Below are positions 1 through 64,000 of a DNA stretch of 64,000 bases, piece by piece. The translations under genes and the position numbers were made by a program. The notes beneath the pieces were generated by a model, which saw only the letters and a program-made list of their open reading frames with translations, was not told the DNA's origin and did no database searches. Each line of letters starts with the position of its first letter. The stretch's first letter is position 1. The DNA is from Acheta domesticus (taxonomy: Eukaryota; Arthropoda; Insecta; Orthoptera; Gryllidae): contig JAHLJT010000631.1 of the NCBI GenBank assembly GCA_031308135.1, forward strand, positions 177,574,667 through 177,638,666, in the 5' to 3' direction.

Positions 1-340
1 GTGACGTGCTACAGGGAGAAATGTATTCTGTGCATGTTTTCTTAATTCTGCAATCCCTACCCTAAGCCTGAAGCTTAAGTTGAATTCTGAATACATAGAG
101 AAATGAGCGTTTTTGTCGAGAGTTGTTTACAAAATATTCGCTTAGATGTAATAAATTTATTTTCAATCAATATCTGTATTGCTCTTGAAAAGGCACATAC
201 TGAATGTGCGAAGTGTCGAGCTAATAATAAATGAATAAACTACAAAAGTTTTAATTCCTGAAATTTACCCATATTGATCCTATATGGTTCAAACCTATTT
301 AAAGCTTACCAGGATCAACAGGAAGAAATAACAACAATTT
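1..340. other. No gene seen
   Basis: AT-rich sequence with no ORF of note, no splice-bounded open frame and no recognised repeat. It ends at a (AAT)n microsatellite. Confidence 0.5.
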
Positions 341-341
341 C

Positions 342-392
<51 letters not shown>
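341..392. repeat. (AAT)n microsatellite
   Basis: About 17 tandem AAT units. It lies directly 5' of a LINE fragment on the plus strand. LINE A itself ends in a similar AAT tail at 1411-1455, so this tract may be the tail of an older insertion or a preferred landing site. Confidence 0.95.
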
Positions 393-393
<1 letters not shown>

Positions 394-672
394 GTACAAC
401 ATACTTGTCGATGTTGCTGTACCTTGCGATCAAAACGTCGCTCGTTACCAAGGAGGCAGAGAAACGTCTTAAATACATGAGTTTGGAAATCGAGATCAGC
501 CGAATGTGGGGCGTAAAAGCACAGGTCACCCCGATAGTTATCGGAGCTCTGGGATTTGTTCCGCAAAATTTGTGTAAGAACTTGTCTAAACTCCCAGGTA
601 ATTCAAAAGCCTGGGAAGTTCAAGAAATCGCTTTATTTGGAACAGCCCACATTTTGCGCAAAGTATTGTAGA
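394..672 (+). mobile_element. LINE A: non-LTR retrotransposon pol C-terminus, first half
   Basis: The translation carries the signature tail of a widespread metazoan non-LTR retrotransposon pol: VDVAVPCDQNVAR around 409-447, then LEIEISRMWGVKAQ, VIGALGFVPQ and finally GTAHILRKVL before a TAG. There is a one-base frameshift near 450 between the first motif and the rest, so it is a dead 5'-truncated copy. The element resumes at 1300 after an opposite-strand LINE inserted into it. The motifs are read directly from the sequence. The clade is not assigned. Confidence 0.75.
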
Positions 673-1299
673 TTGATTGATTGATTAATTAAGGTTTAGA
701 GGGCGCTTCAACTGCCAAGGTCATTGGCGCCCATGTCGAAGTATTTTAAAAAAGGGAATAGGTTCAGTATGTGTTACAGATGGAGCCTACCCCCTAATTA
801 AAATCATATACACAAAGAGAGACTTGAATTCTACATCGAGTATTCAAGTAGTAGGACAGAAAGAATATATAACAAACACGTAAAATTCATAGTAGAACTA
901 AAAGTTGGCTGTAAAGGGGCCAAAAATAAAACAACAAAAAAGTAAAACATTATTCTATTCTCTCAAATAAGATTATATATTCCGCTTTCCCTCAAGAAGC
1001 AAAAAAGTTTTGAGAGCGCGGAATCGTCATCCCCGAGCACCTCCCTTAGCGAGTTGCCCAGGCCATGTCTTCGTCGGTTGCCTAAATGTTTCCTGCAGTT
1101 CAGGAGGACGTGTTCCACAGACAGAACCGTCCCGCATGAGTCACATACGGGAGGAGTTTCTCCTCGAAGGAGGAAACCGTGGGAAAAATGGCAGTGTCCA
1201 ATTCGAAGACGAGTTAAAATTACTTCCTCACGCCTAGAGGAGCGAGATGAGGAACGCCAGGGAATTACAGAATTCTTTATCCCACTTAGTTTAAAATTG
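673..1299 (-). mobile_element. LINE B: 5'-truncated LINE with RNase H-type tail, nested in LINE A
   Basis: On the minus strand, roughly 1290 to 1015 stays open and encodes the typical end of an insect LINE ORF2: EEVILTRLRIGHCHFSHGF, LLRGETPPVCDSCGTVLSVE and HVLLNC, that is the RIGH/THG motif followed by a C-x2-C...H...C zinc knuckle. The remaining 340 bases are 3' UTR ending in a short (AATC)n tail at 673-690. The insertion is bounded by a perfect 10-bp target site duplication GTATTGTAGA at 663-672 and 1300-1309, which fixes both ends. It is truncated at the 5' end, as is usual for LINE insertions, and interrupts LINE A. Confidence 0.8.
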
Positions 1300-1410
1300 G
1301 TATTGTAGAGGCACCGACAGTCCCTATATCTACTCCTTAGGTAGCTGGTTGCAACCTGGAGTAGATTTTATATTCAGGCGACACATAACATCTTTAGTCG
1401 TGATTTAGAG

Positions 1411-1455
<45 letters not shown>
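1300..1455 (+). mobile_element. LINE A: 3' UTR and (AAT)n tail, second half
   Basis: This continues LINE A after the nested insertion. A short 3' UTR leads into a tract of about 15 AAT units at 1411-1455, the expected simple-repeat tail of this kind of LINE. The assignment rests on the target duplication of LINE B, which joins 672 to 1310 in the pre-insertion sequence. Confidence 0.65.
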
Positions 1456-1458
<3 letters not shown>

Positions 1459-3473
1459 CAACTAAGCACACTAATGTGTGTATCATAAGTCACAATCACC
1501 GTCTGCTTAAAAGCAACACTGTGTTTTTCTTACACTTATCATTGCGATCGTATCATTAATGTTAAGTTCATTCTTGGATTATTAGTACACAGTATACTGT
1601 AGTGTGTTTCCAAATTGCACGGTTCATTTATGTATGGCTTTGTCGCTACCTAAGTGATCTCTTCTTCGGATGAGATATGAAAATATAGCGCGCCATGAGG
1701 AATAGAAATTAGAATGTGTCCTGTTAGCGGCGCATCTTTAAAACTTCCTATTTTTACAAACCTATTACATATTTATTTTAGGCTAAGTATTATGGTACGA
1801 GATTCGTGACTACCAATAATGTATTTATGGAAGCCATCAGCTAACAAAAACGTTTTACGAAGAAATGGGACTAAAGAGCTGTCGGGGGTAAAGAATATTT
1901 CTGAAGTAAACACTCTCATTTGTTTTCCAAAATGTCATTTCAGTCGTAAGCTTAACTCGACTATCCACATGGGCCTTGATCCTCTCTCTTTCCGGATCAG
2001 TGTGAAATAGATATAACATACTCCTGTATTCATTTGACTCACGACGTCTAACATGCGAAATGGGCAGTTGACGAAAAATAAGAAACAGAAAGCTTGAAGA
2101 ATCAATTCGGATTTGATGGAAGGTTCTCACATCAAAATAGATTGGAGTTCATACTTAATAAGTGCAAAGTGGATTCCGTACAGGTATAACTGTAAGAGAA
2201 AGCTAGTCGTAAAATTATGACTACTCACAAACGCACTTTTTTAAAGGAACATTCGTCATTCTGACAATCGGTTGGCGGGTAGTCGACCGGAAACATACAG
2301 TAAGTTGTGACGTTATACAGAGCTACCATTTGTTTTTTTACCGTTTTGTTCTCGTAGTTGTTGTTCGCCCGAGTTGGTTTTTACGTGTTTATCCTTACTC
2401 TAAATTGTAATATTCAAAAAAATATATTCGTTGAATCTGAATTGCGATTAGCAATGTAATATCACTGCTTTTGAAACGTTAGGCTAAACAAACTTTTTTA
2501 ATTACAAACGTAAGTTAAATAAACGTGGGGGCAACTCTTTCCATCACAACACATCAAAAGGGAATACAAAAACTTCTGAGTAATGGTAAATCAGTCAAAC
2601 AAAACCATAAAACAAGTGATGGTAAATGTGTAATCTCCAACAAAAAATAGGAAACTTTTTAAATGACATTGGGTGCTGGGACGAAAGTAATTTCAGAATA
2701 TTTTACACAAACTCATGCTTCTCAAGTGCCAGAGAGAAGATTTTTATCGTGATGCTAAGAAAATACAAGACTAATTGTTTTACGTGGTTCCCATAATTTA
2801 TTTCAAGTATATCAAGTGTACTCATTATGTATCATCAATAAATTCATGAACAAATCTTTAGATGATTACGTCAATAACAAAGTATAGTAAAGCTATGTAA
2901 TCACATCTTAGTTTATACTCTTTCTATTTAAAATGACGCATGTAGCATCCAGAACGTGCAATGTAAAAATTAACCCTCAGTGAAAAGTTGTTTTATTCCT
3001 GTTTTCGGCAAATAAAAAATGTTCTAATAAATATAAACTGAAATTTTCTGAACGGTGTTTAATAATAAGGTTTTAAAACATTATGAACGACAAATGATAG
3101 AATGTTCGTTGAGGTCAAAGTTAGCACCGTGTTTTCACCTTCATTCAGTTTCTTGTAGCTACATAACCGAAGTGTATAAAGCAGGCAGTTTCCACGTAAG
3201 CACAAAGACGTAGCGACGAATTTCATAAATGGTATGAAATATTTTAAATGCTTTTAATTTTTGACGAAGCATAATATAGTACGTCATTTTAGGCTCCTTC
3301 CAAAGATTTTAATTTTTCATAACATTAAAACGATATCATCTCTTATTCTGTTTACTTAAAATCTTCCAGAAAGGTCTACAAGAAAAGAATTATCCTTCAT
3401 AATATTATAAAAGTATTTACAGTCTAAATAAAATAAGAAAATTGTTCATTTAATTTGTTCTCTTCTGTTCTAG
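1456..3473. other. No gene seen
   Basis: AT-rich intergenic sequence. Short ORFs on both strands (for example 1855-2130 minus) show no protein-like composition or splice support. No recognised repeat. Confidence 0.5.
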
Positions 3474-3577
3474 GTTCGTGTAAAGTGATCTCTATAAATT
3501 CTTAAGAAAGCACGTTTGTGATAACTTTACCCTCGTTGGCTATTTTGTCTGAAGACAGGAGATACGTGAAGGATATC

Positions 3578-3806
3578 ATGACCAACAACACGAAGGCACT
3601 TGGAACGTAAGGTAGGATCTGTCAGTAAAAAAACATGTTCACGATCAATTTGATGATTAAATGTGTAATTGACCTACTTCGTTTCTTTCAGGAGTGAGGT
3701 CCTACGATGGGAGAAGAACATTCCTTTGGTTTTCCTCCGGAACTGTATCCTCCGCTTATTTGCTCAAGCTATGATGTTCTTTGCTACATGGCAAACTGTT
3801 ATATAA
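3578..3806 (+). CDS. Candidate small spliced ORF (47 residues, two exons)
   Basis: A GC-richer island in AT-rich DNA. Exon 3578-3606 ends at a good donor (AAC then GTAAGG). Exon 3692-3806 follows an acceptor with a pyrimidine tract (TTTCTTTCAG). The 85-bp intron is a typical insect size. Joining in phase gives an open frame from ATG 3578 to TAA 3804-3806, starting MTNNTKALGTSEVL and ending FFATWQTVI, with a hydrophobic stretch in the C-terminal half. The frame is also open upstream of the ATG to a TAA at about 3508, and a possible acceptor (TTCTGTTCTAG) ends at 3473, so the first exon may begin there as 5' UTR. No family is recognised. It could be a real small gene, the last exons of a longer gene, a non-coding RNA or chance. 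Confidence 0.3.
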
Positions 3807-6282
3807 TTATTCTGACGCTAATGCAATCAGTTTATTTTGGAAAATTATGCTAATGTATCCGAAACGGGATAAATATGAAAACTGGTTTTCACTAAAAATA
3901 ATATTAGAATTTACATTCGGAAACAAAATTTTCAGAAAAACAGACACTTAAAATCTGTAATTACGAATATACTAAAGAAGAAAACGTAATGAGATTTGTG
4001 AAATAATCGTGATATTATTCCTGCGTTTTTCCATAAACTTAAAAATATCATATTATCGTGATGAGTGTGCACGCAAGAAAACAAATATGAATTGCATTCT
4101 GTACTTTATATTCTGAGAGAATATAAAGTGCCTGATCAAATCAATTGGAAATTCTGCTCAGAAATATTTCGTTATAAGATGCGTTTTGTGCTGTCTTTAT
4201 TCAGTTTTAAATAATGGTTAAGAATACACGGACGTACAAGAACAAGTACTTAATTCTAGTGGCAAAATAAGCTTCCTTTTCCGGCAGTACTTAATACAAA
4301 AGGCCAGACGCAAATATAAGCATTATTATCCTGTTGTAAAACGAAAACTACTCTACTTTTATCACAAATGCAAGCACAAGCAAGTTTAAAAAATTATACC
4401 TTGGTAACCTAAGACGTAAAGATCTATATACTATTATTTCGATACACGTTTTATATTTTTATCATTGCAATCCAGTGGTTGTCATGCTATGGTAACATGG
4501 AGCTATTGTATTTTTGAGGCCCAGTAGGCCTCAAAGAACAAACAAATTACAAAAATAATAGTGAAACTTCTTACGCTCGAGTCAGTAATTCAACCCCAAA
4601 ATAATTCATTTTCGTCAAATATCTTTATTTTTCATCTCCTTAAATTTTAAGAAATGATCGTTTCATTTTACTTGCATATTTGAATGAAGTTGGAAACCAG
4701 ATTTCATCATTATCCTGTTACCTTATCTGAATGGCATAGTGTTACGACTAGCATACCTTTATTTGCTCATGTTATTCAAATTCGTCGATGGAATTGGGAA
4801 GTGAGGTAAGATTGATTATTGTATCTAATATTCCAATTCTCCTGGTGATACGAGATGTGTAAGCAATGCAAATATTCTTCCAGTCTGTTTTCAGCGCCAA
4901 ATTTAACTGAAACGTGAACTGCAATGCGTGTTAAAAATTTATCGCCAAAGAATATAATATATAAATACGTTTTAGAATTATTGGTAATACGTCTGGCGTT
5001 TGGGCAAAATTTAAATAATATTATTTTCAAGAACAAATATTATTCAGTATAAGAGGTAAGCATACATTTCAAATACGAAATGTTAATTTTTTAGACTGTG
5101 TAAACTGATAAAATAAAATATATTTAACGATACCAAAAAGATATTTGTATGAGAAATAAAATTCAATAAAACGTTTGGAAAATATTTCCTTCAGTATATT
5201 ACTTTGATAGTACTAATAAGCAGAAAAACAACTCGCCTGATTTAAGTTTGTTTTAATCTATATATTTTATATTTTTTCAGTTTCGAATTCCAAGACAAGG
5301 CTCTAGTCAAGTGGTAATGCACCTGATGTCAAATCCAAGTTACTTCAGTTTACCGCCGTGAAATGCTAATGGACTCAAGATGTGATAATGTCGTTTGCTT
5401 CGCTAGTCAAATATAATTTAAATTAATGTATTTCTCCTAAACAAAAGAAAAGTAAAATATTTTATATATTTCTATATATTTTCATAATGTTTTAGAAAAT
5501 AAACATTTTCAATATTTTCTCAAATAACTGAAATTAACTGGTGTGATCAACTCCTTGTGTATATTTTGCCTTCCCTCCATATCAGCTCATCATTACGCAG
5601 ATCGGCGTTTTCGGTGAAGAAGAAAAATTATCACTTAAACTCTGACTAATGAGTTCACGTCAGTTCCCTTGCAGAGAGACGGAGTTAAACACATCATTCA
5701 AGTATTCAGGGAAACAAGCAAAATAATCCGCTGTTGTGATTTCAGGGAGTCATGAAAGTGTAAAAATTAATCACCTTACACAGACTGGAGTGATCTAGAG
5801 AAAAAATCTTCCACTGCCATTTACGATTCTTTTTCGTCACACTCCGATTTCTTCAAAAGCTAAGTGTTTCTTACCGATCCTAGAGCCAGTTCATGAAATA
5901 TACCTATCACTCAATTTTCTTCAAAAACATTCTTGAATAACACCACGATAATATTCATGCTATCTCAAACAAAACATTAATAATACATAAAATAAACTAA
6001 TAAAATGGCATTTTAATGAAAACATGTGAACAAAAGAAAAATCCATATGCATATGAAATCTCCGGAAACACCAACTACATTAACAAATACAAGAAATGAA
6101 ATAAATTTTGTACGAAATACAACTGTACAAATGAATTAAACTCCACTCCCTCGAGAGTCTTTGAAGATCTGCCACTGCCACTCCCAAATGGTAAGTTGAA
6201 TGTAAAATATCTAATCTATTGAAAATATTCGTAACATAAAAGCACCACCAAGGAAAAAAAACTACAACACAAATAATGAAGA
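3807..6282. other. No gene seen
   Basis: AT-rich intergenic sequence with only short unsupported ORFs. Confidence 0.5.
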
Positions 6283-7625
6283 AATTAGTGGCACAACAAA
6301 TGGCCCGAACTTTCTCAGACTAGTTTTCTACATTCTTTGATCTTAGCTAGCTATCCAGACTTGCCACATACTCTTGCCAGCTGTTGTCTACCGCCGCCCA
6401 AAGTACATTTTTTTAAACTTTTCTCAATTTTTCAGTTCCCTAATAGTAGAACAGTAATATTAGTTTAAGAATATTAAATAAGAGTAATACCTCATACAGC
6501 ATGGCAATTTTCATTGAAACATTTGGAACCGATTTTTAGGAAATGGCGTTTAGTGTTACTGTAAATGCGAAATTTGAAGCTTTATAACAGAATAGTTTTG
6601 AGTTTTCGAAAACCTTTATTAGCAGCCATTTGAAGCACTGTCACTCACAATGCAATATTCTTTAGAAATCGGTAAAAATGTGATTATTAATGGCCGGAGA
6701 GATATTTTGAAAAAAGTTACGTTTGTGTATTTTAAAAAAAAAAAACCAAAATGAACTTTATGTTATCTTAAACTATGCAATTAGCACTATCACCACATAA
6801 AAGTTTGAAAAAAATTAGAGGAGTTTTTTGACAAAATGGTGATTGAGCGCCTCTGAAAATGCAGAAATTTGAGCTCATTCTTACAGAAAACTGTTGAGAT
6901 CTCAAGAAACTTTATTACACATCATTTAAAGAACCATGTACGCGTATATACAATAATGTGAACAAATTGCAGCTAATGTAAATATTAAGAACGTTAGAAG
7001 CTAGTTAAAAAAATTAATTTGTAATTTTTGAAAAACGGAAAGAATTGATCAATATGACGTTCATGTCATCTCATGGAGTACATTTAGCAATATCCCTACT
7101 AAACATTTAAAGGGAAAATTTGGAGCTGTTTTTGGCGAAAATCTTGCTTTTAAAAATTGTACATGTTGCACGCAATATTGCGTGATTACTAAGATTTTCA
7201 AAAAACCACATGACGTTAATGAAAGGCCTAATTATGAAGAACAAAATTCAGTTAAAGGAAAACCTCCATCTTCAATTTTGTAGTTATAGGAAGTCGCCGA
7301 AAAAAATCCAAACTTTTGCAATTATCTAAAATTTGTAGTTAACAGTGAAAATCGTAACTTTGCCATCTTTGTAAGTGTATTTTACTCTATTCTCACAACA
7401 AATTTAAAGAAACAATATTGAGCCATTTTTGAGAAAATTTTGAAAATGTTGCAAGGACCTTATGTTAAGTGCCCCCAAAAATTAATAAATGTTTTTCAAA
7501 ATCACCGAGCTTCGACTCAGACCAGATCGATTTTACTTAGGGTTTATTTAGTTTGAAAAAAATCCGCATTATACTGTTCACAGACGATAGGCAGTCGGAC
7601 AGGCAGAAGGGCAAACGTTTTGAAA
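6283..7625 (+). repeat. Modular AT-rich repeat, copy P
   Basis: This stretch aligns by eye over most of its length with 34945-35980. Shared landmarks are the TAGTTTTCTA start, the TGCGAAATTTGAAGC block, the GCACGCAATA block and the AGATCGAT end. It is built from degenerate modules about 300 bp apart: the block AAATGC-GAAATTTGA recurs at about 6563 and 6857, and a TATC/TCATCT-TTAGCA block at about 6761 and 7063. The 3' end carries a GACAG-GGACAGGCAG run shared with the other copy. No coding capacity is seen; it is a non-autonomous element or satellite-like family. Confidence 0.65.
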
Positions 7626-9639
7626 AACAAACAACATTTTTCGGTATCAGAGTACTCCAAATCGGTATTTCCGATGAAATCTCGAAATCGATTTTCACAG
7701 CATTACATAACTTTCTCTACACTACATACATTACGCCATATATACGTACATATACGGAAAAGTAAAAACATTACACTTCAAGAATAATACTTTTTTGTAA
7801 ATAAATAATAAATTCGACGTATGCAAAGGGATAGCTAGATTAAGGAAACAGGAGCTAGTATATTCATGATCAATACCTATGGACATTGGAGAATCTTTCG
7901 AAGAGACCTCTTTGATGTAAGTAAAGTAAAGCTAATATTAAACCTTCCTTTAATACATAGGAACAAATATTTGATCTAGAAAAGCCGATGCTATAATCTA
8001 CAAGCACGTAATTCGACCAGGCCAGTATACCGTTCTAAGGGGAAAAGTAAGCACTTGCCGAGCTCTGCCAGAAATTAAATGTTGAGCCAACAACTCCATG
8101 AATACAATTCAGAGTGAAGTGCTCCCACAGTGCATCAATCAATACTGTTTCACAAAAATATAAATGCGTGAGAATTACTTTTAGATATCATATATAATCA
8201 AAATATAATATCTAATTATGAAAATCACATAAGATTCGTTTTCAGAAATTAGAAAGGAAAAAGTTTCGCTATACAGGTATAAAGAAACAATTAATCATAT
8301 AATAATGTCCAGGGATTCCAGAGTTCACTGACATTAATATAGTGATTTCCAAAGCTTGGTGGATATTTTTAATTTTTAACCCTGTATATCGTGACATTTG
8401 GGGGAAACAATATACACTATTATATATTATCGAATAAACTGTTTTGAAGGCTCACAACTTGTGCATGTACTTGAAATACGTACATATGCTTTCCTGTGGT
8501 AGTGATTAAGGATGTCAGCTGAACCAACACACCCTGCTTTGTCCGTCCACTGCTTTGAATATCAAAGTGCATTTTACGTCCAGACTAACAAATATTATGC
8601 CTCGGATAACAGCTTCGGAAAATATGTTTACCTTATTCAGCGTTAGTTTGTGTCGATTCTACATCATGGTCTTTCGGTCAACAACAACTCACTCCTCTAA
8701 TAAGGCTATATTATCGACCATTAAGATGCAGTTCCTACAAGTCGTATACAAGTGAAGCGTTCTTTGGAACAGCAGGGCTGTGAATAGGGTGGAGTTTGTA
8801 TCGCGTAGTATATTTTTAGGATCGGCATTACGAAGAGAAAGAACATAATGACCACACCTCGGTAGGTACACATTGACAAATCATTCTCACACACATTGCT
8901 TAATTTAATAATTTGTTCAATTTGTTTAATTGCAATGGAAATGAGACACACTACATCATTCCTGATAACGAAATGGATCAGAATGGCAGAAGATTAGTAG
9001 ATTTTTTCAACCTTCGAGTTTATATGCAACCTAGTGTTTTTTGTCCCTGTTTACTTTACCATAAACATCAGAAATGGTTATCACAAACGAAATGTTGTAC
9101 CACTTAAACCTGTTTGTCCTCAATATATCCTTCAAATGTGTAAAAGTAGACAACATACGCATTCAATGCCAAAAGGTGATACATGAGATCGTAGATCTCT
9201 CCGTAATGTAGTACAATGAAAATAACTATTTCAAGTAGATGCAAAAAATGATCAAACGCCACATCTTAGAATTTTTTTCTAAATATATTAAAAATGTATA
9301 GAATAATGAAGCTCTATGGGTGATCCTGACAAGCTTATTGCACATACATCATTGTTATGAGTATTCCAAGAATTTATTTTTGATTGGAGATCAGTTTTAC
9401 AGTGTTAACGAGTATTGAAGCTAAATGGCCTTTATACCTGTAATACAGCGTATTTAATCATGAAATTCAAAGAAGTAAGGAAAACTCTTAATTGATTATT
9501 AGCTATCGAGTAAAATTCATTATCCATAGGGTGAGATAACCAGGCGAGAATGCTCGTGTTTTAACACTAATCGAATTTGAACTTTCTTTAACCGCTGCGG
9601 ATTTTACCATCGTTTGTATTTACTCTACTCAAAAATTCC
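7626..9639. other. No gene seen
   Basis: AT-rich intergenic sequence. The short ORFs around 8555-9107 overlap on both strands and show no recognisable domain. Confidence 0.45.
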
Positions 9640-10163
9640 TGTAAATATTACACAAAGCGTTTCCAGAAAATTGTATTACGAACATTAAATTTAGTGGCGC
9701 TGCGAGTACACACACGTTTGTGCATTTTTCTAACTTATGCAATTTTCGAAAATTCAAAGTTCAAGATTAAACGTGAGCAAGTTGTAAGCGTCCTATATTT
9801 TGTAGGAGGAAAAAATTGAAGAAAATGCAGATGTTTTTCAGATTAAAAAAATAAATTGCATTATCATCAACTAGAAATTATCTGAAAATACTATTTTTTC
9901 ATAAAAATGTACATTACCTTATTTAGAATCTATTTTTTATGATTTAATTTAACAAAAAATATCAATCAATTTCGTACTTTCGAATGTTAAGTTTACTGCA
10001 ATTTTTGAATATTTAGAAAGTTCGCTGAAAAATGGGACCAGCACCAGTCCTTCACTTCATACAAGAATAAAATTAAAGGAAAACTAATTCTGCTACAACA
10101 GCAGTTTCTTACTCGCATCAGTAACAGTTACATAAAATTATAATACTGCAATTTCTGGATAAA
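9640..10163 (+). repeat. Probable diverged fragment of the modular repeat
   Basis: A block at about 10026-10080 (GGGACCAGCACCAGTC, then AAAATTAAAGGA) resembles 11195-11262 in the next repeat copy, and the composition is the same. The flanks are too diverged to align by eye. Confidence 0.3.
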
Positions 10164-10766
10164 GGATGAGTCACGTAACTTTAGCACCATCTGTAACTTT
10201 GAACGGTTCAAGTTATTGCAATACAGTTTTCACGGAAGTGCATGAGGAAATGGGACTAATTGATACATGGATTCGTTTCTATTTTATCACTTGTATTTTA
10301 CGAGATATTAGAGGTAACTTTGTTTCTTCAAATGGAACTATACATATTTTTTCAGTCTATCACATCACGAGAGTAAAAGATTAAACGAAGGATATAGCTT
10401 CCCCGAGCGCGTGCTCTTGGAGCGCTGCATGACCTTGTGTGGCGGACTGTTACATTCAAAATATCCGTTAAACACTAGTTGCAAAAAGATTGAAATCACT
10501 CAGAAAAATACTTACCTAACATACCGAAAATATGTATATCATTGGATTTATTTTTTTTACGCTCGTCATGATAGGCTAAAAAATTTGTATAGTTCCATTT
10601 GAAAAACAACGTTACCTCAAATATTGCATAAAGTATAAGTGATAAAATAGAAACGAATACACTATCAAATAGCCCCATTCCCTCACGCACTTGTGTAAAA
10701 ACTACATTGCAATAACTTCAACCACTCAAAAGTTACAGGAGGGGGGTAAAGTTACGTGACTCACCC
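10164..10766. mobile_element. Long-TIR MITE or foldback element
   Basis: The left end (GGATGAGTCACGTAACTT, 10164-10181) and the right end (AAGTTACGTGACTCACCC, 10749-10766) are inverted copies. The inverted similarity continues for about 220 bp, 10164-10385 against 10545-10766. Matching blocks include CAAGTTATTGCAAT, ATTCGTTTCTATTTTATCAC and CAAATGGAACTATACA. The unique centre is about 160 bp. There is no transposase, so it is non-autonomous. No convincing target duplication is visible, so the superfamily is open. Confidence 0.75.
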
Positions 10767-10984
10767 TATGTATTAACACATTTCAGCCCGAACTTATCAA
10801 TTTCATTACCAATCGTAGCAAATACGTTGCAAAAATTTAATTCATTTCAAGGTAATAAATCAATACAAAATTCGACCAGCCAAAACTCAGTTCAATACAC
10901 TCAGAAACATCACCATACCATGTGAAGTTATTCTGCGAATTTCAAATAGGGTGTCCCATTGATAAAACTGCACTGTGACAACTC
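10767..10984. other. No gene seen
   Basis: Short AT-rich spacer between the long-TIR element and the next modular repeat copy. Confidence 0.4.
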
Positions 10985-11860
10985 CTGAAAGATTTAGTAA
11001 AGAAAGTGCGTGAAAATATAAATTGCAAATTCGAAAATGTACAAAATGACTCATATTTTTATTAACTTGTACATGACTTCTTTTAAGGAGCTGATTTCTT
11101 TAGAAAGAATTCATTTAGCACAAAATTTCTATCATATAGTACTAATGCAATTAAATTTTTTTGCAATTTTTAAAAATGCAGAGAATTTGTTCAAAATGAG
11201 ACCAGAACCAACTTTTCTACCGATCTTTTACATACAGGAGGCAAAAATTAAAGAAAAAGTTTGGAGCCTTTTCGAAAATATAAGTGTTCAACAAAATTAA
11301 AAAATTGTACCTATTTCACGCAAATTTACGGGAAAACTACATATATATTTTCGAAAATTATCCAAAACCCATAACCCAAGTCTGACTTTAAACAAAAGAT
11401 TTTTAAAATTTCAATATTCAATATTGTAGATACAGGAAGATGCCGAAAAAATCGAACTTTTCCCATTTATGAAAAACGTTCGGTAATCTTCCGTTACTAA
11501 GGCTCAGCAATAGGAGTGTTTTTTTATAAAAAAAATTCCAACAGCTTTACAATACTTTCTCTATAACCTTTGCAATTAACAAAAAATAACAGAATTTAAC
11601 CAAAATTAGACCTGCCTCATTTTATGTGTCCTTTAAGCTATTCAAGAATAAAATTTAATCAAAACACTTTTTTGATATTTGAGAAAAATTTGAAAATGTT
11701 GATAAAGCATTATTAACGAAGTCCCAAAACTCAAAATATCTGCTTCAAACTGACAGGGCCGCGAGTTCGTTCAGATTGATCAGGGACTATCAATTTTGGA
11801 GAAAATCATCTAAGCTATTTAGGCGTGAGCGCTGACCACACACGGATATTTTATTCGTCA
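10985..11860 (+). repeat. Modular AT-rich repeat, diverged copy
   Basis: It shares module landmarks with copy P: a TGTAGATACAGGAAGATGCC block against TGTAGTTATAGGAAGTCGCC, a TTGAGAAAAATTTGAAAATG block, then GTCCCAAAA and a GTTCAGATTGATC-like end. It is more diverged than the P and Q copies. No coding function seen. Confidence 0.5.
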
Positions 11861-12366
11861 ATCGAATTTTCATTACCAAGGATCCACAATCAACATGGAT
11901 TGTTGTTTGACTAGATATGGTGTTATGAGAAGTAATTCGCTTAATAAAGGAACAAAATTTATGCTCTTTCGTTACGAGGGTCCGACAATACGAGAAAAAT
12001 CAACGCGTATTTCTTTCGTCAAATACTTTCTCTTTACAACGTAAATATGCTAGCACGAGAAAATCAATTTGTTTTCTATATTTGAAGTTATGGAAGACGT
12101 CAAAAAAATTGAGTTTGTTGACCGCAGATGAACCCACAAAACGTGGATTCCTGTACACAATTTTCTATATGTTACTTTAAATACATACACTTAAAGTTGC
12201 GGTAACTAAGTAATTCCTAGGCATTTTAGAATCCCCTGGGTTCCCCAGACTTCCCCAAGGACCAAGACGTTTCTCTTCTGCATTTGCTACCAGCAATGCT
12301 AAATTACTCCATCATAGTTTACAAATTGTGTGAAGAGCTTAATACTCGTAGAGCTTCTGAGAGCAA
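11861..12366. other. No gene seen
   Basis: AT-rich sequence between the modular repeat and the R2-like LINE remnant. Confidence 0.4.
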
Positions 12367-12830
12367 TTAACGAGATAGTAGATCTCCTCGAGACGTGATC
12401 CTCGACGACTTGAGGGCACTGACTGTGGATCTTGGCATAGCCCCAGAGGTTCTAACAACTCGTGGCAGGATTCTGACGTTGGGCACTCCATGAAGTTGGG
12501 CTGCGAGGGGAATGACTGGTTGGTATTTTACATTTTCCTCTGCTGCTTTTAGAAGGCTAGATCCATCCTCGTGGCGGACAGACACATCGACCACGTGACC
12601 CCTTCCCGGCTTTTTATTACCAGCTCAGGGTTGAGTCTAACCCCTTCGGCAACAGAGAAAGTAGACACCACGGGTCCGATGCATCTTCCCTTCTATGAAA
12701 TTCTTGATCTCGTCATGACGCTTTATTCTTACTGGCTTCATAAAGATGCTCTGTCCGAGGATGTGATTCATGTTTTCTACCGCTGCACTGCACTTCCTGC
12801 AGTATACATCTTCCCTAGACTTTTTTCTAC
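12367..12830 (-). mobile_element. R2-like non-LTR retrotransposon, degenerate C-terminus
   Basis: The minus strand encodes a C-rich CRKC...H motif (about 12800-12760), an RIKRHDEIKNFI block, then VVDVSVRHEDGSSLLKAAEE and a YQPVIPL tail ending in a stop at 12367. This order (zinc-binding CCHC-like motif, R..RH, DVSVRHED) is typical of the post-RT end of R2-like LINEs. A frameshift and stops near 12650-12600 separate the upstream and downstream parts, so the copy is dead and 5'-truncated. Confidence 0.65.
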
Positions 12831-13834
12831 TAAGAGCAGTTTTATTGGCAGAGGTATTTTATCTCAATTGGAGTGCAGTGATAAAAAGACCAGGAATAAG
12901 AGGAAATAGTTTATTCTATTAGGAACAAAATTTGTCAACTTTTTTTCGATAGTTGTTTTGCAATAGTTTTTTTTTGACAAAAACGACATTTTCTGCTGCC
13001 ACACTACAATACTTTCTATTTACTACGTAAGAGTGTAGTGGTCGAAAATTGAAAAATATAAATATACTTTGTATGTTAGATAAAATCAAGAGGATGATAT
13101 TTGAATGCATATATAGGAAAAAATATTGATATTTTCCTTGCTTGTATCTCGTTGTAGCAGTGGACAGCAGTGACAAAAATATTGGCGGGCTCATGCACAA
13201 ATCTTGAGTTGAAAATTACACAAATGGGACATTTAGAGATAAATATCTTTCCACACACAAATTACATTAGTTTTAATAATGTTTCATAAACGTCAAACAT
13301 GGATTACTTCATCTCATAATGTCCAACTAGAGAAACAATATCATATCTGTATACATGTTGCAGCCTAGTTAAGAATTCAATCAAACCTTAGACAACATTG
13401 TAATAATGAATTTCTCTTCCGCAAACACAGTGCTTGATTTCGCATAGTACAATTTATTATTTTTATTCATTCCACATTACTACTTTTCTATCAAATTTAA
13501 AAGTCCAAAATTATAATATTTGCTTTAAAAATGTTCATTTTCTTCTGAAATCTGGATACCAAAACTCTGACTTGCCGGGATTGTGCCTCGAGTGTGTCCA
13601 ATCCGAAAGAGTTGGTAAAAGGAATCAGATTACGCAGGTTATGAGAGGAAAATCCTGTCGGCAGTGGAAGTTCTTAATACATTTAAGGACGAAACGAAGT
13701 ACAAATATAGCACAGTGCGCCCTTCCCTCCGTTGAGGCCGCCCAGCAAATTTGAGCATTAACGCGATTTATCGCTTCCCTTGCCCTGGCCGCGGCGCGGA
13801 GGGCTGCGACCCGGAGCGAGGGGAAATAGGCCCG
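12831..13834. other. No gene seen
   Basis: AT-rich to about 13550, then more GC-rich towards the contig end. An ORF at 13434-13754 is open but not recognisable, and no splice or domain evidence supports it. The contig stops inside a GC-rich stretch. Confidence 0.4.
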
Positions 13835-13934
13835 NNNNNNNNNNNNNNNNNNNNNNNNNNNNNNNNNNNNNNNNNNNNNNNNNNNNNNNNNNNNNNNNNN
13901 NNNNNNNNNNNNNNNNNNNNNNNNNNNNNNNNNN
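13835..13934. other. Assembly gap (100 N)
   Basis: Exactly 100 N, the conventional size for a gap of unknown length. Contig 1 may not truly adjoin contig 2. Confidence 1.
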
Positions 13935-14415
13935 CCGGTTGAGGTGGCTCAGGGCACCATCTGATACGATATGGCTGTAGTGCCTCTGACCGGGAGGTCC
14001 TATGTTTGAGTCACGGTGGCAGGATTATCGACACGAACTATAGCTAGGTCGAATTCAGCCGCTGTTTGGAGGAGAATTCTAGCGTCTGGCTGCTCTGTCG
14101 GCAGATTTCTCCGGCTCAACACCAGGCGAATGCCGGAGCAGTACCTTAAGAAAATGGCCACGGACCGCATGCGATCTTTTCTTCCCCTTCCTTGTCCTGT
14201 CCTCACACTTACACACTTACATGCACTCCACCACCACTTTTGTCGGGAGCTTAGAGCTTGTGCTGACTGGGATGGTGGGATATACCTGGTTGGAGAAACT
14301 TCAGCCGACGGGTATGTCGGTGCCGGATCTCACCATCCAAAAAACTCACTTCCGTGATAAAAACTTACGTGACTCATGACCATGGCTGTTGACGTGCTCT
14401 GAAACCCGAAATCTT
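13935..14415 (+). mobile_element. tRNA-headed SINE, 5' end in gap
   Basis: It has the same family layout as the SINEs at 21700 and 22303: a tRNA-like head with an A-box-like TGGCTCAGGGCACC and a B-box-like GTTTGAGTCAC. The body contains GGAGGAGAATTCTAGCG, GAATGCCGGAGCAGTACC and a pyrimidine-rich TTCCCCTTCC block, and the tail TGACGTGCTCTGAAA. No gene function; ORFs across it are incidental. Confidence 0.75.
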
Positions 14416-15502
14416 CAATCGTTCCATGCTGGAATTATGAAGATCTTGAAAAGTTTGTATTGGACATTGCGCTGCCGAGAGACCGCCCTCTGAACGCGTT
14501 TTGTCTTTGGCTACGTCTGAAATGTTTCTACTAAAATTTGAAGCAGGACTATATTTTCATTAATTCTTCTGACAATCCTTTATGCTTGTAACAATGAGTC
14601 TGATGAATTCAAAAGTCACATTAAAATACAGCTAGAAACAAGACGATTGTTCATTACTTTTCTAGAATGGAAAGTTTTCTCAAGAAATTGCCTCATGGAA
14701 TCAGTTTTACTATATGATGTACCGAGTATTTGTACCGAGTCACGAGTTATTTCAAAAATGCTGGTTATGTGCTTCATCTGAAATTAATTTGAAGATGATT
14801 TGTGACACTATGTAAGAAAGGTCAACAGTTCACATGGATTTTTCAAAAATTGCATTGAGAACTACCAGTAGCAATGTTCTGATTTCTGCTGCTCTAATGT
14901 GTGGTGTTCAATTCCGTGTTTTTTACAATTTTTTTTCGATTTTGAAATTATGCCTTTTTTAGAACATTTCAAAGAGAGTTCGCAGCACACGAAGAAAATA
15001 CGATAGGCAAATATTTATTACCAGAGTAATTAACGAAAAAAGGCACCTCATTACAGCCAAATTCATTAAAAGATTGATTTCGCAGACTGAAAAGATAACT
15101 TTTGCTAAATTTGATGCAGATTAAAGGTAGAGGATTTCAGTTGTGAAATTATAAGGGGCCACAAGGATACTGGCATTTCTAAAGGTCTGATCAAGAGCTT
15201 TTTTTTAAGTGTCCCCCCTGACATTCTAAAGGAAATAGATTAATTGATCGAGGGTAAATGTTTAAAATTTAAAAATTTGAATAAGATAAATATAAAATCA
15301 AAAATATTTTATTTGTGCGGAGCATTCCAAACAAAATGTTAAAGAAGGAAAGTGGTTAAAGAAAAGCATTTGATGTTGAACGTTGTATGTGTAAAAAACA
15401 TTTTATCATTTATTTAAATAATGACAGTTGTTTATAAATAAAGCACATTTCAGAAATATTGCGAATCCACTTCCACATTCTTCAAACCATGTTTACAATT
15501 AT
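14416..15502. other. No gene seen
   Basis: AT-rich sequence at the left of contig 2, upstream of the duplicated segment, with no supported feature. It has no counterpart in the window because contig 3 begins at the position homologous to 15503. Confidence 0.45.
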
Positions 15503-15765
15503 AATGCCTAATAGAATGAAAACTATGATCATCAATTCTAAATATTTTTCTTTCGTATACTATACTTTCTTCTAAGCTCTATTTAGTTGTCTAGTTCTTC
15601 CCAGTTACCGCGGAAACGGAAGTATCGGTATTACTTACGTTTTCGTAGGGTAATTCTGACGAGTGAATTGATATCATTAATTCAAAATATGATATACCAT
15701 GAAAGTTTCCACTGTACCCCTAGGAAACATTCTTTGTGACGTATCTTAAGAGAACCAACTGAAAG

Positions 15766-15826
15766 ATGATCGAACCACTTCCGGAAAGCGAAACAACACG
15801 CACCCTGACTCAACGCAAACCCCAGA
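15766..15826 (+). pseudogene. Copy 1 exon 1 (start exon, one base deleted)
   Basis: ATG at 15766-15768, in-frame TGA six bases upstream, donor GTAAGT at 15827. One base shorter than copy 2 at GCGAAACAAC, which shifts the frame. Confidence 0.65.
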
Positions 15827-16999
15827 GTAAGTACAGCACAATGAAGATCACCGATTAGTCAAAACTTTTGTTATTTCCAAGGTGAAGTTTCGTGTTCTTG
15901 CCGTGGTAACCACTTGTTTATGTAGGCTTGTGAATACAGATAATGTATTCTGAACTTACGAAGCGATTGATCACCTGATCTTTAAATCATTTCATCTCTT
16001 TTAACAATAAATAAAAATATTCATCTGTGAGGTTATTTAACGTTATTTATTTGCAAAGTATTCCCTCAGAGATATTTTTTATAATGAATTTCTGAAAGAA
16101 CTACCAACAATATTTACACGAACTTTTAATACTTTACAATGAACGTAGCCAGGATTTGTGTTAAGGGAGTATAGTTGTTACGTATTACACATGTAATATT
16201 ATTTTTAAGGGAGTAAGTACTTTTATTCCAATAAACAAGTAACTATACAAGTATTTTTTTACCGAAATGGGATGTGGTAGATACATTTCGTTTGTTTGAG
16301 TCTTTAAACTTATTACCAAATTTCTAGGGCTGATTTGGCAAGTTTTCAATGATGTATTTGCCCATGAACTGTATCTTTCGGTCTGAAAACATCTCGGCTA
16401 ATCCAGGCCAAAACATAGAAACAAACACACTTTTCAAAAATGCCTTGTGCGTTTTATTGTTCAAAGGCCAAATTTAAACCAGATTTATTTATAAATATCT
16501 TTAGTAGTTTCAATGATTTCTCTACCTTAATACCCAGAACCTACACATTTACGGCTAAAGAAAAATATTGAAACTTTTTTGAAAATAATTGGTTTTCATT
16601 TACGAATTTTACAGCGGTTTAGCCGATCTCCATGCACCAACCTGGTTAGAAATAGGTTATGCATTTGACCCTACTGACACCACAAAAAAGTCAACAAGGA
16701 AATTGTAATACTATTTTGTCGATTATTTTGTTTCTACATTATTCAATTTCAAACAATGTATGTTTTTATTCAAATTATTTTAAAAAATATTAATTTTTTC
16801 TGCCTCTACCATCAACCCATATTCTAATGCCTGTCACAAAATGAACGAGAGATAGAAGGAGAGTTTAATTACTCAAGCAATGAAAATATCTTTCGTCGAA
16901 TGCTTCAAGAAGGTGTAAATGTGATGATGTTTAGGACGACTTAAAGAATTACACTACCATAAAAATCATTGTACATCTCAAAATTATACATAGTGATTA

Positions 17000-17410
17000 C
17001 GGTATTTACGTGAATCTAATGCGCACCCCACATTTGAAACTTAGTTATGAAAAAAGGGTTTGTATCGAAAGTAATGCGCATTAATGACAGAAAAATAGGT
17101 ACGGTATTTTATTTATATTTATGTATTATCACAATAGATTTAACGTATACATAAATCATCAGATTATAGAATTGAAAGTTTCTCAATGTTGGATGGCGCA
17201 CTGTTAAATAAGAAAATAGTGAACGTGAAATAAGGAAAGTACGCATTCAAAATGAATTTATTAATAAAAAAATTACAAGAGTGAATCTCCATCATTCCCT
17301 TCGGAACGGATGTGCATTCACATCTAATACGCCGTCGAATCTAATGCGCACCACGGTTTTGAGAAATACATTTGGTAAAAAAGGTGCGCATTAGATTCGC
17401 ATAAATAAGG
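17000..17410. mobile_element. MITE in intron 1, copy 1
   Basis: Inverted ends CGGTATTTACGTGAATCTAA...GCGCACC (17000-17026) and GGTGCGCATTAGATTCG...ATAAGG (17383-17410). Two more TAATGCGCA sub-repeats lie inside at about 17068 and 17335. About 410 bp, no coding capacity, TA-rich flanks. The TIR style recalls pogo/Tc-mariner-derived MITEs, but the family is not certain. Confidence 0.65.
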
Positions 17411-17494
17411 TTTACCTAAGAGTAGATGAGTTTACTTTTCAAATTTAAAAATATGGAAATTTCAAATACGATTGTGGAAACCAAAATGTTTCAG

Positions 17495-18006
17495 ACCCAC
17501 AACTGCAGATACTAAAGAGGATGACGCGGACGATGCTCCTTCTGACCCTTCAGACCCTTCTAATTTGTTCTTCAGAGAGGGGCGCGCGAAAAGTTTGATT
17601 TTGAACGGCTTCGAAATTTGGTGCATGTGGACATCGACAGGCCGCCTGAAGAGCCCCAGGAGAAACGAGAACCCGTTATTTCAAAAACGCGCCTCAACCC
17701 ATTGTATCTGAACCTCGTGCACGGTCGAGGTTCCAGCTTTGGGTGCAGTACGTGGAGAAAGAGAAAAAGGAAGAGAAAAAGAGGATGAAAGAGAGGCGGA
17801 AAGGGAAGAAGAAAAACGAAAGAAGGCAGAGGAGGAGGAGGAAAAGAAGAAAGCCTCACTAGTGGAGGAAGAATTGCCCTCTTCTAAAAGCGAGGAGTCG
17901 AGTGAAGAGTCCGCAAGCAGCAGTGATTCAGGAACAAGTTGGTACGATATCAGTTCCAGCGGGCAGTCGGATTCCAAGGCCAATTCTTCACATTGCTCAG
18001 ATAAAG
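17495..18006 (+). pseudogene. Copy 1 exon 2 (three A deletions)
   Basis: Acceptor TGTTTCAG ends at 17494; donor GTAAAT starts at 18007. Compared with copy 2, single A bases are missing near 17574, 17696 and 17807. The frame changes three times and returns to register at the end. Confidence 0.7.
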
Positions 18007-21000
18007 GTAAATATTTTAGAAGTTTGAGATATATTTGTGTTATCTAATACATAAAACTCAATGTTTTTTTTTATTTTATGCGCTGCTATACCGTTCATCC
18101 CATTGCGATAAAATTTTATCAACTTATTGCTTGCACTTGCGCGAAGAATATAGGCTTAGTACAATGGGAATGTGCATTAGTCTGTCGTAGGTAGACGCGC
18201 GTAGATGATTTTTTACCTTTATGCCGACTGAACTGAAGGCCCTGACAGCCCCTGAACAGAACCCCTAAGCAACCCGTCGCACCCTCAAGTATTAAGCGCG
18301 TCATTGTTGCATATACTGTCCATGCTATTGTGAAATATCGGTCGGAATTATTACTTGAACGTTATCGGGGATAAGTAAATAAAATTTCTCTAAGACAGCG
18401 ATGTAGTGAATGCATGTCCAAACTAGAGGGAGAACGTTTTAACAATAGGATACTTCCACAACCATGTCCAAAAAGGAACAAGAACAAGCCCATACTCGCG
18501 AGAAAGTCTTAATATGTTTGCAGAGCGTAGCGTAAAACGTAATTAACATGCATGTGACCAGTAATGTGTTGCCGGGTCCATTGGTCTACACTACAAATTC
18601 CCAATGCGCTCAGAAATTGAAAGAAAACTGTGCAGCCTCCGACCATGTCAAAGGTGTCTGTGGCTTCATTAGATACCGTAGAACTAGGGAAAAATATAAA
18701 ACAATGATGCAGTTTCAATTTCACTGAAAAATACAATCATTTGATTGTGTTAATTCGCCTGTTCTCATACTGCTGACTACCGACTAAATTTGCGTAATCA
18801 GTGCCTCACTACTTGCGACACAGTTGACGGTATACGTCTGCAATGATGAAGGAAGAGGTCTCCCGCCATTAAAATTTGCTGTTCATGTGTTGCGTTATTT
18901 TTTGTTAATATTATTAGTATACAACGAAATGTACTCATATATACTATTCTAGCAGTAGTATTCGTGAACATTGTAGTCGATAAATTAGTTCATTTATTGC
19001 AACGTCACACGGCAGTATTTTATTTGACGTCCTTAATCAGTGTGCATGCAACATGTTGGAAAAATTTGTTATGTGGTTTTGTTTAGCAGCATTTTTTCTT
19101 CTGTATGCCAGTAGTTTTTGATAATTTAAGAAAGAAATTCACGCTAACCATTTGGGACACACTGGCGTAGTGTTGGGTTTAATTAGCTGATGTCCTAATC
19201 GATGAACATGATTCACATAAACAATGAACACCCAGGAAAGAAGGAGCAAGGATTTAGAATGCGAAAGATTGAGTTACGGATTTGTTTACAGTGAAATCAA
19301 TTAGGTACATTAAATTATTGATGGATAAAGTAAATTGTTTACAAGATTAGAGAGGGGAATGAAGTTAATAATTATGGCGCATTCATGTCCATGACAGGTA
19401 ATCGACCTGACATTATTCAGAGGGCTATCTTTGATAGTCACTGATTAATGTTTTCACCCAAGTATTCCCACGCGTATGTAATGATAAAGGTTCGTGATAA
19501 GTACTGCCGACCTCAGAAATATAAATTTTATACGTAAATAGCACGAATGGATAAAAAATGTTACCTCATTACTCGTAGTTTGGATATTTAAGGAAGTGAC
19601 ATAATATTGATTTCTATTGAAACTAAATAATATTACACTTCACATTGTTGCTATTATGAGTGATGTAGCATTTCCTCGGAAACAAAACTAACCTCATCCT
19701 CCTCGGTTTTGGTAAGTTTGGTAACCTCATCCTCCTCACTTTTAGTTTTGGTAACATCACAAGAGCGTATCAAACATACCTAATATGTGCGAATGAGTTT
19801 CCGTGATCAATAATATTTCGAAGGACAACTCTCATTTAATACTATTCTATTCAGAGCCAGATTGACATTTATGTGGGGACTCTGGGGAAGTACGTTATAG
19901 AGCAAGGACGTTAGAATATAAATAAACTAGACTCACTGAGAGCGCCGCTGTCGCGGAATAATTTGAAGCCATCGCTGTAGTGAAAACGTTCTTACCTCAT
20001 AGACATCGTTGCGACTGGTAGAAGCAACTTCATTGTTTAGAATAAGGATTTGTTCTTTGCGGTGCGTGTGTTATTTAACTGTATGACAATATACTTGATA
20101 TAATAAGTTTGTTGTCTGGCATATATCAAGTGCACAAAGAAATGCATTGTCCCAAATGCAAATTCAGCATACAAGTTCGCACAGTTTGACTCTTCAGAAT
20201 GAATTATTACGAGAACATCTGCTATATTTCATCCATATACAGCTAATATTTTTTTCATTTTGTACTTTTATTTCTGTTACACTCACCCAAAACAACTATA
20301 CTCATGAAAACGAGGGCAATGCAGTGTCAGATTTGAAACCTGCGCGCTAAAGATCCATTACAATGGCGGCCACTGCCCCTTCCCATTTATCCTGTGTCCT
20401 GAACTGTCCGTCCTCGGAATCGTAGGGGTTCGTTATGGAGGGCAATTAAAACACAAACGTATTTTTTCATAACGTTTTCTATAAATAGGCATTCATGTTC
20501 CATTTTCTTCATGTTATTCACGTGTAATACATTAGAAGTTATAAATATTACGTACTAAATTGCTCAAAAATGTTTCTGATAAACCGTACTCTATTATAAA
20601 ACTAATCGCTTTATCTTTTGATATTAAATATTTCTTCAATACGAATTAAAAAATGCCGATTATTTAATGAGGCATGGATTAATTATGAAACCCAATACAA
20701 AATTGTTTAAAATATTACAACTCGACTAATTAGTAACTAATGATGATGGCCCCATATGTTGCGACCTTTGGACAACCACTTGTCAGCCCGGTTTAAATCC
20801 GACCTTAATGTAAATAGAGCGACCCTCGAAATTATATCGAAATTTTACTATTCATTCTATTCTGTAAAGGACACTGACGTAAATAATGGTTGCGAGGAGG
20901 TCATGATCTGTACGAATATTAATAGCTACTAATTATTGTGAATTATTTATTATGGTAGTACGTGGGAATATTAACATTGTAAATAAATGAAGATTTTCAT

Positions 21001-21699
21001 ATTGTAAAAGTATTACAATACTTATTCCGAAAATAACCAATATGTTTAAATACATTGATGATTTTACTTGATTCTAATCTCGTCTGAATATTTTGGCCTA
21101 TATCTTCATCACTGATTGTTATAGTATTGTAATACAATATTTCAATATGACCCCAATTAAAACTGTGTAACGTAATTAATATGTATAAACAGAGCTAGGA
21201 ATTTTAGGTGCAAAACTGAAGTGAAAACGTTGCAAAAGTTTGAGGGAAGAGGTTGAAATTTCAAATGTAATTATTCAGGCAAACAGTACCAAGGCAATTA
21301 CATCACATACAAAGACAAAATTCAATAACTCTGCCTTAAGCAAGAACCAGAACACATTGTTATTGTATTAAGGTAGCAAGTCCAGTTACTGTTGTAACGA
21401 ATAACATTTGATGTTTCAATTTTTTTTTCATTGCGAATGAATCTGTAGTAAGCAAAATGAAGAAAAAATGGGGAAGCTGGAAGAGGAACTCCTGTCATTT
21501 GAACAGTTTGTTTTATTATTGTAAGAATAAAATGCGATAAACGACAAAAATGTAAAAAAGTGCAAAAGTGTAAAGACGTCCGGGAAAGGTGTAAAAAGGT
21601 GCATGCATTGAAAAAAAGTGCAACTAAAACAGTCAGGTGTATTTATTTCATATTACCTTTGAAAGACAAATTCATCTGGACGTCGTAAAATGGGAAAAC

Positions 21700-22239
21700 G
21701 GGCTGCAATGGCTTAGGGCGTCAATTGATGACTGCAGTGCCTATGAGCGGGAGTTCCTTGGATTCGAGCCCCGAAGGAGTCACGATTTTCACACAGGTTA
21801 GATAACTAGATGGCTAGATAGCTAAGTCGAATAGAGCCGTTGTCTGGAGGAGAATTGTAACGGTCGGCTATTGTGATTGGTAATTGCCGTACTGCTCCGG
21901 TCAACACCAGGCGATGCCGGAGCAGTACCCTAGCAAACGGACCAGGGACCGCGAGCGAATTTTCCTTCCTTATCTTTGTCCTATCCTCACTCCTTATTTA
22001 CACACACACACGAAATACATTACCATACATGTCGGAAGATCAGTCGAGAGGTAAAAGCTTGTCCCGCAGGGACACACCTGGCGAGGGAAAATCCTGCCAA
22101 CCGACGTGTAGGTTGGCGCTGGATATTACTGTTTAGCGGGGGAAGAACACCGCCACATCCCGTGATAAAATCATTCTTGCGGAACCAATGACCACAGCCG
22201 TAGACGCGCCGGAAACACGAACTAATTAATCCTCACTAT
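21700..22239 (+). mobile_element. tRNA-headed SINE (intron 2, first), copy 1
   Basis: tRNA-like head with TGGCTTAGGGCG (A box) and GGATTCGAGCCCC (B box), then the shared body GGAGGAGAATTGTAACGG and GATGCCGGAGCAGTACCC. Flanked by AAAATGGGAAAAC (21687-21699) and AAAAGGGAAAAC (22240-22251), a target duplication with one base missing. Confidence 0.8.
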
Positions 22240-22302
22240 AAAAGGGAAAACAATTAAAGGTAGCACCTTAAGTTTCTTATGATGGGTAGGTAGCACCTAA
22301 AG

Positions 22303-22821
22303 ATGCTGAGAGATGGCTCAGTGATGCAACTGATGTCACTGCATTTCCTCTGACCGGTAGGCCCTAGGTTCGAGTCCCGACGGCGGCAGGATTTTCGACA
22401 CTAGCCTTTCAGCTAAATCGAGTTCTGTCGCAGTCTGGAGGAGAATTCTAGCGGCCGGCTGCTCTAATCGGTAGTTTTCCGTGGTTTCTCCGGTCATCCG
22501 AATGCCGGAGCAGTACCCTAACAAACGGGCTACGGACCGCTCGCGATCTTTCCTTCGTCTTCCTTGTCTCTTACACACTCACACTACCATGCACTACAGA
22601 CCGTTCGGGAACTTAGAGTTTGTCCCGGCTGGGGCGGTGCTCCGCTCGTGGGAGATACCTGGTTACGGGAAAACCCGCTAGTCGACGGTAGGTCGGCACC
22701 GGATCTCACCATCCAGCGGGAAAATCACCGCCACCGCCCGATGAAAATCATGCACTACACGTACGGGACTAATGACCTACTGTAGCTGACGCGCCCGGAA
22801 TCACGAACAATCAATGAAAGC
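22303..22821 (+). mobile_element. tRNA-headed SINE (intron 2, second), copy 1
   Basis: Head with ATGGCTCAGTGATGC and GGTTCGAGTCCCGAC, body with GAATGCCGGAGCAGTACCC. Probable target duplication GTAGCACCTAAAG (22290-22302) and GCTGCACCAAAAG (22822-22834). Ends about 65 bp upstream of exon 3. Confidence 0.8.
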
Positions 22822-22888
22822 GCTGCACCAAAAGTTGCTAGCTCCGTTTGTAGTCAGGGACTGAGTGGAGCGGCCGGCGTGTGCGCAG

Positions 22889-23179
22889 GGGAGGGCGCTG
22901 GCGCGGGGGCGGGGCGGGAGCGGGAGCGCGAGCGGGGGCCGGGGGTCGCCGGCGCCGGCGCTGTCGCCGCGCGCGCTGCGCCGCGTCTTCCGCTCGCCCA
23001 GCGACTTCGCCGAGCGCGCGCGCGCCCTTCCGCGCCGAGGTGCGCCGGCGCCGCGGCCAGCGCGTGTGGACGTGGGAGGCGCTGGTGGCGGCCGAGCCGC
23101 AGCCGCTGGCGCCCGCGCTGCCCGCGCCCGCCAGCCAGGAGCGCGAACGCAGGCGCCAGGCCGACTACGCCCCCGACAA
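22889..23179 (+). pseudogene. Copy 1 exon 3 (8 bases longer)
   Basis: Same acceptor (GTGCGCAG) and donor (ACAA then GTACGC) as copy 2. A 6-bp GGGAGC-type repeat gain is in frame; two further one-base gains are not. Confidence 0.6.
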
Positions 23180-24700
23180 GTACGCCTCCCTTCTTGGTGT
23201 ATTCTCAACGGTTGTCTCATTCCTGTTGCCCTCACACAATCGCTCTTCCTTTTATTCTCATTCTTCTGTATGGCTTCACCTCACCTTAGTGCAGTACATG
23301 TATGTCACGTTGCATTTCTTCTGCCTGGTTTAAAACTAGAGGGGATAAAACAATACGTACTTTCCTCGTCCGTATTTTCAGGCAAAATCCTTACTGCTTC
23401 GAACATAAATCTGAACTGAGTTGTCAAGGTAAGTGGTAGAGCAAGTTATTACATCGTCTGCAGTTCACTGTTCCGCACCAACTCCCTCCTCTAATCAATG
23501 GAGAAAATCGGCTAAACTGTTTAGCCGTTAGTGTTGCCCACAGATGGACGGACTGACAGACATGTTTTGCCTTCATTCGATTTTGCTGTATCAAGAACTC
23601 ACAAAACATGGATTCTGGCTATGCCACGTATTAGAGGATTTTGTTTCTAAATTTAACAGCTGAATTTATCCACTTTTTCTTTATCAGGGCCCTCTAATGA
23701 GAGTTTTCTTCCAAAAATCCGCCGTTTTTTCGCGCAGCATTACTTAACTTTCTCTCTACTTCGTAGCGAGGAAGTAAATTATGACGTCAAGAAATACGTC
23801 CTAAAATTACACAAGTATTTTATCATCTATAGAAAAAACAAAGTGTGACAAGCTAATTGAAATTAATGAACGCTCACAAATAAATTGTAGATTCTATGAA
23901 AATATGAATCCTTTTAAAGATAAATCTCTATTTCACCGAAATATGCAAAATATGCGCATATAATTACATGAATATGCACTTATAGGAAAAATCACCAAGA
24001 ATGCTCTAATTTCGTAGTCCATATAGCATCCAATACTAACCAAATGTCAAGAAATTTCACTTAGCTATACACTGAATCAATGGACAAAAATATGCGAAAT
24101 CATAGAAATCCGCTCCTAATAATCTTCGACTTGATCTTCATCTTCTTTTTCATCATCATCACCACCTTCTTCTTCTTCAACTTCATCGTCTTTATTTCCA
24201 CGTACTTTGTTTTTTAGTTTTCCTTCTATTTCTTCCTCTTACCAGCTGTGTCCCCAACTTTCGTCCGAGTGACCATGACGCCCTAGTATTTCTTTCAACT
24301 TTCCTCGTATTTTCCAACATGTTGAAGCGTTCTTTAACTTCATTCCAATCAAATATTAATTAGTATAAATTAATGTACACGACCACTGCCAAATTGAATA
24401 ATTTTGTTGCGCAGGAATTTATGTTCAAGGTTATTAAATTAGCTTTAAAACGTGGATGTGTAAATCAGTGGATGATTTTTGTCGATGTGTTAACGTGGAT
24501 CAGTGGTGTCAAGGTCCCCTACTGGTGCCAGTGGTACGCCTCTCGGCACCGGGTCATACCATTCGTCGTGGCACTCGTGCCGTAGACTCCTGCTCGTGGC
24601 GTCGACCTTGACAACACCGAGTGCTTTAAAGCATTGATGAGTAAAGCAGTGGACGGTTTTATGTCGATGTGTTAACATGGGTATTTCAATTTCGAACTAG

Positions 24701-25890
24701 GCTGCACTGGATCTCGAAGGGCGTGCGGCGTGAGATGCGCGAGGACGGCGTCGCTGCGAGCAGACGCTGCGCCAGCTCGAGCGCGTGCAGCGGCGCCGCC
24801 GCGGCCGGAGCTCCTCGAGCGGCTCGCCAGCCAGCGCCGGCCGCCAGCGCCTCCCCGAGCGCGGACCGCTCGAGCGCGCGCACGCGCATGCGCACGCCCT
24901 CGCGCGCCGCCACCTACAACGTGGACGCCGCCCCCGCCCGCGTGGACGCCTCCTCGGACACCGACACCGACGCCCGCGACGCCGCGGACAGCGCCTGCGC
25001 CAGCACCAGCGTGCTGTCCTTCAAGCCGCCCACCAAGAGCGTCTTGCTCAAGAAACGACGCGTTGACCGAGCTCATTCGCGATCTGCGCGGGAAGGCGGC
25101 CGTGAGTTACGAGTTGGATACCGCTCGTCGGGTCCCTCCAGCGCCATGGACACGACCTCTGGGGAAGACGAGAGCAAGATGTCCATCAAGGAGCAGGTGC
25201 GGAAAAAGATTCACCGGACGAAATCGGATATCAACCGCAACCCCGTGCCGCAAGCGACCTTGCTCAGAGCGAGGCTGCGGGCGGAGAAGGCGGCTCAAGC
25301 CATGGAGGACATTACGGCGTGCGGGGCGTGCCTTGCACCGAAGGTGACCGCCGCGAAGGTGGGGAGGTGGAAGATCGTGAAGCAGCCCGCCCCGAGGCCG
25401 ACGGCGTCCCACCGCACGATCAAGGATTTTCGACGCAGTCACCTTCGGCCGCCGGTCGCCACCTGCGACGCCGTCGCCACCCAAGCCTGAACGAGATCTT
25501 CCCAACGCCAAGGCGAAGGCGAAGGCTGAGAAGCAGAAGGCCGAGAAGGAGAAGGCCACGTCGGAGGCCGGGTCGGACGAGGAGGGGGACGGGGACGGGG
25601 AGGCGGAGAAGGAGTACGGGGACGGTGCCGGGGAAGAAGCCGCGCGCGCAGAAGAAGAAGAAACGCGCGCCGCCCAGGAACCCCGTGCCGTGCGCCACCG
25701 AGGGCCGCGCCCCGCGCGCGCGTGCTGGCGGCCGGGGCGCGGCGCCAGCGCCTGGAGGAGGACCTCCGGCTGCGCATCAGCGACGTGGGCGTCCTCCAGG
25801 CGGCCGGCTGCGAGGATGTGCCCGCTGTTGTGGAGGACGACGACGCTGGCGCCGGCGCCGCGCCGCTCGTCCGAAGGATCGGGGCCAAAG
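24701..25890 (+). pseudogene. Copy 1 exon 4 (several one-base indels)
   Basis: Acceptor TTCGAACTAG, donor AAAG then GTAGGC. Indels against copy 2 fall at about 24748, 24839, 25052, 25124, 25426, 25619 and 25712, mostly in short homopolymers, leaving a net gain of 3 bases but a scrambled frame. Confidence 0.65.
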
Positions 25891-25998
25891 GTAGGCATCG
25901 GGCAGCCTCAATTGTATCTCATTAAAATATCTTCATGAAGGTTATAATGGGTTAACGTCTTTTTCTAAAACACACTTATTAAAACTTTATTGTGTGTA

Positions 25999-26018
25999 AA
26001 GGGGTCATGTGACCCCTT
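25999..26018. promoter_or_regulatory. Inverted GGGTCA pair, copy 1
   Basis: AAGGGGTCA-TG-TGACCCCTT, two inverted nuclear-receptor-like half sites spaced by 2, about 110 bp after exon 4, with a third AAGGGGTCA at about 26051. Possible response element; function is inferred from shape only. Confidence 0.25.
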
Positions 26019-26209
26019 CAATGACAGTTGTTTTGAAATGCTGTTTCTGAAGGGGTCATTCAATATAAAATTGTTTCTATTGTTGGCCACATCTCATGAC
26101 GGAATCGAATCTAGTGCTGGTTTGCTTTAGTGATTAAGACACTGGTCTCGGAATCTAACAGCGTATGTATCGAGGAGTAGGACGACTGCATTTCGAGAAA
26201 TTACACGTA

Positions 26210-27045
26210 CGAGTGCTCACACGGTTTGTCAAGGAGTGATGACGCTGAAAGAATTATTGTACTTGCCAAAATCAGTGTATGAGTTGCATACCAATTAGGA
26301 GCACATGTGAAACTTCGTTTTGATATTTCCCATCACATGTTCGTGGTCTTCGATCAGCCAAATGAAACATCCTCACATCTTCGGGCTTCCTGAAACCTTC
26401 TAAGCAGATACATTCAATTTAACACAACTCTCTGAGAATAAATGTCACAAACTTCTCTGACATTTTCTGGAAATGCTCAAGAAGTTTGTAACATTTATTC
26501 TGAGAGAGCTGTATACTATTGAACGCACCTGCTTACGACGTTTCATGTAGCTTCAGTGCTTTCCAGAAGTGAAGCAGTCAAAGAGTGCTCACGCAGTCAA
26601 AGAGAATTGTTGTACTTGCCAAAATCTGTGTGTGAGTTGCCAAGCAATCAGGGGCAAATTTTTCATGTTAAACTTCAGTTTGAGATTTCTCACCACATGT
26701 TTGTGAAGAAAATGGAACCATCTTCGACTCCACTAAAAGTCCGAGAAGTTTTTTTAATTAGGTCGCATTAACATCAATATCATTAGCGACCACTATTGGG
26801 TTTAACGTTATGTAATTATATGGTGATGACAGGGGTGAAAGTACGTGACGAACACAAGTGCAACCATGCCCGATGCGAGACTCGAACCCGCGATTTTGGG
26901 TCCGATATCGCTATGACACTACTGCCTCAACGATCTCGGCCACCGCGGATCGGCACTAAAAGTTCGAGAAGTTTGTAACATTCATTCTGAGAGAGCTGTA
27001 TTGAATTGAGGAGGTTCGATGTAGAACGAGTGCCTTCCCGAAGTG
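26210..27045. repeat. Diverged modular repeat in intron 4, copy 1
   Basis: Two diverged direct units (about 26210-26345 and 26582-26706) share GAATTRTTGTACTTGCCAAA and a CATCACATGTT-like block. Between them are 56-bp inverted arms (26401-26456 and 26480-26535) around a 23-base loop. Part of the arm recurs at 26968-27003, directly before exon 5. The unit has no recognised coding content; it may be a decayed foldback element. Confidence 0.55.
26752..26953 (-). mobile_element. tRNA-derived SINE in intron 4, copy 1
   Basis: On the minus strand the head has a GGTGGCCGAGATCGTTGAGG A box and a GGGTTCGAGTCTCGC B box, like tRNA-Ser/Leu. The tail is a short A run at 26752. Flanked by a 21-bp target duplication starting CACTAAAAGT (26731-26751 and 26954-26974) with one mismatch. 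Confidence 0.75.
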
Positions 27046-27079
27046 AGTGGCGCGGCGCGGCGCGGTGGGGCGTGCGCAG

Positions 27080-27285
27080 CGGGGGCGCCGGGCGGGGGCG
27101 GCGACGCGGCGCGCGTGCGGCTGCCGCCCATCGCGGGCGCGGTGCGGCCGGCAGGCGACCTGGGCCGCGTGCGCTCCATCTTCGACCAGCAGCTGGCGCG
27201 GCGCGACGCCCCCTCGCCCCCGGCCCCGCCGGCGGGCGACCGGCCGCTGGCCGACGCCGAAGCGTGGAGGAGCACCTACCCACAG
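27080..27285 (+). CDS. Copy 1 exon 5 (intact, with amino-acid substitutions)
   Basis: 206 bases, the same length as copy 2, phase 1 to phase 0. The frame is open. Several replacements against copy 2 (for example SSYPQ to STYPQ and PQADAE to PLADAE) show genuine divergence between the copies, not only read errors. Confidence 0.65.
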
Positions 27286-27346
27286 GTCAGCCACGCCCCC
27301 AACACCTCACGCGTATTGGTCAAGTGGAATGCGCATGTTTAATAAT

Positions 27347-28089
27347 TGTAACGTATTGGCAAGCGAACCTCGTGGTAGCTATTTGGGTATGGTCGGAAAG
27401 GGATCACTAACAGGAAATCGCCTCGCCAATCAGGAAGAGAAAGGTGCCATAGAGAAAGCACCCAAAGACTGAACAAAGGGCAGGCCATTTCAGAGGCAGG
27501 GCGGGGGAGGCGGCGTGTCGTAGGTGGTCACGTGAGCCTCCAGTATATAAGAGAGTACACGAAGGGAATGGGCGGGTTCTAGAGTAGGAGTGAGGACCTC
27601 GTGCTGATGCACAAATTTGCGCCAGGGAGGTGCAGCGGCGAGCGGGGCTCGCGAGGCAAGTCACGTGTTGACGCGCCTGCGGGGACTTTGTGTCCCAGAT
27701 GTGACTGCGGTCACGTAGGAGTGATGCTGTGTGCGGGCTCCGAGTGAGGTGTGGTTGAGATCCACCACTCACACATCAATCAGTTAAGATCGCTCATGCG
27801 ATCAAGGCATATCACGGATTGATGCGCCTGTAAGGACTTGGTGTCCGAGTATGACATCCGGTCACGGAAGCTGGGCTTTGTGCGCGCTTCGAATTAACGA
27901 GTGGCGAGTGCTACTAGTTAAATCGATTCTCAATCGGATTTGGGATCGCTCCCGCGATCAGGGGATAGTAGAAGGTCTATCAGAGCAATTGTATAAATTG
28001 AACCATTTAACTGTACATATTTGTTTGTAAATATAACTATATATGCAAGCTCTGTGTCTGTGTTCGCTGTGAGTACCCATGACGTCACA
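27347..28089 (+). mobile_element. Solo LTR in intron 5, copy 1
   Basis: Begins TGTAACGT and ends ACGTCACA. Flanked by a perfect 4-bp duplication TAAT (27343-27346 and 28090-28093). It contains a GC-rich upstream part, a TATA box and an internal direct duplication of about 150 bp (27667-27817 and 27818-27965). No internal domain remains, so it is a solo LTR left by recombination. Its 3' end ACGTCACA matches the end of the LTR of the full element at 52942-61734, suggesting a related Gypsy family. Confidence 0.7.
27544..27551 (+). promoter_or_regulatory. TATA box of the solo LTR, copy 1
   Basis: TATATAAG, preceded by a GGCGGGGGAGGCGG run and a CACGTG E-box. It is the expected U3 promoter layout and could drive transcription inside the host gene's intron. 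Confidence 0.5.
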
Positions 28090-29677
28090 TAATGTAGACG
28101 TATTCAATAGTCGTCATGACATGACAGAAAATAAACGGTATCTGTGGTTTCTGTGTAAAATACGTTGCAAATTTCTTTGATATAACTATTAATCGCGGAG
28201 GTCGAAGGCCGTAGCCTTGCTGTCGATTTGGAAATGCTCAAGGAAAGGGAGTCAAAAGAGCCGTATTAAATAGTCAAGTTTCTTAATAAGAAATCACTTT
28301 GCCACACGAAATTTTTACTTAACCCAGCTACCTTAGCAAATTTTTTGAACCATCATCCATGCCATTCCATATGCATATAATTCCATTCATTTATTCATTT
28401 GCTTTAGCTTTCTTTTAAGAATGAAGAAAGAACTTGCTTCTCGTCTCGCCCGTCTTGTCGTGCTTTGCCATGTCAGGGTACTTGGAAATCAGATGCACCT
28501 CGGTGAGAGAGCGACGAACAGACTAACTCTTATCTGAGTAAAATTTTTGCGGAGGCTGAATTTAAGGGAAGGGGAATTTAAAGTTTCTCAAAACTACCCA
28601 TATGTATCCACCGTGTTTAAGTGGGGCTGGGGAGTTTCTTGCTCAAGGCACTTTCAATGGATTCTGGAAATCCAGAAGTCTTTCAAACTAGGGATGCGAC
28701 TTCGATGTTTTTAAAGAGACATTGATATTTTAAAAGATCGATACATTTCAATCGATTTTTATATTGATGTTTGTGCTCGATATTTTACGTTTCCGAAGTT
28801 TTGGTTGAGAATGAAATTCCCATTATCAAAGTTTACAAAAGTTAAAATACAAATAATAACTGATGGAACAACTGACAGTTCCATTCAAACGAACGCAGTT
28901 TTTACTATCATAATCGAACTGACCATCTCTGGTCCGAAATGACCCCAATGAGTATTTCCTATGTCTTTCTTTGTATACTTGGTAACATCGATGTCTTGTT
29001 ATGAATGTCGCATCAGTATTTCAAACCCACGGCAAACTCTTTCCAGCTTCACTGTTGCGGTTCACTTTCATGTAAGAACATTGGCAGTGAGAAAATAGTC
29101 ATGAAGCTTGAAAACATGCACCACCAAAAGAAATTAGAAAAATGGAATGGAGATGACAATTTGCAACGGAGGAGGTTGCAAGATTTTGCCATTAACATTC
29201 GGATTTATTATGTAAATATAGTGTCGGAGTGTATCAGAAAAAGCTCATAACAATTATTTGTATTTAGATTCCTAATTAAGAAAAATAATGAGGAATTATT
29301 GTTAGTTATATGATTCATTATAAATTGTTTAGCGTATTTCATTCATTTAATATTTTCTTTGAATGGAGAAATTAAAAAAATGAGTTATATTGCAGTTTAA
29401 TTCAATATAGTAGATCTTGTACATCCTAGAGGAATAAGTGAAGATTAGCCGTAAGACTTTTCCGATGCGGAATCTAATTTATTTTCAGTATATTTTATTA
29501 ATTAATACTGTCAAGAAGCCTCCTCCCAATATCATGAATGGCAGAATGGGTAGAAATAATCCGCAAACGCATTCATTCAGACTTGGAAAAGTTGCTTCAA
29601 GACAGGGATTTGTATGGCACAGCCCGCGAAGTGAGGATGTGTGATGCAGATGCATTAACGGTGCTGGGGTGATGCAG

Positions 29678-29967
29678 GGGCGGAAGGCGCGCGAGGGCGG
29701 CGGAGGCGGCGGAGTCGGTGGCGGCGGTGCAGGCAGCGTTGGCGGCCGCGAAGGCGGTGCACGAGCGCGACGCGGAGGGGGACGAGGATGGGGAGGCCGA
29801 GGAGTACGTTCTGAGCGACGACGCCCTCTGGCCGTCGGGGCCCCCGCCCCCCGCCTTCGTGCCCCCGCCCCCGCCGGCGCCGGCGCCCGCGCCGCCCGCC
29901 CTCGTGCGCGCCCGCGCGCTCCACGGGCAGCGGCTTCGCGGCGCCGCGCCGCCCGCCCTTCCGCTGG
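29678..29967 (+). pseudogene. Copy 1 exon 6 (terminal exon, frame and stop lost)
   Basis: Acceptor GGTGATGCAG ends at 29677. An extra G near 29695 shifts the frame, an extra C lies near 29909, and the copy 2 stop TGA reads TGG at 29965-29967. Confidence 0.65.
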
Positions 29968-30054
29968 CGCCCCCCGCCGGCCCCACGGCACTGGAGTCCC
30001 TTCGAGGCGCAACAGGGGGCGTGCTCGCATTGTAATACAAGCGCTCTGCAAGCG

Positions 30055-30060
30055 AATAAA
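30055..30060 (+). terminator. Poly(A) signal of the gene, copy 1
   Basis: AATAAA about 90 bases after the terminal exon's stop-equivalent position; identical in copy 2. Confidence 0.6.
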
Positions 30061-30252
30061 GTGTACGTTTTCACTCCATCGTATCCATTCTAACGTAGTT
30101 CACTACGCCAGGAACGTTTTTTCCGCTTTGGCACCGTGCTGACAAGAGTGCTTTTAAAAAAAAATTAGGTTGGTTATAAATTAAGGAATGCGAAGATATC
30201 AACCACAAAGTAGTATACTACAATATAAATTTTAATAAAAAGAAAACAGAGC

Positions 30253-30290
30253 TATACACGTGTTTGGGGGCTACTACATCCCATCTTCAG
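30253..30290 (-). ncRNA. Hammerhead-like motif with damaged core, copy 1
   Basis: The minus strand has CTGAAGA followed by a short stem-loop, then CAAACACGTGTA where copy 2 has GAAACACGTGTA. The conserved G of the GAAA core is lost, so this copy is predicted inactive. Confidence 0.35.
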
Positions 30291-31862
30291 TGGCTTGATA
30301 ATAATGAAAATAAATTAGCATATGAATAATAATATACAAATGAACACTGTAAAATTTATATAAATAGATTACACACCCAAGTAACAGGGATTAAACTTGT
30401 ATGTAGGTCTTGAGTTGGCGCCATCTGGTATGTTGTACGGAATACTGAGACTGATTGAGGGAGAGGGAAGGATAATACGAAAGAATGGTAAAAGCTAGTT
30501 AATAAATACTTTTGTAATGGAAACTGAATTTTACTTGAGACAGTTCATTGAGACATATTAAATTAGGGATTTTGAATAATTTTCGCATTTCTAAATTATA
30601 GAAAATGTTCCTTTATATATTCGTAATCATGGTGGTGGAGTAAGCGGTTGCATAGCAATGAACTGGAGAATGCCTAAGTTGCTTACCTCATCACTTACCT
30701 TGATAGATGCGGTATAAATATAATTAAAAGAACCACTTCTCATTTGGAGACCTTGTACTCACATGGAATAACTTGCTATAATGGGCTAGCAATAAGAGCT
30801 ACCGTGGAAGAAAATTTATGAAATGTGAACTTCACTTTGACTCAAATATAATTAAAAGTACACTGAATGATTACATAAATTACAAATATGATAATTGACT
30901 ACTAATGATGATTAATCAGGATATGAAGTATGCTTAAAATTGAGCGAAACATTTAACAGTTGAATCAGCTGATCACTCAAGACAGGTGCTAATGGGGATG
31001 AAATTGTTTCTAACAGAATTCGGGTGATTGGTAGAAATGAAGGAAAACAATGTTAACACGTAAACATAGAAAAAAATACAGTTAGACTGAAACAAAGTCC
31101 GGCATCTCTCTTATGCTGTAACAGATAAATAAAACTATGATAATTGATACCAGCTTTAATTTGTACGAGTCGCAGGCGCGGCGATGACGTCCTACTGAAA
31201 CTGTAAGTGCTCGGGTTAACACGTAGAATTCTAGAAGGTGAGCAGTAAAACTCAATGTCGTAAGGTTCATATCCAGATTAAACATGAGAACCACGTGTTG
31301 ATACCGGCGTAAAATCAGTTCACTGAACACTTTAATCAGTTTTCTTAATAATACGTATCACTGACGTCAAGCATATTGTCGCGACTAAGTGCTAGCAAGT
31401 GAAGATAGCTCACGATTGCGCAAGTTGCATCAAGATTACTACCAAGAAATGTAAAACTTAGTGTCATTGCTAGCGTTATTGCTAATTCTCAAATTAACGC
31501 AGTTCACAGTCCGAGTTGCTACCGGTACTTGCTTATTACACTGAAGTTAATATAGTTTGTATTGAATTGCAAACATTTACTTAGTGGTGACATGATTAAC
31601 GTGCTCACTAATTTCTTTCCAAGAAATGAGAAGACAGTAATGCGTAGCTCACGGAATTTAACATGAATAATTGCACTTGAAATATTATTACTGTGAGTAC
31701 AACATGATTCACTAGGTCAAAACATGTTTGAAAAATGTGCGATTAAGTGAGACTGCACAGCATACCCGCTCGTACTCCTAGACACTGATATCTTGACTGC
31801 ATAGTTAAAAAGACTACATATTAATTGGGAATGAGCGATACTCACAGAGACTGTTCTGCAAA

Positions 31863-31902
31863 CTTAACACAAAATATGCATGATTGCATGTTTTGTGTTA
31901 AG
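31863..31902. repeat. Perfect-arm hairpin, copy 1
   Basis: 18-base inverted arms (CTTAACACAAAATATGCA and its partner, one G-T type mismatch) around the loop TGAT. See the copy 2 hairpin, where the loop is ATCA. Confidence 0.8.
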
Positions 31903-33769
31903 AAACGAGCTTACATGGATTACAGTTTACAAATATTGTAAGCTGGACTAATTTATAATTGAAAATGCTGGTGAGCGTATGATTAATTGAATTAAGATTT
32001 TCGATGAGATGTCTAGAGATTTTAAGATCAATCGTGTGAGTTCCGAGAACGTGGGTGTCGCAGCTGCGTTGCGTGGAAGAAACGCGTGGGTTGAATTCGT
32101 GGTAACGCAGGCGGGCGGCCGCCGTTGGTTAATGCGCAATCTAAGGATACAGTCATGGCGGTACCTATTGCTACAATAAATGGTTAAATACAGAATTAGA
32201 ATTATTACTCGTTCAAGGCTGGGCTCCCTGCTCAATCCTTGAGTAATTTGTGGAGGTCGAAGGGAGTTCTCAGGAGGGTTTTTTAGGGTTCTCTGGTTTC
32301 TCCGCCTCATATTTCAGCAACTCAATTGTGATTTACCTCATTATCATTATCGCTATCATCTTATTAGTTCACCACTCATGTACCTCAAAATCCTCAGCAG
32401 TTGAAGAACACTCGAATCCCCAATAAATAATTGACATTCTTCTTTACCTACAAACCAAACGAATATCTGGATTGTGCTGTAATTCATGTCAGGAGAATTG
32501 CTTATTTCCATGAGAATCAATCGTGATCCCATTTTATCAAACAAGAAATTCATTTACAGTATTTTAAATCCTAGCGCTAAAAGAATTTATATGGACATTT
32601 AAACTTTTCATTAGGCAACGCAGTGCTTTAAATATCAACATATCGTGAATAACGAATCTAAATATTGCAATTATTAATTAAATTATTTATATTATTCTGC
32701 CCCACGCTGGGCAAGCATTTGTAACGAAACTCATTGCTTTCGCTTAAATTATTTGACCAATTCATTTATTAATTTTCTTTAAATTTGGCGGCTATTTATG
32801 ACTTCCTACTTTCTACTAATACGAAATATATTAGGAATACATTTATTACTTTCCCGTATACATACGTGTAAGTTGCAGCGCGTGTTGTGATTAGTGGACT
32901 ATAAATAATTTAAGGCAGGACCAATTTACACGGCACCTCACATCCTCGGGTTGCTTCTTACGTTGGAGGACCATAGCACAGATATCGCTTACTATACTGG
33001 AGCAATAACTGGCATGTAGCAAATTAGAGGCTCAATTGAATAAGTAAAGCACAAATGTCACGAGCACAACGATTGCACCATATTGGCGCAACATATAAAG
33101 ATCTGTACAAGTTTTGTACTGTACGTACGGTTATTCAGTCAAATGTAAGGTATTACGAAAAGTTACTGTCATAAGCAAAAGTACGACACTGTTGCGTAAC
33201 ACATAAAAGATTGAATTCTGCATTGTGCAGAGTATATTCAGACACAACTTGAATGCATAAAGTCACTGTAGTGGGACAGTAATGTGAAACACATATTGAG
33301 CAATGGCTTGAAAACGAAATTCTATGTTTTACACGCACAACAGTTCACTTGAAAATGTTTAAAGTTCCATACAACATGGTTGATGGTACTGAAATGTCGA
33401 CATACATAGTTGATGGCACTGACATGATGACACACACGTCGTATGACGTTGAACTATAAAGGAAAACTGAAAGAATTTTGCATACGCGCATGTATAACAT
33501 GTTGCAACGTGAAGATACTGAGTTAGAGTCGCACTCGTCCGCACATCGTGGCGACTAGTTCCCCGACTGCACTTGGGCTCCGCGCAGGCTGGCGCATGAG
33601 GGGCTTTGGCGCCAAAAGCTGGCGGCAGCCAATAGGCGTGCATTTAAATTGTAAATAAATTATAACTAAATTTGTTAGTTAAACAAATTACATGAAAAAG
33701 TAAGTTATTGAATATTGAAATATACAGAATATGCTTTGTGCAGTTAACTTTAAAATGTAATATTCAATG

Positions 33770-35980
33770 TAAAAGTTTCAAAAATGTAATATTTTTGAAA
33801 GATTTCTCACACAGTTAATTTGCACATTTCGGACAATTTGTGAACACTATTAAATTTATAAGTTGATGTACTTTAAATGACTTCTAATGCAGGTTTTCGA
33901 AAAACTCAAAAAACTTCTGTGAAAAAGAGCTTCAAATTTCGCATTTTTAGTAGCGTTGAAACGCCATTTTCTTAAAACGGCTCAGATTTTTTCAAAGAAA
34001 ATTGCCATTCAGGACGTTTTACTTTTCTTTAATAGTATTAAAGGAATATTTTTGTTCTACTATTAGGGAAGGGAAAACTGAGGAAAGGTAAAAAATGTAC
34101 TTAGGGCAGCGATAAATGGCAGCAGGAAAGAATACGTGGTAAATCTGAATAGCTATCCAAGACCAAAGGAAATAGAAAATTAATATGGGAAAGTCTGTGT
34201 CATTCTGTAACACCACTAGTTTCTATCGTTGCCCTCTATGCTCATTGCTTCTCTCCATGTATTATTATACTGCTAATTTTACAGTAAAATTCAATCATGG
34301 GTTAAGATATACAACATTACTGGCCTTACCTGCTGCATGTCTACGTGTAATTCTATACAGAATCACGATTACTGAAAGTTCTGTGAATGAAAAACTTACT
34401 ACTAAACTGATGGCAACTGCAATGAATTATCAGCCTTTCTCTTTAAAGAAATCAAATTTAACATTTATTGTGATATTATTACACAATTTTACGAAAGCTC
34501 ATGAGTTAAGTAATTAATCTTTTGTCTGAATTGCAAATATACCGTACGTTTTTTGAAATAATATTCGTAAGCTTACTGCTAACTTCTCAGAGGTCTTCTC
34601 AATCGTTATCCAGGTTCGGCGATGTCCATATGATGTCCTCTGTACCCTATTATTATGTTTTTACTTATCATCTCAATAAATTCCCGTATGTTTCCGGAAT
34701 GCCCTTGACTACCTGATGCTTTATGCAATTTAATGATTTTTTCTCAAGTTATATCACCACGTGACAGAACCTCGCTAGGCTTCGGGGTGAAATATCTACA
34801 CGTGACTATTTATTTTTACTTTCCCATGTACGTACGTATACACGAAGTGATACACGTAGTATAGGGAAAGTTATCTAATGCTGCGCGAAAAAATGGCCAA
34901 TTTTCGCCAGAAAAAAAAATCGTTGCCGGGCGCTGATAACGAACTAGTGATGCTACTGAATGGCACAGACTTCCCCGCATTAGTTTTCTATTTCCTTGGG
35001 TCTTCGCTAGCTATTCTGAATTACCACATACTCTTTCTTGCCAGGTACCATCTATCACCGCCAAAAGCACTTTTTTTGTCATTTTCTTAATTTTTCGTTT
35101 TTCTATTGGTAGAACGAAAATATTAATTTTATATATTAAAGAACACAAAAACCTAATCCTAAATGGCATCTTTCTTTTAAAAATTTTGGCCGTTTAATTA
35201 ATGCCGTTTTGCTCTACTAAAATGCGAAATTTGAAGCTCATTTTCACAGAAAATGTTTGAGTTTTCAAAATACTTTATTTGGAGTTATTTGAAGCACTTA
35301 CACTCACAAATATAACAATCTTTACAAATTGCTGGTAATGTGCATATTAAAGATGTGAAAAAATCTTTCAAAAAAATACATTTATATAATTTTGAAAAGA
35401 CAAAAATAGAGCAATATGGCGTTTTTGTCATCTCATAAACTACATTAGGCACTATACCTATCAAAAGTATTAAAAAAATTGAAGCCGTTTTGGAAGAAAC
35501 CTTGTTTTTTGTATTTTTTTAAAAATTGCACATATTGCACGCAATACTGCGCGAAAACTACTAAAATTTTTAAAAAAATGTACATGACCTCAAAGAAAGA
35601 ACTCACTATGAAGAACATTTTTTTTGAAGGAAAAATCTCTATCTGCAATTTTGTAGTTCGAGAAAGACGCCGAATATAATTCAAACTTTTGCAATTTTCT
35701 AAAATTTAGAGTTATCCGTGAAAATCGGACCTATGCCACCTTAATAAATGTATTTTACTCTATTCTTATAAGAAATTTAAATAAAAAAAATTGGAGCCGT
35801 TTTGAGAAAATTTTAAAATATCCAGGGGGCTTCATGTAAAGTACCCCAAAATTTTACAGAATCTTTTACAAAATATCAATGCTTTGACTAGAACTAGATC
35901 GATCGGAGAATGTCCATTTTGGAAGAAATCGTACGTATAGTTAAGGCGCTAGCAGTGTTCACAGAAGGACGGAAAGACGG
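33770..35980. mobile_element. Foldback-like pair of modular repeats, copy Q
   Basis: A minus-strand partial copy (33770-34212) faces a longer plus-strand copy (34945-35980) of the same modular repeat seen at 6283-7625. Inverted landmarks include ACACAGACTTTCCC against GCACAGACTTCCCC, ATTTTCTATTTCC, and TCAAATTTCGCATTTT against its complement. The 730-bp centre is unrelated. Long inverted arms made of sub-repeats are the hallmark of foldback elements. No transposase is visible. Confidence 0.5.
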
Positions 35981-36365
35981 ACAGTCGTTTGTTGTATTAT
36001 ATTTATATGAGTAAAACTTTGTCAATATATGTGCTATTTCTCTTGGGATAACAGTGTGTTGCTTGTTCAATTCCAATCTGTGAGTACGTCCTCACCATAC
36101 CCTGAAATCAAGGAGTAGAAACTTCGTGTGTTGACTATAGAGTCATAAGTGTAGACAAAGGATATCATTAGTAGTCCGCCTAAGGTACATTTTGATACAC
36201 TCATCCGCACTGGCATCAGGGGAGTGTGGTTGGTGAATACATCTCACCCTACAGGTCAGTGGGGGTGTTTGTTTTTTGTTGTTTTTTAAATAAAACATAG
36301 GGTAGGGGGTTGCAATACGCTTTTGTGATTTAATGTACAAATCTGTGGAAGATATAAATTTATCA
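35981..36365. other. No gene seen; contig end
   Basis: Sequence up to the 1000-N gap. A block at 36170-36260 is GC-richer and may be part of an unrecognised repeat. An open minus frame runs into the gap but has no domain. Confidence 0.4.
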
Positions 36366-37365
36366 NNNNNNNNNNNNNNNNNNNNNNNNNNNNNNNNNNN
36401 NNNNNNNNNNNNNNNNNNNNNNNNNNNNNNNNNNNNNNNNNNNNNNNNNNNNNNNNNNNNNNNNNNNNNNNNNNNNNNNNNNNNNNNNNNNNNNNNNNNN
36501 NNNNNNNNNNNNNNNNNNNNNNNNNNNNNNNNNNNNNNNNNNNNNNNNNNNNNNNNNNNNNNNNNNNNNNNNNNNNNNNNNNNNNNNNNNNNNNNNNNNN
36601 NNNNNNNNNNNNNNNNNNNNNNNNNNNNNNNNNNNNNNNNNNNNNNNNNNNNNNNNNNNNNNNNNNNNNNNNNNNNNNNNNNNNNNNNNNNNNNNNNNNN
36701 NNNNNNNNNNNNNNNNNNNNNNNNNNNNNNNNNNNNNNNNNNNNNNNNNNNNNNNNNNNNNNNNNNNNNNNNNNNNNNNNNNNNNNNNNNNNNNNNNNNN
36801 NNNNNNNNNNNNNNNNNNNNNNNNNNNNNNNNNNNNNNNNNNNNNNNNNNNNNNNNNNNNNNNNNNNNNNNNNNNNNNNNNNNNNNNNNNNNNNNNNNNN
36901 NNNNNNNNNNNNNNNNNNNNNNNNNNNNNNNNNNNNNNNNNNNNNNNNNNNNNNNNNNNNNNNNNNNNNNNNNNNNNNNNNNNNNNNNNNNNNNNNNNNN
37001 NNNNNNNNNNNNNNNNNNNNNNNNNNNNNNNNNNNNNNNNNNNNNNNNNNNNNNNNNNNNNNNNNNNNNNNNNNNNNNNNNNNNNNNNNNNNNNNNNNNN
37101 NNNNNNNNNNNNNNNNNNNNNNNNNNNNNNNNNNNNNNNNNNNNNNNNNNNNNNNNNNNNNNNNNNNNNNNNNNNNNNNNNNNNNNNNNNNNNNNNNNNN
37201 NNNNNNNNNNNNNNNNNNNNNNNNNNNNNNNNNNNNNNNNNNNNNNNNNNNNNNNNNNNNNNNNNNNNNNNNNNNNNNNNNNNNNNNNNNNNNNNNNNNN
37301 NNNNNNNNNNNNNNNNNNNNNNNNNNNNNNNNNNNNNNNNNNNNNNNNNNNNNNNNNNNNNNNNN
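36366..37365. other. Assembly gap (1000 N)
   Basis: Exactly 1000 N, a placeholder size. The sequence resumes at the position homologous to 15503, so the gap is the junction between the two copies of the duplicated segment. Confidence 1.
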
Positions 37366-37627
37366 AATGCATAATAGAATGAAAACTATGATCATCAATT
37401 CTAAATATTTTCTTTCGTATACTATACTTTCTTCTAAGCTCTATTTAGTTGTCTAGTTCTTCCCAGTTACCGCGGAAACGGAAGTATCGGTATTACTTAC
37501 GTTTTCGTAGGGTAATTCTGACGAGTGAATTGATATCATTAATTCAAAATATGATATACCATGAAAGTTTCCACTGTACCCCTAGGAAACATTCTTTGTG
37601 ACGTATCTTAAGAGAACCAACTGAAAG

Positions 37628-37689
37628 ATGATCGAACCACTTCCGGAAAGCGAGAACAACACGCACCCTGACTCAACGCAAACCCCAGA
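37628..37689 (+). CDS. Copy 2 exon 1 (start exon)
   Basis: ATG at 37628 with A at -3 and an in-frame TGA six bases upstream, encoding MIEPLPESENNTHPDSTQTP plus two bases. Strong donor GTAAGT at 37690. Phase 2 joins exon 2 to make a GAA codon. Confidence 0.7.
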
Positions 37690-40600
37690 GTAAGTACAGC
37701 ACAATGAAGATCACCGATTAGTCAAAACTTTTGTTATTTCCAAGGTGAAGTTTTGTGTTCTTGCCGTGGTAACCACTTGTTTATGTAGGCTTGTGAATAC
37801 AGATACATGTATTCTGAACTTACGAAGCGATTGATCACCTGATCTTTAAATCATTTCATCTCTTTTAACAATAAATAAAAATATTCATCTGTGAGGTTAT
37901 TTAACGTTATTTATTTGCAAAGTATTCCCTCAGAGATACTTTTTATAATGAATTTGAACTACCAACAAATTTTGAAAACCTGAAAGAACTACCAACAATA
38001 TTTACACGAACTTTTAATACTTTACAATGAACGTAGCCAGGATTTGTGTTAAGGGAGTGTAGTTGTTACGCATTACACATGTAATATTATTTTAAGGGAG
38101 TAAGTACTTTTATTCCAATAAACAAGTAACTATACAAAGTATTTTTTTACCGAAATGGGATGTGGTAGATATATTTCGTTTGTTTGAGTCTTTAAACTTA
38201 TTACCAAATTTCTAGGGCTGATTTGGCAAGTTTTCAATGATGTATTTGCCCATGAACTGTATCTTTCGGTCTGAAAACATCTCGGCTAATCCAGGCCAAA
38301 ACATAGAAACAAACACACTTTTCAAAAATGCCTTGTGCGTTTTATTGTTCAAAGGCCAAATTTAAACCAGATTTATTTATAAATATCTTTAGTAGTTTCA
38401 ATGATTTCTCTACCTTAATACCCAGAACCTACACATTTACGGTTAAAGAAAAATATTGAAACTTTTTTGAAAATAATTGGTTTTCATTTACGAATTTTAC
38501 AGCGGTTTAGCCGATCTCCATGCACCAACCTGGTTAGAAATAGGTTATGCATTTGACCCAACTGACACCACAAAAAAGTCAAGAAGGAAATTGTAATACT
38601 ATTTTGTCGATTACTTTGTTTCTACATTATTCAATTTCAAACAATGTATGTTTTTATTCAAATTATTTTAAAAAATATTAATTTTTTCTGACTCTACCAT
38701 CAACCCATATTCTAATGCCTGTCACAAAATGAACGAGAGATAGAAGGAGAGTTTAATTACTCAAGCAATGAAAATATCTTTCGTCGAATGCTTCAAGAAG
38801 GCGTAAATGTGATGATGTTTTAGGACGACTTAAAGAATTACACTACCATAAAAATCATTGTACATCTCAAAATTATACATAGTGATTACGGTATTTACGT
38901 GAATCTAATGCGCACCCCACATTTGAAACTTAAAGTTATGAAAAAAGGGTTTGTAACGAAAGTAATGCGCATTAATGACAGAAAAATAGGTACGGTATTT
39001 TATTTATATTTATGTATTATCACAATAGATTTAACGTATACATAAATCATCAGATTATAGAATTGAAAGTTTCTCAATGTTGGATGGCGCACTGTTAAAT
39101 AAGAAAACTAGTGAACGTGAAATAAGGAAAGTACGCATTCAAAATGAATGTATTAATAAAATAAATTACAAGAGTGAATCTCCATCATTCCCTTCGGAAC
39201 GGATGTGCATTCGCATCTAATACGCCGTCGAATCTAATGCGCACCACGGTTTTGAGAAATACATTTGGTAAAAAAAGGTGCGCATTAGATTCGCATAAAT
39301 AAGGTTTACCTAAGAGTAGATGAGTTTACTTTCCAAATTTAAAAATATGGAAATTTCAAATACGATTGTGGAAACCAAAATGTTTCAGACCCACAACTGC
39401 AGATACTAAAGAGGATGACGCGGACGATGCTCCTTCTGACCCTTCAGACCCTTCTAATTTGTTCTTCAAGAGAGGGGCGCGCGAAAAGTTTGATTTTGAA
39501 CGGCTTCGAAATTTGGTGCATGTGGACATCGACAGGCCGCCTGAAGAGCCCCAGGAGAAACGAGAACCCGTTATTTCAAAAACGCGCCTCAAACCCATTG
39601 TATCTGAACCTCGTGCACGGTCGAGGTTCCAGCTTTGGGTGCAGTACGTGGAGAAAGAGAAAAAGGAAGAGAAAAAGAGGATGAAAGAGAGGCGGAAAAG
39701 GGAAGAAGAAAAACGAAAGAAGGCAGAGGAGGAGGAGGAAAAGAAGAAAGCCTCACTAGTGGAGGAAGAATTGCCCTCTTCTAAAAGCGAGGAGTCGAGT
39801 GAAGAGTCCGCAAGCAGCAGTGATTCAGGAACAAGTTGGTACGATATCAGTTCCAGCGGGCAGTCGGATTCCAAGGCCAATTCTTCACATTGCTCAGATA
39901 AAGGTAAATATTTTAGAAGTATGAGATATATTTGTGTTATCTAATACATAAAACTCAATGTTTTTTTTTATTTTATGCGCTGCTATACCGTTCATCCCAT
40001 TGCGATAAAATTGTATCAACTTATTGCTTGCACTTGCGCGAAGAATATAGGCTTAGTACAATGGGAATGTGCATTAGTCTGTCGTAGGTAGACGCGCGTA
40101 GATGATTTTTTACCTTTATGCCGACTGAACTGAAGGCCCTGACAGCCCCTGAACAGAACCCCTAAGCAACCCGTCGCACCCTCAAGTATTAAGCGCGTCA
40201 TTGTTGCATATACTGCCCATGCTATTGTGAAATATCGGTCGGAATTATTACTTGAACGTTATTGGGGATAAGTAAATAAAATTTCTCTAAGACAGCGATG
40301 TAGTGAATGCATGTCCAAACTAGAGGGAGAACGTTTTAACAATAGGATACTTCCCAACCATGTCCAAAAAGGAACAAGAACAAGCCCATACTCGCGAGAA
40401 AGTCTTAATATGTTTGCAGAGCGTAGCGTAAAACGTAATTAACATGCATGTGACCAGTAATGTGTTGCCGGGTCCATTGGTCTACACTACAAATTCCCAA
40501 TGCGCTCAGAAATTGAAAGAAAACTGTGCAGCCTCCGACCATGTCAAAGGTGTCTGTGGCTTCATTAGATACCGTAGAACTAGGGAAAAATATAAAACAA

Positions 40601-43600
40601 TGATGCAGTTTCAATTTCACTGAAAAATACAATCATTTGATTGTGTTAATTCGCCTGTTCTCATACTGCGACTACCGACTAAATTTGCGTAATCAGTGCC
40701 TCACTACTTGCGACACAGTTGACGGTATACGTCTGCAATGATTGAAGGAAGAGGTCTCCCGCCATTAAATATTTGCTGTTCATGTGTTGCGTTATTTTTT
40801 GTTAATATTATTAGTATACAACGAAATGTACTCATATATACTATTCTAGCAGTAGTATTCGTGAACATTGTTGTCGATAAATTAGTTCATTTATTGCAAC
40901 GTCACATGGCAGTATTTTATTTGAGGTCCTTAATCAGTGTGCATGCAACATGTTGGAAAAATTTGTTATGTGGTTTTGTTTAGCAGCATTTTTTCTTCTG
41001 TATGCCAGTAGTTTTTGATAATTTAAGAAAGAAATTCACGCTAACCATTTGGGACACACTGGCGTAGTGTTGGGTTTAATTAGCTGATGTCCTAATCGAT
41101 GAACATGATTCACATAAACAATGAACACCCAGGAAAGAAGGAGCAAGGATTTAGAATGCGAAAGATTGAGTTACGGATTTGTTTACAGTGAAATCAATTA
41201 GGTACATTAAATTATTGATGGATAAAGTAAATTGTTTACAAGATTAGAGAGGGGAATGAAGTTAATAATTATGGCGCATTCATGTCCATGACAGGTAATC
41301 GACCTGACATTATTCAGAGGGCTATCTTTGATAGTCACTGATTAATGTTTTCACCCAAGTATTCCCACGCGTATGTAATGATAAAGGTTCGTGATAAGTA
41401 CTGCCGACCTCAGAAATATAAATTTTATACGTAAATAACACGAATGGATAAAAAATGTTACCTCATTACTCGTAGTTTGGATATTTAAGGAAGTGACATA
41501 ATATTGATTTCTATTGAAACTAAATAATATTACACTTCACATTGTTGCTATTATGAGTGATGTAGCATTTCCTCGGAAACAAAACTAACCTCATCCTCCT
41601 CGGTTTTGGTAAGTTTGGTAACCTCATCCTCCTCACTTTTAGTTTTGGTATCATCACAAGAGCGTATCAAACATACCTAATATGTGCGAATGAGTTACCG
41701 TGATCAATAATATTTCGAAGGACAACTCTCATTTAATACTATTCTATTCAGAGCCAGATTGACATTTATGTGGGGACTCTGGGGAAGTACGTTGTAGAGC
41801 AAGGACGTTAGAATATAAATAAACTAGACTCACTGAGAGCGCCGCTGTCGCGGAATAATTTGAAGCCATCGCTGTAGTGAAAACGTTCTTACCTCATAGA
41901 CATCGTTGCGACTGGTAGAAGCAACTTCATTGTTTAGAATAAGGATTTGTTCTTTGCGGTGCGTGTGTTATTTAACTGTATGACAATATACTTGATATAA
42001 TAAGTTTGTTGTCTGGCATATATCAAGTGCACAAAGAAATGCATTGTCCCAAATGCAAATTCAGCATACAAGTTCGCACAGTTTGACTCTTCAGAACGAA
42101 TTATTACGAGAACATCTGCTATATTTCATCCATATACAGCTAATATTTTTTTCATTTTGTACTTTTATTTCTGTTACACTCACCCCAAAACAACTATACT
42201 CATGAAAACGAGGGCAATGCAGTGTCAGATTTGAAACCTGCGCGCTAAAGATCCATTACAATGGCGGCCACTGCCCCTTCCCATTTATCCTGTGTCCTGA
42301 ACTGTCCGTCCTCGGAATCGTAGGGGTTCGTTATGGAGGGCAATTAAAACACAAACGTATTTTTTCATAACGTTTTCTATAAATAGGCATTCATGTTCCA
42401 TTTTCTTCATGTTATTCACGTGTAATACATTAGAAGTTATAAATATTACGTACTAAATTGCTCAAAAATTTTCTGATAAACCGTACTCTATTATAAAACT
42501 AATCGCTCTATCTTTTGATATTAAATATTTCTTCAATACGATTTAAAAAATGCCGATTATTTTAATGAGGCATGGATTAATTATGCAACCCAATACATAT
42601 TTGTTTAAAATATTACAACTCGACTAATTAGTAACTAATGATGATGGCCCCATATGTTGCGACCTTTGGACAACCACTTGTCAGCCCGGTTTAAATCCGA
42701 CCTTAATGTAAATAGAGCGACCCTTGAAATTATATCGAAATTTTACTATTCATTCTATTCTGTAAAGGACGCTGACGTAAATAATGGTTGCGAGGAGGTC
42801 ATGATCTGTACGAATATTAATAGCTACTAATTATTGTGAATTATTTATTATGATAGTACGTTGGAATATTAACATTGTAAATAAATGAAGATTTTCATAT
42901 TGTAAAAGTATTACAATACTTATTCCGAAAATAACCAATATGTTTAAATACATTGATGATTTTACTTGATTCTAATCTCGTCTGAATATTTTGGCCTATA
43001 TCTTCATCACTGATTGTTATAGTATTGTAATACAATATTTCAATATGACCCCAATTAAAACTGTGTAACGTAATTAATAAGTATAAACAGAGCTAGGAAT
43101 TTTAGGTGCAAAACTGAAGTGAAAACGTTGCAAAAGGTTGAGGGAAGAGGTTGAAATTTCAAATGTAAATATTCAGGCAAACAGTACCAAAGGCAATTAC
43201 ATCACATACAAAGACAAAATTCAATAACTCTGCCTTAAGCAAGAACCAGAACACATTGTTATTGTATTAAGGTAGCAAGTCCAGTTACTGTTGTAACGAA
43301 TAACATTTGATGTTTCAATTTTTTTTTCATTGCGAATGAATCTGTAGTAAGCAAAATGAAGAAAAAATGGGGAAGCTGGAAGAGGAACTCCTGTCATTTG
43401 AACAGTTTGTTTTATTATTGTAAGAATAAAATGCGAAAAACGACAAAAATGTAAAAAAAGTGCAAAAGTGTAAAGACGTCCAGGAAAGGTGTAAAAAGGT
43501 GCATGCATTGAAAAAAAGTGCAACTAAAACAGTCAGGTGTATTTATTTCATATTACCTTTGAAAGATAAATTCATCTGGACGTCGTAAAATGGGAAAACG

Positions 43601-46600
43601 GGCTGCAATGGCTTAGGGCGTCAATTGATGACTGCAGTGCCTATGAGCGGGAGTTCCTTGGATTCGAGCCCCGAAGGAGTCACGATTTTCACACAGGTTA
43701 GATAACTAGATGGCTAGATAGCTAAGTCGAATAGAGCCGTTGTCTGGAGGAGAATTGTAACGGTCGGCTATTGTGATTGGTAATTTGCCGTACTGCTCCG
43801 GTCAACACCAGGCGATGCCGGAGCAGTACCCTAGCAAACGGACCAGGGACCGCGAGCGAATTTTCCTTCCTTATCTTTGTCCTATCCTCACTCCTTATTT
43901 ACACACACACACACGAAATACATTACCATACATGTCGGAGGATCAGTCGAGAGGTAAAAGCTTGTCCCGCAGGGAGACACCTGGCGAGGGAAAATCCTGC
44001 CAACCGACGTGTAGGTTGGCGCTGGATATCACTGTTTAGCGGGGGAAGAACACCGCCACATCCCGTGATAAAATCATTCTTGCGGAACCAATGACCACAG
44101 CCGTAGACGCGCCCGGAAACACGAACTAATCCTCACTATAAAAGGGAAAACAATTAAAGGTAGCACCTTAAGTTTCTTATGATGGGTAGGAAGCACCTAA
44201 AGATGCTGAGAGATGGCTCAGTGATGCAACTGATGTCACTGCATTTCCTCTGACCGGTAGGCCCTAGGTTCGAGTCCCGACGGCGGCAGGATTTTCGACA
44301 CTTGCCTTTCAGCTAAATCGAGTTCTGTCGCAGTCTGGAGGAGAATTCTAGCGGCCGGCTGCTCTAATCGGTAGTTTTCCGTGGTTTCTCCGGTCATCCG
44401 AATGCCGGAGCAGTACCCTAACAAACGGGCTAAGGACCGCTCGCGATCTTTCCTTCGTCTTCCTTGTCTCTTACACACTCACTCACACTACCATGCACTA
44501 CAGACCGTTCGGGAACTTAGAGTTTGTCCCGGCTGGGGCGGTGCTCCGCTCGTGGGAGATACCTGGTTACGGGAAAACCCGCTAGTCGACGGTAGGTCGG
44601 CACCGGATCTCACCATCCAGCGGGGAAAGATCACCGCCACCGCCCGATGAAAATCATGCACTACACGTACGGGACTAATGACCTACTGTAGCTGACGCGC
44701 CCGGAATCACGAACAATCAATGAAAGCGCAGCACCAAAAGTTGCTAGCTCCGTTTGTAGTCAGGGACTGAGTGGAGCGGCCGGCGTGTGCGCAGGGGAGG
44801 GCGCTGGCGCGGGGGCGGGGCGGGAGCGCGAGCGGGGCCGGGGGTCGCCGGCGCCGGCGCTGTCGCCGCGCGCGCTGCGCCGCGTCTTCCGCTCGCCCAG
44901 CGACTTCGCCGAGCGCGCGCGCCGCTTCCGCGCCGAGGTGCGCCGGCGCCGCGGCCAGCGCGTGTGGACGTGGGAGGCGCTGGTGGCGGCCGAGCCGCAG
45001 CCGCTGGCGCCCGCGCTGCCCGCGCCCGCCAGCCAGGAGCGCGAACGCAGGCGCCAGGCCGACTACGCCCCCGACAAGTACGCCTCCCTTCTTGGTGTAT
45101 TCTCAACGGTTGTCTCATTCCTGTTGCTCTCACACAATCGCTCTTCCTTTTATTCTCATTCTTCTGTATGGCTTCATCTCACCTTAGTGCAGTACATGTA
45201 TGTCACGTTGCATTTCTTCTGCCTGGTTTAAAACTAGAGGGGATAAAACAATACGTACTTTCTCGTCCGTATTTTCAGGCAAAATCCTTACTGCTTCAAA
45301 CATAAATCTGAACTGAGTTGTCAAGGTAAGTGGTAGAGCAAGTTATTACATCGTCTGCAGTTCACTGTTCCGCACCAACTCCCTCCTCTAATCAATGGAG
45401 AAAATCGGCTAAACTGTTTAGCCGTTAGTGTTGCCCACAGATGGACGGACTGACAGACATGTTTTGCCTTCATTCGATTTTGCTGTATCAAGAACTCACA
45501 AAACATGGATTCTGGCTATGCCACGTATTAGAGGATTTTGTTTCTAAATTTAACAGCTGAATTTATCCACTTTTTCTTTATCAGGGCCCTCTAATGAGAG
45601 TTTTCTTCCAAAAATCCGCCGTTTTTTCGCGCAGCATTACGTAACTTTCTCTCTACTTCGTAGCGAGGAAGTAAATTATGACGTCAAGAAATACGTCCTA
45701 AAATTACACAAGTATTTTATCATCTATAGAAAAAACAAAGTGTGACAAGCTAATTGTAATTAATGAACGCTCACAAATAAATTGTAGATTCTATGAAAAT
45801 ATGAATCCTTTTAAAGATAAATCTCTATTTTACCGAAATATGCAAAATATGCGCATATAATTACATGAATATGCACTTATAGGAAAAATCACCAAGAATG
45901 CTCTAATTTCGTAGTCCATATAGCATCCAATACTAACCAAATGTCAAGAAATTTCACTTAGCTATACACTGAATCAATGGACAAAAATATGCAAAATCAT
46001 AGAAATCCGCTCCCTAATAATCTTCGACTTGATCTTCATCTTCTTTTTCATCATCATCACCACCTTCTTCTTCTTCAACTTCATCGTCTTTATTTCCACG
46101 TACTTTGTTTTTTAGTTTTCCTTCTATTTCTTCCTCTTACCAGCTGTGTCACCCCAACTTTCGTCCGAGTGACCATGACGCCCTAGTATTTCTTTCAACT
46201 TTCCTCGTATTTTCCAACATGTTGAAGCGTTCTTTAACTTCATTCCAATCAAATATTAATTAGTATAAATTAATGTACACGACCACTGCCAAATTGAATA
46301 ATTTTGTTGCGCAGGAATTTTATGTTCAAGGTTATTAAATTAGCTTTAAAACGTGGATGTGTAAAGCAGTGGATGATTTTTTGTCGATGTGGTAACGTGG
46401 ATCAGTGGTGTCAAGGTCCCCTACTGGTGCCAGTGGTACGCCTCTCGGCACCGGGTCATACCATTCGTCGTGGCACTCGTGCCGTAGACTCCTGCTCGTG
46501 GCGTCGACCTTGACAACACCGAGTGCTTTAAAGCATTGATGAGTCAAGCAGTGGACGGTTTTATGTCGATGTGTTAACATGGGTATTTCAATTTCGAACT

Positions 46601-49600
46601 AGGCTGCACTGGATCTCGAAGGGCGTGCGGCGTGAGATGCGCGAGGACGTGCGTCGCTGCGAGCAGACGCTGCGCCAGCTCGAGCGCGTGCAGCGGCGCC
46701 GCCGCGGCCGGAGCTCCTCGAGCGGCTCGCCAGCCAGCGCCGGCGCCAGCGCCTCCCCGAGCGCGGACCGCTCGAGCGCGCGCACGCGCATGCGCACGCC
46801 CTCGCGCGCCGCCACCTACGACGTGGACGCCGCCCCCGCCCGCGTGGACGCCTCCTCGGACACCGACACCGACGCCCGCGACGCCGCGGACAGCGCCTGC
46901 GCCAGCACCAGCGTGCTGTCCTTCAAGCCGCCCACCAAGAGCGTCTTGCTCAAGAACGACGCGTTGACCCAGCTCATTCGCGATCTGCGCGGGAAGGCGG
47001 CCGTGAGCTACGAGTTGGAGACCGGCTCGTCGGGCCCCTCCAGCGCCATGGACACGACCTCTGGGGAAGACGAGAGCAAGATGTCCATCAAGGAGCAGGT
47101 GCGGAAAAAGATTCACCGGACGAAATCGGATATCAACCGCAACCCCGTGCCGCAAGCGACCTTGCTCAGAGCGAGGCTGCGGGCGGAGAAGGCGGCTCAA
47201 GCCATGGAGGACATTACGGCGTGCGGGGCGTGCCTTGCACCGAAGGTGACCGCCGCGAAGGTGGGGAGGTGGAAGATCGTGAAGCAGCCCGCCCCGAGGC
47301 CGACGGCGTCCCACCGCACGATCAAGGACTTCGACGCAGTCACCTTCGGCCGCCGGTCGCCGCCTGCGACGCCGTCGCCACCCAAGCCTGAACGAGATCT
47401 TCCCAACGCCAAGGCGAAGGCGAAGGCTGAGAAGCAGAAGGCCGAGAAGGAGAAGGCCACGTCGGAGGCCGGGTCGGACGAGGAGGGGGACGGGGACGGG
47501 GAGGCGGAGAAGGAGTACGGGACGGTGCCGGGGAAGAAGCCGCGCGCGCAGAAGAAGAAGAAACGCGCGCCGCCCAGGAACCCCGTGCCGTGCGCCACCG
47601 AGGGCCGCGCCCGCGCGCGCGTGCTGGCGGCCGGGGCGCGGCGCCAGCGCCTGGAGGAGGACCTCCGGCTGCGCATCAGCGACGTGGGCGTCCTCCAGGC
47701 GGCCGGCTGCGAGGACGTGCCCGCTGTTGTGGAGGACGACGACGCTGGCGCCGGCGCCGCGCCGCTCGTCCGAAGGATCGGGGCCAAAGGTAGGCATCGG
47801 GCAGCCTCAATTGTATCTCATTAAAATATCTTCATGAAGGTTATAATGGGTTAACGTCTTTTTCTAAGACACACTTATTAAAACTTTATTGTGTGTAAAG
47901 GGGTCATGTGACCCCTTCAATGACAGTTGTTTTGAAATGCTGTTCTGAAGGGGTCATTCAATATAAAATTGTTTCTATTGTTGGCCACATCTCATGACGG
48001 AATCGAATCTAGTGCTGGTTTGCTTTAGTGATTAAGACACTGGTCTCGGAATCTAACAGCGTATGTATCGAGGAGTAGGACGACTGCATTTCGAGAAATT
48101 ACACGTACGAGTGCTCACACGGTTTGTCAAGGAGTGATGACGCTGAAAGAATTATTGTACTTGCCAAAATCAGTGTATGAGTTGCATACCAATTAGGAGC
48201 ACATGTGAAACTTCGTTTTGATATTTCCCATCACATGTTCGTGGTCTTCGATCAGCCAAATGAAACATCCTCACATCTTCGGGCTTCCTGAAACCTTCTA
48301 AGCAGATACATTCAATTTAACACAACTCTCTCAGAATAAATGTCACAAACTTCTCTGACATTTGCTGGAAATGCTCAAGAAGTTTGTAACATTTATTCTG
48401 AGAGAGCTGTATACTATTGAACGCACCTGCTTACGACGTTTCATGTAGCTTCAGTGCTTTCCAGAAGTGAAGCAGTCAAAGAGTGCTCACGCAGTCAAAG
48501 AGAATTGTTGTACTTGCCAAAATCTGTGCGTGAGTTGCCAAGCAATCAGGGGCAAATTTTTCATGTTAAACTTCAGTTTGAGATTTCTCACCACATGTTT
48601 GTGAAGAAAATGGAACCATCTTCGACTCCACTAAAAGTCCGAGAAGTTTTTTTAATTAGGTCGCATTAACATCAATATTATTAGCGACCACTACTGGGTT
48701 TAACGTTATGTAATTATATGGTGATGACAGGGGTGAAAGTACGTGACGAACACAAGTGCAACCATGCCCGATGCGAGACTCGAACCCGCGATTTTTGGGT
48801 CCGATATCGCTATGACACTACTGCCTCAACGATCTCGGCCACCGCGGATCGGCACTAAAAGTTCGAGAAGTTTGTAACATTCATTCTGAGAGAGCTGTAT
48901 TGAATTGAGGAGGTTCGATGTAGAACGAGTGCCTTCCCGAAGTGAGTGGCGCGGCGCGGCGCGGTGGGGCGTGCGCAGCGGGGGTGCCGGGCGGGGGCGG
49001 CGACGCGGCGCGCGTGCGGCTGCCGCCCATCGCGGGCGCGGCGCGGCCGGCGGGCGACCTGGGCCGCGTGCGCTCCATCTTCGACCAGCAGCTGGCGCGA
49101 CGCGACGCCCCCTCGCCCCCGGCGCCGCCGGCGGGCGACCGGCCGCAGGCCGACGCCGAAGCGTGGAGGAGCAGCTACCCACAGGTCAGCCACGCCCCCA
49201 ACACCTCACGCGTGTTGGTCAAGTGGAATGCGCATGTTTAATAATTGTAACGTATTGGCAAGCGAACCTCGTGGTAGCTATTTGGGCATGGTCGGAAAGG
49301 GATCACTAACAGGAAATCGCCTCGCCAATCAGGAAGAGAAAGGTGCCATAGAGAAAGCACCCAAAGACTGAACAAAGGGCAGGCCATTTCAGAGGCAGGG
49401 CGGGGGAGGCGGCGTGTCGTAGGTGGTCACGTGAGCCTCCAGTATATAAGAGAGTACACAAAGGGAATGGGCGGGTTCTAGAGTAGGAGTGAGGACCTCG
49501 TGCTGATGCACAAATTTGCGCCAGGGAGGTGCAGCGGCGAGCGGGGCTCGTGAGGCAAGTCACGTGTTGACGCGCCTGCGGGGACTTTGTGTCCCAGATG

Positions 49601-51865
49601 TGACTGCGGTCACGTAGAAGTGATGCTGTGTGCGGGCTCCGAGTGAGGTGTGGTTGAGATCCACCACTCACACATCAATCGGTTAAGATCGCTCATGCGA
49701 TCAAGGCATACCACGGATTGATGCGCCTGTAAGGACTTGGTGTCCGAGTACGACATCCGGTCACGGAAGCTGGGCTTTGTGCGCGCTTCGAATTAACGAG
49801 TGGCGAGTGCTACTAGTTAAATCGATTCTCAATCGGATTTGGGATCGCTCCCGCGATCAGGGGATAGTAGAAGGTCTATCAGAGCGATTGTATAAAATGG
49901 AACCATTTAACTGTACATATTTGTTTGTAAATATAACTATATATGCAAGCTCTGTGTCTGTGTTCGCTGTGAGTACCCATGACGTCACATAATGTAGACG
50001 TATTCAATAGTCGTCATGACATGACAGAAAATAAACTGTATCTGTGGTTTCTGTGTAAAATACGTTGCAAATTTCTTTGATATAAACTATTAATCGCGGA
50101 GGTCGAAGGCCGTAGCCTTGCTGTCGATTTGGAAATGCTCAAGGAAAGGGAGTCAAAAGAGCCGTATTAAATAGACAAGTTTCTTAATAAGAAATCACTT
50201 TGCCATACGAAATTTTAACTTAACCCAGCTACCTTAGCAAATTTTTGAACCATCATCCATGCCATTCAATATGCATATAATTCCATTCATTTATTCATTT
50301 GCTTTAGCTTTCTTTTAAGAATGAAGAAAGAACTTGCTTCTTGTTTCGCCCACTTTGTCTCGCCCATCTCGTCGTGCTTTATGGCAAAGCAGTCAGGGTA
50401 CTTGGAAATCAGATGCACCTCGGTGAGAGAGCGACGAACAGACTAACTCTTATCTGAGTAAAATTTTTGCGGAGGCTGAATTTAAGGGAAGGGGAATTTT
50501 AAAGTTTCTCAAAACTACCCATATGTATCCACCGTGTTTTAAGTGGGGCTGGGGAGTTTCTTGCTCAAGGCACTTTCAATGGATTCTGGAAATCCAGAAG
50601 TCTTTCGAACTAGGGATGCGACTTCGATGTTTTTAAAGAGACATTGATATTTTAAAAGATCGATACATTTCAATCGATTTTTATATTGATGTTTGTGCTC
50701 GATATTTTTACGTTTCCGAAGTTTTGGTTGAGAATGAAATTCCCATTATCAAATTTTACAAAAGTTAAAATACAAAATAATAACTGATGGAACAACTGAC
50801 AGTTCCATTCAAACGAACGCAGTTTTTACTATCATAATCGAACAGACCATCTCTGGTCCGAAATGACCCCAATGAGTATTTCCTATGTCTTTCTTTGTAT
50901 ACTTGGTAACATCGATGTCTTGTTGTGAATGTCGCATCAGTATTTCAAACCCACTGCAAAACTCTTTCCAGCTTCACTTTTGCCGTTCACTTTCATGTAA
51001 GAACATTGGCAGTGAGAAAATAGTCGTGAAGCTTGAAAACATGCACCACCAAAAGAAATTAGAAAAATGGAATGGAGATGACAATTTGCAACGGAGGAAT
51101 ATTTGTTGCAAGATTTTGCCATTAACATTCGGATTTTATTATGAAAATATAGTGTCGGAGTGTATCAGAAAAAGCTCATAACAATTATTTGTATTTATAT
51201 TCCTAATTAAGAAAAAATAATGAGGAATTATTGTTTGTTATATGATTCATTATAAATTGTTTAGCGTAATTTCATTCATTTAATATTTTCTTTGAATGGA
51301 GAAATTAAAAAAATGAGTTATATTGCAGTCTAATAAGTGAAGATTAGCCGTAAGACTTTTCCGATGCGGAATCTAATTTATTTTCAGTATATTTTATTTA
51401 ATGAATACTGTTAAGAAGTCTCCTCCCAATGTCATGAATGGCAGAATGGGTAGAAATAATCGGCAAACGCATTCATTCAGACTTGGAAAAGTTGCTTCAA
51501 GACAGGGATTTGTATGGCACAGCCCGCGAAGTGAGGATGTGTGATGCAGATGCATAAACGGTGCTGCGCTGATGCAGGGGCGGAAGGCGCGCGAGGCGGC
51601 GGAGGCGGCGGAGTCGGTGGCGGCGGTGCAGGCAGCGTTGGCGGCCGCGAAGGCGGTGCACGAGCGCGACGCGGAGGGGGACGAGGATGGGGAGGCCGAG
51701 GAGTACGTTCTGAGCGACGACGCCCTCTGGCCGTCGGGGGCCCCGCCCCCCGCCTTCGTGCCCCCGCCCCCGCCGGCGCCGGCGCCCGCGCCGCCCGCCC
51801 TCGTGCGCGCCGCGCGCTCCACGGGCAGCGGCTTCGCGGCGCCGCGCCGCCCGCCCTTCCGCTGA
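37628..51865 (+). CDS. Unrecognised six-exon gene, 846-residue charged protein, copy 2
   Basis: Coding exons 37628-37689, 39389-39903, 44795-45077, 46603-47789, 48979-49184 and 51578-51865. All introns are GT-AG and phases match (2, 1, 2, 1, 0), giving one open frame of 2541 bases. Residues 1-45 are acidic and rich in D, P and T. About 107-148 is a K/E-rich predicted helix or coiled coil, and 150-190 is serine-rich and acidic. Residues 193-290 are arginine-rich with a VWTWEAL motif. Exon 4 opens with a helical HWISKGVRREMRED block and later has a KSDINRNPVPQ segment and an A/K/E stretch. The C-terminus is acidic (EEYVLSDDALW), then proline-rich. There is no signal peptide, membrane segment or family I recognise. 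It is probably intracellular and largely disordered; no function is proposed. AATAAA follows at 51953. Confidence 0.75.
38889..39304. mobile_element. MITE in intron 1, copy 2
   Basis: Same element as at 17000-17410, with the same inverted GAATCTAATGCGCACC ends and internal sub-repeats. Confidence 0.65.
39389..39903 (+). CDS. Copy 2 exon 2 (K/E-rich helix and serine-rich acidic stretch)
   Basis: Acceptor TGTTTCAG ends at 39388; donor AAAG then GTAAAT. Encodes residues 22-192: an acidic start, an EKFDFERLRNLVHVDID block, a long K/E/R helix and an E/S-rich tail ending near SSHCSDK. Base composition is moderate, unlike the very GC-rich exons that follow. Confidence 0.8.
39904..43586. other. Intron 2, unique part, copy 2
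   Basis: AT-rich intron sequence (homologous to 18007-21686 in copy 1). A small tandem repeat of CCTCATCCTCCTC occurs at about 41590-41640. Short ORFs here are not supported. Confidence 0.6.
43600..44139 (+). mobile_element. tRNA-headed SINE (intron 2, first), copy 2
   Basis: Orthologous to 21700-22239, with the same flanking AAAATGGGAAAAC / AAAAGGGAAAAC duplication (43587-43599 and 44140-44151). Confidence 0.8.
44203..44727 (+). mobile_element. tRNA-headed SINE (intron 2, second), copy 2
   Basis: Orthologous to 22303-22821. Flanks GAAGCACCTAAAG (44190-44202) and GCAGCACCAAAAG (44728-44740). It ends 67 bp before exon 3. Confidence 0.8.
44795..45077 (+). CDS. Copy 2 exon 3 (GC-rich, arginine-rich)
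   Basis: Acceptor GTGCGCAG; chosen because it is the only nearby AG that accepts phase 1 and keeps the frame with FRSPSDFAERARRFRAEV and VWTWEAL. The donor at GACAA-GTACGC is not a strong consensus, but its phase 2 is what exon 4 needs. The alternative GTGTAT donor further on gives the wrong phase. Confidence 0.65.
46009..46245 (-). pseudogene. Possible decayed ORF in intron 3 (acidic tail)
   Basis: On the minus strand, one frame encodes WNEVKERFNMLENTRKVERN (about 46237-46178). Another encodes an acidic run with EVEEEEGGDDDEKEDED ending in a stop near 46017. A WxxVxxRF start and an acidic tail would fit a MADF/Myb-like transposon-derived protein, but stops and a frame change separate the pieces and simple sequence could explain the tail. 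The same remnant lies at about 24113-24345 in copy 1. Confidence 0.2.
46603..47789 (+). CDS. Copy 2 exon 4 (largest exon)
   Basis: 1187 bases open throughout. Starts LHWISKGVRREMRED, then Ser/Ala/Thr-rich low-complexity sequence, VLSFKPPTKSVLLKNDALTQ, KSDINRNPVPQATLLRARL, MEDITACGACLAPK, GRWKIVKQ and an A/K/E-rich stretch. Donor AAAG then GTAGGC. The equally long open frame on the opposite strand is a by-product of high GC. Confidence 0.8.
47898..47917. promoter_or_regulatory. Inverted GGGTCA pair, copy 2
   Basis: AAGGGGTCA-TG-TGACCCCTT, unchanged from copy 1, with a third half site at about 47948. Confidence 0.25.
48299..48433. repeat. 56-bp inverted arms in intron 4, copy 2
   Basis: Arms 48299-48354 and 48378-48433, orthologous to 26401-26535. 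Core arm sequence CTCTCTCAGAATAAATG pairs fully here, whereas copy 1 has one mismatch in it. Confidence 0.65.
48650..48852 (-). mobile_element. tRNA-derived SINE in intron 4, copy 2
   Basis: Orthologous to 26752-26953. Target duplication starting CACTAAAAGT at 48629-48649 and 48853-48873. Confidence 0.75.
48979..49184 (+). CDS. Copy 2 exon 5
   Basis: Acceptor GTGCGCAG, donor CCACAG then GTCAGC, phase 1 to 0. Encodes a Gly/Ala-rich start, VRLPPIAG, then GRVRSIFDQQLARRD and a proline-rich part ending SSYPQ. Confidence 0.75.
49246..49989 (+). mobile_element. Solo LTR in intron 5, copy 2
   Basis: Orthologous to 27347-28089. TGTAACGT...ACGTCACA with TAAT at 49242-49245 and 49990-49993, so the insertion predates the split of the two copies. 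TATATAAG lies at 49443-49450. Confidence 0.7.
51578..51865 (+). CDS. Copy 2 exon 6 (terminal, with stop)
   Basis: Acceptor GCTGATGCAG. Encodes an alanine-rich helix (AREAAEAAESVAAVQAALAA), an acidic EEYVLSDDALW block, a proline run and a basic RRPPFR end before TGA 51863-51865. Confidence 0.8.
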   Translation, partial: GRKAREAAEAAESVAAVQAALAAAKAVHERDAEGDEDGEAEEYVLSDDALWPSGAPPPAFVPPPPPAPAPAPPALVRAARSTGSGFAAPRRPPFR

Positions 51866-51952
51866 GCGCCCCTCGCCGGCCCCACGGCACGGAGTCCCTT
51901 CGAGGCGCAACAGGGGGCGTGCTCGCATTGTAATACAAGCGCTCTGCAAGCG

Positions 51953-51958
51953 AATAAA
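51953..51958 (+). terminator. Poly(A) signal of the gene, copy 2
   Basis: AATAAA 88 bases after the stop codon, followed by a T-rich stretch. It supports exon 6 as the last exon. Confidence 0.65.
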
Positions 51959-52152
51959 GTGTACGTTTCACTCCATCGTATCCATTCTAACGTAGTTCAC
52001 TACGCCAGGAACGTTTTTTCCGCTTTGGCACCGTGCTGACAAGAGTGCTTTTTAAAAAAAAATTAGGTTGGTTATAAATTAAGGAATGCGAAGATATCAA
52101 CCACCAAGTAGTATACTACAATATAAGTCCTAATAAAAAGAATATACAGCTA

Positions 52153-52188
52153 TACACGTGTTTCAGGACCACTACATCCCATCTTCAG
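52153..52188 (-). ncRNA. Hammerhead-ribozyme-like motif (Penelope-like element remnant), copy 2
   Basis: The minus strand reads CTGAAGA (matches the CUGANGA core), a short stem II, then GAAA, a loop-less CACGTG stem III and the GTA cleavage triplet. Stem I pairs only partly. Minimal hammerheads of this shape are known from Penelope-like elements, and the 'CTGAAGATGG ... GAAACACGTG' block recurs in animal repeats. No reverse transcriptase is seen nearby. Confidence 0.4.
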
Positions 52189-52937
52189 TGGCTCGACAAT
52201 GATGAAAATAAAAGAACAAATTTAATTAGCATATAAATAAAAAATACAAATGAACACTGTAAAATTTATATAAATAGATTAGACACCCATGTAACAGGGA
52301 TTAAACTTGTAGTAGGTCTATGTTGGCGCCGTGTGGTATGTCGTGCGGATTACTGAGACTGACTGAGGGAAGTTGAGGAAGGTAATACGAAAGAACGGTA
52401 AAAGCTGGTCAATAAATTATTTTATAATGGAGCTGGATTTTACTTCAGACAGTTTATTAAGACATATTAAATTAAGGTTTTTGAAAAATTTTCGCATTTC
52501 TAAATTATATAAAATGTTCATTTTATATTGGTAATTATGGTGGTGGAGTAGGGGGTTGCATAGCAGTGGACTGGAGAATGCCTAAGTTGCTTACCTCATC
52601 ACTTACCTTGATAGACTCGTTCTTAATATAATTAAAAGAACCACTACACATTTGCAGACCTTGTACTCACATGAAATAACTTTCTGTAATGGGCTAGCAA
52701 TAAGAGCTACCATGGAAGAAAATGTATGAGATGTGAACTTCACGTTGACTCAAATATAATTAAATATAAACTGAATGATTACATAAATTACAAATATGAT
52801 AATTGACTGCTAAATGATGATTAATCAGGATATGATGTATGCTTAAAATTGAGTGAAACATTTAACAGTTGAATCAGCTGATCACTCAAGACGGGTGCTA
52901 ATGGGGATGAAATTGTTTCTAAAACAATTGGCGATTG
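52189..52937. other. No gene seen
   Basis: AT-rich sequence orthologous to 30291-31030, noticeably more diverged between the copies than the gene region. It leads to the LTR insertion site. Confidence 0.5.
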
Positions 52938-52941
52938 GTAG
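52938..52941. repeat. Target site duplication GTAG, left
   Basis: GTAG directly before the LTR. It recurs at 61735-61738, and copy 1 has a single GTAG at the empty site (31031-31034). Confidence 0.95.
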
Positions 52942-54068
52942 TGTGACGTACCGACTGCTCGGGGTCAATCGTGACTTACCCGTGAAGTGGCACGGTACAA
53001 TAAATTTGTTTGTTTCAGGCAGGGCTCGGGATCTTTTTTCGCGAATGTGGACCCTGGGATGTTCGGGGTACAATAAATACATACAGTTTATTATACAACG
53101 ACAGTTTGATGTTTATTCATCTAATATCACTATTACACTTTCGAACACTGATCCCCTATGCAATGATTACTATGTTTTGGTACCAAAACTTAATACCTTC
53201 AATGCTAGCATCATACCTGTTACCACCTGAGTCACGTCGCTTCGTTGGGGCCCGGCGCCGATGGTGGCGGCGGCTTCGGCTCCCGTCGCGTGGTCCCGGA
53301 GCCGTTCGGCCCCCGGCCGGAGATGAGTAGGCAAGTGTTCGCCCCTCACGCTGCTCCACGCGTATCTTCTACACTAGTGCATCTAATTAACTTATGCTTG
53401 TCCTGACAGTCTGAACTCCAGATTTGGGTTGTAACTGATTATGCTAAACACGTTATACTATATTATTCTCTGAATCACCGGTGAAATATCGGTAACCTAT
53501 ACCCACGTGTTCTTGTTCTCCTCACGCGTCATCATACAGTTTCATTATGGAAAGTTCCTATACACTGAAAACCCGTCAGACACTGCTTGATCGGTCTCAC
53601 AAATGATCACTGGTTCAGTCACTGTCTTGTGCATTACACATTCTATCTTTCCCCAAAACCTACGTTCGCGATGCATGTGCTCACGCTACAGGCGGGTTTC
53701 ACACTCTTCGGTTTACCATACACTCTATCCGTTGACTTCCCAATGCTGTTCGGTCTGCATCACACTTCTTTAACTGTCCGAAATGTAATACTATGCAAGT
53801 CTATTAAGTTATTCAGCACTTAGGGGTACTTTTCCCCAAATAACTCGCACCGCTCGCGCACCACCTCCGTCCGCTAGCGTGGCTTCCGCTCGTCTCCCCT
53901 TCTCAACCGACTTCTCGCTGTCCTCCCCTCGTGTCTCGCGCTCCACGTAGCGCCCCCCTTCCCCTCCGTGTTGCCATGCTGCCTAGTTATGCTCGCGCCG
54001 TTTGTATGTTCTCTGGTTGTTTAAGTTGAAATGTATCGCGTTTCTATTTAGAGGCGCGGTGCGTTTCA
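52942..54068 (-). repeat. 3' LTR (1127 bp)
   Basis: Same sequence as 60607-61734 except C6 instead of C7 at about 53953-53958. Reading on the minus strand it begins TGAAACGC and ends GTACGTCACA. Candidate AATAAA signals on the minus strand lie at 53087-53092 and 53112-53117. Short ORFs in the LTR are not genes. Confidence 0.97.
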
Positions 54069-54088
54069 TTACCCCCCTCCCCCCTTTT
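54069..54088 (-). promoter_or_regulatory. Polypurine tract
   Basis: Minus strand AAAAGGGGGGAGGGGGGTAA abutting the 3' LTR, the primer for plus-strand DNA synthesis in LTR elements. Confidence 0.9.
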
Positions 54089-54196
54089 ATTTGGATTTTT
54101 CTCCGCAAAATTCAAGGACTTACATTGGTTTTACTAACTTGACACTTGGGGTGCGATGACTCTCCCTCCACAACATGGGTCTCCGCCGATGTCGTC

Positions 54197-57100
54197 TTAA
54201 CTCTCCTTGTTTGATGGACATGGTCTCAGATTGTAGAAATTGTAGTGTCCCACTACTTCTTGGCTTTCATTGACTAGTTTGGCAACATTGGTGTTTACTA
54301 TTTGGTCGATGATATATGGTCCCTCATATAGCGGGAAAAACTTCGCGTATAATTTTAATTTTGGATTAGAAACTTTAGGCACGCGTAATAGTACTGTCTG
54401 CCCCTCACTAAATTCATATACTTTCTTCTTCACTTTTGCCTTCCTTTCATCGCCCGCTTGCACCAAATTTTGTAGTATGTGTTCCGACGTTCTCGGTGGT
54501 TCTTCCTGGGTTATTTCCTCTCTCTCCAACGCATACAGTATATGGGGTGGTTTCCTTTGAAAATGTGCTTCCCATGGTGTCATCCCAATACTATCATGCG
54601 GAATCTGGTTCAACCAGCGATTAATGTCAGGTATCAATTCATTCCACTTCCCATGGTTCTCACTGCAATACGTCCTAAACAATCTTGATAATTCTTTCAT
54701 TATTCTTTCTGATGGGTTTGATTGCGGGTGTCTTATCGTTGAATAGATAGGTGTCGCCCCCATGTTTTGGATACCTTCTTTCCACCTCTCGCTTGTAAAC
54801 ATCGTTCCGTGATCGGACAATATTCTTTTGAATGATCCCGCACATTGCATGAATCTTTTCACCAATTTTAAGCAACTTCTTGAATTGATTTTGTTTACTG
54901 GGTATACCTGGACGAATTTTGAAAATACGTCCAAAATGACAAAAATGTATTTATTTCCCTTCGTCGTACGAGGTAACGGTCCGTATGCATCCAGTGCGGC
55001 CAGCTCATTCTTCTCTCTTGGGATGATATGCTGCATTGGCCCGTCGTATTTGCGATTAGGGTATTTAGCCTTGAGGCATGTGATACACGAACTTATCGAT
55101 CTTCTGATTTGTCTTCTCATCCCCTTCCAGTAACAGAGGGATTGGATTGTTTGAAATGTTTTCTTAGCGCCAAAGTGTGCTAGTGATGTATGTACAAATG
55201 TAATCAGTTCACCGGTACAGTCTCGGGGAATCCAAATCCTCCATATCTCTGGTTCTTCCTTGGTTTTGATCAATACCGCTCCCTGCACTACTTTCCAGCG
55301 GTGTTGTCTTCTTCTCAGTGCTTCTATGTGTTCGTCGTCTTCATCTAATTGTCCTTGTTTGAATCGTTTTACCCTGTGAATTTCATCGTCCCTTTCTTGT
55401 AAAGTGACCAGATCGTTCCAATCAAATAATGGTGACCTGGATATACCTAAATCAATCGCCATTACTTGAAACCCTCTTGCGTTCGCATGTCTCGCCTCCC
55501 TACCCGGCTCTTTACGGCTTAGTAAGTCCGGCAAGTGGTTGTTGATTCCCCTACAATATTCAATGTCAAAGGAATATTCTTGCAGGGCTATCACCCATCT
55601 GTGTAGCCTATCATTCTGCAAGTGACATCTACTCAAGAACGTTAATGCCTGGTGGTCTGTACGCACTTTGAAGTGTCGACCTTTCAAGTATGGCTTAAAT
55701 TTTGATATTGCCCACACTACAGCGTTTGCTTCCTTTTCTGTTGCTGAGAACCGTAATTCGGGTCCCTTTAGAGTTCGGCTGATGATGGACACTATTTTTT
55801 CTTGGCCATCGAACACTTGATATAGCATGGCCCCAATTCCAAAGTCGCTACTGTCGGTTTGTACGATACATGTTTTAGAAAAATCAGGATGGGCTATAAA
55901 ACAACTATTATAGAACATGTCCTTGAGTCTGTCAAATGCTTCTTGGTATTCGTCGTTCCATTTCCATTTCTGACCCTTTTTCAGTAATTGGTAAAATGGG
56001 TACATAACGTCTGAAAATTGTGGGCAAAATCTTGAATAGTAGTTGCAGGTGCCTATGAGTCGACGCACCTGCTTAACTGTTCGAGGTGGTGGCAAGTTCC
56101 GGATTTCTTCCGCGGTCTCTGGTTTCATGCTGATCCCCTCAGTTGATATAACATACCCGAGAAACTCAATCTTTTTAGTGAACCACGTTGACTTCTTCAA
56201 GTTGAGCACCAAATTATTTTCTTGTAAAATCTGGAACAGTTCTTGCAAATCTTGAAAATGTTGATCGATGGATCCTGCCTGCACGACAATATCGTCCACA
56301 TATGTCGTTACTCGGTTCGGCATCCTTCCTTGTATAATCTGGTCTACACATCGAATCAGTGCTGCTCCGCTGTTTCGTAACCCAAACGGTACTCTACAAA
56401 ATACGTAGCATATCCCTTCAAATGAAAATCCAGTATATTTCTGGTCTTCTTCGGCCACCTTCATCTGCCAGTAGGCCTTGCTGAAGTCGGTGCTCGAGAA
56501 AATGATGCTTCCCCCAAATCTCTGTAGTGCTTCTTCTACTGATGGTGGTGCATCCCTAAATGGTAGTGTCACTGCATTTAGTCTCCGAGCGTCTAAACAT
56601 AACCGTAATCCTCCGTCCTTCTTTTTCACGATTACCATAGGATTCGTGTACGATGTTTTTTCTTTCTTAATGATACCATCGTTCACCATAGATGCTAATA
56701 ACTCCGCTACTTGTTGTCTCAGTGCGACTGGTATTGGGTAATTCCGTTGCTTGAATGGAGTGTAGTCCGTAAGTTGAATACGGAATTCAAACCCCTTGAT
56801 TGGCTCTCGATTCTTCTGAAATACTTTCTTGTTTTCTATTAATATTTCTAACAGTCTGGATCTCTGCTGATCTTCCAGTGCTTCTGCCTGGTTGACTTGT
56901 TGTCGTAGTTTTTCTTCTATTCCCTCTTCCGATAATACGCCCGTACATGCTTCAAATTCCTCTTCCTTCCCCATATCCATCTCGATTCTTTGGTATCCTA
57001 GTTCTATCACTTTGCGGTCGAGGTCAATAATCGCCCGTTGTTCAGATAAAAAGTCTGTCCCTATGATCGTTGGATATAATAACTTCTTCACAACTAGAGC

Positions 57101-57598
57101 TACTATCTCGTACGCCTGGTCGCCGATTTCAGCTTTAAACATGATTTGTTTCGTAATAGGGCTTGACTTCTTTTGAGTTGCTCCTATCACGAATGCCCTA
57201 TTCATGGGCAAGCACATTACTTGCTTTCCTTTCGCAATTAATTCATTGTAAAATTCTTCTGATACCACTGTTGTAGTACAACCAGTGTCGACCAGTGCTT
57301 CTGTTACCACCCCCTCACATTCTATTTTGATCGTGGGACATTTTCTCATGCGAACTTCCGAACTTTTCTTCCTCTGCCACGGTTGTGATTCATAAGATAC
57401 CGACCGAATCGTGTTGATAGGGACCACATTCAGTTCTTCCTTCCTTGTGTCCGTAATGGGGTCGCCTGTCATCACGGACTCTATCTGTTTAAAGATGTTC
57501 CCTGTCCTCCACTTGGGCCAGGCCGTGCTGATTGATTGGGCGTCCCTTGGTTCGTTCCTCTCTCTTCTTCTCGACGGTTTGGGTCTTGTCCTCTCCAT
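54197..57598 (-). CDS. Pol polyprotein: protease, reverse transcriptase, RNase H, integrase
   Basis: The listed frame has 1133 residues from its first ATG, but the protein is expected as a Gag-Pol fusion by -1 frameshifting at 57487-57493. Aspartic protease: ALVDTGCTT, catalytic D near residue 104. Reverse transcriptase: about 280-490, with LRLCLDARRLN, VPFGLRNSGA and the YVDD active site near 433-436. RNase H: TDSS near 581 and TDHQ near 648. Integrase: H-x4-H near 803-808, C-x2-C near 838-841, then catalytic D870 (ALDAYGPLP), D929 (LSDHGTMF) and E964, a 34-residue D-E spacing, one short of the usual 35, in an HPQSNPSER motif. The chain ends at a stop 128 bp before the LTR. No chromodomain is recognised. 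All domains look intact. Confidence 0.97.
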   Translation of the reverse strand: MERTRPKPSRRRERNEPRDAQSISTAWPKWRTGNIFKQIESVMTGDPITDTRKEELNVVPINTIRSVSYESQPWQRKKSSEVRMRKCPTIKIECEGVVTEALVDTGCTTTVVSEEFYNELIAKGKQVMCLPMNRAFVIGATQKKSSPITKQIMFKAEIGDQAYEIVALVVKKLLYPTIIGTDFLSEQRAIIDLDRKVIELGYQRIEMDMGKEEEFEACTGVLSEEGIEEKLRQQVNQAEALEDQQRSRLLEILIENKKVFQKNREPIKGFEFRIQLTDYTPFKQRNYPIPVALRQQVAELLASMVNDGIIKKEKTSYTNPMVIVKKKDGGLRLCLDARRLNAVTLPFRDAPPSVEEALQRFGGSIIFSSTDFSKAYWQMKVAEEDQKYTGFSFEGICYVFCRVPFGLRNSGAALIRCVDQIIQGRMPNRVTTYVDDIVVQAGSIDQHFQDLQELFQILQENNLVLNLKKSTWFTKKIEFLGYVISTEGISMKPETAEEIRNLPPPRTVKQVRRLIGTCNYYSRFCPQFSDVMYPFYQLLKKGQKWKWNDEYQEAFDRLKDMFYNSCFIAHPDFSKTCIVQTDSSDFGIGAMLYQVFDGQEKIVSIISRTLKGPELRFSATEKEANAVVWAISKFKPYLKGRHFKVRTDHQALTFLSRCHLQNDRLHRWVIALQEYSFDIEYCRGINNHLPDLLSRKEPGREARHANARGFQVMAIDLGISRSPLFDWNDLVTLQERDDEIHRVKRFKQGQLDEDDEHIEALRRRQHRWKVVQGAVLIKTKEEPEIWRIWIPRDCTGELITFVHTSLAHFGAKKTFQTIQSLCYWKGMRRQIRRSISSCITCLKAKYPNRKYDGPMQHIIPREKNELAALDAYGPLPRTTKGNKYIFVILDVFSKFVQVYPVNKINSRSCLKLVKRFMQCAGSFKRILSDHGTMFTSERWKEGIQNMGATPIYSTIRHPQSNPSERIMKELSRLFRTYCSENHGKWNELIPDINRWLNQIPHDSIGMTPWEAHFQRKPPHILYALEREEITQEEPPRTSEHILQNLVQAGDERKAKVKKKVYEFSEGQTVLLRVPKVSNPKLKLYAKFFPLYEGPYIIDQIVNTNVAKLVNESQEVVGHYNFYNLRPCPSNKES
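57449..57479 (-). promoter_or_regulatory. Stem-loop downstream of the frameshift site
   Basis: Minus strand GTCCGT (57479-57474) pairs perfectly with ACGGAC (57454-57449), starting 7 bases after the slippery heptamer. The loop segment GACCCCAT (57463-57456) can pair with ATGTGGTC (57429-57422) at 7 of 8 positions, which would form an H-type pseudoknot. Inferred by hand; not folded with software. Confidence 0.55.
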
Positions 57599-59256
57599 TG
57601 CGGTCTTTGATTATTCTGTTCCGATTGCCCCCGACTTCCTGTCTCATGTCGTATCCATTGGTTGTCTGCTCCACCACCGTTCCCTTGTCTACTGGCTGGC
57701 TCCATGCTCAGGGTGTTCACATTTCCTTCCCTCTTGTTCTTCGGGGCATTAGCAAAAGTTAGGTCATACCCTCCTAGTGCGTTCATGAAACTTTCTAGAT
57801 TGGTGTGGTTCGCACTTCGTAAATTGTTTTGGATCGACACAGGAAACTGGCGCGTCAATAGACATATGATTTCTTGATCATTCATTGGAGGGCGTAGTGT
57901 TTTACAATCTCCAACGCGTTGCGTTGCGTATTCCCGCATGGTTCCCATCGACTGGTTATAATACCCATTCATCAGATTTAACTTTACATTCATTTGAATC
58001 TCGTCGTTCCAGTACCGCTCGTAAAACCGGTCTTGAAATTCCTTCAATGTCTCCGGAAATGCATCGAATGTGTCAGCCCACGTTCGTGCATTTCCATCCA
58101 GCATCAGGTATAGGAATTGGACCTTGCATCTTTCCGATGTGTTGATCACGGCTAGATGTCGTTCTGCTGCTCGCATGAATGCACAGGGGTTTACTCGACC
58201 ATCTCCCGAAAACTTTAGTGACTTTGGGGGCGTGAACGTTGGTATTCCACCCGTGATGATTGGCATTATCCGACATTCTTTAATTAGTTCCACATCGGAC
58301 TGCAAGGATGATACTTTTTCTTCGCATATTCGGATGTTTCCCTTTATTTCTTCCTTGATCGATTGCTGAATCGTTATTGTGTCTTCTTCCCTCCTATGCA
58401 CCTCGTTCTTGACTTGAGTCTGGATATCCGCCATTTTGCTCTCCACTGTTCGGATCTCCTCTCGAAATTGACCTTGTACCCCCTGGATTTTCTTGTCCTG
58501 TACGGCAATCTGACTATTTACTTGGTGATGTAACTGAGTTTCCAATTCTCCGCTTATTTGGCTTATCTGAGACTTCAGTTCCCCCTTCTGTTCCGAAAAT
58601 TTCTCTAAAATCCACTGATCTTGGGCTTCCACTCGTTTCGCAAGTTTAGACACTTCATTCTTTGTTATTTCGACTCGTTGATCGAGGGATTCTACTTGTC
58701 CTCTAATCTCGTCTCGTAACTTGTTATACCGTTCTTCAGCTCTCCTATCCTGTTCTTCAATTTTTCCATTCAGTTCTTCAATCTTTTGTTCGGTCTTTTT
58801 GCCCTGTTCCGCCGATTTCTCAATTTTTTCTTCAATCGCCTTTGCTGCGGCTTTCTGTTCTGTCATTATTTGCCCACTCAATTCCCCAATCTTACTATCT
58901 AGTGTTTTCATCATATCCCTTTTTTGATCGTCCATTGCCTTCAATATCGTTTGTAATATGTCTGTGGAAATATTTGTTCGATCCTCCCGATTTGGGTTCC
59001 CTGCTGCCTGGTTCATCGGTGTTGATGTGACTTGTACTTCTTCGGTAAAACAGTCGCCCGACGAGTCGTCCAATTTACTTCCGAATCCGGTATCCCCATT
59101 TTCCAGGAATGTACTTCCACCTATTCCTTCATCCGCGTCTCCTCCACTCTCTATCTTTTCCTCCCGCTCTAACGTCGCTTTCTGAGCCTCCATCTTGCTA
59201 CCGCCAACTAAACTTCCGCCCCCAATTACTTCGTAGCGTTCACTCATTTTGTCCAT
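57481..59256 (-). CDS. Gag polyprotein, 591 residues
   Basis: ATG at 59256. A second ATG, four residues on, is possible. Residues 1-95 are acidic and flexible. About 95-330 is a long heptad-like E/K/Q-rich coiled coil. About 345-500 resembles a retrotransposon capsid domain: LKFSGDGRVNPCAFMRAAER, then ARTWADTF and LKEFQDRFYERYW. The C-terminus is rich in N, Q, R and G (QGTPNQSARPGPSGG) and has no CCHC zinc knuckle, so RNA binding probably relies on the basic tail. It forms the particle that packages element RNA in the cytoplasm. It stops at TAG 57481-57483 just after the slippery site. Confidence 0.9.
   Translation of the reverse strand: MDKMSERYEVIGGGSLVGGSKMEAQKATLEREEKIESGGDADEGIGGSTFLENGDTGFGSKLDDSSGDCFTEEVQVTSTPMNQAAGNPNREDRTNISTDILQTILKAMDDQKRDMMKTLDSKIGELSGQIMTEQKAAAKAIEEKIEKSAEQGKKTEQKIEELNGKIEEQDRRAEERYNKLRDEIRGQVESLDQRVEITKNEVSKLAKRVEAQDQWILEKFSEQKGELKSQISQISGELETQLHHQVNSQIAVQDKKIQGVQGQFREEIRTVESKMADIQTQVKNEVHRREEDTITIQQSIKEEIKGNIRICEEKVSSLQSDVELIKECRIMPIITGGIPTFTPPKSLKFSGDGRVNPCAFMRAAERHLAVINTSERCKVQFLYLMLDGNARTWADTFDAFPETLKEFQDRFYERYWNDEIQMNVKLNLMNGYYNQSMGTMREYATQRVGDCKTLRPPMNDQEIICLLTRQFPVSIQNNLRSANHTNLESFMNALGGYDLTFANAPKNKREGNVNTLSMEPASRQGNGGGADNQWIRHETGSRGQSEQNNQRPQWRGQDPNRREEERGTNQGTPNQSARPGPSGGQGTSLNR
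57487..57493 (-). promoter_or_regulatory. -1 ribosomal frameshift site T TTA AAC
   Basis: The perfect X-XXY-YYZ heptamer TTTAAAC in the Gag frame, one codon before the Gag stop (AGA TAG). Slipping back one base enters the Pol frame, continuing QIESVMTGDPIT. Gag and Pol frames are related by -1, as required. Confidence 0.9.
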
Positions 59257-60586
59257 CTACTGTAAAAAGTTTCCGTACCAGCAATGCTGCTACCACTAGC
59301 TTATCTACACTCTCACTAATGCTGTAATTATTCGCAATTCTACTAATCTGATCCCCCAAGTAATTGTACTACAACAATGCCTTAGCAATGATTCTGAACA
59401 TTCACTATATTCACTGTTCGTTTTAACTTTTGCATGAAGACCACATTTGCATAATCTACTATGTGATCTACCCAATTCCTTATTACACGATTACTGCCTA
59501 TAATATCAAATACACACTCTTTATAATTAAGTTCTAACATCAATTATGCACATAAATTCAATACCCAAATACTCTTCATAAACACATCACATGTATCAAA
59601 TATTGCAAATAACCCTTCTATTAAGTTCCTGAAAATAATAACATCAATACCCTCAACACTCTGCAAAACTGCTATAATAATTCACAATCAAATTTCACAC
59701 ACTCCTAGCACTTCCCTCAGTAATACATAAACATACAATTTGTTACTTCATAATCTTACCCACAAAATTTCAACGATACAACTTATTTTCTTTAACATAA
59801 AATTATTTTCCCTTTACTTTAATCTATATTGTCATTTGCACACGTATTTATTCCCACAGATATTAAAATAATACACACTGTATTTCTTTTACACATATAT
59901 AATGGTTATGCTACACACTGTTTTCTAAATTGACTAATTACACAATTAACAAAATAATATTTACCTTCACAATTACTATTGTATGTAAATTCTCTACATT
60001 TGCTCTATACTTCCTCAACAAACATTTAATTTTACTCAATGAACAATAAACCACTACCCGTACCCACTATATTATTCCAATCTTTCTGTTTATCAAAACT
60101 GCTATGTATTCTAACATTTTCCATATGTCGTTGTTAATACAAGACTTATTAATTGTATTTCCCAAATGATCACTTACACATACACACTGTATTAGTGTAA
60201 CTTTTGTGATCACTAAGTAATTATTATATCTTTACACTTGCTACACATATTTCTGCCCATGCACATGTTATTACAGTTATTCCCCACCAAACAATAAATT
60301 CTTGCCCCTGTCTACAAATTGTTTTCAACTCTACTTTGTTATACCATTATACTACATCAACACAATATTTTATATTCCCCCAATTATAAATTTTCCCTTC
60401 CAACATTAATTTTTATAACTGCTTGCACGTTTTTACAATTACTAATAACTACCATCTAATAACTCAATACACTACAAACATTTTTTTTTTATACGGTATT
60501 ATCTTTCAAACTTGATTTTACTCACACTGTGACATTCCAATGTTTGGTTACATTTGCCAGGGCCACATTTCTTAAATACGCGAGTA
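59257..60586 (-). other. Leader of the LTR element
   Basis: 1.3 kb of very AT-rich sequence between PBS and gag with no long ORF. It would be the 5' untranslated and packaging region of the element RNA. Its length is unusual for a Gypsy element. Confidence 0.7.
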
Positions 60587-60604
60587 CAACCTGTTCAGGC
60601 GCCA
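60587..60604 (-). promoter_or_regulatory. Primer binding site
   Basis: Minus strand TGGCGCCTGAACAGGTTG starts two bases after the 5' LTR. The first 15 bases match the complement of the insect tRNA-Lys(UUU) 3' end except one position, so tRNA-Lys is the likely primer. The last three bases differ. Confidence 0.7.
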
Positions 60605-60606
60605 AT

Positions 60607-61734
60607 TGTGACGTACCGACTGCTCGGGGTCAATCGTGACTTACCCGTGAAGTGGCACGGTACAATAAATTTGTTTGTTTCAGGCAGGGCTCGGGATCTT
60701 TTTTCGCGAATGTGGACCCTGGGATGTTCGGGGTACAATAAATACATACAGTTTATTATACAACGACAGTTTGATGTTTATTCATCTAATATCACTATTA
60801 CACTTTCGAACACTGATCCCCTATGCAATGATTACTATGTTTTGGTACCAAAACTTAATACCTTCAATGCTAGCATCATACCTGTTACCACCTGAGTCAC
60901 GTCGCTTCGTTGGGGCCCGGCGCCGATGGTGGCGGCGGCTTCGGCTCCCGTCGCGTGGTCCCGGAGCCGTTCGGCCCCCGGCCGGAGATGAGTAGGCAAG
61001 TGTTCGCCCCTCACGCTGCTCCACGCGTATCTTCTACACTAGTGCATCTAATTAACTTATGCTTGTCCTGACAGTCTGAACTCCAGATTTGGGTTGTAAC
61101 TGATTATGCTAAACACGTTATACTATATTATTCTCTGAATCACCGGTGAAATATCGGTAACCTATACCCACGTGTTCTTGTTCTCCTCACGCGTCATCAT
61201 ACAGTTTCATTATGGAAAGTTCCTATACACTGAAAACCCGTCAGACACTGCTTGATCGGTCTCACAAATGATCACTGGTTCAGTCACTGTCTTGTGCATT
61301 ACACATTCTATCTTTCCCCAAAACCTACGTTCGCGATGCATGTGCTCACGCTACAGGCGGGTTTCACACTCTTCGGTTTACCATACACTCTATCCGTTGA
61401 CTTCCCAATGCTGTTCGGTCTGCATCACACTTCTTTAACTGTCCGAAATGTAATACTATGCAAGTCTATTAAGTTATTCAGCACTTAGGGGTACTTTTCC
61501 CCAAATAACTCGCACCGCTCGCGCACCACCTCCGTCCGCTAGCGTGGCTTCCGCTCGTCTCCCCTTCTCAACCGACTTCTCGCTGTCCTCCCCTCGTGTC
61601 TCGCGCTCCACGTAGCGCCCCCCCTTCCCCTCCGTGTTGCCATGCTGCCTAGTTATGCTCGCGCCGTTTGTATGTTCTCTGGTTGTTTAAGTTGAAATGT
61701 ATCGCGTTTCTATTTAGAGGCGCGGTGCGTTTCA
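60607..61734 (-). repeat. 5' LTR (1128 bp)
   Basis: See the 3' LTR. The promoter would be read on the minus strand. A GC-rich block (about 60920-60985) interrupts an otherwise mixed composition. Confidence 0.97.
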
Positions 61735-61738
61735 GTAG
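61735..61738. repeat. Target site duplication GTAG, right
   Basis: Matches 52938-52941; the host sequence then continues AAATTAAGTAAAACAATG as in copy 1 after 31034. Confidence 0.95.
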
Positions 61739-64000
61739 AAATTAAGTAAAACAATGTTAACACGTAAACATAGAAAAATACAGTTAGGCTGAAACAAAGT
61801 CTGGCATCTGTTCTATGCTGTAACAGAGAAATAAAACTATGACAATTGATACCAGCTTTAATTTGTACGAGTCGCAGGCGCGGCGATGACTCCTACTGAA
61901 ACTGTAGTGCTCACGTAGAATTCTAGAAGGTGTGCAGTAAAACTCAATGTCGTGAGGTTCATATCCAGATGAAACATGAGAACCACGTGTTGATATCGGC
62001 GTAAAATCAGTTCACTGGACACTTTAATCAGTTTCTTAATAATACGTATCACTGACGTCAAGCATATTGTCGCGACTAAGTGCTAGCAAGTGAAGATAGC
62101 TCACGATTGCGCAAGTTGCATCATGATTACTACCAAGAAATGTAAAACTTAGTGTCATTGCTAACGTTATTGCTAGTTCTCAAATTAACACAGTTCACAG
62201 TCTGAGTTGCTACCGGTACTTGCTTATTACACTGAAGTTAATATAGTTTGTATTGAATTGCAAACATTTACTTAGTGGTGACATGATAACGTGCTCACTA
62301 ATTTCTTTCCAAGAAATGAGAAGACAGTAATGCGTAACTCACGGAATTTAACATGAATAATTGCACTTGAAATATTATTACTGTGAGTACAACATGATTC
62401 ACTAGTTCAAAACATGTTTGAAAAATGTGCGATTGCGTGAGACTGCACAGCATACCCGCTCGTACGTCTAGACACTGATATCTTGACTGCATAGTTAATA
62501 AGACTACATATTAATTGAGAATGAGCGATACTCACAGACTGTTCTGCAAACTTAACACAAAACATGCAATCATGCATGTTTTGTGTTAAGAAACGAGCTT
62601 ACATGGATTACAGTTTACAAATATTGTAAGCTGGGCTAATTTATAATTGAAGATGCTGGTGAGCGTATGATTAATTGAATTAAGATTTTCGATGAGATGT
62701 CTAGAGATTTTAAGATCAATCGTGTGAGTTCCGAGAACGTGGGTGTCGCAGCTGCGTTGCGTGGAAGAAACGCGTGGGTTGAATTCGTGGTAACGCAGGC
62801 GGGCGGCCGCCGTTGGTTAATGCGCAATCTAAGGATACAGTCATGGCGGTACCTATTGCTACAATAAATGGTTAAATACAGAATTAGAATTATTACTCGT
62901 TCAAGGCTGGGCTCCCTGCTCAATCCTTGAGTAATTTGTGGAGGTCGAAGGGAGTTCTCAGGAGGGTTTTTTAGGGTTCTCTGGTTTCTCCGCCTCATAT
63001 TTCAGCAACTCAATTATTATTTACCTCATTATCATTATCGCTATCATCTTATTAGTTCACCACTCATGTACCTCAAAGTCCTCAGCAGTTGAAGAACACT
63101 CGAATCCCCAATAAATAATTGACATTCTTCTTTACCTACAAACCAAACGAATATCTGGGTTGTGCTGTAATTCATGTCAGGAGAATTGCTTATCTCCATG
63201 AGAATCAATCTTGATCCCATTTTATCAAACAAGAAAATTCATTTACAGTATTTTAAATCCTAGCGCTAAAAGAATTTATATGGACATTTAAACTTTTGAC
63301 TAGGCAACGCAGTGCTTTAAATATCAACATATCGTGAATAACGAATCTATATATTGCAATTATTAATTAAATTATTTATATTATTCTGCCCCAAGCTGGG
63401 CAGGCATTTGTAACGAAACTCATTGCTTCCGCTTAAATTATTTGACCAATTCATTTATTAATTTTCTTTAAATTTGGCGGCTATTTATGACTTCCTACTT
63501 TCTACGAATACGAAATATATTAGGAATACATTTATTACTTTCCCATATACATACGTGTAAGTTGCAGCGCGTGTTGTGATTAGTGGACTATAAATAATTT
63601 AAGGCAGGACCAATTTACACGGCACCTCACATCCTCGGGTTGCTTCTTACGTTGGAGGACCATAGCACAGATATCGCTTGCTATACTAGAGCAATAACTG
63701 GCATGTAGCAAATTAGAGGCTCAATTGAATAAGTAAAGCACAAATGTCACGAACACAACGATTGCACCATATTGCGCAACATGTAAAGATCGAAGTTTTG
63801 TACTGTACGTACGGTTATTCAGTCAAATGTAAGTATACGAAAAGTTACTGTCATAAGCAAAAGTATGACACTGTTGCGTAACACATAAAAGATTGAATTC
63901 TGTATTGTGCAGAGATATTCAGACACAACTTGAATGCATAAAGTCACTGTAGTGGGACAGTAATGTGAAACACATATTGAGCAATGGCTTGAAAACGAAA
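61739..64000. other. Copy 2 continuation, no gene seen
   Basis: Orthologous to 31035-33320. A 120-residue minus ORF at 62636-62998 is also present at 31948-32310, but this is expected for near-identical DNA and it has no recognised domain. The stretch about 62720-62830 is GC-richer than its surroundings. Confidence 0.5.
62551..62590. repeat. Perfect hairpin, copy 2
   Basis: 18-base perfect inverted arms CTTAACACAAAACATGCA around loop ATCA; orthologous to 31863-31902, where the loop is TGAT. Confidence 0.85.

What the first reader, a model, noticed from the sequence alone, without database searches (positions are those of the whole stretch)
37628..51865. A complete, unrecognised six-exon gene can be assembled by hand with all five intron phases matching
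ATG 37628 to TGA 51865 joins six exons with phases 2, 1, 2, 1, 0 and no internal stop in 846 residues, followed by AATAAA. Phase agreement at five junctions is hard to get by chance. The product is charged, low in complexity, and matches no family I know; it may be lineage-restricted.
Basis: partly seen in the sequence, partly recalled or inferred. Interest (0 to 1): 0.75.

Follow-up and report, generated by a model that had tools for sequence, protein, structure and literature searches.

The report
Insect gene falsely copied by assembly
The hand-assembled gene is probably a real but ordinary insect gene for a mostly unstructured, highly charged protein; it appears twice in this window (three times on the chromosome), most likely because pieces of both parental copies were left side by side in the assembly.

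Summary
In detail: ATG 37628 to TGA 51865 joins six stop-free exons, phases 2,1,2,1,0, 846 residues. The argument for it does not: with free choice of AG and GT, 11,125,980 of 665,333,760 six-exon chains are stop-free, and 35 chains give exactly 846 residues. A gene is still likely: the four GC-rich exons (44795-51865) have third-position GC 0.92-0.98 in the chosen frames, and splice dinucleotides are kept wherever two further copies cover them. A seventh, symmetric exon (38503-38592; 876 residues) is possible but weak.

15503-33319 repeats 37366-64000 at about 93-98% identity, and a third copy lies 54 kb upstream. The contig ending before one 1000-N gap and copy 2 starting after the other are base-for-base adjacent in copy 1. 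These are most likely unmerged alleles and overlapping contig ends, not tandem paralogues. Copy 2 carries a young LTR element (52942-61734) absent from copy 1.

No family or homologue was found, but I had no control that these libraries cover insects, so 'lineage-restricted' is untested.

The parts
37628..37689 (+). exon 1, start ATG, ends in phase 2
   Evidence: donor AGA|GTAAGT in the best 4% of GT sites of 37366-52000; no indel in copy 3, one 1-base deletion in copy 1
   Evidence: good acceptor (best 7%) but weak donor (best 42%); 5 substitution sites in 90 nt over the other two copies, 3 of them nonsynonymous, and a 1-base insertion in copy 3; may be a cassette exon or no exon
   Evidence: donor AAG|GTAAAT in the best 0.2%, acceptor unremarkable (best 45%); no substitution in copies 1 and 3; three 1-base deletions in copy 1, none in copy 3
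44795..45077 (+). exon 4, GC 84%, GC3 0.98
   Evidence: acceptor choice uncertain; indels in copies 1 and 3
46603..47789 (+). exon 5, 1187 nt, GC3 0.92, the largest coding block
   Evidence: copy 3 open without any indel, copy 1 with seven 1-base indels
48979..49184 (+). exon 6, GC3 0.96
   Evidence: no indel in copy 1, indels in copy 3
51578..51865 (+). exon 7 (last), ends TGA; proline-rich C-terminus
   Evidence: AATAAA at 51953; three 1-base indels in copy 1; copy 3 does not reach it
15503..33319 (+). copy 1 of the same locus; exons 1-5 at 15766-15826, 16615-16704, 17495-18006, 22889-23179, 24701-25890; exons 6-7 at about 27079-27284 and 29678-29966 (reckoned from the offset of the GC islands)
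   Evidence: 98.3% identity to 37366-51334, 92.9% to 51332-52941, 96.6% to 61735-64000; exon places; 16 indel events in the exons
36366..37365 (.). 1000-N gap at which copy 2 begins; scaffold seam
13835..13934 (.). 100-N gap; the contig with copy 1 starts right after it and its first 14.7 kb match the end of a contig about 54 kb upstream
52942..61734 (-). Gypsy-type LTR element in copy 2, absent from copy 1: LTRs 52942-54068 and 60607-61734 (99.9% identical), gag-like ORF 57481-59256, pol-like ORF 54197-57610, 4-base target duplication GTAG
   Evidence: the naming of gag, pol and the class rests on reading the ORFs, not on a domain search

Best explanation
A single-locus nuclear, protein-coding insect gene on the + strand, made of six or seven exons over about 14 kb. 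It encodes a strongly charged, probably mostly disordered protein (876 aa in the seven-exon model, pI about 9.5). It appears three times on this scaffold because alternative haplotype contigs and unmerged contig overlaps were placed side by side: one allele was cut just before 37366 and other contigs were inserted between two 1000-N gaps. Shown: the sequence, the base-exact seam, the codon-position signal of exons 4-7 and the conserved splice dinucleotides. Inferred: false duplication as the cause, expression, exact exon borders, and cellular role. My best guess for the role is a basic, flexible binding or scaffold protein, probably nuclear because of the KKKKR cluster in exon 5 (a motif recalled from general knowledge, not tested); I give that about 0.25.
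For: Four GC-rich exons show GC3 above GC1 above GC2 in the frames of the model (GC3/GC1/GC2 0.98/0.86/0.69, 0.92/0.66/0.57, 0.96/0.85/0.69, 0.96/0.84/0.67; p 1.6e-4 to 3e-28). Splice AG/GT is kept at every junction that copies 1 and 3 cover. Of 25 exon substitutions over the copies, 12 are synonymous against an expected 27% (one-sided p 0.02). The exon-5 protein matches only this locus, at three places, in the 2.33-Gb genome (6 matches, 105 of 121 candidates scored). Seam: the contig before the upstream 1000-N gap ends ...TTTACAATTAT and copy 2 after the second 1000-N gap starts AATGC..., and these are consecutive in copy 1. Copies 1 and 3 are the closest pair by substitutions (0.31% against 0.87% and 0.94% to copy 2), and the matching stretches are one contig's end and another's start. 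The copy 1 contig matches copy 2's contig again over its last 158 bases, up to the gap, at 98.7%. Of 88 gaps between copies 1 and 2, 68 are single bases, 41 of those in runs of three or more. Twin copies of Cpn60/TCP1 exons on other scaffolds look like the same fault (not followed up).
Against: No transcript data and no reads. Exon substitution rate (20 of 2624) is not significantly below intron rate (108 of 11517; p 0.43). Exons 1-3 have no significant codon-position signal, so the exon 3 to exon 4 join could fuse two genes. Copies 1 and 3 have the most gap openings of the three pairs (68, against 36 and 52), differ at 3 sites and one indel in the possible exon 2, and copy 3 has indels in exons 2, 4 and 6, so they may be two haplotypes or carry many errors. 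A 39-kb contig without a match of 400 bases or more elsewhere in the region lies between them, which simple overlap does not explain. Copy 1 and copy 2 lack a match over 1.9 against 4.3 kb at their right end. Several acceptors of the GC-rich exons are poor in pyrimidines.
Confidence: 0.75

Rival explanations
1. True tandem segmental duplication: three paralogues, of which copy 1, and perhaps copy 3, is decaying by frameshift.
For: Three copies at 96-100% identity over 1235 bases within 77 kb on one scaffold; copy 1 carries frameshifts; an unmatched 39-kb contig lies between copies 3 and 1.
Against: At each left border, and at the right border of copy 3, one of the two matching copies stops at an N gap, and the outer contig end continues base-exactly into copy 2. 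Copy 2 has an LTR element with a clean empty site in copy 1. Indels fall in introns as well as exons.
Confidence: 0.12
2. Two genes: exons 1-3 (moderate GC) belong to one gene and exons 4-7 (GC-rich) to another; the first reader joined them.
For: Sharp change of GC3 between exon 3 (0.51) and exon 4 (0.98), with a 4.9-kb intron between them. The frame of exons 1-3 is not supported by codon-position GC.
Against: Exon 3 has a donor in the best 0.2% of GT sites and its phase fits exon 4. I did not search for a separate start or end signal between them.
Confidence: 0.25
3. Not a gene: GC-rich islands whose open frames arise by chance and are chained by free choice of splice sites.
For: 11.1 million stop-free chains exist; antisense is open as well; no homologue found.
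Against: Position-specific GC in the chosen frame in four islands; excess of synonymous changes and kept splice dinucleotides.
Confidence: 0.08

Closest known systems
False gene duplications from unmerged haplotypes (Genome Biol 2022, PMC9516828; only the search listing and the start of its abstract seen)
   Same: Near-identical copies of one locus side by side in an assembly, differing at allelic level
   Different: Here an allele was cut and other contigs were placed in the cut, with a base-exact seam; probably insect, whereas that paper treats vertebrates
Uncharacterised intrinsically disordered, charged proteins of arthropods (general knowledge, no call)
   Same: Low hydrophobic content (0.18), charged runs, low-confidence model (mean pLDDT 53.6 for exon 5 folded without an alignment)
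   Different: No sequence relative found, but insect coverage of the searched libraries is unknown

Membership tests
False (haplotypic) duplication in an assembly | Copy borders coincide with contig ends | tested here: met
   (194-kb numbering): borders at 12278, 13279, 44629, 83935 and 107366 lie on N gaps in one of the two copies; the copy 1 to copy 2 match breaks at 104328 and resumes for 158 bases up to the gap at 106365
False (haplotypic) duplication in an assembly | Pieces rejoin as one allele | tested here: met
   contig end and copy 2 start are consecutive bases of copy 1
False (haplotypic) duplication in an assembly | Lowered read depth over each copy | not testable with these tools
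   no reads available
Protein-coding gene | Frame-specific codon composition | tested here: met
   for exons 4-7 (4 of 7); not significant for exons 1-3 (3 of 7)
Protein-coding gene | Excess of synonymous over nonsynonymous change | tested here: inconclusive
   12 of 25 synonymous against 27% expected, p 0.02, but the copies contain likely sequencing errors
Protein-coding gene | Spliced transcript | not testable with these tools
   no RNA data
Known protein family (Pfam, NCBIfam, PDB) | Profile or sequence match above cut-off | tested here: not met
   best Pfam E 0.67, best PDB E 0.11, NCBIfam none for a 154-aa core only
Lineage-restricted (orphan) gene | Absent from related insect genomes | not testable with these tools
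   no other insect genome was available; searches found nothing, with no positive control for insects

The most novel reading that the evidence does not exclude
A fast-evolving orthopteran orphan gene whose 3' exons have been driven to 72-84% GC with GC3 near 1 while its 5' exons stayed closer to the genome's composition, encoding a new disordered nuclear scaffold protein.
Probability: 0.12. Interest if true: 0.45.

Novelty: new member of a known kind. Interest (0 to 1): 0.22.

Why it matters
The useful outcome is a warning. In this assembly, gene copies side by side, frameshifted 'pseudogenes' and apparent tandem families can be artefacts, and here one seam can be located to the base. The gene itself matters only if transcripts and orthologues show it to be new.

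Tried and rejected
Phase agreement as proof of the gene: rejected. Lower exon divergence as proof: not significant. Homology by full length, by a core region and by exon 5 alone: nothing at E 0.001, 1 and 1; only the 7985 and 7990 candidates sharing most words were scored, there were 772 candidates. Fold of exon 5: mean pLDDT 53.6, 212 of 396 residues below 50, so no fold search was made.

High GC3 as unique to this gene: partly rejected. In 11 further GC-rich islands of the neighbourhood, open frames picked for the largest contrast reach third-position GC of 0.84 or more in 8; because the frames were picked that way, this is a loose comparison. Against it, 19 of 30 Cpn60/TCP1 loci of the same genome have GC3 of only 0.12-0.36. 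The 11 dropped were nine with stops inside and two near-equal twins; one search had read minus-strand loci in the wrong direction and one search replaces it.

Part of the output was cut, and its exon 7 row for copy 3 was a spurious match (copy 3 ends before exon 7); I used instead.

Species: 11 large scaffolds were seen among the matches and the genome is 2.33 Gb in 6511 contigs. PMC10136058 (passages seen) reports 11 large scaffolds and 2,346,604,983 bases for Acheta domesticus; PMC11911027 (passages seen) reports 11 chromosomes for Gryllodes sigillatus. The species stays unproven. A paper search for the exact base count found 0; one on cricket GC3 listed 5 papers that I did not read.

Full report
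Observation. The ATG follows an in-frame TGA, and AATAAA lies at 51953. So the description is right.

Is it more than chance? The phase argument is weak. With any AG and GT in generous margins of the same five open blocks, 11,125,980 of 665,333,760 chains are stop-free; in a narrower list 35 chains have exactly 846 residues. GC-rich DNA is open by itself, as the 410-aa antisense frame shows. Better evidence is codon-position composition: exons at 44795, 46603, 48979 and 51578 have third-position GC of 0.98, 0.92, 0.96 and 0.96 against 0.57-0.69 at the second position, in the frames of the model. The other three (37628, 38503, 39389) show no significant signal, but the 39389-39903 exon has a donor in the best 0.2% of the region. 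Between the copies of the locus, 12 of 25 exon substitutions are synonymous where 27% is expected (p 0.02), but exon divergence is not significantly lower than intron divergence (20 of 2624 against 108 of 11517, p 0.43). Splice dinucleotides are kept wherever copies 1 and 3 cover them. I take the gene as likely and the exact chain as provisional. A 90-nt symmetric block at 38503-38592 would fit as a further exon (876 aa).

What the surroundings show. The window holds the locus twice: 15503-33319 matches 37366-64000, interrupted in copy 2 by an LTR element. The window lies at C392:177574667-177638666 of a 2.33-Gb assembly, and a third copy lies 54 kb upstream of the first. In the 194 kb read around it (its own numbering from here), one contig ends at 12278, a 1000-N gap follows, other contigs fill 13279-106365, a second 1000-N gap follows, and copy 2 starts at 107366. 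In copy 1 the bases matching 12278 and 107366 are neighbours: the first contig ends TTTACAATTAT and copy 2 begins AATGC, copy 1 reading TTTACAATTATAATGC. The simplest reading is one allele cut in two with contigs of the other allele placed in the cut. Inside the insert, the end of one contig (29874-44629) and the start of another (83935-98678) are 99.1% alike, as unmerged overlaps would be. At the right end the match of copy 1 to copy 2 breaks at 104328 and resumes for the last 158 bases up to the gap (98.7% to 139333-139490), with 1.9 kb against 4.3 kb unmatched between.

What does not fit so neatly. Substitutions are 0.31% between copies 1 and 3 and 0.87-0.94% to copy 2, but copies 1 and 3 have the most gap openings (68, against 36 and 52). 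22 substitution columns have copy 3 alone as the odd one, 17 of them in the first 2 kb, and 15 have copy 1; this may be a switch between haplotypes, a third haplotype or error. The 39-kb contig between copies 3 and 1 has no match of 400 bases or more in the rest of the region, so its placement is unexplained. Copy 1 has 16 indel events in exons; copy 3 has none in exons 1, 3 and 5 but some in 2, 4 and 6. Of 88 gaps between copies 1 and 2, 68 are single bases, 41 of them in runs of three or more, as long-read error would give.

The LTR element (window numbering). 52942-54068 and 60607-61734 are 99.9% identical direct repeats flanked by GTAG, and copy 1 has the empty site with a single GTAG. It is young and absent from copy 1. 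It was described, not altered.

Identity. No Pfam, NCBIfam or solved-structure match above cut-off. Three searches of a large protein set found nothing, but I had no positive control for insects, so absence says little. In its own genome the exon-5 protein matches only this locus. The single-sequence fold of exon 5 has mean pLDDT 53.6, with helices at 2-36, 117-137, 162-179, 184-211 and 333-366; disorder is therefore inferred, not shown. Composition of the 876-aa model: 161 K/R, 138 D/E, hydrophobic fraction 0.18, pI 9.5.

GC contrast. Exons 4-7 stand at 72-84% GC in a 40% GC window, whereas 19 of 30 Cpn60/TCP1 loci of the same genome, those without inner stops or near-equal twins, have GC3 of 0.12-0.36. 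Some GC-rich open frames of the neighbouring contigs also reach GC3 of 0.84 or more, though those frames were picked for contrast, so the contrast may not be unique to this gene.

Verdict. A likely ordinary, uncharacterised gene in a stretch that is most likely falsely duplicated. Interest is low, and the value lies in the assembly warning.

Noticed in passing
52942-61734: Young Gypsy-type LTR element on the minus strand with long open gag-like and pol-like frames; 4-base target duplication GTAG and an empty site in copy 1.
   Followed up: partly
C2935:211259-226179 and C2935:362833-377396; C1565:37728712-37761318: Cpn60/TCP1 exons occur as near-equal twin matches on the same large scaffolds, suggesting more false duplications in this assembly.
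   Followed up: no
L013-L015 and L016-L021 (194-kb numbering 47251-69520 and 143391-193510): Further GC-rich islands, some with high third-position GC; two downstream ones (148621 and 193161) read like thyroglobulin type-1 repeats (recalled motif, not tested).
   Followed up: no
52366-52941: Divergence between copies 1 and 2 rises to 9.8% (56 of 571) just before the LTR element, against 0.3-3.7% in the other 1-kb bins.
   Followed up: no
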